DNA from: Campylobacteraceae bacterium
GTDB lineage: Bacteria > Campylobacterota > Campylobacteria > Campylobacterales > Sulfurovaceae
Direction of reading: 5' to 3'
Assembly: GCA_027038275.1 (NCBI GenBank)
Contig: JALVXC010000125.1
Coordinates: 1 to 32,729 of the forward strand
DNA length: 32,729 nt
Numbering within the stretch: the stretch's first letter is position 1; each line of letters begins with the position of its first letter. Positions 1 through 32,729 of this stretch are shown one piece after another. The notes below the pieces were generated by a model. That model was not told where the DNA came from. It did no database searches and saw nothing but the letters and a program-made list of their open reading frames with translations. Position numbers and translations under genes: made by a program.

Positions 1-208
1 GGTGCTTATGTTTTATGTTCATTTCGCTTCTTACTAACTTCTCGTGTCTTTTTTTAATCTTTTATTCATGGTTTTTTCTCGTATTTTACTATTTTTTTTC
101 TGATTTAGGTTGTGTAGAAAGGTATGCTTGTTGATGAGATTGAGGAGGATTAGGCTTAACGCTGATTTTGATATAATGTGTTATAATCATTCAAAAAAGA
201 GGTTTCTA
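1..208. other. Left-edge region without a recognisable gene; putative promoter of the toxin-antitoxin operon
   Basis: No convincing gene is visible here. The first 110 bases are T-rich on the + strand and all frames are short. Two perfect TATAAT boxes lie at 172-177 and 182-187, 22-37 bases upstream of the antitoxin ATG at 209, and are good -10 candidates. A purine-rich ribosome-binding site (AAAAGAGG, about 195-202) precedes that ATG. The frame that could extend the antitoxin N-terminus to 110 runs through both TATAAT boxes and encodes an Arg/Cys-rich stretch unlike the family, so I treat it as untranslated. Confidence 0.4.
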
Positions 209-493
209 ATGCAAACGATTACACTACCAACCATAGAAGTTGATAACTCTATTTTGCTATCTCTAAAATCATCAGCCGAAGAGTTAGCCTATAAGATGAA
301 GTTCTATACTGCTGTTGCACTTTACCAAAAACGAAAACTCTCATTGGGAAAATCGGCTGAATTTTTAGGAATGGATAGATTAGATTTTATTAAAGCTTTG
401 CAACAAGAAAATATACCTATTTTTGACTACTCAAATAATGAAATCAATGAGATAACAGAAGATGCAGAGTCTCTTTCAAAGCTTTTAAAATGA
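209..493 (+). CDS. UPF0175 family antitoxin-like protein
   Basis: This is a 94-residue protein, probably the antitoxin of a type II toxin-antitoxin pair. It would neutralise the PIN-domain protein encoded immediately downstream and probably repress their shared promoter. The central segment (about residues 28-65, around YQKRKLSLGKSAEFLGMDR) has the short-helix, turn, helix layout of the UPF0175 family. The C-terminal tail is acidic, as is common for the toxin-binding part of such antitoxins. I chose ATG 209 because a good ribosome-binding site precedes it and the length then fits the family; the frame stays open to 110. The stop codon overlaps the toxin start (ATGA), so the two are translationally coupled. 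The family call comes from pattern recognition and the pairing from context. Confidence 0.75.
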   Translation: MQTITLPTIEVDNSILLSLKSSAEELAYKMKFYTAVALYQKRKLSLGKSAEFLGMDRLDFIKALQQENIPIFDYSNNEINEITEDAESLSKLLK

Positions 494-966
494 TAATTGT
501 ATCGAATACTACACCGATTATAACTCTTTGCTCTATTGATAAGCTCAATATTTTAAAACACTTTTTTGAAAAAGTCTATATTCCCCAAGCTGTTTATGAT
601 GAAATCAAATCTAAAAAGGCTTATGGTTACAGAGAGATTGATGATGAGTTTTTTGAAGTCATAACCATAAAAGACTCCTTTGCACAAAATATTCTACTCA
701 ATGATTTAGACTTAGGAGAGGCTCAAACGATTGTTTTAGCAAAAGAGTTAAATGCAGATATAGTACTGATAGATGAGACTATAGGGTACAACATTGCCCG
801 TTCTCAACAACTAAATGTCAAACGAACTCTCTCATTTTTAATAGTTGCAAAAGAGAGAGGTTTAATAGAAGAGATTAAACCTCTGTTAGAGGAGATGATA
901 GAAAAAGGGCGTTGGATTAGTCAAAGAGTTTGTAATGATGTTTTGAGAATTTGTGGGGAGTTGTAG
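490..966 (+). CDS. DUF3368 PIN-domain protein (putative ribonuclease toxin)
   Basis: This 158-residue protein belongs to the DUF3368 branch of the PIN-like nucleases and is the probable toxin partner of the preceding UPF0175 protein. Visible family features are the N-terminal VSNTTPII motif (residues 4-11), an early Glu (E38), the LGEAQTIVLAKEL segment with E77 (about residues 75-87), the VLIDE strand with D95 and E96, and the C-terminal RWISQRV motif. PIN nucleases bind metal ions through such acidic residues and usually cut RNA. The first position of the motif is Asn (N6) rather than Asp, which recurs in DUF3368 proteins, so it does not by itself mean loss of activity. The ATGA overlap with the antitoxin supports a two-gene operon. 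The RNA target is unknown. Confidence 0.8.
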   Translation: MIIVSNTTPIITLCSIDKLNILKHFFEKVYIPQAVYDEIKSKKAYGYREIDDEFFEVITIKDSFAQNILLNDLDLGEAQTIVLAKELNADIVLIDETIGYNIARSQQLNVKRTLSFLIVAKERGLIEEIKPLLEEMIEKGRWISQRVCNDVLRICGEL

Positions 967-1056
967 GGTACTGTTTTCCAACGCACCGTTAAATGAAATT
1001 GGCATAGAGGGAAGTTTCGCCGAAAGGCTTATTAAAAATAGGGAGAGTAAAATAAA
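967..1056 (+). other. Leader segment before the Septu-like operon
   Basis: This 90-bp gap between the PIN toxin and the ATPase has an unusual composition for the region. It includes a short palindrome TTCGCCGAA (about 1016-1024) and a purine-rich ribosome-binding site (AGGGAGAG, about 1041-1048). No clear TATAAT box is present. One frame stays open across it and runs into the ATPase start region without an obvious start codon. I cannot assign a function. It may be a degenerate gene end or a dispersed intergenic repeat. Confidence 0.3.
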
Positions 1057-3453
1057 ATGGGAAAAGAAGAAAACACAAAAGTAATGTGGTATGATGTTTA
1101 TCGTGAGTTAGCTAAGTTATTAGCAAAAACAAATGGTGAAGAGTTATATAAATCATGTTTAGAAAATGATGAGTTTAAAGGCTATCACGCTTGGTCAAAG
1201 AATTTTTTTGAAACAGAAAAAATTCACAATGAGGTTGGTACTTTTGACCCTCTACAGGTTTTTGCTAGTTTTAATGGTTTTGGAATGAGTGATAGTGTTC
1301 GTACTAAGAAGATTAATCTCTATTTTGAAATACTCGGTTCTGAAAAAAATTATAAAAACATAGATTTTTCAGGTTGTCCAACCCCTATGATATTACATTT
1401 AGTAGCTATTAGAACAAGAATAGGCTGGAACACAGAAAAGTATATTAAAGAGCATGGAAAGAATGCTCATGTTAACCTTGAGGAAGAAAAAAAAGCTCAA
1501 GGAAAAATATGGAAAGCTTTTAAACAAGTTATTAAAGAAGACTATTCATCTATTGACTTTGAAGACCTAAAAACAGTTTTTGGTGTTAATTTAAACTCTT
1601 TTTCACTGCTTCTATTTTGGATAGACTCTCGAAATTTTTTACCTTTAGATAAGAATACTTTAGCTCTTTTTGAAACAAATAATCAAGATATAGCTAAAAC
1701 TATTCAAACTTGGGATGAATATTTAAAATTTTTAAAACTAAAAGATACAGATATTTATCAAATTATTACTTCTATGGCTTGGGAGGGGTGTTCATATGAG
1801 ACTCTTAGTAAAAAAACGAAAGAAGTATTAGCAGAATTTGGTATTAAAAAATGTCCCCAAAAGAGTTTAAAAATAATAGCTATTAAGCCATTAGAGGGTT
1901 GTAATAAAGATTTTTTAAAAGGTTTAAAAGAGAACCAAATTTATCTTTTTGATAAAGCATACTCTATAGATGATAATGGAAATATCACCTACCATAAAGA
2001 GAAAGATATACAACTTTTTAATCAAGATGGTTTACAAGTAAATATAAATGCTATTGTAGGGAAGAATGGTACGGGTAAAAGTACATTGATTGAGCTTTTT
2101 TTAGCTATTATTAACAATGTGACTTATCAACAACAAAATAAAGATTGTATAAAATATATTGAAAATTTAAAAGTTGAATTTATTTTTGAAGATTTACATA
2201 TATATAAAGTCAAAGTTGCAAATGAAACTATAACACTATTTGAATATATTGATAATAACAAGTGGAAAGAGATTAAAAATTTAAATCATAAACAATTTTT
2301 TTATAATATTTTAGTTAATTATTCAATTCATAGTTTAGATAGCAGTAAGAATAGTTGGATAAATTCACATTTTGATAATAAATGTAGAACAGATATTATG
2401 ATTGAGCCATTTAGAGAAGATGGAAATATTAATATTCAAGAAGAAGAAAAAAGAGTTAAAGAGAGATTGATTGTAAATCTTTTAGAACCTGAACCTAGCA
2501 AAGAAGATGAGTATAGTTTTAGACAATTAACAGATAGATATAGAGCAATTAAATTACTAAGTAATTCAAAGCTTAATAAAAGTAAAAAAAATAAAAGTTT
2601 ACTAATTTTTTATTCTGATACAAATGATTTAAAAGACTGTTTTAGTGAACATAAGATAGAAGAATTATCAGAAAAAATAAATGATTCTAAAGATGATGAT
2701 AAATCAATTAAAGATTTTATTCCAAATAACTATTTTAATGATATTCTTTTAGATAATGATATTAAATTCTCTCAATTAAGCTCAGGAGAAAAACAAAAAA
2801 TATACTCTATAAACTCTATTGTTTATCACATAAAAGAGATAGACAGAAAAAAGAAATACAAACATATTAACCTCATATTAGATGAGATAGAACTCTACTT
2901 TCATCCTGAACTACAACGAACCTATATTAGTGATGTTATTAAAGCTATTAAAAAAGTAGGAACAGAAAATATATTGGGAATCAATATAACATTTATAACT
3001 CACTCACCATTTATACTCTCTGATATTCCTGAAAGTAAGATACTCTTTTTAGATAAAGAGAGTAAAGATATAGATGCAAAAACTGTACCCCAAGAAAGAA
3101 GTGTTAAAACCTTTGGAGCAAATATTCATACTCTTTTGAGTGATAGCTTTTTTATGGAAAATGGGCTAATGGGGGAGTTTGCAAAGGGTAAGATAAATGA
3201 GATTATAAATTTTCATAAAGAAGTAAACATAGAAAATAAAAAAGAAAAGCCTAATTTTGTATCACTTCAAGAAGAATATGAAAAGCATAAAACTAAATTT
3301 TGGAATGTTCAATCTATTATAGGAGAAGATTATCTAAGACAGGTTATTAAAAACCATTTAAGAGATATAGAAAATATTTTATTGGGTCATAATGGAGCTA
3401 AACAAGAAGAGATAAAACGAGTAGAAGCTTATTTAGAGAGTTTGAAAAAATGA
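1057..3453 (+). CDS. Septu-like (PtuA-type) AAA/ABC ATPase with N-terminal extension
   Basis: This 798-residue protein is the predicted ATPase of a two-gene anti-phage system. The nucleotide-binding parts of an ABC/SMC-type ATPase are all visible: Walker A GKNGTGKS (335-342), signature LSSGEKQ (574-580), Walker B LILDEIELYFHPE (606-618) and H-loop ITHSPF (647-652). A TFGANIHTLLSDSFFM-like segment after the H-loop (about 685-700) resembles PtuA-type ATPases found beside HNH nucleases and in some retrons. The first 265 or so residues are a separate region with DPLQVFASFNGF (64-75), GCPTP (106-110) and LFWIDSRNFLPLDKNT (186-201). These motifs recall the N-terminal domain of some McrB-like restriction ATPases. 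The protein is therefore longer than a plain PtuA. The stop overlaps the HNH gene start (ATGA). No reverse transcriptase or other partner is nearby. Confidence is high for the ATPase and moderate for the Septu label. Confidence 0.8.
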   Translation: MGKEENTKVMWYDVYRELAKLLAKTNGEELYKSCLENDEFKGYHAWSKNFFETEKIHNEVGTFDPLQVFASFNGFGMSDSVRTKKINLYFEILGSEKNYKNIDFSGCPTPMILHLVAIRTRIGWNTEKYIKEHGKNAHVNLEEEKKAQGKIWKAFKQVIKEDYSSIDFEDLKTVFGVNLNSFSLLLFWIDSRNFLPLDKNTLALFETNNQDIAKTIQTWDEYLKFLKLKDTDIYQIITSMAWEGCSYETLSKKTKEVLAEFGIKKCPQKSLKIIAIKPLEGCNKDFLKGLKENQIYLFDKAYSIDDNGNITYHKEKDIQLFNQDGLQVNINAIVGKNGTGKSTLIELFLAIINNVTYQQQNKDCIKYIENLKVEFIFEDLHIYKVKVANETITLFEYIDNNKWKEIKNLNHKQFFYNILVNYSIHSLDSSKNSWINSHFDNKCRTDIMIEPFREDGNINIQEEEKRVKERLIVNLLEPEPSKEDEYSFRQLTDRYRAIKLLSNSKLNKSKKNKSLLIFYSDTNDLKDCFSEHKIEELSEKINDSKDDDKSIKDFIPNNYFNDILLDNDIKFSQLSSGEKQKIYSINSIVYHIKEIDRKKKYKHINLILDEIELYFHPELQRTYISDVIKAIKKVGTENILGINITFITHSPFILSDIPESKILFLDKESKDIDAKTVPQERSVKTFGANIHTLLSDSFFMENGLMGEFAKGKINEIINFHKEVNIENKKEKPNFVSLQEEYEKHKTKFWNVQSIIGEDYLRQVIKNHLRDIENILLGHNGAKQEEIKRVEAYLESLKK

Positions 3454-4325
3454 TTAAAATAGCCTACAAAAAAAACATCACTCAAACCTATTATGACAAT
3501 TTAGCAAATCGTAAATTCCAAAAAGAGAACAATAAAACTCTAAAAGAGCTTTTCGATGAAAAATTTAAAACTGAATTTGATTGCACTTTAGAGGATTTAC
3601 TCTATGGCTCTTTTGAAAAACTACAAGAGATAAAAGATAGACTAGGAGATATGTCAAAGCGAGATGATGTAAAAGCACTTTTTAAATACGAAAAAAAATT
3701 CCAAGAGCATATTTCTAAATTTTTTGAACAGTATGTAGAAGTACACACTTGCTACTTTTGTAATATTGAGTTTATCAATACCTTTATGACAAAAGATGAA
3801 AAGATTAAAAATGGATTTACACTTGACCACTATATTGACAAAGGGAAATACCCATATTTGGCATTGAGTCTATATAATTTAATTCCCTCTTGTTACACTT
3901 GTAACTCAAAAGTTAAAAGAGTTCGTAGTGTTGAAACTCTCTCTCCTGCTTCTACTCATTTTGATTTTAATAACAAAGTGAAGTTTAAAACATTTATGCA
4001 AAACAGAAATCTACAGATAGATTGTGAAGAAGATTTTGATTTGTTGCTCAAAGAGGATTTTTCAGATATTTACAAGCAGTACATAGATGTATTTGAATTA
4101 GATGGACGCTACAAATACCATAAATACAAAGTCATAGAGATGATAAGCAGACGAAAAGAGTATCCTGATAGTCGCATAAAAGAGTTAGCTCTTTTGACAC
4201 AAAAGACAGAAGAAGAGGTAAAGCAAGATTTGTTTGGAGAGTATCTTTTTGAAGATGAAGATTTACATAAACGACCATTGAGTAAATTGGTTCGTGATAT
4301 TTCGGAAGAGTTAGGCTTAATATAA
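3450..4325 (+). CDS. HNH endonuclease, Septu-like PtuB-type effector
   Basis: This 291-residue protein has a zinc-ribbon HNH core: CYFC (C101, C104), LDHY (D126, H127), a Leu-Tyr-Asn-Leu segment with N143, and CYTC followed by Asn (C148, C151, N152). The two CxxC pairs probably bind structural zinc, and the DH/N/N residues would form the metal-dependent nuclease site. The remaining sequence, N-terminal (1-95) and C-terminal (about 160-291), is mostly helical and charged and probably docks on the ATPase. The start codon overlaps the ATPase stop (ATGA), so the two are made together. In characterised Septu systems the ATPase and HNH proteins form one complex that degrades nucleic acid after infection. 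The target here is not known. Confidence 0.78.
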   Translation: MIKIAYKKNITQTYYDNLANRKFQKENNKTLKELFDEKFKTEFDCTLEDLLYGSFEKLQEIKDRLGDMSKRDDVKALFKYEKKFQEHISKFFEQYVEVHTCYFCNIEFINTFMTKDEKIKNGFTLDHYIDKGKYPYLALSLYNLIPSCYTCNSKVKRVRSVETLSPASTHFDFNNKVKFKTFMQNRNLQIDCEEDFDLLLKEDFSDIYKQYIDVFELDGRYKYHKYKVIEMISRRKEYPDSRIKELALLTQKTEEEVKQDLFGEYLFEDEDLHKRPLSKLVRDISEELGLI

Positions 4326-4337
4326 AGGACACCTAAA

Positions 4338-4454
4338 ATGCCAATTAACCCCTATACCCCACAAACTCAAAAGCCTTTCATTATTTTAAAGGTATGGTGG
4401 TTAATTTTGATGAATAGCAGAGAATTTTTAGATATTAAAAGGAATAAATCTTGA
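4338..4454 (+). CDS. Small ORF (38 aa), possible leader or membrane peptide
   Basis: This frame runs from ATG 4338 to TGA 4452-4454. An AAAGGA ribosome-binding site (about 4324-4329) overlaps the end of the HNH gene. Its TGA overlaps the TTG start of the next gene as TTGA, matching the 4-nt couplings at the other junctions nearby. The predicted peptide starts MPINPYTPQTQKPF, has a hydrophobic middle (FIILKVWWLILM) and a basic end. I do not recognise the family. It could be a real coupled small protein, a leader peptide controlling the next gene, or a remnant of a lost gene. Confidence 0.4.
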   Translation: MPINPYTPQTQKPFIILKVWWLILMNSREFLDIKRNKS

Positions 4455-5878
4455 ACATAAAAAGACTAATAACCCAAGGCGAAAATAAAAAGGTAGAGTT
4501 CAAAGAGCAACTCCCTAAAAATGAAAGCATTGTTAAAACCGTTATTGCTTTTTCAAATACCTCTGGTGGAAAGCTTATTATCGGTGTAAGTGGTGACAGA
4601 GAAATTGTAGGTATAGAAAATAAAGATATATTTGAACTCAAAGATAGACTCTCTTCACTTATTTTTGATAGCTGTTATCCAAATATTTTACCTGAAATCT
4701 ATACCCTTAATGTAGATGGAAAACTGCTTTTAGTCATAGAGGTTTTTAGAGGGAATTTACTACCCTATTATCTGAAAAAAGAGGGTAAAAACAATGGAAC
4801 ATACATTCGAGTTGAAGCAACCAATAGAAAAGCTAGTTTTGAGCATATTGTGGAGTTGGAGAGACAGAGACGCAATAGTAGTTTTGATGAAGAGCCTAAC
4901 TATGAGGTAGCGTTGTCGTCGCTTGATTTGTCTCCTCTTTATGATGTTTTTAAAAAAGTAAACAGACCATTAGACCACCAAAAACTCAAAAATTTAAAAC
5001 TCATTAAAGAGGAGCATGGAAAAGAGTACCCTAGCAATGCTCTACTTATTCTTTTGGGGTATTATGACCACTGCATGGTTAAGTGTGCTAAATTCAAAGG
5101 TACAACTATGGAGCTTTTTTTAGACAAAAAAGAGTATAGTGGTTCTATCTTTGAGATACTAGAAAAGAGTCTAAATTTCATTTTAAATCACATCAATCTA
5201 AGAGGTGAAATCAAAGGACTCTACCGAACTGATACCTATGAGATTCCCCTTGTTGCTTTGCGTGAAGCTCTGATTAATGCTCTTATTCATCGTGATTATA
5301 TCAATAAAGGTAGAGATATAAAAGTTGGTGTTTATGATGATATTGTAAACATCGTCTCATGTGGTGGCTACCCAAATAGCATTAGTCAAGATGACATAGA
5401 CAACGGCAGAAGCGATGCACGAAACCGTGTTGTTGCCAATGTTTTTAAGGAGCTAGGGCTTATTGAGCAGTGGGGTAGCGGTATTGCTCGGATTAAGAGT
5501 TCTTGTTTAGAGATTGGGTTAAAAGAGCCTCTTATTAGAGAAGTTAATGATTTTGTAGATGTGGAGTTTTATCGACCTAATATTAGTAAGACCGTCGTTA
5601 AACCGTCGGAAACCGTCGGAAAATCGTCGGATAATATTGAAAATCTAACTTTTCAAGAAGAAAAAGTAATTGCTTATTTAGAAGAGCATAAAAAAATGGT
5701 TTCAAAAGATGTAGAAGGACTTTTAAAAATTAAAGAGAGTCGTACACGAGAGTTATTGAAACAGATGGTTGAGAAAGGGCTTATTGTTCGGTTGGGACGT
5801 GGGCGTAGTACTTATTATGTGTTAGAAAAAAATTATAGTATACCAAAAACACTATTGAACAAGGAAAATAAACAATGA
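4451..5878 (+). CDS. AlbA_2 (Schlafen-type) ATP-binding regulator
   Basis: This 475-residue protein has three parts. An AlbA_2/Schlafen-type domain covers about residues 5-125, with [10 protein letters not shown] near the start and [14 protein letters not shown] at 33-46. A GHKL/HATPase_c_4-type ATP-binding domain covers the middle, with an [13 protein letters not shown] motif (N-box-like). A C-terminal winged helix lies at about 400-465. Proteins of this type (often misnamed RecG-like helicase or putative transcriptional regulator) are common in accessory regions; their biochemical role is mostly unknown. The start is TTG at 4451, chosen for its AAAAGGA ribosome-binding site 8 bases upstream and the fit to the domain edge. 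A linker of short Thr/Val/Lys/Ser-rich repeats joins the last two domains and is encoded by near-identical 10-11 bp DNA units. The stop overlaps the tsaD start. Confidence 0.75.
5592..5630 (+). repeat. Short tandem repeat (CCGTCG units) in a linker-coding region
   Basis: CCGTCG occurs at 5592, 5603 and 5613, followed by a TCGTCGG variant at about 5624, giving a period of 10-11 bp. It encodes the repetitive linker between the ATP-binding and winged-helix domains of the AlbA_2 protein. The unit is not a multiple of three throughout, so a change in copy number could shift the frame. Confidence 0.6.
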
Positions 5879-6888
5879 TACTAAGCATAGAGAGTAGCTG
5901 TGACGACAGCTCAATAGCAGTAACAAAACTAGAAAATAACGAACTTCTATTTCACAAAAAGATAAGCCAAGAGAAAAAACACGCCTGTTATGGTGGGGTA
6001 GTTCCTGAACTCGCTTCGCGTCTTCATGCTATTGATTTACCCAATATCTTAGAAGAGGCTAAACCCTACCTAGATGAGCTTAAAGCAGTAGCAGTTACCA
6101 ACCAACCTGGGCTTTCAGTTACACTTTTAGAGGGGATTGCTATGGCTAAAAGCATAGCTGTCTCTAAAAATATACCTCTCATTCCTGTTCACCATCTAAA
6201 GGGGCATATCTACTCACTATTTATTGGCAAAGAGCAGATTTTACCCCTTTTGGTGCTACTTATTTCTGGTGGACATACACAGATTATTCGTGTGGAGGGG
6301 TTAGAGAAGATGACTATTTTAGCTACTAGCATAGATGACTCTGTAGGTGAGAGCTTTGATAAGGTAGCAAAAATGATGAATCTTGGCTACCCAGGAGGAC
6401 CTGTTATTGAGAGGTTGGCACTAAAGGGAGATGAGAATGCTTTTGATTTTCCTGTACCTCTTCGTAACTCTAAACTTATTGCCTTTTCACTCTCTGGGCT
6501 TAAAAATGCTGTTCGTTTAGCTATTGAGTCGCTTGGTGGAGCAGAGAGTTTAACCCAACAAAATAGATGTGATATTTCGGCTTCATTTCAAAAGGCTGTA
6601 AAGCTTCATCTAATTCAAAAGAGTAAAAAAATCTTTGAGAAAGAGAAGATAAAAGATTTTGCCATTGTGGGTGGGGCAAGTGCAAACCTCTATATTCGTG
6701 GGGCTTATGAAGAGTTGTGTAAAAAGTATGGTAAAGCCATACACACAGCCCCTTTAGAGTTCTGCTCAGATAATGCAGCGATGATTGGACGTTATGCTAT
6801 TGAGGCTTATAAAGAAGAGCTTTTTATTGACCCTTATGAGATAGATGTTGTTAGAACAAAGAAACAACAAGCAGGAGTGCTTTTATAA
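5875..6888 (+). CDS. tsaD: tRNA N6-adenosine threonylcarbamoyltransferase TsaD
   Basis: This 337-residue protein transfers the threonylcarbamoyl group to A37 of ANN-decoding tRNAs, in the cytoplasm with TsaB and TsaE. The ASKHA fold is clear: N-terminal [14 protein letters not shown] (residues 3-16), [13 protein letters not shown], the metal-binding HHLKGH motif (around residue 104), a phosphate-binding LISGGHTQ, and a C-terminal VGGASAN followed by SDNAAMIG. The length is normal for bacterial TsaD. It begins inside the stop of the upstream AlbA_2 gene (ATGA) and has a purine-rich AAGGAAAA ribosome-binding site. It is therefore probably co-transcribed with accessory genes, an odd partner for an essential tRNA-modification enzyme. 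Confidence 0.95.
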
Positions 6889-6962
6889 AAAATTCTATTA
6901 ACACTTTCTAACCAAAATTACGATAAAATAAGCCCAATTTTACGCAGTTAAAAAACTGAAAT

Positions 6963-6968
6963 TATAAT
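6963..6968 (+). promoter_or_regulatory. Candidate -10 element upstream of gyrB
   Basis: TATAAT lies 20 bases before ATG 6988 and only 8 before ATG 6976. If used, transcription would start near 6975, which fits translation from 6988. A second candidate, TAAAAT, is at 6924-6929. Confidence 0.35.
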
Positions 6969-6987
6969 AAGATTTATGGAGCTATCA

Positions 6988-9900
6988 ATGGCAGAATATG
7001 GTGCTAGTAATATTAAAGTCCTCAAAGGTTTAGAGGCAGTTAGAAAAAGACCTGGAATGTATATCGGTGATACCTCAACAAAAGGGCTTCACCACCTAGT
7101 TTATGAAGTTGTTGATAACTCTATAGATGAGGCAATGGCAGGGTTTTGTGACACAATCAAAGTTACACTAACCAAAGAGGGTTCGGCAATTATTGAAGAT
7201 AATGGTCGTGGTATCCCTGTTGCAGAGCATCCAACAGAGAAGATTTCAGCTGCAACAGTTGTTTTAACAGTACTTCACGCAGGTGGTAAATTCGACAAAG
7301 ACACCTACAAAGTCTCTGGTGGACTCCATGGGGTTGGGGTTTCCGTTGTAAATGCCCTCTCAAAAGAGTTAAAACTAACTGTTTACAAAGATGGAAAAGT
7401 ACATGAGCAGAGCTTTAAAAAGGGTATTCCTCAAGAGGTTTTAGCAGTTACTGGAACTACTCGTAAAAAGGGAACAAAAATCGAATTTTGGGCAGATGAG
7501 ACTATCTTTACAGAGAGTACCACCTTCCAAAAAGAGATTTTAATGAAGAGGTTTAAAGAACTTGCCTACTTAAACCCAAAAATTACTATTGATTTTAGAG
7601 ATGAGAGAGATGGGACAAAAGAGCTATTTCACTTTGAGGGAGGGATTAAACAGTTTGTTGAAGATATGAACACAAAAGAGCCTCTCTCTTCAGCTCAATT
7701 CTTCCAAGGAAAGGCAGATGATATAGAGATTGACATTGCACTAATGTACTGCAATGCCGACTCTGAAAAGTCACTCTCATTTGTAAACAATATTAAAACT
7801 CCAGATGGTGGAACACACGAAGCAGGATTTAGAGCAGGACTTACACGTTCAATGGCTAGTTACATTAGTAAAAATGCTAGTGCCAAAGAGAAAGGGGTAA
7901 AGATTACAGGAGAGGACTGTAAAGAGGGGCTAATAGCCATTGTCTCTGTGCGTGTTCCTGAACCTCAATTTGAGGGGCAAACCAAAGGAAAACTTGGTTC
8001 AAGCTATGTTCGCCCATTGGTTCAAAAGTTCTTCTCTGAACAGTTTAACAAATATTTAGAAGAGAACCCTATAGAGGCTAAAGCTATTATGGCTCAAATC
8101 CTTTTGGCTGCTCGTGGTCGTGATGCAGCAAAAAGAGCTAAAGATTTAGTCAAACGTAAAGACTCTATGAGTGTTGGTACACTCCCTGGTAAATTGGCTG
8201 ATTGTCAGAGTAAAGACCCATCATTATCAGAGATTTATCTGGTGGAAGGGGATAGTGCTGGGGGTTGTTTTACAGGAGATACGAAAGTCTCTTTAACAGA
8301 TGGTAGAGAGCTATCTTTTTTAGAGTTAATAGAAGAAGATAAATTAGGAAAAGAGAACTTCTGTTATACCATTAAAGATGATGGAACTATAGGTATTGAA
8401 AAGATACTACACCCAAGAAAAACAAAATCAAATGCAACTCTTGTAGAAGTAACATTAGATAATGGAAAAACTATTAGATGTACACCAGAGCATAAATTTA
8501 TGATTAGAAGTGGAGAGTATATAGAAGCTAAAAATTTAAAATCTGGTCAGAGTCTAATGCCTCTGTATCGAAAACTATCAAAAATAGAGAATAGAATTAC
8601 AATAGAGGGTTATGAGATGGTACAAAACCCTAAAGATTCAAAGTGGATTTTTACACATCTATTAGCAAATAATTGGAATTTAGAGAATAATATCTACTCT
8701 AATATAGAAAAAGCTCATAAACATCATATAGATTTTAATAAACTAAATAACAACCCTACCAATTTAATACTACTATCTCCTGAAGAGCATTTAAAGCTAC
8801 ATAGAGAACATATCTCAAAAACTCTACATACCACTGAAGCAAAAGAGAAATCAAGATTAGCTCATCAAAATCCTGAATATAGAAAACGAGCTAGTTTAAA
8901 ATCAAAAGAGTACTCTAAAATGTTATCTGAAAAGGCTAAAAAGCAGTGGGAAGATGAAGAGTATAAAGAGTATATGAAAAATAGATATTTGACTTTTTAC
9001 TATTCAAATAAAGAGTACAGAGAAGCAACTCTAAAACGACTAGATATTGAACAGAAAAAGTATTGGGCAAAAGATGAAAATAGAGAAAAACAGTCTCAAA
9101 GAACTACTAACTATTATAAAAATAACCCTCAAGTAAAAGAGGAGTTATCAAAAAAAGCAAAAGAGCAGTGGAGCAATGAAGAGTTACGAAGATGGCGTTC
9201 CCAAGAGACTAAAAGACAGATGTCTAATCCTGACAATGTTAAAACAAAACTAGAAACAGAACGAGAGACTAGAATTAAAAACAGTTTAGAGCTTTTAAAT
9301 AGAGTTGGAATAGATAACTATGAGAGAAGTAGAAGAGAGACTAAAAATAGAAAAGTATTTAAAATAGAAACTCTTTTATCTAAGATTGATGAGAGTAGTA
9401 ACTACCCATCATTTCAAAATCCAAATGAATTGACTCAAAGCAGTCTATATACCTATAATCATAAAGTTGTATCTGTTAAAAAGTTGTCTATTCAAGAAGA
9501 TGTCTATGACATAGAAGTACCAAACACACATAACTTTGCTCTATCATCAGGTGTATTTGTTCATAACTCTGCAAAACAAGGAAGAGATAGAGTTTTCCAA
9601 GCAATTCTACCCCTAAAAGGTAAAATTCTTAACGTCGAAAAAGCACGTTTAGAGAAGATTTTAAAATCAGATGAAATCAAAAACATGATTACAGCACTTG
9701 GTTGTGGGATTGGTGATGAGTTTAATGAAGATAAATTACGTTACCACAAAGTCATTATTATGACAGATGCCGATGTTGATGGTTCTCACATTCAGACTTT
9801 GCTTATGACCTTCTTCTACCGTTTCTTAAAACCAATTATAGAAAAAGGTTACCTCTACCTTGCTCAACCACCTCTTTACCGTTATAAAAAGGGTAAAAAT

Positions 9901-10605
9901 GAGACCTACCTAAAAGATGATAAGGCTTTAAATGACTTCTTAATTGAGAATGGTATCTCTGTTTTAGAGTCTGAGAGTATGGGTAAAACTGACCTTACAG
10001 AACTCTTTAAATTGGTAGCTTACTACAAAATGACCCTTAGTGAGATTGAGAAGCGTTTTGCACTTCCTGAGGTAGTTCGTTATATGATAGAAAACCCTGA
10101 TATTATCTCTACAGACAATAAAACTCTAGCCTCTAATCTTGAAAAGTATATTGCCCAACTTGGATATAATATTTTAACTAGTACAGTTAATGAAGAGGTT
10201 ATTCACTACTTTGTTCAGACTAATGATGGGCTTGAAGAGCTAATTATAGATGATAACCTCTTTACCTCTCCTCACTACAATGAAGCGATTTATATGAATC
10301 AAAAGATTCAAGAGAGAATTACTGATGAGTTCAAAGAGAAAGACCTATTAGAACTCCTCTCTATGGTTGAAGCAAGTGCTAAAAAAGGTGCATATATTCA
10401 ACGCTATAAAGGTCTAGGTGAGATGAACCCTGAACAGCTTTGGGAGACAACTATGAACCCTGATGACAGACGACTACTTAAAGTGGTTATTGATGATGAT
10501 GAGACAGCATCAGATACATTTGTACTCTTTATGGGTGACGAGGTTGAGCCACGACGAGCATATATAGAGACTCATGCTAAAGATGTAAAACATTTAGATG
10601 TATAA
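6988..10605 (+). CDS. gyrB: DNA gyrase subunit B, interrupted in frame by an intein
   Basis: This is the ATPase subunit of DNA gyrase, which with GyrA introduces negative supercoils. The GHKL ATPase is complete (KRPGMYIGDT, EVVDNSIDEAM, DNGRGIP, GLHGVGVSVVNALS), and so is the Toprim region (LVEGDSAGG, then IMTDADVDGSHI and the C-terminal YKGLGEMNP). A 434-residue insertion separates EGDSAGG from SAKQGRDR exactly at the conserved Toprim site, and both flanks are intact. Removing it leaves 771 residues, normal for Campylobacterota. I chose ATG 6988 because GGAG (6978-6981) lies at good spacing and the N-terminus MAEYGASNIKVLKG fits homologues; ATG 6976 is an alternative. dnaA and dnaN, often just upstream in this group, are not here. 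Confidence 0.96.
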   Translation: MAEYGASNIKVLKGLEAVRKRPGMYIGDTSTKGLHHLVYEVVDNSIDEAMAGFCDTIKVTLTKEGSAIIEDNGRGIPVAEHPTEKISAATVVLTVLHAGGKFDKDTYKVSGGLHGVGVSVVNALSKELKLTVYKDGKVHEQSFKKGIPQEVLAVTGTTRKKGTKIEFWADETIFTESTTFQKEILMKRFKELAYLNPKITIDFRDERDGTKELFHFEGGIKQFVEDMNTKEPLSSAQFFQGKADDIEIDIALMYCNADSEKSLSFVNNIKTPDGGTHEAGFRAGLTRSMASYISKNASAKEKGVKITGEDCKEGLIAIVSVRVPEPQFEGQTKGKLGSSYVRPLVQKFFSEQFNKYLEENPIEAKAIMAQILLAARGRDAAKRAKDLVKRKDSMSVGTLPGKLADCQSKDPSLSEIYLVEGDSAGGCFTGDTKVSLTDGRELSFLELIEEDKLGKENFCYTIKDDGTIGIEKILHPRKTKSNATLVEVTLDNGKTIRCTPEHKFMIRSGEYIEAKNLKSGQSLMPLYRKLSKIENRITIEGYEMVQNPKDSKWIFTHLLANNWNLENNIYSNIEKAHKHHIDFNKLNNNPTNLILLSPEEHLKLHREHISKTLHTTEAKEKSRLAHQNPEYRKRASLKSKEYSKMLSEKAKKQWEDEEYKEYMKNRYLTFYYSNKEYREATLKRLDIEQKKYWAKDENREKQSQRTTNYYKNNPQVKEELSKKAKEQWSNEELRRWRSQETKRQMSNPDNVKTKLETERETRIKNSLELLNRVGIDNYERSRRETKNRKVFKIETLLSKIDESSNYPSFQNPNELTQSSLYTYNHKVVSVKKLSIQEDVYDIEVPNTHNFALSSGVFVHNSAKQGRDRVFQAILPLKGKILNVEKARLEKILKSDEIKNMITALGCGIGDEFNEDKLRYHKVIIMTDADVDGSHIQTLLMTFFYRFLKPIIEKGYLYLAQPPLYRYKKGKNETYLKDDKALNDFLIENGISVLESESMGKTDLTELFKLVAYYKMTLSEIEKRFALPEVVRYMIENPDIISTDNKTLASNLEKYIAQLGYNILTSTVNEEVIHYFVQTNDGLEELIIDDNLFTSPHYNEAIYMNQKIQERITDEFKEKDLLELLSMVEASAKKGAYIQRYKGLGEMNPEQLWETTMNPDDRRLLKVVIDDDETASDTFVLFMGDEVEPRRAYIETHAKDVKHLDV
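8266..9567 (+). mobile_element. GyrB intein with HNH homing endonuclease (434 aa)
   Basis: The intein begins with Cys1 in CFTGDTKVSL (block A), has a block B with Thr and His (CTPEHKF), and ends in VYDIEVPNTHNFAL...VFVHN (blocks F and G). Ser is the +1 extein residue, so all usual splicing residues are present. A typical HNH motif lies at intein residues about 151-182 (HKHHIDF, then NNNPTNLILL, then HLKLH; nucleotides about 8716-8811). After it, about 200 highly charged residues contain repeated units of the type K-A-K-x-Q-W-x-(D/N)-E-E, resembling NUMOD-type DNA-binding motifs of homing nucleases. There are no LAGLIDADG motifs. The insert uses AGA arginine codons heavily compared with the flanking gyrB, which fits horizontal entry. 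The cut site and activity are inferred. Confidence 0.93.
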
Positions 10606-10731
10606 AATGGTAGGTTAACCCCTACTCCCTATAGCCAATTTAAAATAAGGCAACCCCATTAACTTCATGTAAATTGTATCTAAAAAAAGAGTTAATTAAC
10701 ATCGACAGAACTTCACCTTTTCTTTTTTTTG

Positions 10732-10775
10732 GTTACTTTTATTTCTTTGTGGTGAAACAAAGAAAAAAAAGTGAC
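10732..10775. repeat. Long imperfect stem-loop between gyrB and queF
   Basis: Bases 10732-10750 pair with 10757-10775. The inner stem is a perfect 9 bp (TTTCTTTGT with ACAAAGAAA, loop GGTGAA). One A/A mismatch follows, then an outer 9-bp stem containing one G/T pair (GTTACTTTT with AAAAGTGAC). It is preceded by a T-rich run. It could terminate gyrB transcripts or be a dispersed palindromic repeat. The alternative GTG start of queF falls inside the stem. Confidence 0.7.
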
Positions 10776-10797
10776 AAATAAACAATTAGGAACTAAA

Positions 10798-11172
10798 ATG
10801 AAATACGGTGAAAAAGAGATAGTAGAGTTTGACATTAATGCAAAAGAACACTATTGGGACAATAACCATCAAAAAGATTACACTATAGATATAGAGCTAC
10901 CAGAGTTTATGTGCAAATGCCCAAGAAGTGGCTACCCAGATTTTGCAACCATTAAACTAAGCTACTGCCCAGATAAAAAAGTCATAGAGCTAAAAGCCCT
11001 AAAGCTCTATATAAACTCATTTATGAACCGACACATCTCTCATGAGAACTCTGCAAATGAGATTTTCGATACATTAAAAGAGAATCTAAAACCAAAGTGG
11101 ATAAAGCTAGTAGCTGATTTTAACCCAAGAGGTAATGTTCATACCGTAATTACAATAGACAGTAGGGTGTAG
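10798..11172 (+). CDS. queF: NADPH-dependent 7-cyano-7-deazaguanine reductase QueF (preQ0 reductase)
   Basis: This 124-residue, short (type I) QueF reduces preQ0 to preQ1 with NADPH in queuosine biosynthesis. The signature CPRSGYPDFATIKLSY carries the catalytic Cys that forms a thioimide with the nitrile and the conserved Asp. The ELKALKLYINSF segment and the following HISHE provide the family NADPH/substrate motif and conserved Glu, and the protein ends in a PRGNVHTVI segment. I chose ATG 10798, with AGGA (10788-10791) as ribosome-binding site, rather than the in-frame GTG at 10771, which lies in the stem-loop. Its stop codon is part of the hairpin shared with galU. Confidence 0.93.
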   Translation: MKYGEKEIVEFDINAKEHYWDNNHQKDYTIDIELPEFMCKCPRSGYPDFATIKLSYCPDKKVIELKALKLYINSFMNRHISHENSANEIFDTLKENLKPKWIKLVADFNPRGNVHTVITIDSRV

Positions 11173-11191
11173 TCAGAGGACTACACCCTAC
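11162..11191. terminator. Bidirectional terminator hairpin shared by queF and galU
   Basis: GTAGGGTGTAGTC (11162-11174) pairs perfectly with GACTACACCCTAC (11179-11191) around an AGAG loop. The queF stop (TAG, 11170-11172) lies in the left arm and the galU stop (TAG on the - strand, 11188-11190) in the right arm. A short T-rich stretch follows on the + strand. The position between convergent genes suggests termination in both directions. Confidence 0.8.
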
Positions 11192-12015
11192 GATTTTATC
11201 CTATCATAAAACCAATTTGTAGCCTCAACAAAGCCATCAACAGACCCACAATCAAAGCGTTTACCTTTAAATTTATAGGCAATTACACGCCCCTGCTTTG
11301 CCTGTTCTAAAAGTGCATCAGTAATCTGAAGCTCACCACCCTTACCTGCTTTGGTATTGCGTAAAATATCAAAAATATCAGGAGTTAAAATATATCGACC
11401 AATAATTGCTAAATTGCTAGGTGCATCTTTAGGGTCAGGCTTTTCAACCATATCACTAACACGATAAGTATCGTCTGTACCATCAACCAATTTTCCTGCT
11501 ATAACACCATACTTTTGTGTCTCATTTATTGGAACTTCTTCAATAGCCACAACAGAACATTGATACTTCTCATAGACCTCCTTCATCTGCTGAAGCACCC
11601 CTACTCCATCACTATGACACAAATCATCAGCCAAAACAACAGCAAAAGGCTCATTCCCAATAAGTGTCTCGCCTGTTAAAATAGCATGACCTAAGCCCTT
11701 CATCTCTATTTGACGAGTATAAGAGAAGGTACACTTCTCAATAAGAGAACGAATTTCAGTTAAGAGCTCCTCTTTGCTTCCACCTTTAATTTGATGTTCT
11801 AACTCATAACTAATATCAAAATGATCTTCAATAGCACGTTTTCCACGACCTGAGACGATTGCCATGGTTGTAATACCAGCTTCAAGTGCCTCCTCTACAC
11901 CATACTGAATAAGTGGTTTAGTTAAAATTGGCAGCATCTCTTTTGGAGTAGCTTTTGTTGCAGGAAGAAACCTTGTTCCATAACCTGCTGCTGGAAATAG
12001 ACATTTATTTATCAT
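11188..12015 (-). CDS. galU: UTP--glucose-1-phosphate uridylyltransferase
   Basis: This 275-residue cytoplasmic nucleotidyltransferase makes UDP-glucose from UTP and glucose-1-phosphate for polysaccharide synthesis. The N-terminal PAAGYGTRFLPATKATPKEM carries the G-x-G-T-R and Lys residues of the sugar nucleotidyltransferase fold. Further motifs are QYGVEEA, VVLADDL with the metal-binding Asp, MVEKP, and a C-terminal FDCGSVDGFVEA. The length is normal for GalU. It is the last gene of a pgm-pgi-galU cluster, 10 bases after pgi, with an AAAGG ribosome-binding site. It probably supplies precursors for the surface-polymer locus downstream in the window. Confidence 0.95.
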   Translation of the reverse strand: MINKCLFPAAGYGTRFLPATKATPKEMLPILTKPLIQYGVEEALEAGITTMAIVSGRGKRAIEDHFDISYELEHQIKGGSKEELLTEIRSLIEKCTFSYTRQIEMKGLGHAILTGETLIGNEPFAVVLADDLCHSDGVGVLQQMKEVYEKYQCSVVAIEEVPINETQKYGVIAGKLVDGTDDTYRVSDMVEKPDPKDAPSNLAIIGRYILTPDIFDILRNTKAGKGGELQITDALLEQAKQGRVIAYKFKGKRFDCGSVDGFVEATNWFYDRIKS

Positions 12016-12025
12016 TTTTATACCT

Positions 12026-13243
12026 TTATTGTAATTTATTTTTTAAAATTATTTTTCCAGACTCAACTCCAGGTTGATTGTAAGTATTTACATCAATAAG
12101 TTTTCCTACCAAAGAGGTAAGAAGCTCATAATAGTAGATAAGCTGACCTATACTTCTCTCATCTACACGCTCTATAATAATCTCATCCAAAGGAATATCT
12201 CCCTGATTTTTAAGTGCTTCTATAACAGAGTCACTCTGCATAGTAATTAGTTCATGAAAGGTAACTCCATTTAAAATATCTAGTGACTCCAAATTAGGCA
12301 GTGTAATATTGGGTATGGTTAACTCATTTTGAAAATCATCAATCTTTATAAAAGTTACAGATTTATCTCTTGGTCCATCTACAATCAACTGTAAAAAAGA
12401 GTGCTGATCTTTTGGACCAATAAGCCCAATGGGAGTTACTCCTACATGAAAAGCTGAATTGCACTGCTTTTTACCCAAACTCTCGCCCCACAGCTGAACA
12501 TACCATTCAGAGAAGTAACGCAGTGTTTCAGAGTAAGCAAATAGACAGTTTATATTGTAGGTTGTATGGTACTTAGCATAGAACATTGCCTTATTTAAAA
12601 GAGACTCTTTTAGGTAACCATCATTAAAAAAACTCTCTTTAACACTTTTTGCCCCCTTTAAAAGTTCAGAGATATTAACACCACATAGAGCTAAAGGAAG
12701 TAGACCAACAACAGAGAGTACTGAAAATCTTCCTCCTACATTTTTGGGTAAATAGAAAACTTTAGAGCCTATTTTAGTAGCAAATTTATCTAAAGGTGAC
12801 TCTTTGTCAGTTATAAAGGTATACCTAGTTGCCCTACTCTCCTTTGCATAGAGATATTTAAATATAGAGATAGTCTCAACTGTAGTGCCAGATTTTGAGA
12901 TGACTAAAAAGTGAGACTTATCTAACTCTATTTTAGAGAGTATCTCCATAATATTAAGAGGGTCAGTACTCTCAAAAAAGTAGAGTTTACGCCACGGCTT
13001 TTTAACAGGTTTTAGAAACTCATAGACTGCTTTTGCCCCTAAAGAGCTACCACCTATACCCAAAACAACAATATTTTCAACACTCTCATCAAAGCTATTA
13101 ACAAACTCTAAAATATTATCAATATTCTGTTCAGGTAAATTATAGTAGCCTATACTCAAACGCTCTTTATCTATCTCATTAAATAGCTTCTGCTTCTCAT
13201 CTATCTCAAAAGTAGAAATGTTAAAATGAAGTCTATTTCTCAC
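12026..13243 (-). CDS. pgi: Glucose-6-phosphate isomerase
   Basis: This 405-residue enzyme interconverts glucose-6-phosphate and fructose-6-phosphate. The SIS fold shows VLGIGGSSLGAKAVYEF and FLVISKSGTTVET (phosphate-binding serines), then GGRFSVLS, and a C-terminal Gln/Glu-rich segment ending NQPGVESGK with the family Lys. The length matches the short Campylobacterota form rather than the 550-residue E. coli enzyme. It follows the phosphohexomutase gene by 4 bases, so the two are probably coupled. With the mutase and GalU it links central carbon metabolism to UDP-glucose. Confidence 0.95.
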   Translation of the reverse strand: MRNRLHFNISTFEIDEKQKLFNEIDKERLSIGYYNLPEQNIDNILEFVNSFDESVENIVVLGIGGSSLGAKAVYEFLKPVKKPWRKLYFFESTDPLNIMEILSKIELDKSHFLVISKSGTTVETISIFKYLYAKESRATRYTFITDKESPLDKFATKIGSKVFYLPKNVGGRFSVLSVVGLLPLALCGVNISELLKGAKSVKESFFNDGYLKESLLNKAMFYAKYHTTYNINCLFAYSETLRYFSEWYVQLWGESLGKKQCNSAFHVGVTPIGLIGPKDQHSFLQLIVDGPRDKSVTFIKIDDFQNELTIPNITLPNLESLDILNGVTFHELITMQSDSVIEALKNQGDIPLDEIIIERVDERSIGQLIYYYELLTSLVGKLIDVNTYNQPGVESGKIILKNKLQ

Positions 13244-13247
13244 TAGA

Positions 13248-14633
13248 CTATCCTACCATTTTTTTAGCGTTTACAATAACTTTGTTAACCTCGTCTTCAT
13301 ACACCTTGGCTAAATCTTTATCTGTAGATTCAAAACGTGTAACAAGTACAGGAGTAGTATTACTAGCACGAACTAAACCCCAACCATGCTCAAAATTTAT
13401 TCTTACACCATCTACATCTATAATATCTACAATTTTAGGAAAGCTACTAGGAGGATTTTTAAGTAGTTTTTTAATAGTATCAATTAAAACAAACTTCTCC
13501 TCATCGGTTGTGGCTACCTTAATCTCCTCTGTAGAGTATACTTTAGGAAGAGACTCTAACTCCTTATCTAGGTCAACTCCATCTTGTAAGAGTTCTAACA
13601 TACGCAGTGTAGCATAAATAGCATCATCATACCCAAAATAGCGATGTTTAAAGAAGATATGCCCACTCACCTCACATGCCAAATCTGCATTTGTCTCTCT
13701 CATCTTTACTTTTAGATTTGAGTGACCTGTTTTATACATAATGGCTGTTGCACCACGTCGCTCTAGCTCATCATACATCACTTGAGAACACTTTACTTCA
13801 CCAATAACAGTGGGATTTTCCATCTTCATAGCATATAGAAGTGCCATCTGGTCACCTTTAATATTGTACTTATTAGTAAGCACTGCAATTCTGTCTGCAT
13901 CTCCATCATAAGCAAAGGCAATGTCGCCCTCTTTGGCTAAAAGTGCTTTAATATCTTCTAAATTTGACTCTACCGATGGGTCTGGGTGGTGATTTGGAAA
14001 TGTTCCATCAGGCTCTAAGTATATACCCTTATAGTTTAACTCCAAAGCATCAAAAATATCGGTTATAACTGTACCAACAACCCCATTACCACCATCTATT
14101 ACTATCTTTTTGTCAAAGCCTTTTAGATGGGAAAAGTTCTCTACCATATACTCTATATACTGTTGCTTAGACTCTATTGCTATTCGTTCTGTATTAGTTG
14201 GTATTTCCATACTACTGTTTGCAATAATCTCATCACCTAAAGCATAAATATCTTCTCCAAAAAATGGAGCTTTATCTAAAGTTATCTTAAATCCATTATA
14301 CTCACTTGGATTGTGTGAACCTGTTATCATAATAGAGCCATTAACTTGCTCTTTTACATTTTTTGGCTGAACATAATTTGAAAAATAGTTTACAGGTGTT
14401 GCTACCATGCCCATATCTAACACTTTACACCCTGCAAAATTTAGCCCAGAAGCTAAGTAGTCACGTAAAATAGGAGAGTGAGTTCTTGCATCGTAACCAA
14501 TAGCTACTACACCACCTAAAGCTTTAATCTTTTTTCCCAGAAAGTAGCCAATAAGTTTTACACTTTGCTCATTTAGCTCTTTTTCAAAAATTCCTCTTAT
14601 GTCATATTCTCTAAAAATTGTTTTCTTTATCAT
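13248..14633 (-). CDS. Phosphomannomutase/phosphoglucomutase
   Basis: This 461-residue alpha-D-phosphohexomutase converts hexose-6-phosphate and hexose-1-phosphate through a phosphoserine. The active-site loop TGSHNPSEYNGFK places the phosphoserine at S106; the metal loop AYDGDADR lies at about 240-247; the sugar-binding EVSGHIFFK and the C-terminal phosphate-binding RASNTTPVLVTRFE follow. The pattern is of the dual PMM/PGM class (AlgC/ManB-like), so it could make glucose-1-phosphate for GalU, mannose-1-phosphate, or both. It heads the three-gene - strand cluster. The symbol is left blank because manB, algC and pgm cannot be separated by sequence alone. Confidence 0.93.
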   Translation of the reverse strand: MIKKTIFREYDIRGIFEKELNEQSVKLIGYFLGKKIKALGGVVAIGYDARTHSPILRDYLASGLNFAGCKVLDMGMVATPVNYFSNYVQPKNVKEQVNGSIMITGSHNPSEYNGFKITLDKAPFFGEDIYALGDEIIANSSMEIPTNTERIAIESKQQYIEYMVENFSHLKGFDKKIVIDGGNGVVGTVITDIFDALELNYKGIYLEPDGTFPNHHPDPSVESNLEDIKALLAKEGDIAFAYDGDADRIAVLTNKYNIKGDQMALLYAMKMENPTVIGEVKCSQVMYDELERRGATAIMYKTGHSNLKVKMRETNADLACEVSGHIFFKHRYFGYDDAIYATLRMLELLQDGVDLDKELESLPKVYSTEEIKVATTDEEKFVLIDTIKKLLKNPPSSFPKIVDIIDVDGVRINFEHGWGLVRASNTTPVLVTRFESTDKDLAKVYEDEVNKVIVNAKKMVG

Positions 14634-14660
14634 TTTTATATTACCTTGCTCTTTACTCTC

Positions 14661-14756
14661 GTTCCCAAGCTCCAGCTTGGGAATGCATATTAGAATAACA
14701 ACTTTTTTGAAAATTTGTACTCCAATATTGGGTTACGAAGCTAGAGCTTCATAACC
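14661..14756. repeat. REP-like pair of palindromes
   Basis: Two palindromes lie about 47 bases apart between gltX and the mutase gene. The first is TTCCCAAGCT / AGCTTGGGAA (14662-14671 and 14674-14683), perfect over 10 bp. The second is GGTTACGAAGCT / AGCTTCATAACC (14731-14742 and 14745-14756), with one mismatch. Their pairing and sequence style resemble bacterial REP/BIME elements moved by RAYT (TnpA_REP) transposases. No transposase gene is in the window. Either hairpin might also help terminate gltX transcripts. Confidence 0.65.
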
Positions 14757-14781
14757 AGTTTTATATTATTAAACGTGTACC

Positions 14782-16167
14782 CTACGCGTTTATAAACTCT
14801 ATAGCTTTCTCAACTCTTCTTATTGTCTCTTCTGTACCCAAAATAGCCATAATCTCATCAAGCCCTGAACCTGTCATAGAGCCTAAAAGAGAGACACGTA
14901 AAGGTTGCCCAATTTTTCCAAAACCTATCTCTCTTTTATCTACTATAGATTCAATAACAGCATGGTACTCCTCTTTAGTAGAGGCATTTGCACCCTTTAG
15001 CATCTCTACAAACTCACCTAAAATCTCAACAGCATCACCCTTAAAGGCTCTTTTAGCATTTTTTGCATTATACTCACTCGGTGCATTTAAAATTAGATTA
15101 ATCTGACTAGCCAACTCCACTAAAGTCTTTCCACGCTCTTTTGTTGCATTTAAGATTAAATCTTTTTTATCACTATCTCTAATATCTACTCCAAAATCCA
15201 CTAATAACTCGGCTAACTCATCGTGAGGCTTATTTTTAATATAGTGAGCATTAAGCCATAATAGTTTGTCAAGATTGTAGTTCGATGAACTTTTGTTTAT
15301 ATCTTTAGGGTCAAAAAGCTCTATCATCTCTTCAACAGAGAATATCTCTTGGTCACCATGACTCCACCCTAGTCGTACTAAAAAGTTCAAAAGTGCTTCA
15401 GGTAGATACCCTAAAGCTTTATACTCCATAACATCTGTAGCACCATCACGCTTAGAGAGCTTTCTACCCTGCTCGTTGTTTATCATAGCTACATGGTAAA
15501 AATTTGGAACACTAAAGCCTAACGCTTCATAGATGACTATCTGTTTTGGTGTGTTGTATAGATGGTCATCTCCACGAATCACATCTGTTAAGCCCATTAA
15601 AGCATCATCTATAGCAACTACAAAATTATATGTAGGTGTACCATCAGAACGAGCAATAATAAAATCATCTACTTCAGATGCATCAACACTAAACTCTCCT
15701 TTAACACCATCAACAAATGAGATTTTTCCCTCTTGTGGAGCTTTAATTCTAACAACAGGCTCTACTCCCTCTGGAGGTGTTCCAGTAAAGTCACGGTAAC
15801 GTCCATCGTAACGAGTTCTCTCACCTTTTGCCTTTTGCTCCTCTCTAAGTTGGTCTAGCTCCTCTTTAGTCATATAGCACTTATAGGCTTTGCCCTCTTC
15901 TAGGAGTTGGTCAATATATTTTTTATATAAATCAAACCGTTTAGACTGAAAAATAGCTTCCCCATCATAAGACATACCAACCCAATCAAACGCTTTTAAA
16001 ATAGCTTCTACAGCCTCCTCTGAGTTACGTGCTAAGTCTGTATCTTCTATTCTAAGTAGAAACTCTCCTTGGTTTTTCTTAGCCCAAAGCCATGAAAAAA
16101 GAGATGTTCTTAACCCTCCAATATGTAGATAACCAGTTGGTGATGGTGCAAAACGTGTTCGTGTCAT
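14782..16167 (-). CDS. gltX: Glutamyl-tRNA synthetase
   Basis: This 461-residue class Ic synthetase charges tRNA with glutamate. The N-terminus shows RFAPSPTGYLHIGGLRT (HIGH signature) and LRIEDTD; the middle has YNFVVAIDD and a DDHLYNTPKQ segment; the KMSKS-equivalent is GRKLSKRDGA. The C-terminal anticodon-binding part is full length. Campylobacterota often carry two GltX paralogues, one with changed tRNA specificity; I cannot tell which this is. It is transcribed away from the outer-membrane protein gene at 16270. Confidence 0.94.
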   Translation of the reverse strand: MTRTRFAPSPTGYLHIGGLRTSLFSWLWAKKNQGEFLLRIEDTDLARNSEEAVEAILKAFDWVGMSYDGEAIFQSKRFDLYKKYIDQLLEEGKAYKCYMTKEELDQLREEQKAKGERTRYDGRYRDFTGTPPEGVEPVVRIKAPQEGKISFVDGVKGEFSVDASEVDDFIIARSDGTPTYNFVVAIDDALMGLTDVIRGDDHLYNTPKQIVIYEALGFSVPNFYHVAMINNEQGRKLSKRDGATDVMEYKALGYLPEALLNFLVRLGWSHGDQEIFSVEEMIELFDPKDINKSSSNYNLDKLLWLNAHYIKNKPHDELAELLVDFGVDIRDSDKKDLILNATKERGKTLVELASQINLILNAPSEYNAKNAKRAFKGDAVEILGEFVEMLKGANASTKEEYHAVIESIVDKREIGFGKIGQPLRVSLLGSMTGSGLDEIMAILGTEETIRRVEKAIEFINA

Positions 16168-16269
16168 AAATAACCTTCTAAAATAATGAAAGAATTATAC
16201 CAAAGGAATAAATTTTAATAGCTTATTTGATATAATATATAATATTATAATCATATTTAAGGCTTTCAT
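16168..16269. promoter_or_regulatory. Divergent promoter region with three TATAAT boxes
   Basis: This 102-bp AT-rich spacer separates gltX (-) from the outer-membrane protein gene (+). Three perfect TATAAT copies lie on the + strand at 16231-16236, 16238-16243 and 16246-16251, 7-8 bp apart. The 16261-16270 end carries an AAGG ribosome-binding site for the TTG start. Confidence 0.45.
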
Positions 16270-16758
16270 TTGAAAAAAATATTTTTACTATTACTATTTA
16301 GCTTACCTGCTCTTTCAAATACTTTATCTGATGTACTTAGTCAAAGATTACCAGGTAAATCTTTTGTCAATTTAGGAATGGTACAACAGATTTCAAATAA
16401 TTATCACAATGGACAAGCATTAAACTTAACTTATGCATTTGTTCATAGAAGTTACTGGGGAGTAGATATCTCCTATACACAATCTATTGATGAAGCAAAG
16501 CATAAAATTACAAATGAAAGTGCAGACTTCTCTTCACTATCACTTCTTTCAACCTATACCTACCCTTTTGATAAAAATATTGCAATTAAAGGGAAGCTAG
16601 GTTATGCTAAAAATAAACATGCCGAAGATAGACTCTCTTATGGAGCTGAAATTATTTTCCAAATTACAAAAATAACAGGTGTTGGTTTTTCATATCAGCA
16701 GATGAATAAAGATATGAAATACCTAATGATTAATGCTGTATACAGATTAAAACATTAA
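16270..16758 (+). CDS. Small outer-membrane beta-barrel protein (hypothetical)
   Basis: This 162-residue protein has a Sec signal peptide (MKKIFLLLLFSLPALS, likely cut near residue 16). Alternating hydrophobic/polar strands end in aromatic residues (for example NLTYAFVHRSYWGVDISY and GVGFSYQQM), and the last strand ends AVYRLKH. The pattern and size suggest a small 8-stranded barrel in the outer membrane, like OmpA/OmpX-type or outer-membrane beta-barrel (OMP_b-brl) proteins. The start is TTG with an AAGG site 6 bases upstream; no ATG is nearby. Its function is unknown. It lies next to, but probably is not part of, the capsule genes, since about 90 bases with their own TATAAT boxes follow. 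Confidence 0.65.
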   Translation: MKKIFLLLLFSLPALSNTLSDVLSQRLPGKSFVNLGMVQQISNNYHNGQALNLTYAFVHRSYWGVDISYTQSIDEAKHKITNESADFSSLSLLSTYTYPFDKNIAIKGKLGYAKNKHAEDRLSYGAEIIFQITKITGVGFSYQQMNKDMKYLMINAVYRLKH

Positions 16759-16809
16759 AATAAATACTTAAAATTCTTTTCATTTAGCACTTATATATTA
16801 AAATTAAGT

Positions 16810-16827
16810 TATAATATTTATTATAAT
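16810..16827 (+). promoter_or_regulatory. Candidate promoter of the sugar transferase gene
   Basis: TATAAT occurs at 16810-16815 and 16822-16827, 22-39 bases before the ATG at 16849, within a very AT-rich 90-bp spacer. Confidence 0.4.
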
Positions 16828-16848
16828 AAATTAAAATAAGTAGTATAA

Positions 16849-17787
16849 ATGATAATATTAGGTGATAGATATGTTTTTTCTAATGTAGAGTTAAACCGTT
16901 TAAAGAAAAAATTTTCTAATATTACATTTATTTCATATAAAAATAAAAGTGCTTCAGAGTCTATAAGAAAGGTTAACAAAGCACTAAAAGAGTCATCTCC
17001 TAGACTTATTGTATTAAATACACAAATAAAACTTCCTCATAGATTTTTAACTTTTTTAACTAAACTAGAACTAAAAGGGGTTCGATATATAAGCCTAGAG
17101 CATTTTTTAGAGGAGTATTTAGATAAGTGTTATATTAATCTTGACTCTAACACCAACTCCTTTTTAGAAGATATTCGTCCCTATACTCCTTTTCAATATT
17201 GTCAAAAACGTCTTATTGACTATATTTCTGTTATAACTCTTTTACCCTTTACTCTATTGGCTATAGCCTATAGTTGGTATAGGGTAAAAAAAGAGTCTCC
17301 TGGACCTCTATTTTTTAGACAAAAACGTGTAGGTCTATCTGAGAGAGAATTTACCTGTATTAAATTACGCTCTATGCATATAAATGCAGAGGAGAATGGT
17401 GCACAGTTTGCAGTAGAGAATGACCCAAGAACATTTCCTTGGGGTGCAAAAATAAGAGATAATAAAGTAGATGAGCTTATTCAGCTATGGAATGTATTTA
17501 AAGGAGAGATGCACTTTGTAGGACCTAGACCTGAGCGAAAAATATGGACAAAGGAGTTTGAAAAATCAATTCCTTACTATACTCAACGTCATGTTGTAGC
17601 TCCTGGTATTACAGGATTGGCTCAAATTAAGTATCAATATGGTTCAGGAAAGCTTGATGCTGAACAAAAATTGATGTATGACTTATACTATATAAAAAAT
17701 TGGAATATTCTTTTAGACCTTAAAATTATTTGGAAAACAGCTCTCTTTGTTCTGACTAAAAAGAGAGAAGATTTATCAAATTTCTAA
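16849..17787 (+). CDS. Initiating sugar-phosphate transferase (bacterial sugar transferase family)
   Basis: This 312-residue inner-membrane protein probably loads the first sugar-1-phosphate onto undecaprenyl phosphate to start capsule or exopolysaccharide repeat synthesis. Residues 1-110 form a soluble N-terminal part. A hydrophobic helix (about 121-144) precedes the PF02397-type catalytic domain: PGPLFFRQKRVGL (151-163), IKLRSM (171-176), DPRTFPWGAKIRD (192-204), DELIQLWNVFKGEM (208-221) and FVGPRPE (223-229). The usual DELPQ is DELIQ here. It lacks the several N-terminal membrane helices of WcaJ/WbaP enzymes and so is a short form. Its 3' end overlaps the convergent KpsC-like gene by 12 bp. 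Confidence 0.88.
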   Translation: MIILGDRYVFSNVELNRLKKKFSNITFISYKNKSASESIRKVNKALKESSPRLIVLNTQIKLPHRFLTFLTKLELKGVRYISLEHFLEEYLDKCYINLDSNTNSFLEDIRPYTPFQYCQKRLIDYISVITLLPFTLLAIAYSWYRVKKESPGPLFFRQKRVGLSEREFTCIKLRSMHINAEENGAQFAVENDPRTFPWGAKIRDNKVDELIQLWNVFKGEMHFVGPRPERKIWTKEFEKSIPYYTQRHVVAPGITGLAQIKYQYGSGKLDAEQKLMYDLYYIKNWNILLDLKIIWKTALFVLTKKREDLSNF

Positions 17788-18897
17788 CTTAAATGGTTTT
17801 AGTATTGCTCTAACTGTTCGCCTTGCACGTGGTAAGAGGTAGCCTTTTAAATTGACTCTATATCTATATAATCTGTCATTAAAATAGCGTTCTTGCTCCT
17901 CCTTTAGCTCCTCTAAAGTCTGCTCTACTTCACAAAACTCTCCTGTTTTAGGAGAGATATATCGAGGAAACAGAATAAGTGTTGCAGCTACAAGTTCATC
18001 TAATGAGAGTTTTCGTGTTCGTCTATCACACTCTCTATAGTCGGTAGTAAGTCCCCACCCTGCATAGAAAGGCATACCATAGGTAAAGACAGCTTTTCTG
18101 CGTAAAAGGGCATCAAACCCTGCTCCAGAGGTTAGAGTGTGTATCTCATCGCTTACAGCTATGCATGAGTCTATGCTAACATCTGTCTGAATCTCATTTG
18201 CACATGCATCTGTTATCTTTTTTGGAATATGACCTTCTCTATTTCCTGAAAGAACATCAGGGTGAGGTTTGTAGATAATATAGGCATTAGGGTTATTTTC
18301 TCTAACTATCTGTAGTAAATCACTATTATTAAGACCAAATGCTCCAAACTTAATAGACATATCATCTTCAACTTGTCCTGTAACCAAGATGACCTTGTCA
18401 TACTTCTCTCTGTCTATCTCTATAGTTTGGTGTGCTAAGTGGTTATATTTTGAAAATTTTGACTCAACTACAGCCTCTCTAACCTTTTTGGCTCTCTCTA
18501 AGAGTTCAGAAGAGAACTCATGATTCTCTAAAATATACTCTAAATCTGATGGTTTACGAGGGTCAAAGTAGATTCCACGAGAGTCAATAGTCAAAGAGTA
18601 AGGCTTTGCAAACCCAGACCCCAAAGCAACAGAACGAATAAAAGCATCTTCTATGCGATAGATAGTCATATTGTGCTTTTTAGCATACTCCTCTACTTCA
18701 GGAAACTCTATAATTCCATATATAAAGATATTTGAGTTGCTATCTAAGCCTTTGTCTAGTGCCTCTTTTAGGGTTTTGCAGATAAACTTTTGATTGTTAG
18801 GAGCATAAAAAAAGTTCTCTATCTGCATCATTCTCCATGGAGAGAAGTTAAAAAAGTAGAGTTTTCCTTGGTTTGAGGGGTAGCTAATAGTATTCAT
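17776..18897 (-). CDS. Single-domain KpsC-like capsule Kdo transferase
   Basis: This 373-residue protein belongs to the KpsC/LipA-type capsule biosynthesis family (PF05159). KpsC adds beta-Kdo linkers to a phospholipid on which group 2 capsules are built, acting at the inner face of the inner membrane. Family motifs are visible: RIEDAFIRSVALGSG (81-95), VTGQVEDDMSI (172-182), IIYKPHPDV (207-215), LTSGAGFDALLRRK (255-268) and TYGMPFYAGWGLT (272-284). E. coli KpsC has two such domains in about 670 residues; this protein has one, so it may add one linkage type. It has its own TATAAT (18922-18927) and may also be read through from the upstream operon. Confidence 0.82.
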   Translation of the reverse strand: MNTISYPSNQGKLYFFNFSPWRMMQIENFFYAPNNQKFICKTLKEALDKGLDSNSNIFIYGIIEFPEVEEYAKKHNMTIYRIEDAFIRSVALGSGFAKPYSLTIDSRGIYFDPRKPSDLEYILENHEFSSELLERAKKVREAVVESKFSKYNHLAHQTIEIDREKYDKVILVTGQVEDDMSIKFGAFGLNNSDLLQIVRENNPNAYIIYKPHPDVLSGNREGHIPKKITDACANEIQTDVSIDSCIAVSDEIHTLTSGAGFDALLRRKAVFTYGMPFYAGWGLTTDYRECDRRTRKLSLDELVAATLILFPRYISPKTGEFCEVEQTLEELKEEQERYFNDRLYRYRVNLKGYLLPRARRTVRAILKPFKLEI

Positions 18898-18921
18898 TAA
18901 TCTTTTCAGTCTTTCAAACAG

Positions 18922-18946
18922 ATTATAACATTATTTCATAATGTTA
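18922..18946 (-). promoter_or_regulatory. Palindrome and candidate promoter between glycerophosphotransferase and KpsC-like genes
   Basis: A 9-bp perfect palindrome TAACATTAT / ATAATGTTA (18926-18934 and 18938-18946, loop TTC) occupies the 72-bp gap. On the - strand a TATAAT (complement of 18922-18927) abuts it, 25-30 bases from the KpsC-like ATG. It could be an operator over the promoter or a weak terminator; there is no T-run. Confidence 0.4.
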
Positions 18947-18969
18947 AGATTTATTTAAATTATAGCATA

Positions 18970-20160
18970 TTATTGATTAATAAATTTTACAACCTCTCCA
19001 AATATCTCCTCTTGAGCAAGATTCTCCCAACCTTTCTCGTAATCTATTAACCCCTCTATCTTCTCTTGTTCAAATAGAGTTTGGCTATTTAGATTAGATA
19101 AGTTTTGTAAATCTATCTTTTTACCAGCTACTGACTCTACTCTTGCTTGGACACCTATTTTACTGTCGTATAGTACAAAAGTTTTTATATCTTCTGCATA
19201 TATCATTGATGCCATTGCTGAAATATTACTAACTCCAGCTTCAAAGCTATATTCATTTAAATCATAAAGCTTATCTTTATACTCTAGTTTATCTTGAAAT
19301 CTCTTATGTACCCAAGGGTAGACCCAATCTGTTTTTTGGGCTACAAATATTATCTTTTTATTTAGTGCTACTAAAGCCTCTATGCTTTTTAGTGTCTGCT
19401 CTATAAGTTTAGAGTCTCTTATGCCTGTATTTGGGTGGAGTTTTACTACTATGGTTTCTATATCTAAAAGATTAGATAACTTCTCTATAAACTCTGCATT
19501 TTTATTGTAGAGGTGAAGAGTAGAGTAGTTCTCCTCCTCCATAGCTCCTTCCCATGTTGGTGCAAACAAGATAGCCTTTTTGCCATGTTTATTAGCGTTT
19601 GGAAGCACTGAACACAAGGCAGATTTTCCAACTTTAACAAACTTATACCTCTCCTGCTCTCTAAAGATTTCATGTTTAATAAAACGCTCTATTGCTAACT
19701 CTCCTGTAACTAAAATATAGTCAAATACACGTATCATCTTTTTGTAGTAGGCTATCTTTTCACTATCTCCATGCCCTATCCATACATGTTTAGAGTACAA
19801 GTTTTTGTTGATTACAGAAAAGTTATACATGCTATTGTGAGTATAGAACCAAACTTTATTCTCTGCAGAGGGTATATCTCTTAGATTAATAATACAATGT
19901 CCATGCAGTCCATACTTTTTTAAATCTCGTTCTATATACTTTACTGATTCAAAGTGGTGTTTGTAGACAATTAGAACTTCATCTTTTGGAAAAAAACCTT
20001 TTTGAAATGGTGGATATACTTGGTCTATAATATTTGTTACTTTGGAGTTAAGAAAGATAAAGTATTTATATTTGCTAATATCTGCCTCTTTTCCTTTGCA
20101 AAAGATATTTTTTCTTGCGTCTCTTAGAAAGTTTTTAATATTGGCTTTTGTAATCTTCAT
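18970..20160 (-). CDS. TagF-like CDP-glycerol glycerophosphotransferase family protein
   Basis: This 396-residue protein probably transfers glycerol phosphate, or a related polyol phosphate, from a CDP donor to a growing surface polymer. It shows the GT-B fold motifs of the family in order: VWIGHGDSEK (126-135), which replaces the usual WHG-x-P-x-K; LFAPTWEG (198-205); VVKLHPNTG (238-246). In place of the DYSS motif it has GVSNISAMAS (309-318), so it is a divergent member and its substrate may differ. It has no membrane helix and no TPRs. It is the fifth gene of the - strand operon, 5 bases after tagD, whose product would supply CDP-glycerol. It might act as a primase adding the first unit while the large fusion enzyme extends the chain. 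Confidence 0.7.
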   Translation of the reverse strand: MKITKANIKNFLRDARKNIFCKGKEADISKYKYFIFLNSKVTNIIDQVYPPFQKGFFPKDEVLIVYKHHFESVKYIERDLKKYGLHGHCIINLRDIPSAENKVWFYTHNSMYNFSVINKNLYSKHVWIGHGDSEKIAYYKKMIRVFDYILVTGELAIERFIKHEIFREQERYKFVKVGKSALCSVLPNANKHGKKAILFAPTWEGAMEEENYSTLHLYNKNAEFIEKLSNLLDIETIVVKLHPNTGIRDSKLIEQTLKSIEALVALNKKIIFVAQKTDWVYPWVHKRFQDKLEYKDKLYDLNEYSFEAGVSNISAMASMIYAEDIKTFVLYDSKIGVQARVESVAGKKIDLQNLSNLNSQTLFEQEKIEGLIDYEKGWENLAQEEIFGEVVKFINQ

Positions 20161-20165
20161 CTCTT

Positions 20166-20630
20166 TTACTCAAAATCTTTTTTAAGTAACTCTATTACTT
20201 CAAAAGCATTAATAATATCCTCTTTTGGAATAGACATAAAATTGGTTAATGACTTTTTGAGTTGTGTAGTAGATATATCTTTTGTTCTCTCCAAATATAC
20301 TACTTCACAATACTCTTTAAGAAAGTCAAACTTACCTTTCCAATCATCACCAATAGCAAAAATATCTACATTATATCTTTTTATATCATCTACTTTTTGC
20401 TCCCAACTCTCTTCTGGAATGACTTTGTCAACACACTTAATATTGGCAACTATCTCTGCTCTTTGTTCGTAGGGAATCATAACTTTTTTCCCTTTACCAC
20501 GATTAAACTCATCTGTTGAGACAGCAACTATAAGTTCATCAGCCATATCTTTTAGACGTTGAAGTAATCTTAAATGTCCTATATGGAACATGTCGAATGT
20601 TCCGTAGGTTATTATGGTTTTTTTATTCAC
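20166..20630 (-). CDS. tagD: Glycerol-3-phosphate cytidylyltransferase (TagD-like)
   Basis: This 154-residue enzyme makes CDP-glycerol from CTP and sn-glycerol-3-phosphate, the donor for teichoic-acid-type polymers. The fold is unmistakable: TYGTFDMFHIGHLRLL (HxGH CTP-binding motif), DELIVAVSTDEFN, a YEQRAEIV segment, FAIGDDW and the ERTKDISTT signature near the end. I chose the GTG start at 20630 because GAGAGG (20640-20645) lies 9 bases upstream and the protein then begins like TagD. A longer frame with TTG at 20651 would overlap the preceding stop (TTGA) but has a poor ribosome-binding site. Ethanolamine-phosphate cytidylyltransferases share the fold, but the RTKDISTT pattern favours glycerol-3-phosphate. 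Confidence 0.88.
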   Translation of the reverse strand: MNKKTIITYGTFDMFHIGHLRLLQRLKDMADELIVAVSTDEFNRGKGKKVMIPYEQRAEIVANIKCVDKVIPEESWEQKVDDIKRYNVDIFAIGDDWKGKFDFLKEYCEVVYLERTKDISTTQLKKSLTNFMSIPKEDIINAFEVIELLKKDFE

Positions 20631-20647
20631 TGTTTTATACCTCTCTT

Positions 20648-22015
20648 TCAACCTATAGCCAAAAATAAAAACTCTTTCCCATTTTTAGCTATGTTTTTAT
20701 ACGATGCTATCTTAGATAGTAGACTACTCTTTTCTAAATCAACCACAAGTTCATACTCTATTGAGTTGTTTGTATCTATAACAGAGAGTAGTTTCTCTTT
20801 TAATTTAAACAGACTTATCTCTGTAGTAGATTCATTTAGTAAAATATCTGTATACTTTTTTAAAGTAACATCATCATAGACTCTTAAGCTCATATTTTGA
20901 TTTTTTGTATAGATAATTAGTTTTGTAAGTTTTAACTCTGCTTTAATATCTATTTTTTTAGTTATAGTTTTACTACAGTCAATATCTTTTGATTTTATCT
21001 CTGCTAATTCATAAAAAAGATTATTTATAACTAACATTAAAATATTAATAGTTTTAGCAGCTACATCAGGGGGTGTTTTTATTTGAGGGTGACATACATT
21101 TATATAGTTTATTTTATTATCTTTATCATTCTCTTTAATAATGCTATTGATTGCCTCATAGATAGGAGATTTCTCTGAGTAGATAATATTGATATTTTCA
21201 GGTATGTTATTAGTTTTCATTAAAGTAGTAAACTTCTCTTGTTTTGTTTTAGGGTAGATTCTATACTCTCCATACTGCTTTGTAAAGTGAGAATCTTTAG
21301 AGTGTTGTTCATGATACTCATCAGATACTACAGGGTCAACTGCTACTGCTTTATATTTTCCTAAGATACCATGATAGAGTACAGCTGTTCCACCTTTAGA
21401 ACCTCCATAGAGAACAACATCTTTTTTATCTATACTATTTGACTCTAAAATATATTTTAATAATCCCTGAATATCATCTTCTATTGTATTAGAAAAAGTT
21501 GTGTTCATATAGAAGTTTCCAATAACTCCACCAACATCAGCAATACGTAAAATATAACTATTTTGAGGAATATACTTTGAGATAGTTCCAAAGTTAGTAA
21601 AGAAATTTCTAACAGCAATATCTGCATTAAATGCTCTATCTGCAACAGAAGAGAAGATTACAATGAGTCTGTTAGGAGCAAAATTTAAAAGAGGCTTCTC
21701 TAAAGTATAGTAGATATTATTGTATATCTGTAAGTTTTTGACTTTTATATTAGGTTGAAACTCTTTTGCTGTTGTAAACTTTTCAAATCTTGAGTTGCCT
21801 AAGGAGGAGGAGACTAAAAAAAAGCCATTTGAAGCTAATCTTACAACAAGCTCTGTAACTCTCTTTTCACGTCTAGCAAAACCAATCAGATTATGCCCTC
21901 TCTCTTTTATATCTCCTACTTTTGAACGGTCAATATATAATGTTTGAGTTGGAAGTTCAAAATCTAATGGCTCTTTTAACATATCTTCTGTTAAAACTAT
22001 TTTAAGCTCTTTCAT
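20648..22015 (-). CDS. Alpha/beta-hydrolase-like capsule protein (XcbB/CpsF or Asp2-like)
   Basis: This 455-residue protein contains an alpha/beta-hydrolase core with a GGSKGG nucleophile elbow (204-209; predicted S206) and a later conserved-looking His (H309 in CHPQIKTP). E281 is a possible third member of the triad. The elbow follows a DVVLYGGSKGG strand as in the XcbB/CpsF capsule family and in Asp2, whose related proteins act on glycans as acetyltransferases. No signal peptide or membrane helix is seen. It lies between the large glycosyltransferase and tagD, with 4-base spacing and an AGGAG ribosome-binding site inside the upstream stop. It probably modifies or acylates the polymer or helps its assembly. 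The family label is from motif recognition and is uncertain. Confidence 0.6.
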   Translation of the reverse strand: MKELKIVLTEDMLKEPLDFELPTQTLYIDRSKVGDIKERGHNLIGFARREKRVTELVVRLASNGFFLVSSSLGNSRFEKFTTAKEFQPNIKVKNLQIYNNIYYTLEKPLLNFAPNRLIVIFSSVADRAFNADIAVRNFFTNFGTISKYIPQNSYILRIADVGGVIGNFYMNTTFSNTIEDDIQGLLKYILESNSIDKKDVVLYGGSKGGTAVLYHGILGKYKAVAVDPVVSDEYHEQHSKDSHFTKQYGEYRIYPKTKQEKFTTLMKTNNIPENINIIYSEKSPIYEAINSIIKENDKDNKINYINVCHPQIKTPPDVAAKTINILMLVINNLFYELAEIKSKDIDCSKTITKKIDIKAELKLTKLIIYTKNQNMSLRVYDDVTLKKYTDILLNESTTEISLFKLKEKLLSVIDTNNSIEYELVVDLEKSSLLSKIASYKNIAKNGKEFLFLAIG

Positions 22016-22019
22016 ATAG

Positions 22020-25000
22020 CTACTCTCCTAAAACTTTTGACGAGAACATATCTAATGCTTTTTGATTATACTCTTCATAATTAAACTCTTTAGAGATACC
22101 ATCTTTATTTTCTAAAAATCTTAACATACCTTTAGCTAATCCATCTTCACTATTTTCAACCAATAGACCGAGTCCATCTTTTAATAGACCTCTTGGTCCA
22201 GAAATATCTGTACTAATAACAGGCTTTCCTAAAACCATAGCTTCCAATAAAACTAAACCTTGACCTTCATAGTTAGAAGACAATACAAAACAATCAGAGG
22301 CTTTTAGATAAGGCATTGGATTAAACTTTTGCCCTAGCAATAAAACTCTTTTTTTGAGAGAGAGTTTTTTTATTAGCTGTTGTAGTTCACCCCTCAACGG
22401 CCCATCTCCAATAATAACCAACTTGCTCTTATTCTCTTTTTTAGCTACTTTAGAAAAGGCTTTAATTAGTTTTTTATGGTCTTTTTCAGGAGAGAGTCTA
22501 GCTATATTAATAAAAACTTTACTATTTTTAAAAATATCAATATCTTCTATCTTCTCTTTTGAGCGTTCAATAATCTCATTAGGATTTAGTACATTATCAC
22601 AGTAGTCAAACTTATCTAAAGAGATTTCATACTTTTTAGCTAAATTTTCTCTATTTAAATCGTTTGCATCACTTGATACTGAAATCAATTTATCATAAAA
22701 TTTATAGGTTTGAAAGTTACCATACAGATATGGAAAGCGTGTTTGAGCCTCTCCTAACATATCAGCATGAAGGTAGCTTATTTTATTGCAAGAAGAGTTT
22801 TGATAGGCACTAAAGAGTCTAATCCAATAGCTATTGTATCCTTCAAAACTTATAATAGTATCAAATCGAGCCATACCAAATACTCTTAAAAACTCTCTAT
22901 GATAACTACTATTAAACATCTCTAATTTTTCATTGGTCGAAAATGATTTATGAATATTAAAGTTATCAATAATCCATTTCTCTTCTAGTCTATTTACCAT
23001 TCTTGCAAATCTTCCAATAACTTTAATATCATATTTCACTTTATTAAATTGTGCTATTTTTTTATCATCTATTTTAATAGCATTTGGGTCAATAGCTAAG
23101 GTTACACTATATTTATTGGTATCAATAGAGTTGATTAGGTTTAAAAGAGAAGTTGTTACTCCATTAGGAATAAAAGCACCCCCATAGATTAAGATAGATT
23201 TCTTCTCTTTAGAGGTAATAATATTTGCACCCTCTTGTTTATTAAAGAAAAACAAATCAATAACTCTACTTGTAGCTAACCCATCATCATAAGCACAAAA
23301 CCTATCTTGTGCTTTTTGTTGTTTTGTTGTAATAGTTCCTTTTTTAATCAATCTCTCTATTGCTTGAGCCACTTCACTATTTGTCTTATATATATCTTCT
23401 CCTACCTCTTCTAAAGGAAAATATAATCCTCGTTCAGACTCATACTCCTCTCTATCGTAGGTATAGTAGATAATAGGTTTTCCTACAGCCATATAGTCAA
23501 AAGAGATACTAGAGTAGTCTGTAATTAATATATCAACAATGGACAAGAGGCTATTGGTATCAATAGTAGGTGGAACAACAACATCTTTGATTTCATTAAC
23601 ACTATCTAAGATTTTTTCCACCATATGATGCCCTCTAAAGATAAAGTTTATATCTAGTTGTTTAAAGAGCTTTATATCTACAATTAATTTATCTATATCG
23701 AACTTTGACCCTGCTAGTGTTCCTCTCCACGTTGGTGCATAAAGAACTATTGGCTTACTATTGTTAATTCCAAGTCTATTTTTAATCTCCTCTTTACGTT
23801 CAGATGAGGCATTAAGTGTTAAGTCTTGTCTTGGATAGCCTGTTTGTGCAACCACTCCTGTATATATATCATTAATATCAAAGTTATCAGTTAAAATTTT
23901 GGTAGTAAAGCTGTTGGGACTAATTATATGAGATGCATGTAAAAAGTTTCTTGTAGCATTTTTATGTGCAAAGAAGTCATCTTTAATATCTTTTCCAAGA
24001 GTCTTAATAGGTGTTCCATGCCATGTATTTAGGTATAGTTGCCCCTCTTTTCTAATGAAGTATTCAGGAAAAGTAACATTATTAATAAGATATTTAGCCT
24101 TTGCTAAGTATCGCATATATAAATCACAATTTCGTTTCACAAAAACTATATGGGTATCTTTTCTTAGCTCTTGAGGAATTTGTTTTTTGTCATTAATAAC
24201 CCATATATGTCTATAGTTACTAAATCTCTCATCTTTATAGATAGCTTGAAATATTGCATAAGGGTTACAAGAGAATGAGCCTCCATGATAGCTTTCATAA
24301 AGGATTATATTGTCTTCAATTTTATATCGTTCATAATACTCTGTATAGTTTACAACCTGTTTTAATCCTATATTTTTATTGTACTCTGTCTCTATAATAC
24401 CATAGGCATTTTGCATAATCTTCTGTTCAATAAATATATCACTTGCCTCTTTAAACTTATTTTGTTTATAGAGTGTATAGGCATAGGCAAAATATAGATT
24501 TGAGTCAAACTCCTCTTTTCTAGCTAAGAGTTCACTATACGCCTCTTGGGCTAACTCCCAATCTTCTAACTCTTCTGCTTTTGTAGCTAAAGTATACAAT
24601 GTGTCTAAATTGGTTGTATCTGATTTTAATTTTTCATAAGCAAAGGTTAAACTCTTTTGAGACTGTAATAATAAAAGCTCATTGAGATAGATATTCTCTT
24701 TTTCTTTAGAAGTGTCATCTTTCATTAATAAGAAAGCTTCACAAGCCTCTTTATAACGTTTTAATTTAGCTAAAGTATATCCTAAACGGTAGTATCTATA
24801 TGGTATCTTTTTGGCTCTTTGAGAAGCTGAAAAGGCATAAGCATCAACTGCCTCTTCCCACTTTTCTTGTCTCTCATATACAAAACCTAATCTATAATAC
24901 CAATCACTATTTATAGGATTTAGATTTAGTGCCTTTTTATAGTAGTTCTCTGCTTCATTCCATAAATATAGTCTATCGGTTACAAAAGCATAACGATAGA

Positions 25001-25652
25001 GAAGTTCTGCATGATTTGGATTTTTTTTCAATCTACTTTTATAACTCTTTTTTGCTTTTTCCCATTGCCATTTTTGAGTGTGAAAGAGTCCTTCTCCTAA
25101 CTCCTTATATATACTATTTTTTGAAAGAGAAATTGCTTTACTATAAACCTCTTTAGCTTTCTCTTTATTGCCTATCTCTTCAAGCATTGTTCCATAGTAA
25201 AAATAATCCTCAGATGTTAACTCTTTTTTATTAGGTATTTTTTCAAAAACTTCAATAGCTTTTTCAAGTTTTTTCATATTTCTTAAAGCTAAAATATATT
25301 TACGATACCATTTTATATCAACATTAGGGTTTAACTCTATTGCTTTTTCTAAAATATCACAAATCTGCCACCATAGAGCTTTTTTATATAGTAGTTCACT
25401 CAATTCACAATAGTAGTCAGCCTTAGGCTTAATCTCAATAGCTTTTTGTAAAGCTACCTCTGCTCTTGAAAAGTATCCCTCTTTTTTTAACTCTTTAAAA
25501 ATAAAGTAGTAGTATTGATGTAATGGAATATACATCTCAATAGCTTTACTAACATACTCTTTTAGCTCATCTTTACTAAAACGCTTCTTTGCATAATCTT
25601 TTGCAAAGATATGAGGTTGTTTTACTAGTTTATAAAGCCCTTTAACGGTCAT
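22020..25652 (-). CDS. Giant fusion: TPR, CDP-glycerol glycerophosphotransferase and GT4 glycosyltransferase
   Basis: This 1210-residue protein joins three modules. TPR-like repeats fill residues about 40-425 (for example YYRLGYTLAKLKRYKEACEA). A complete CDP-glycerol glycerophosphotransferase lies at about 440-800, with NTWHGTPIK (542-550), YAPTWRG (638-644), RGHH (673-676) and TDYSS (711-715). A GT4-type glycosyltransferase lies at 817-1205, with IYGGAFIPNGV, the donor-site ARLSPEK (1051-1057), GDGPLRGEL and EGQGLVLLEAM (1129-1139). The two catalytic modules would allow one polypeptide to add both a glycerol phosphate and a sugar, as a bifunctional polymerase for an alternating polymer; TPRs may measure or anchor the chain. 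It begins 2 bases after its paralogue, with an AAGGA site inside that gene. Specificities are unknown. Confidence 0.88.
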   Translation of the reverse strand: MTVKGLYKLVKQPHIFAKDYAKKRFSKDELKEYVSKAIEMYIPLHQYYYFIFKELKKEGYFSRAEVALQKAIEIKPKADYYCELSELLYKKALWWQICDILEKAIELNPNVDIKWYRKYILALRNMKKLEKAIEVFEKIPNKKELTSEDYFYYGTMLEEIGNKEKAKEVYSKAISLSKNSIYKELGEGLFHTQKWQWEKAKKSYKSRLKKNPNHAELLYRYAFVTDRLYLWNEAENYYKKALNLNPINSDWYYRLGFVYERQEKWEEAVDAYAFSASQRAKKIPYRYYRLGYTLAKLKRYKEACEAFLLMKDDTSKEKENIYLNELLLLQSQKSLTFAYEKLKSDTTNLDTLYTLATKAEELEDWELAQEAYSELLARKEEFDSNLYFAYAYTLYKQNKFKEASDIFIEQKIMQNAYGIIETEYNKNIGLKQVVNYTEYYERYKIEDNIILYESYHGGSFSCNPYAIFQAIYKDERFSNYRHIWVINDKKQIPQELRKDTHIVFVKRNCDLYMRYLAKAKYLINNVTFPEYFIRKEGQLYLNTWHGTPIKTLGKDIKDDFFAHKNATRNFLHASHIISPNSFTTKILTDNFDINDIYTGVVAQTGYPRQDLTLNASSERKEEIKNRLGINNSKPIVLYAPTWRGTLAGSKFDIDKLIVDIKLFKQLDINFIFRGHHMVEKILDSVNEIKDVVVPPTIDTNSLLSIVDILITDYSSISFDYMAVGKPIIYYTYDREEYESERGLYFPLEEVGEDIYKTNSEVAQAIERLIKKGTITTKQQKAQDRFCAYDDGLATSRVIDLFFFNKQEGANIITSKEKKSILIYGGAFIPNGVTTSLLNLINSIDTNKYSVTLAIDPNAIKIDDKKIAQFNKVKYDIKVIGRFARMVNRLEEKWIIDNFNIHKSFSTNEKLEMFNSSYHREFLRVFGMARFDTIISFEGYNSYWIRLFSAYQNSSCNKISYLHADMLGEAQTRFPYLYGNFQTYKFYDKLISVSSDANDLNRENLAKKYEISLDKFDYCDNVLNPNEIIERSKEKIEDIDIFKNSKVFINIARLSPEKDHKKLIKAFSKVAKKENKSKLVIIGDGPLRGELQQLIKKLSLKKRVLLLGQKFNPMPYLKASDCFVLSSNYEGQGLVLLEAMVLGKPVISTDISGPRGLLKDGLGLLVENSEDGLAKGMLRFLENKDGISKEFNYEEYNQKALDMFSSKVLGE

Positions 25653-25654
25653 AT

Positions 25655-28600
25655 TTAATCCTTGTTTTTATCTCCATAGCGAAGCTCTAAAGCCTTAGCA
25701 TACTCTTCTTTACTCATTTTCAATATGTTATTTAATACATCATCTACCTCTATTAGAGAAAAACTATGTAATCTTTTTAGAAAAATAAAATTGCTCAAAG
25801 GGTCATGCCAATGAAAGTTAAAGTACTTAACACCTAATTTTCCTCTACTTACATAGTTTTTATCATAGTTGTTTTCTAAAAATAGATTAGTATTGAAAAC
25901 TTTTATCTTTTTTACATTAAATCTCATAAGGTCTAAAATAACACGCTGTATTCCACTTGGTGCACCTTTAAGCATTGGGTTAGCAAATGGGTGAGCCGCA
26001 TAGTATCTTTTTCGTATAGGTTTAGTAACCCCTGTAAAAGCTATATCATCTAATGAGTGAGGGCTATCTACAATGACCCAATCTAGCTCATTTAACCAAT
26101 TAATCTTTTTAGCCTCTATTCTGTCTCTTAATAATCTAGCCTCTATATAAAATGAGATATTTGTCTTTTTTCCAAAACTATTTTGAGAGAGTTTATCTCT
26201 TCCCATATAGTTGAAACGTAAAACTATATCATAACTATCAATCTCATCTCCTAAATTTAAGCTAGAATCTACAGGACCTACAATAGCAACCGATTTATTT
26301 TCAATATATGATGCAAATTTTTGCTCTAAAGGTGTTAAAATTTGTTTATAAAACTCTATTGCAGACTCCTTTCTTCCAAAGTAGAGTTCTGTAGCACCAA
26401 TTAACTGTAGGTTTTTTTTGATATAGGATAGCTCTTTTTTTAATAGTACATTTTTTAATCTATCATACTCTTCAATAGATTGGCTCTCTGCCATAGCTGT
26501 TAAGCGATATTGAGCATATTTTACATTTATTGTACGAGTTAATGATAAGATAGATTTGAGTGCATTCTCTCTAGCATAATAGTAAAGGGTATACTTTTGT
26601 ACCAATAAAAATAGGTTAGCCACAATAAACCATACAGTATGAGGTAGATACTCTGCTTCTAACTTTTGACTAAAAGATTTACTAAACTCTTCAATCTTAG
26701 CTAAAAAGAGTTCATTGGTACTCTCTCTCATATCACTATCATCAGTCTTTACATACTCTATAAGTTCAACAAATGCTAAGTAGAAGTTGTTCCACTCTTT
26801 AGATTTATCTTTAAGCTTTTCTAGTAAAATCAAAATACCTGTAAAACTCTCTGCATTAAATCTATGTTTAACGTAAGAGACAATCTCATTTATCTCTCTT
26901 TTCTCAACCTCTAAAGCATATCGAATCTGTGACTCACGAATATAGTAGAGTGTAGGGTAGCGATTGTCTGTTATGGGATATTTCTCTTTTACCTCTTGAA
27001 ACTTCTCTAAAGCATCTCTATACTCTTTTTTATTGAAGTGTTCAATTGCTGCTTGATACAAGCTATCTAAACTATATTTAAAATTGTGGCTTAGAGATAG
27101 TACTTTATGCTCAAACATCTCTAAAGCCTCTTTATTGTAATCTTCTGCATTAAATCTATTTAGATTTAGAGATGAAGTTAAAAATTTTGACATGCCCTCG
27201 TAGAGACCATTTTTAGAATTTTCAACTAAGTAGCCTAGATTGTTCTTTAAAACACCTCTTGGGCCTTCAATATTGGTACTAATAATAGGTTTATTTAAAA
27301 TCATAGCCTCAAAGAGTACTAAGCCTTGCCCTTCATGATTTGATGAGAGTACAAAGCAATCTGATGCTTTTAGATAAGGCATAGGGTTAAACTTCTGTCC
27401 CAATAGAAATACTCTATCTTCTAATGATAGCTCTACTATTAACTCCTTTAAATCCTCCTCTAGTGGTCCTTGTCCAAGAATAACTAACTTAATATCACTA
27501 TACTCTTTAGTCAATTTAGAGAAGGCGTAGATTAGTTTTCTCTGCCCCTTTTCAGGAGAGAGTCTTGCTATATTAATAAAGACTCTACTATTTTTAAAAA
27601 TATCCTTCTCATACTCATCTGAAATTGGAGCTTTTGACTTTTCAATAATCTCTTTAGGGTTTAAAATGTTATTACAGTAGTCAAATAGTTCTCTATCTAA
27701 TCCAAGATTTTTTTGATTTATTTGGCAAGAGTCTTTAGAGACTGAGATAAGTTTAGTATAGCTTTTGTAGAACTTCATATTTCCATAAAGGTATGGAAAA
27801 CGAGTTTTTGCTTCACTTAAAATATCACTATGAAAATAGAGCACTTTAGGCACCTCTTCAACGGAAGCAAAGAGACGCAACCAATATTGGCTATAGCCTT
27901 CAAAATTTACAATTAAATCAAACTTCTCTCCTTGAAAAACACGTTGATACTCTCTTCTATATGCTCTCTTTACAATACTCCACATCTCTTTAGAAGCCAA
28001 ATCATGATGTAGATTTAACTTACCAATTAACCACTTCTCCTCTAAGCTCATAAGCATAGTTGATTTTTTCTTAATAAGTGTTATGTCTGAGTTTAATCTT
28101 TTAAACTGCTCTTTGTATTGTTCATCTTTACTTAACTGCTCTTCATCTACTACAACATATACTCTATATCTATCTTTATCAATAGCATTGACTAGATTTA
28201 AAAAAGAGGTAGTAATGCCATTAGGAATAAAGTGTCCTCCATAGAGCAAAATAGATTTTTTCTTGCTCTTCTCTTCTTTATAGTATCTTTGTTGAAAAAA
28301 AATCTCCTCAACTCTTTTTAGTGGGTCGTTAGTCTCTTTAGTAAACTCATTTAAACAAAACTGCCCCTCTTTTTGAATAAAATAGTCAGGTAGTTTTGTA
28401 TTGTTAATAATATATTTACTACTACATAAATAGCGTCTATATAGATTACTATTTTTGTTGATTAAGATAACATTTCTATTCTCTTTAACCTCTTTTGGTA
28501 TCTCTTCAATCCTATTTATAACCCAAATATGTCTATATGGGTCAAAGTGAACATCTTTTTGAATCTCCTTAAATAGGTCTAAAACAACAGATTTTCCAAA

Positions 28601-29752
28601 AGAGTCTTGATAACCCTCATAGACAATTAAACGTTCATCTAGCTCTAATCTCGCATAATACTCAACGTAGTTGATACTCTGTTGTAAAACGCTGTTTTTA
28701 TGATACTCACTCTCTACTAACCCATGAGCATCTTGAATAATACGTTGCTCTAAAAAGAGTTCACTTGCCTCTTTGTATCTCTCTTGTTGGACTAGTGTTG
28801 ATGCCAATAAAAAATAGATATCTGCATTAAACTCTTCTGCTCTTGCTAAATACTCTTTGTAAGCATACTCTGCAACACGCCAAGATTTTAAAGATTCTGC
28901 TTTTTTTGCAAACTCAAGCCATGCATTTAAAGATAGTGGTTCATTTTCAAGAAGATATTTATGTAGTAAAACTCCGTTCTCTTTTTCTACAGATTTATTC
29001 TTTACTCTATTTAATAGCAATGGCTTTTTTTTCATCATTAAAAAAGCTTCACACGCCTCTTTATATAGCTCTTTTTTTCTAAGTAGATATCCTAACCTAT
29101 AGTAGAAGTAGGGTAGATGTTGTTTGTGCTTAAAGACTGCAACCAAATAGGATTCAATAGCTTTGTCATACTTTTTTTGTCTCTCTTGAACAATTCCTAA
29201 ACGATGGTAGAAATGTATAGGTTCATCACTCCCTAAAATAGCATTTAAATAGGTCTCTTCAGCTTTAGCCCAACTATAACAACGGTCATAAGCCAAACCT
29301 TGCTTGTATGCCATCTGAATAGAGAGCTTTTTCTCTTTAAAGCTCTCTTCATATGCTTTAGAAGCACTACTCCAATCCCCTAATGCTTCAAAAAATACAC
29401 CCTTTCCAAATAGTTTTGCATTTTTTTTATTATCTAACTCTATTGCTTTAGCATAAAATAGTTCTGCTAACTCTTTTTGATTATTTCTCTCTAGGGCATA
29501 AGCATAGTCAAATGATTCATCAGAGGTTAACGGAGCAATAGCCTCTACTTGCTTATAAACTTTAGTAACCTCTTTAAAACGATACATCTTTTTTAAAGAG
29601 AAGATATACTCTAAAAGTAGTTCTCTTTTTGGTTGATATGTTAAAGATATAACCTTTTTATATACCTCTACAACTTGCCACCATAAGCCCTCTTTTTTGA
29701 GTGGCTCTATCTTTTTATAGTAATATAAAGCATCTTTTTTTTCAGATATCAT
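25655..29752 (-). CDS. Giant fusion: TPR, GT4 and GT29-like glycosyltransferase with a gutted glycerophosphotransferase domain
   Basis: This 1365-residue paralogue of the next gene has TPR-like repeats at about 10-340. Residues 355-467 match the start of the neighbouring glycerophosphotransferase domain (for example YRHIWVIN, YFIQKEGQ). At about 467-477 the sequence jumps to the end of that domain, so the WHG, APTWRG and DYSS motifs are absent. A full GT4 domain follows (498-880; LSPEKGQ, EGQGLVLFEAM), then helical repeats (895-1145). The C-terminal module (1152-1345) has VAIVGPVDSSLNLGDEID followed by SYDIVLRFNY, then GAPSGIQRVILDLMRF and FHWHDP, which match the L, S and VS motif layout of GT29 sialyltransferases. 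It heads the - strand operon. Predicted to add two different sugars; the GT29 donor (CMP-sialic acid or CMP-Kdo type) is inferred. Confidence 0.8.
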   Translation of the reverse strand: MISEKKDALYYYKKIEPLKKEGLWWQVVEVYKKVISLTYQPKRELLLEYIFSLKKMYRFKEVTKVYKQVEAIAPLTSDESFDYAYALERNNQKELAELFYAKAIELDNKKNAKLFGKGVFFEALGDWSSASKAYEESFKEKKLSIQMAYKQGLAYDRCYSWAKAEETYLNAILGSDEPIHFYHRLGIVQERQKKYDKAIESYLVAVFKHKQHLPYFYYRLGYLLRKKELYKEACEAFLMMKKKPLLLNRVKNKSVEKENGVLLHKYLLENEPLSLNAWLEFAKKAESLKSWRVAEYAYKEYLARAEEFNADIYFLLASTLVQQERYKEASELFLEQRIIQDAHGLVESEYHKNSVLQQSINYVEYYARLELDERLIVYEGYQDSFGKSVVLDLFKEIQKDVHFDPYRHIWVINRIEEIPKEVKENRNVILINKNSNLYRRYLCSSKYIINNTKLPDYFIQKEGQFCLNEFTKETNDPLKRVEEIFFQQRYYKEEKSKKKSILLYGGHFIPNGITTSFLNLVNAIDKDRYRVYVVVDEEQLSKDEQYKEQFKRLNSDITLIKKKSTMLMSLEEKWLIGKLNLHHDLASKEMWSIVKRAYRREYQRVFQGEKFDLIVNFEGYSQYWLRLFASVEEVPKVLYFHSDILSEAKTRFPYLYGNMKFYKSYTKLISVSKDSCQINQKNLGLDRELFDYCNNILNPKEIIEKSKAPISDEYEKDIFKNSRVFINIARLSPEKGQRKLIYAFSKLTKEYSDIKLVILGQGPLEEDLKELIVELSLEDRVFLLGQKFNPMPYLKASDCFVLSSNHEGQGLVLFEAMILNKPIISTNIEGPRGVLKNNLGYLVENSKNGLYEGMSKFLTSSLNLNRFNAEDYNKEALEMFEHKVLSLSHNFKYSLDSLYQAAIEHFNKKEYRDALEKFQEVKEKYPITDNRYPTLYYIRESQIRYALEVEKREINEIVSYVKHRFNAESFTGILILLEKLKDKSKEWNNFYLAFVELIEYVKTDDSDMRESTNELFLAKIEEFSKSFSQKLEAEYLPHTVWFIVANLFLLVQKYTLYYYARENALKSILSLTRTINVKYAQYRLTAMAESQSIEEYDRLKNVLLKKELSYIKKNLQLIGATELYFGRKESAIEFYKQILTPLEQKFASYIENKSVAIVGPVDSSLNLGDEIDSYDIVLRFNYMGRDKLSQNSFGKKTNISFYIEARLLRDRIEAKKINWLNELDWVIVDSPHSLDDIAFTGVTKPIRKRYYAAHPFANPMLKGAPSGIQRVILDLMRFNVKKIKVFNTNLFLENNYDKNYVSRGKLGVKYFNFHWHDPLSNFIFLKRLHSFSLIEVDDVLNNILKMSKEEYAKALELRYGDKNKD

Positions 29753-29783
29753 TGTTCTCTTTGTTAGGTTTTAAGTAGAGTAG

Positions 29784-29798
29784 ATTATATAATAATCT
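29784..29798 (-). promoter_or_regulatory. Candidate promoter of the surface-polymer operon
   Basis: On the - strand a TATAAT (complement of 29784-29789) lies about 32 bases before the ATG at 29752. It overlaps a 7-bp inverted repeat AGATTAT / ATAATCT (29782-29788 and 29792-29798). This 60-bp gap is the only sizeable spacer before the five-gene operon. Confidence 0.4.
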
Positions 29799-29812
29799 TA
29801 TTTAGACTCTTG

Positions 29813-32605
29813 TTAAAACTCTTTCCATCTATATTCAATACGAATACCACTATTATTGTCTATAGTTTTAATTAAATTATTATCTTTATCATAAACATAG
29901 TCGATAGATTTATTATATAATCTATGTTTTGAATCATAAATATAAGTTGAGACATGATTTCCTTCAACTCTTTTGACTATTAAACCATTTATATACTCGT
30001 TTGTTATCTCTTTATCATAAGTACCATCATTATCCATATCATATTTTTCTGTTAATCTATTATGATAGTTGTCGTAGGTATAAATTATTTTACTTTTAGT
30101 TGACAACTTTTCAACTGATTCTTCAAAAGATTCCATAATCTCTCCATTAGTATCATCATATATAGTATAAGCAGGGGTTACTTTAGTAACTAAAATTTCA
30201 CTCAGCTCTTCAACTAGATTATTATTAGTATCATAATTAAAATCTATTGTATTTTTAGTACTTATTAAGATATTTATATATATTTGAGCTCCTCCAAAAT
30301 CTTGAATATACTTAGGTTCTGTAGAATTTGATTCTACAACTTTACGTACTAAAACATTTTCTTTATTATAAAAATATAACGTTCTTTGATTACTATTACT
30401 TGAGGTATAATTATTAAATTCAGGATCAGAAAAGGAAGACTCTTCTAAATACAGCTCTTTAATTACTTGATTAAAGTGATTATAGAAGTATTTTGTTCTA
30501 GATATGGACTTACTACTAATATTATCTATATCATAGGAGTCAAAAACTTTATCAAATATTTTGAGTAATCCATTTTTATCATAAGTATATGTTTCAACTT
30601 GATTATATCCATTATGTGAATACGCTTCATGATATATTTGATTTTTGGACAAAAGTTTAAACTCCAAAACTTCTAAATCAACTCTAAATTCATTTAAGTC
30701 TGTTTCGCCATCTTTTAGATTTAACGAAATCGTATATAGACCTTTTTTATCAAATTTCATATAAGGGGTAGTACTATTCTCTTCTCCTAAAAAAGCTTTA
30801 CTTTCATCAGGCTTTTCTACTAAACTCCAATTGTATGTTAGATTTTTATCTTTAATTTTATCACTTAAGTTTGCTTCCAAAACAATTGTATTTCCAACAT
30901 GTAAAATTCCAGAGTAGTCTATCTTGAAAGGTGGAGCTGTAAATGGGTCTGTTCCTTTTGTTTTCTCTTCTGTATTACTCACACCATCTTTATCACTATC
31001 TATATAAACAGTTACTAATCTTTGAGCTATTGCTTTATTTCCTGCACTATCGTTTACACTATATGTAATTATATTTTTTCCAATAACTGAGCTATCTACA
31101 GTTCCATTAATGATAATATTTGAGCTTATCTCCCCATCCGCATTGTCATAAGCTGTTGCATTTAGCTCTATGTATTTTTTATATTTATAGATTTTAATTT
31201 TAGAGTTTCCATTTAGTCTTATAATAGGAGGAGTTGTATCTTTTATAACAGTAACGATTCCTTTTGTAGTTGCTATATTTCCTGCACTATCTGTAACTGT
31301 AAAAATAACCTCTTTCTCTCCAAGTGTAGAAGTATCTACCTTTGAGATAGATATAGAAGAACTTAAGTCTCCATCTGCATTATCTTTTGCTGTTATATTA
31401 AATTCATTATAATCATGATTTTGATAAATAGTAATATTTCTATCTCCTATAAATTCTAAGATGGGAGCCTCTATATCTTTAATTACATTTACTACTCTAG
31501 TTCGACTGACTTTAATGCCTTCACTATTAGTAACGCTATAGGTTATTACATTTTTTCCTACAACAGATGTATCAACATCTCCTGTAATAATAATTTTTGA
31601 ACTTATATCTCCATCTTTATTATCAAATGCAGTAGCATTTAACTCTTTATAGGTCTGATTTAAATAAATAGTTATATTCTCATCACCATTTAGAGTAATA
31701 GAAGGAAGAGGACAAGCCCCACCATCTTTGATAATCCACCCAAAGTTAGAAATTATATAACTTCTACTATCTTTTGCTGTATAACAAGTTTCACCAACAT
31801 CAAAAGTTACATTAGGAGATAAATTTAACTTACTCCATGCCTTTAATATTTTATCATAATCATGGGTTGATAACTCTAAAAAATTAGTAAAGATTCCATC
31901 CATATTTTTAACATTAGAAATGTTCCATTTGCTCATATCGAAAGAGAAAGATGTATCTGCAAACATAGATGACATATCTTCTACATTAAAGACATTCCAA
32001 TCACTTATATCTTGATTAAATCTATCAAAAATCATAGCAAACATACCTGACATCTCTTTTACATTTGATACGTCCCATTTAGTAATATCTAGTTTTCCAC
32101 TAGAAGCCATAAACATATAACTCATATTTTTAACATTAGAAACATCCCAATCACTTAAATTTGAATCTGTATTAACCATTGCAAACATATAGCTCATATC
32201 AGTTACTTTAGATAAATCAGGAGTATCAGAAGCATTAATCTCTAAGTTACTACAACCATCAAATGCATGATGCATAGAGAGCCATTTAATATCTCCCCAT
32301 TGATTTACAGCAATTATTTTTTTGCTATCATCATTATTGTTAAAGTAAATTTGAGGAAAGTCTCCTAATATTTTTACAGTATACTCTCCTGTCTTTGAAT
32401 AGGTATGTGTTATATCTCCTATAACATTACTATCTTTTTTCCCATCACCCCAATCTATAGAGTAGTTATAACCATCACCAATAGTAGGTATAGTTATTTT
32501 ATTGTTATCTATATTGTCTATTCTCCATTTTATAATAAATGGTCTACTTTTATTATTGTTTATAGTTTGTATTTTCTTTTTTGTTTCACTATCATTACAA
32601 CCTAA
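29813..32605 (-). CDS. BspA/DUF285-Ig-PKD surface lipoprotein, lacking start codon and signal peptide
   Basis: The open frame covers 930 codons from 32605 and begins L-G-C-N-D-S-E, a lipobox-like end of a lipoprotein signal. A TAG stop (32606-32608) lies directly upstream, and no ATG, GTG or TTG occurs in frame until ATG 32275, 110 codons in. Residues after the Cys form a PKD-like domain (about to 32290), then DUF285 repeats of the type WDVSNVKNMSYMF. Three DUF5011/Ig-like repeats follow (192-266, 271-345 and 350-424 counted from ATG 32275), a DSDKDGVSNTEE calcium-type motif (426-437), another PKD-like domain (about 455-537) and YD-like tyrosine-rich repeats to the end. It would be a surface adhesin. 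Translation from 32275 would give an unexported 820-residue protein, so it is broken, a silent cassette, or affected by a sequence error. Confidence 0.75.
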   Translation of the reverse strand, partial: LGCNDSETKKKIQTINNNKSRPFIIKWRIDNIDNNKITIPTIGDGYNYSIDWGDGKKDSNVIGDITHTYSKTGEYTVKILGDFPQIYFNNNDDSKKIIAVNQWGDIKWLSMHHAFDGCSNLEINASDTPDLSKVTDMSYMFAMVNTDSNLSDWDVSNVKNMSYMFMASSGKLDITKWDVSNVKEMSGMFAMIFDRFNQDISDWNVFNVEDMSSMFADTSFSFDMSKWNISNVKNMDGIFTNFLELSTHDYDKILKAWSKLNLSPNVTFDVGETCYTAKDSRSYIISNFGWIIKDGGACPLPSITLNGDENITIYLNQTYKELNATAFDNKDGDISSKIIITGDVDTSVVGKNVITYSVTNSEGIKVSRTRVVNVIKDIEAPILEFIGDRNITIYQNHDYNEFNITAKDNADGDLSSSISISKVDTSTLGEKEVIFTVTDSAGNIATTKGIVTVIKDTTPPIIRLNGNSKIKIYKYKKYIELNATAYDNADGEISSNIIINGTVDSSVIGKNIITYSVNDSAGNKAIAQRLVTVYIDSDKDGVSNTEEKTKGTDPFTAPPFKIDYSGILHVGNTIVLEANLSDKIKDKNLTYNWSLVEKPDESKAFLGEENSTTPYMKFDKKGLYTISLNLKDGETDLNEFRVDLEVLEFKLLSKNQIYHEAYSHNGYNQVETYTYDKNGLLKIFDKVFDSYDIDNISSKSISRTKYFYNHFNQVIKELYLEESSFSDPEFNNYTSSNSNQRTLYFYNKENVLVRKVVESNSTEPKYIQDFGGAQIYINILISTKNTIDFNYDTNNNLVEELSEILVTKVTPAYTIYDDTNGEIMESFEESVEKLSTKSKIIYTYDNYHNRLTEKYDMDNDGTYDKEITNEYINGLIVKRVEGNHVSTYIYDSKHRLYNKSIDYVYDKDNNLIKTIDNNSGIRIEYRWKEF

Positions 32606-32621
32606 CTACACTTTAGACAAA

Positions 32622-32729
32622 TCACCCCGTCATTTCATACCCTCCATCTAATCCAAACCCCAAAAACTCATTATTTACATAAGTTTCATCAATCTTTTTA
32701 TCAACTTTAGGGAAAAATAAGCCAATATG
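32622..32729 (-). CDS. 3' end of a gene entering from the right edge (hypothetical)
   Basis: A frame is open from the window edge to TGA at 32622-32624, encoding the last 35 residues of a protein. The readable end includes LFFPKVDKKIDETYVNN and then FLGFGLDGGYEMTG. I do not recognise the family. Only 13 bases separate this stop from the TAG before the headless lipoprotein, which suggests a recombination junction or a very compact arrangement. It is supported only by an open frame and a plausible composition. Confidence 0.45.
   Translation of the reverse strand, partial: HIGLFFPKVDKKIDETYVNNEFLGFGLDGGYEMTG

Follow-up and report, generated by a model that had tools for sequence, protein, structure and literature searches.

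The closest described systems are three one-chain capsule polymerases of pathogens: Cps3D of A. pleuropneumoniae serotype 3 (PDB 8qoy; PMC5974469, PMC11666461), Cps7D of serotype 7 (PMC11666461) and HS1.09 of C. jejuni HS:1 (PMC11924219). According to the available text of these papers, Cps3D joins a TPR region, a TagF-like glycerol-3-phosphate transferase (CgoT) and a C-terminal GT4 hexosyltransferase (CgaT), and its gene has a CTP:glycerol-3-phosphate cytidylyltransferase gene as neighbour. Cps7D has the same modules and a longer TPR with helices 16–20, and was described as monomeric (PMC11666461). HS1.09, with 1095 aa as described, combines a helical N-terminus, TPR, TagF-like and GT4 parts in one chain and alternates glycerol-phosphate and galactose in vitro (PMC11924219). 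Activity was demonstrated for Cps3D/Cps7D and for HS1.09, and the sugar is galactose in all three (PMC5974469, PMC11666461, PMC11924219). In A. pleuropneumoniae, the primer is made by the LicD-type CpsC (PMC5974469, PMC11666461).

The window analysed here, a stretch of 32,729 nucleotides, contains a gene of this kind (P) and, upstream of it, a tandem paralog (Q). P lies in a six-gene co-directional set with capsule genes and a gene for CDP-glycerol supply.

Architecture and fold of P

22020..25652, minus strand: P, predicted TagF-like/GT-B capsule polymerase, CpsD-like (ORF, Pfam, PDB 8qoy match)
24429..25574, minus strand: TPR-type helical region, P residues 27–408 (Pfam, model helices)
23250..24356, minus strand: TagF-like glycerol-3-phosphate transferase (CgoT-like), P residues 433–801 (PF04464; TagF 3l7k_D)
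22026..23204, minus strand: retaining GT4 hexosyltransferase (CgaT-like), P residues 817–1209 (PF00534; BshA/TarM/PimA folds)

The ORF of P was intact (ATG start, 1210 aa, no internal stops), and its modules followed in the order TPR repeats, TagF-like CDP-glycerol glycerophosphotransferase and GT4. This bore out the one-chain architecture proposed in the first-pass annotation, as did the Pfam matches: PF04464 (Glyphos_transf) on residues 444–801 (E 9.6e-84, 281.9 bits; cut-off 22.1), PF00534/PF13692 (GT4) on residues 1032–1190 (E 1.4e-37), and several TPR families on the N-terminus, with the best stretches at about residues 129 to 272. The domain matches are far above chance level. When PF04464 was searched in a control set of 14 well-known genomes plus the window's own genome, 3 of the 14 had matches, and the own genome had them at three places, with P the strongest.

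An AlphaFold model of P (22-row alignment, mean pLDDT 88.4, pTM 0.87) extended the TPR region beyond the Pfam matches, with helices at residues 27–308 and five further helices at 321–408 before the catalytic part. In structure comparisons of this model, the CgoT-like domain matched TagF 3l7k_D (Z 22.8, 363 residues) and the GT4 part matched the BshA, TarM and PimA folds (Z 21–22). The staphylococcal wall teichoic acid enzymes resemble single halves of P (TagF Z 22.8, TarM Z 21.6); TagF, TarL and TarM are separate enzymes, whereas the catalytic halves are fused in P. The top PDB sequence match for the whole protein was Cps3D (8qoy; 756.7 bits, E 4.1e-226), spanning CgoT–CgaT end to end, with the TPR matched separately. 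The same entry ranked first in two structure comparisons, by Foldseek (E 1.3e-79, TM 0.65/0.75, rank 1 of 1832) and by a second method (Z 38.5, 855 aligned residues, 2.6 Å, 40% identity; next row Z 22.8). The whole-chain Foldseek superposition was imperfect (rmsd 25.3 Å, 1139 columns), which we attribute to the differing TPR region.

The module set of P is already known from Cps3D, Cps7D and HS1.09. The earlier suggestion of a "different module set" from known capsule polymerases did not hold, as order and modules are those given in the available text on Cps3D/Cps7D (PMC5974469, PMC11666461) and HS1.09 (PMC11924219). P is an ordinary member, because the same three-part enzyme was already known, with a crystal structure, in animal and human pathogens. 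It differs from Cps3D in being longer by about 100 residues, or five helices, between TPR and CgoT, and for this reason a TPR dimer of the Cps3D type is not expected. The layout matches the longer TPR (helices 16–20) of Cps7D, judged by description and not residue by residue (PMC11666461), and the five extra helices in the model suggest that P could be a self-contained monomer like Cps7D. HS1.09, compared by description only, belongs to the same phylum and is shorter than P (PMC11924219). The longer TPR region and the paralog Q had both been missed in the first-pass annotation.

Active site and proposed function of P

24018..24020, minus strand: H545 in WHG (W544-H545-G546), equivalent to Cps3D H479
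23628..23630, minus strand: H675, equivalent to Cps3D H609
22482..22499, minus strand: R1052 and K1057, with LSPEK ending at K1057, equivalent to Cps3D R982 and K987
22242..22268, minus strand: EX7E motif, E1129...E1137, equivalent to Cps3D E1059 and E1067

Sixteen key residues of Cps3D are named in the available text of PMC11666461, where H479 is the proposed base; 15 of them were identical in P by alignment, the exception being F391, replaced by Y455. Both motifs singled out earlier, WHG and LSPEK, were present. All 22 aligned rows, P included, carry the two His, the R/K pair and the two Glu unchanged, and P shares with Cps3D both His, the R/K pair, EX7E and the fold (Z 38.5). P has the features of a CpsD-type enzyme: two catalytic His, Arg/Lys plus EX7E, an N-terminal TPR, the 8qoy fold and an adjacent GCT gene. 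Its architecture, fold, active-site residues and neighbourhood were established here.

P is very probably a TagF-like/GT-B capsule polymerase that alternates glycerol phosphate and hexose. The two complete catalytic modules and the TPR scaffold recognized earlier would fit such alternating transfer. The neighbouring cytidylyltransferase would make CDP-glycerol for P in the cytoplasm, and the CgoT-like domain would pass the glycerol phosphate of this donor to the hexose that ends the growing chain; H545 would serve as the base. The retaining CgaT-like GT4 would then put an alpha-linked hexose from a UDP-sugar on the new terminal glycerol, and repeated cycles would give a teichoic-acid-like polymer, poly(glycosyl-glycerol phosphate). 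As in Cps3D/Cps7D, the TPR region would support processivity and primer use. Activity, alternation and TPR role are predicted here by analogy with characterised homologs.

According to the available text, Cps3D and Cps7D with truncated TPRs were less processive, gave shorter products and failed to extend the poly(glycerol-phosphate) primer (PMC5974469, PMC11666461). The proposal that the TPRs set length was therefore right in that truncation shortens the products, but the role described is processivity and primer use, not that of a ruler. Separate mutation of the two modules, which had been proposed as a check, was already published for Cps7D (H612A and H743A versus R1123A and K1132A), and activity was rescued in trans (PMC5974469, PMC11666461).

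A contig scan with the single P sequence (first 801 residues) found no relatives. The scan with an alignment covered the best 80 of 460 relatives, in 76 loci, and among these the fused relatives ranged from Campylobacterota to Arthrobacter and included Leifsonia, Corynebacterium, Actinomyces, Paenibacillus and Staphylococcus simulans. These Gram-positive relatives indicate that Gram-positives, too, may use the fused enzyme to make polymers of the teichoic-acid type. In a quick CgaT tree, the Campylobacter/Helicobacter relatives formed a clade apart from P. An apparent deletion in one relative (G018; residues 316–630 missing) was rejected, since the assembly has a stretch of unknown bases at that point. 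An N-terminal "K..P..F..D" motif, which we take to be one found in capsule proteins, was present in P and in loci L035 and L039; the loose pattern matched 13 of 872 ORFs, some clearly by chance.

It is highly improbable that only a single module of P is active in the host, with a simple glycerol-phosphate or hexose chain as the polymer. Q shows that module loss happens in this locus; however, the 15 of 16 identical key residues in P include both His and EX7E, and CgoT and CgaT followed in the same order in 84 of 84 ORFs with both domains from 77 retrieved loci, a count that shows order and not frequency because the loci were chosen by similarity to both domains.

Gene neighbourhood of P

20648..22015, minus strand: XcbB/CpsF family capsule protein, 455 aa (NF033892 247.6 bits, cut-off 125)
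20166..20651, minus strand: glycerol-3-phosphate cytidylyltransferase, CpsB/TagD-like, makes CDP-glycerol (TIGR01518 166.5 bits, cut-off 165.4)
18970..20160, minus strand: candidate CpsA-like transition transferase (distant TagF-like), 396 aa (profile-profile match)
17776..18897, minus strand: single-domain Capsule_synth protein (KpsC C-half-like Kdo transferase), 373 aa (PF05159 E 2.5e-40)

The glycerol-3-phosphate cytidylyltransferase beside P is as expected for such a polymerase. The 396-aa protein had no match in a Pfam search; in profile–profile comparison it matched CpsA-position PF04464 proteins (prob 89, E 2.3e-6, 111 columns), and it was 26% identical, in alignment, to a PF04464 protein of G022, another genome from the same genus. 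The 373-aa protein corresponds, at 46% identity, to the C-terminal half of a longer protein (693 aa) in locus L026. It was the sole PF05159 protein, with no KpsS-like second one, in the search of the 188-contig genome assembly, and the classical poly-Kdo anchor route is therefore incomplete in that assembly. An Rfam search of the window gave no match.

A LicD-type CpsC was absent from the window and contig, and the only LicD match of the genome was a 257-aa frame on another contig (C13). The locus of P differs in this from that of Cps3D, with its adjacent LicD CpsC gene, and it was not filed as A. pleuropneumoniae 3/7-type (CpsA–CpsD) because the LicD-family CpsC is missing from the cluster. 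The missing CpsC would fit a two-step linker enzyme (transition transferase), in which P inserts a single glycerol-phosphate/hexose unit, or a few, between an anchor and another polymer. Also in favour of such a role are a sugar-phosphate-type initiating transferase (PF02397) near P on the opposite strand, and Q, which has GT4 and GT29-like domains and could make a different chain. We regard it as improbable: the full TPR–CgoT–CgaT with all catalytic residues is the polymerising form in Cps3D, Cps7D and HS1.09, as far as their available descriptions go, and no other candidate polymerase was seen in the six-gene set.

The tandem paralog Q

25655..29752, minus strand: Q, tandem paralog upstream of P, 1365 aa (alignment to P)
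28340..28672, minus strand: CgoT start only, Q residues 361–471, ending where WHG would begin
27089..28270, minus strand: CgaT-like GT4, Q residues 495–888 (R730, K735, E807 and E815 present)
25658..26365, minus strand: GT29-like (sialyltransferase/ulosonate-transferase-like) domain, Q residues 1130–1365 (profile vs PDB)

Unlike the ordinary P, Q is the unusual item of the locus. It comprises a TPR region, an amputated CgoT, an intact CgaT, a second helical region and a GT29-like domain, and it is 53% identical to P over the CgaT part and 36% over the TPR/CgoT start. The glycerophosphotransferase ends just before the catalytic His, and both catalytic His are absent.

A profile of the Q-tail family (A7) searched against PDB at E up to 10 gave seven matches, all of them GT29 sialyltransferases (E 0.00027–0.018); PF00777 gave 15.7 bits on the tail (E 0.01), under the Pfam cut-off of 23. 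The model of the C-terminal part of Q, built on three sequences only, had a pLDDT of 46.5 and was for that reason left out of the fold search. A 2026 E. coli capsule paper mentions, in its available text, that a capsule ORF contains a GT29 domain and that this family transfers ulosonic acids (PMC13171606). Judged from its sequence, the GT29-like domain of Q is possibly a CMP-ulosonic acid transferase.

G022 encodes a protein with the half-domain end point of Q and a GT29-like tail, its GT4 being encoded by a separate downstream gene. Because that protein ends at the same point, an isolated assembly error in Q is unlikely as the source of the half CgoT, although both genomes are drafts. The G022 half-domain was the only one among the ORFs scanned in loci L026–L036 and L039–L115. 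N-termini of the Q type (E up to 1e-20) were found in 5 of 100 relatives, own genome included, and among the ORFs so matched only Q and the G022 protein were seen as half-domains: the match in G018 was interrupted by an assembly gap, that in G055 was a full polymerase, and a contig of G562, taken to be that of L039, holds a full polymerase. The GT29-like tail (E up to 1e-8) occurred in 4 of 397 genomes of the phylum, own included, and had no match in viral contigs. None of the papers listed by literature searches dealt with a protein like Q, in which GT29 is joined to a TagF-like polymerase.

One tentative and rather doubtful reading is that P and Q form a two-chain synthase, with Q docked on P via the shared TPR-type region and starting, capping or branching the chain. 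Q would then descend from a polymerase, having lost CgoT from the residue before the catalytic His onward but retained its GT4 and TPR platform, and its GT29-like domain may use a CMP-ulosonic acid, e.g., CMP-Kdo. If true, the polymerase would have given rise to its own built-in primer or terminator.

P extends a polymerase family studied in pathogens to a seemingly Sulfurovum-like lineage of Campylobacterota, and lends support to the notion that pathogens are not alone in having teichoic-acid-like surface polymers. Some wider bearing rests with Q, in which a disarmed copy of a polymerase is joined to a GT29-like domain: the start and end of capsule chains have only recently become testable, and Q is a concrete candidate.

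Architecture of the predicted polymerase

The open reading frame at 22020-25652 (−), here called P, was intact (1210 aa), and its first-pass annotation as a single chain of TPR, CDP-glycerol transferase and GT4 modules was confirmed. Pfam detected TPR repeats, PF04464 at residues 444-801 (E = 9.6e-84; the glycerol-3-phosphate transferase domain, CgoT) and GT4 at residues 1032-1190 (E = 1.4e-37; the retaining hexosyltransferase domain, CgaT). The closest solved structure was 8qoy (756.7 bits), the A. pleuropneumoniae serotype 3 capsule polymerase Cps3D; the alignment spanned P residues 433 to 1205, plus a separate TPR match. When a structure model of P built on a 22-row alignment (pLDDT 88.4, pTM 0.87) was compared with known structures, 8qoy was on top (Z 38.5, 855 residues, 2.6 Å, 40% identity), followed by TagF and single GT4 enzymes (Z 22-23), and Foldseek likewise placed 8qoy at the top. 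The accessible text on Cps3D singles out 16 residues by name (PMC11666461). After the numbering was checked, 15 of these were identical in P (H545, G546, T547, P548, R608, A639, R673, H675, S714, S715, D719, R1052, K1057, E1129, and E1137), and the sole substitution was F391 of Cps3D to Y455 in P. P is an ordinary member of this published enzyme family.

Residues 63-307 of P matched the Cps3D TPR in sequence alignment, and the structural alignment paired P with Cps3D starting at residues 326 and 262, respectively. The model contained five additional helices (321-408) preceding CgoT, whereas Cps3D lacks them between TPR and CgoT. Cps7D, the serotype 7 polymerase, is monomeric in the accessible description, with extra helices laid out as in P standing in for the dimer partner (PMC11666461). 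Because the extra helices match that description, we infer by analogy that P would be Cps7D-like and monomeric. TPR truncation of Cps3D/Cps7D, as far as the accessible text reports, lowered processivity and abolished the use of poly(glycerol-phosphate) primer; thus, the proposal that TPRs set length holds in the sense of processivity and primer use, and in no other.

Gene neighbourhood

Six co-directional genes lay a few bases apart or overlapped by as little, and a longer gap (72 bases) preceded only the last.

Features of the contig
29752 to 17776 (−), in order: Q (tandem paralog of P), P, XcbB/CpsF, glycerol-3-phosphate cytidylyltransferase, 396-aa protein, single-domain Capsule_synth
29813-32275 (−), 820-aa surface-type protein close to the contig end, carrying DUF285/PARCEL-like repeats plus Ig-like and HYR/PKD domains and lying immediately upstream of the capsule genes
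16849-17787 (+), PF02397 sugar-phosphate initiating transferase (EPS_sugtrans/WcaJ-like, under curated NCBIfam cut-offs), its 3′ end overlapping the Capsule_synth 3′ end on the opposite strand
11188-14633, galU-pgi-pgmG trio (family matches, pgmG under its cut-off), a source of UDP-glucose
6976-10605 (+), GyrB, 1209 aa, split by an intein (Intein_splicing 439-864, HNH_3 583-605)
1057-4325 (+), AAA_15/AAA_21 ATPase then HNH protein, a possible defence-type pair
4451-5878, Schlafen/AlbA_2 protein adjoining that pair

The cytidylyltransferase was identified above its curated cut-off. The 396-aa protein had no Pfam match. Its profile matched PF04464 proteins, including those at the same position, after the cytidylyltransferase, in loci L039 and L040, so our best guess is a CpsA-like transition transferase. 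Since the contig contained no LicD-type CpsC and PF05159 occurred once in the whole genome, P was filed within the polymerase family, and its locus was not filed as A. pleuropneumoniae-type or proven group 2.

Distribution of relatives

Of 398 genomes from the order, 9, the host's own among them, had CgaT relatives (E up to 1e-45). A species-genome scan with the CgoT-CgaT alignment gave 76 loci from the best 80 of 460 relatives, and a viral-contig scan added one. These 77 loci were picked by two-domain similarity, and their counts therefore describe domain order and N-terminal variety, not frequency: CgoT came first in all 84 ORFs with both domains, and in the 81 whose CgoT start was covered it was preceded by at least 250 residues in 56, by fewer than 120 in 24, and by 199 in one. 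Among the short N-termini, L040 and L073 may have TPR partly or wholly encoded elsewhere; the others belonged to Actinomycetota and Bacillota. TPR-less fusions of about 830-870 aa occurred in Microbacteriaceae and Bacillota (L083-L114, e.g., L097, L098, and L110), whereas those of Arthrobacter carry TPR. A 1723-aa Aquabacterium TPR-CgoT-CgaT polymerase (L056:4255-9423) was fused to a CpsF-like domain, which ties XcbB/CpsF to this polymerase in function. Between two tandem polymerases in Sulfurovum, a 945-aa protein (L040:1771-4608) had no NCBIfam match at 1e-10; by its motif, one stretch is presumably LicD-like.

The tandem paralog

Q (25655-29752 (−), 1365 aa) was 53% identical to P in CgaT; across TPR and the beginning of CgoT, identity was 36%. 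Its CgoT ended at CLN where P has YLNTWHG, so both catalytic His are missing; its GT4 retained R730, K735, E807, and E815. With a 5-row family profile of the tail (1130-1365), all seven PDB matches at E up to 10 were GT29 sialyltransferases (E 0.00027 to 0.018), and PF00777 was weak, under its cut-off, in all three tail-family members scanned. By these profiles, the tail appears GT29-like. In L107 and L115, homologs of the tail were encoded close to TPR-CgoT-CgaT polymerases, and in L117 one adjoined a KdsB-like CMP-Kdo synthetase.

In G022, a genome of the host genus, an 824-aa protein (L034:11973-14444) comprised TPR, a half-CgoT with the end point of Q and a GT29-like tail, and CgaT was a separate gene directly after it. 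An 8-row tree built from the last part of TPR plus half-CgoT placed Q with this protein (93). In the CgaT tree (94 rows, quick method), P paired with Q (SH-aLRT 99) amid Sulfurovum-like Campylobacterota proteins, a clade including same-genus genomes, G018 and probably G562. On that basis the host is probably Sulfurovum-like. Because its N-terminal part sides with the G022 protein and its CgaT with P, Q seems to be a mosaic.

An E. coli capsule gene has a GT29 domain, a family that, in the accessible part of the source, transfers ulosonic acids from CMP donors (PMC13171606). Priming, capping or branching are guesses at the role of Q, which is the more unusual item of the two.

Follow-up and report, generated by a model that had tools for sequence, protein, structure and literature searches.

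Among the closest described systems, Cps3D of Actinobacillus pleuropneumoniae is a capsule polymerase that combines a TPR region, a glycerol-3-phosphate transferase and a galactosyltransferase, and its structure and trans-acting domains have been described (PMC11666461, PMC5974469). In TagF-dead Cps7D of the same species, the GT-B domain stays active and complements in trans; the family of TagF-like polymerases is defined by the presence of all five TagF motifs (PMC5974469). HS1.09 of Campylobacter jejuni HS:1, of the same enzyme class and phylum as the protein described here, carries glycerol phosphate and galactose transferase domains in one polypeptide (PMC11924219). A capsule protein of Escherichia coli K6 joins a GT29 domain to a second ulosonic acid transferase, GT107, with CMP-ulosonate donors and a poly-Kdo product proposed (PMC13171606).

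Here, we describe P0001, a 1365-residue protein encoded by an environmental Sulfurovum-like bacterium on a 32,729-nucleotide stretch of DNA, hereafter the window (GCA_027038275.1, JALVXC010000125.1). Like Cps3D and Cps7D, P0001 runs from a TPR region through the start of the TagF N-terminal subdomain (TagF-NT) to a GT-B (GT4) domain; unlike them, it is devoid of the TagF core and its active-site motifs and bears additional helical and GT29-like modules. It also differs from HS1.09, both domains of which are active and for which the consulted part of the source reports no GT29 (PMC11924219). With the K6 protein it shares the fusion of GT29 to another transferase within a capsule cluster, the partner being GT4 rather than GT107; the consulted part of the K6 source mentions neither a TPR region nor a TagF remnant (PMC13171606). 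A search of a limited literature collection found no TagF-less member of the TagF-like polymerases.

The P0001 capsule locus

The genes of the locus that bear upon P0001 are as follows.

25655–29752, minus strand: P0001, a TPR/half-TagF remnant/GT4/helical/GT29-like protein of 1365 aa, delineated by translation, domain search and alignment to P0002
22020–25652, minus strand: P0002, an intact TagF-like/GT-B capsule polymerase of 1210 aa, 2 bases downstream of P0001
23253–24023, minus strand: the P0002 TagF core that is missing from P0001, residues 544–800
20648–22015, minus strand: XcbB/CpsF family capsular polysaccharide biosynthesis protein (NF033892, 247.6 bits, cut-off 125)
20166–20651, minus strand: glycerol-3-phosphate cytidylyltransferase of the TagD type, which makes CDP-glycerol (TIGR01518, 166.5 bits, cut-off 165.4)
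18970–20160, minus strand: capsule-locus protein of 396 aa, matched by no Pfam or NCBIfam family, with a 77% identical orthologue in the congener G522
17776–18897, minus strand: Capsule_synth (PF05159) protein

The TagD type, XcbB/CpsF family and Capsule_synth genes together mark the locus as a capsule cluster, in which TagD is the sole cytidylyltransferase; no CMP-ulosonate synthetase was found in the window's capsule cluster. The closest PDB relative of P0002 is Cps3D (8qoy, E 4e-226), and by motif and spacing, H545 and H676 of P0002 probably correspond to H612 and H743 of Cps7D. The 396-aa protein has no match in the corresponding locus of a further congener, G515. Upstream of P0001, an 820-aa protein (window 29813–32275) displays 'SNVKNMSYMF' repeats resembling those of BspA-type surface proteins, followed by HYR-like repeats.

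P0001 retains half of a TagF N-terminal subdomain

Translation and alignment divide P0001 into the following segments.

28718–29752, minus strand: TPR region, residues 1–345, homologous to the TPR region of P0002 and of TagF-like polymerases
28343–28717, minus strand: TagF (PF04464) remnant, the first part of the N-terminal Rossmann subdomain, residues 346–470
28283–28351, minus strand: deletion scar, residues 468–490, reading LN and then, across the cut, EFTKETNDPLKRVEEIFF; in P0002 this place is filled by ~250 residues, running from WHG to past DYSS
27095–28264, minus strand: GT4 (GT-B) domain, residues 497–886
26333–27094, minus strand: helical/weak TPR region, residues 887–1140, absent from P0002
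25655–26332, minus strand: GT29-like domain, residues 1141–1365
26210–26290, minus strand: Sialylmotif L, VAIVGPVDSSLNLGDEIDSYDIVLRFN, residues 1155–1181
25790–25813, minus strand: VS-like motif HWHDPLSN, residues 1314–1321, read from the alignment

In a global alignment of P0001 and P0002, the TPR region and TagF-NT are paired, P0001 then jumps from residue ~470 to ~480, and the GT4 domains align again. The initial annotation had placed an in-frame join at 28330–28360 and the missing neighbour residues at 542–795; the alignment bears out both to within a few residues, with P0002 residues 544–795 left unpartnered. Its description of the first and last parts of the TagF domain as being joined holds in that both are present, but the arrangement is lopsided: while the first ~123 residues of the domain persist at 44% identity to P0002, only about 10 residues survive at the end (RVEEIFF in P0001, RVIDLFF in P0002). 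The PF04464 profile is covered from position 8 to 111 of 367 by the P0001 remnant searched on its own (E 1.3e-7) and from 10 to 365 by P0002 (E 9.6e-84). The P0002 motifs WHG (H545), APTWRG (639), GHH (674) and DYSS (712) are all absent from P0001, which thus does not possess the five TagF active-site motifs of TagF-like group 2 capsule polymerases; it does possess their TPR region and a GT-B domain following the TagF-like domain. With its TagF core missing, P0001 should be incapable of TagF-mediated glycerol phosphate transfer. An AF2 model of residues 150–900, spanning TPR, remnant and GT4, reached a pLDDT of 55, too poor to judge the fold of the remnant.

The GT4 domain of P0001 is complete, is 55–56% identical to that of P0002 and keeps its catalytic residues, namely R730 and K735, equivalents by motif of TarM R326 and K331, together with E807-x7-E815.

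A GT29-like domain at the P0001 C-terminus

That the P0001 C-terminus carries a GT29-type module, as first annotated, was borne out by profile searches together with structure prediction. Against PF00777 (cut-off 23), P0001 scores 16.1 bits and its G522 orthologue 22.0 and 23.9 bits; a PDB sequence search with the P0001 C-terminus returned a weak match to ST6Gal1 (E 0.04). A profile of the GT29-like half, which includes three canonical bacterial GT29 rows, matches solved GT29 enzymes at 3e-10. The AF2 model of the domain, built from an eight-row alignment, has a pTM of 0.84 and a pLDDT of 79 and adopts the GT29 fold, a GT-A variant. Searched against the PDB, the model matches ST8SiaIII first (4e-7); all 28 matches with E <= 0.001 are GT29, as are the top 30 chains, all sialyltransferases, and GT42 comes next.

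The similarity extends to sequence motifs. With the GT29 sialyltransferases ST8SiaIII, ST6Gal1 and ST3Gal1 and with bacterial GT29 (PMC5811610), P0001 shares the overall fold, as predicted, and Sialylmotif L, present as G-x-EIDSYDIVLRFN. The P0001 stretch GAPSGIQ...IKVFN resembles Sialylmotif S, in a region that the HMM alignment does not reach reliably. Unlike these enzymes, P0001 alone falls below the Pfam cut-off, its VS motif reads H1316-x4-N1321 instead of H-x4-E, the histidine being kept and the usual glutamate replaced by asparagine, and the motif III histidine was not found by alignment. Owing to the latter two deviations we call the domain GT29-like, and its activity is not assured.

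A second truncated polymerase in a Sulfurovum congener

An intermediate form of the kind that the initial annotation had proposed to look for is present in G522, the uncultured Sulfurovum sp. HLG_WM_MAG_06 (L082, CACVAP010000093.1). In its 824-aa protein, a TPR region and the same TagF cut (LN-TFDVNTDLNEYIQSNFF) are followed immediately by the helical and GT29-like half, these being 38% and 59% identical to P0001, respectively; there is no internal GT4, and a separate GT4 is the next gene. Within a shared capsule locus, the two genes lie at the same end; gltX is 83%, Capsule_synth 84%, TagD 89% and the 396-aa protein 77% identical between the genomes. A third congener, G515, possesses the same flanks (66–92%) and an intact polymerase, with no P0001-like gene.

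The truncated TagF form is carried by two genomes only, those of P0001 and G522: among 175 genomes of the family, a half-TagF polymerase was detected only in G522, and among 399 genomes of the order none was found beyond these two. Of the other half-TagF matches, that in G083 is an 845-aa ORF among genes resembling type VI secretion and not a polymerase, and those in G258 and G020 fall in short, interrupted reading frames. A contig scan of the genomes with P0001 as the query returned zero matches, and one with the GT29-like alignment returned seven loci. In G057, the gene for a GT29-like relative has a TagD-like gene on one side and a KdsB-type CMP-sugar synthetase gene on the other.

Several further module combinations were noted. 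In G522, the main polymerase next to the truncated TagF-GT29 protein is of a different kind, a 1092-aa protein with two PF04464 stretches and a TarS_C1 domain (L068:5968–9246). Two TagF-like polymerases, 1598 and 1567 aa long (L050:3671–8467 and L052:2678–7381), bear C-terminal extensions of ~450–480 aa without a Pfam match; the extensions are alike (IIMAKPDGFGMR..., IAIHIRGADI...), are possibly fucosyltransferase-type modules, and a related stretch seems present in L069:4486–6858. The G461 cluster (L070:1083–12341) splits the same modules in another way: it has two TagF-like polymerases, 895 and 888 aa long, an ORF of 660 aa holds most of the TPR region, and a 945-aa DUF1796/LicD-like protein separates the polymerases. 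An Opitutus MAG encodes a TPR-GT29-like protein, 40% identical to the P0001 domain, which is apparently split over two overlapping frames and is not near capsule genes (L083:6394–8729). Other members of the order carry GT2-GT29-type fusions of 667–668 aa (L092:6456–8459, L093:7197–9200, L094:5836–7842), the first two no more than about 3 kb from genes for TagF-like polymerases.

Evolutionary history of the truncated polymerase

In both truncated copies, TagF-NT is more diverged (34–47% identity to family relatives) than it is among intact polymerases (58–72%), as would be expected after loss of its catalytic partner; the TPR and GT4 regions show no such extra divergence. Purifying selection acts on both the TPR part and the GT29-like half. 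These observations bear on whether P0001 could be an assembly error or a decaying pseudogene. The draft state of the genome (188 contigs, 3.7% contamination) and the loss of the catalytic core, a possible start of decay, would allow it. However, the reading frame runs for 1365 codons without a stop, selection persists at both ends of the protein, and the identical cut in an independent congener excludes an assembly join peculiar to the P0001 contig, so that we regard an artefact or pseudogene as extremely unlikely.

A first N-terminal tree, from a poorly filled alignment, left the placement of P0001 unresolved; the trimmed set of TPR and TagF-NT sequences resolved it, grouping P0001 with G522 (99/98) and placing P0002 next (90/89), with a pairing of P0001 and P0002 alone rejected (p-AU 0.020). 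The TPR-only set recovered the P0001 and G522 grouping more weakly (90/90) and did not reject the P0001 and P0002 pair (p-AU 0.195). The GT4 tree, in contrast, united P0001 with P0002 (99/98) and rejected a grouping of P0001 with the G522 GT4 (p-AU 0.017). At residues identical between P0001 and P0002, the same codon is used at a frequency of 0.57, relative to 0.505 expected from codon usage; the silent sites are thus near saturation and the duplication is old. For the GT29-like halves of P0001 and G522, same-codon use is 0.54, near the random level, at 59% amino acid identity, which indicates purifying selection.

Taken together, the disagreement between the N-terminal and GT4 trees and the age of the duplication imply that module gain and loss continued afterwards. 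The truncated TagF-GT29 protein has long belonged to this capsule locus, and the GT4 was either lost or swapped in the G522 lineage or captured in P0001. In the simplest reading, an old duplication was followed, in a common ancestor, by deletion of the core and fusion to the GT29-like half, and then by loss of the internal GT4 in G522. A copy of a P0002-like TPR/TagF-like/GT-B polymerase would have lost its TagF catalytic core in frame, retaining about half of TagF-NT to connect TPR with GT4, and would have gained the helical and GT29-like half, both events predating the split from G522; the G522 orthologue would then have lost, or may never have had, the internal GT4, with the GT4 of another branch serving there. 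The domain swap after tandem duplication that was originally suggested therefore stands as to the paralogous neighbour; a single step between these two genes does not, in view of the G522 protein, the conflicting trees and the near-saturated silent sites. The change in polymer chemistry proposed along with it stays a prediction.

Alternatively, the ancestor could have been a TPR-remnant-GT29 protein as in G522, with P0001 later capturing a GT4 by recombination from the adjacent P0002-type gene. The N- and C-terminal parts of P0001 being closest to G522 and its GT4 closest to P0002 would follow from such a capture, as would the lack of an internal GT4 in G522. Three observations disfavour it: i) the stretch in which TagF passes into GT4 in P0001 (RVEEIFF...KKKSILLYGG) aligns straight onto the native P0002 junction, as expected if the GT4 is original, ii) silent sites provide no overall sign that the two GT4 domains recently underwent gene conversion, except perhaps at residues 701–750, and iii) the GT4 of G522 could just be a different gene. 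We consider the capture possible, if on the unlikely side.

A putative two-headed glycosyltransferase

We favor a model in which P0001 probably derives from a group 2 capsule polymerase of the TPR/TagF-like/GT-B type, has lost the TagF core and serves as a two-headed glycosyltransferase that works with P0002. Its GT4 would use a UDP-sugar to add a hexose, and a CMP-activated ulosonic acid such as Kdo, legionaminic acid or similar would be added by the GT29-like head. P0001 would act beside or in trans with P0002, which would supply glycerol phosphate and another hexose; this could lengthen the repeat unit or introduce a side branch or a linker. A CMP-ulosonate is the most likely donor for the GT29-like head, as the P0001 genome encodes four CMP-sugar synthetase family genes, two of which adjoin apparent nonulosonic acid synthesis genes, and the GT29-like gene of G057 is flanked by TagD-like and KdsB-type genes. 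The GT-B activity that persists in TagF-dead Cps7D (PMC5974469) and the GT29 fusion of E. coli K6 (PMC13171606) speak for the model; the lack of a CMP-ulosonate synthetase in the window's cluster, the missing VS glutamate and undetected motif III histidine, and the occurrence of the truncated form in two genomes only speak against it. We also considered CDP-glycerol, made by the TagD of the cluster, as a donor through which the GT29-like head would replace the lost TagF activity. CMP is released in both reactions, no other cytidylyltransferase is encoded in the cluster, and TagD accompanies the GT29-like gene in both G522 and G057. This reading is nonetheless very unlikely: P0002 already accounts for TagD, the G057 relative also adjoins a KdsB-type gene, and we know of no GT29 enzyme that transfers polyol phosphate.

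P0001 could instead serve chiefly in transition or side-chain synthesis, for instance by placing the first residues on the lipid linker or by decorating the P0002 polymer. Consistent with such a role, the P0001-type gene sits at the same cluster end in both genomes, each time with a different main polymerase next to it, and no single-domain TagF (CpsA-like) protein was seen in the P0001 cluster, while G515, G522 and G461 each have one. Yet a large enzyme with a TPR region and two heads is what one typically finds among polymerases (PMC5974469, PMC11666461), and another PF04464 gene is present elsewhere in the genome (contig C34); we regard this role as rather improbable. A bolder proposal, which we hold only tentatively and think quite unlikely, is that P0001 and P0002 assemble through their related TPR/TagF-NT scaffolds into a heteromeric capsule polymerase, in which the half-TagF would be a dead docking piece and the active heads, namely the P0002 TagF, both GT4 domains and the P0001 GT29-like domain, would build one repeat unit of glycerol phosphate, hexose and ulosonic acid.

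The P0001/G522 lineage keeps the scaffold, comprising the TPR region, half of TagF-NT and, in one case, the GT4, while having dropped the TagF core and gained a GT29-like head. It thereby offers a concrete route by which the chemistry of a capsule polymer could change through module loss and gain, and it provides a testable example of the role that the TPR/TagF-NT scaffold may play beyond catalysis.
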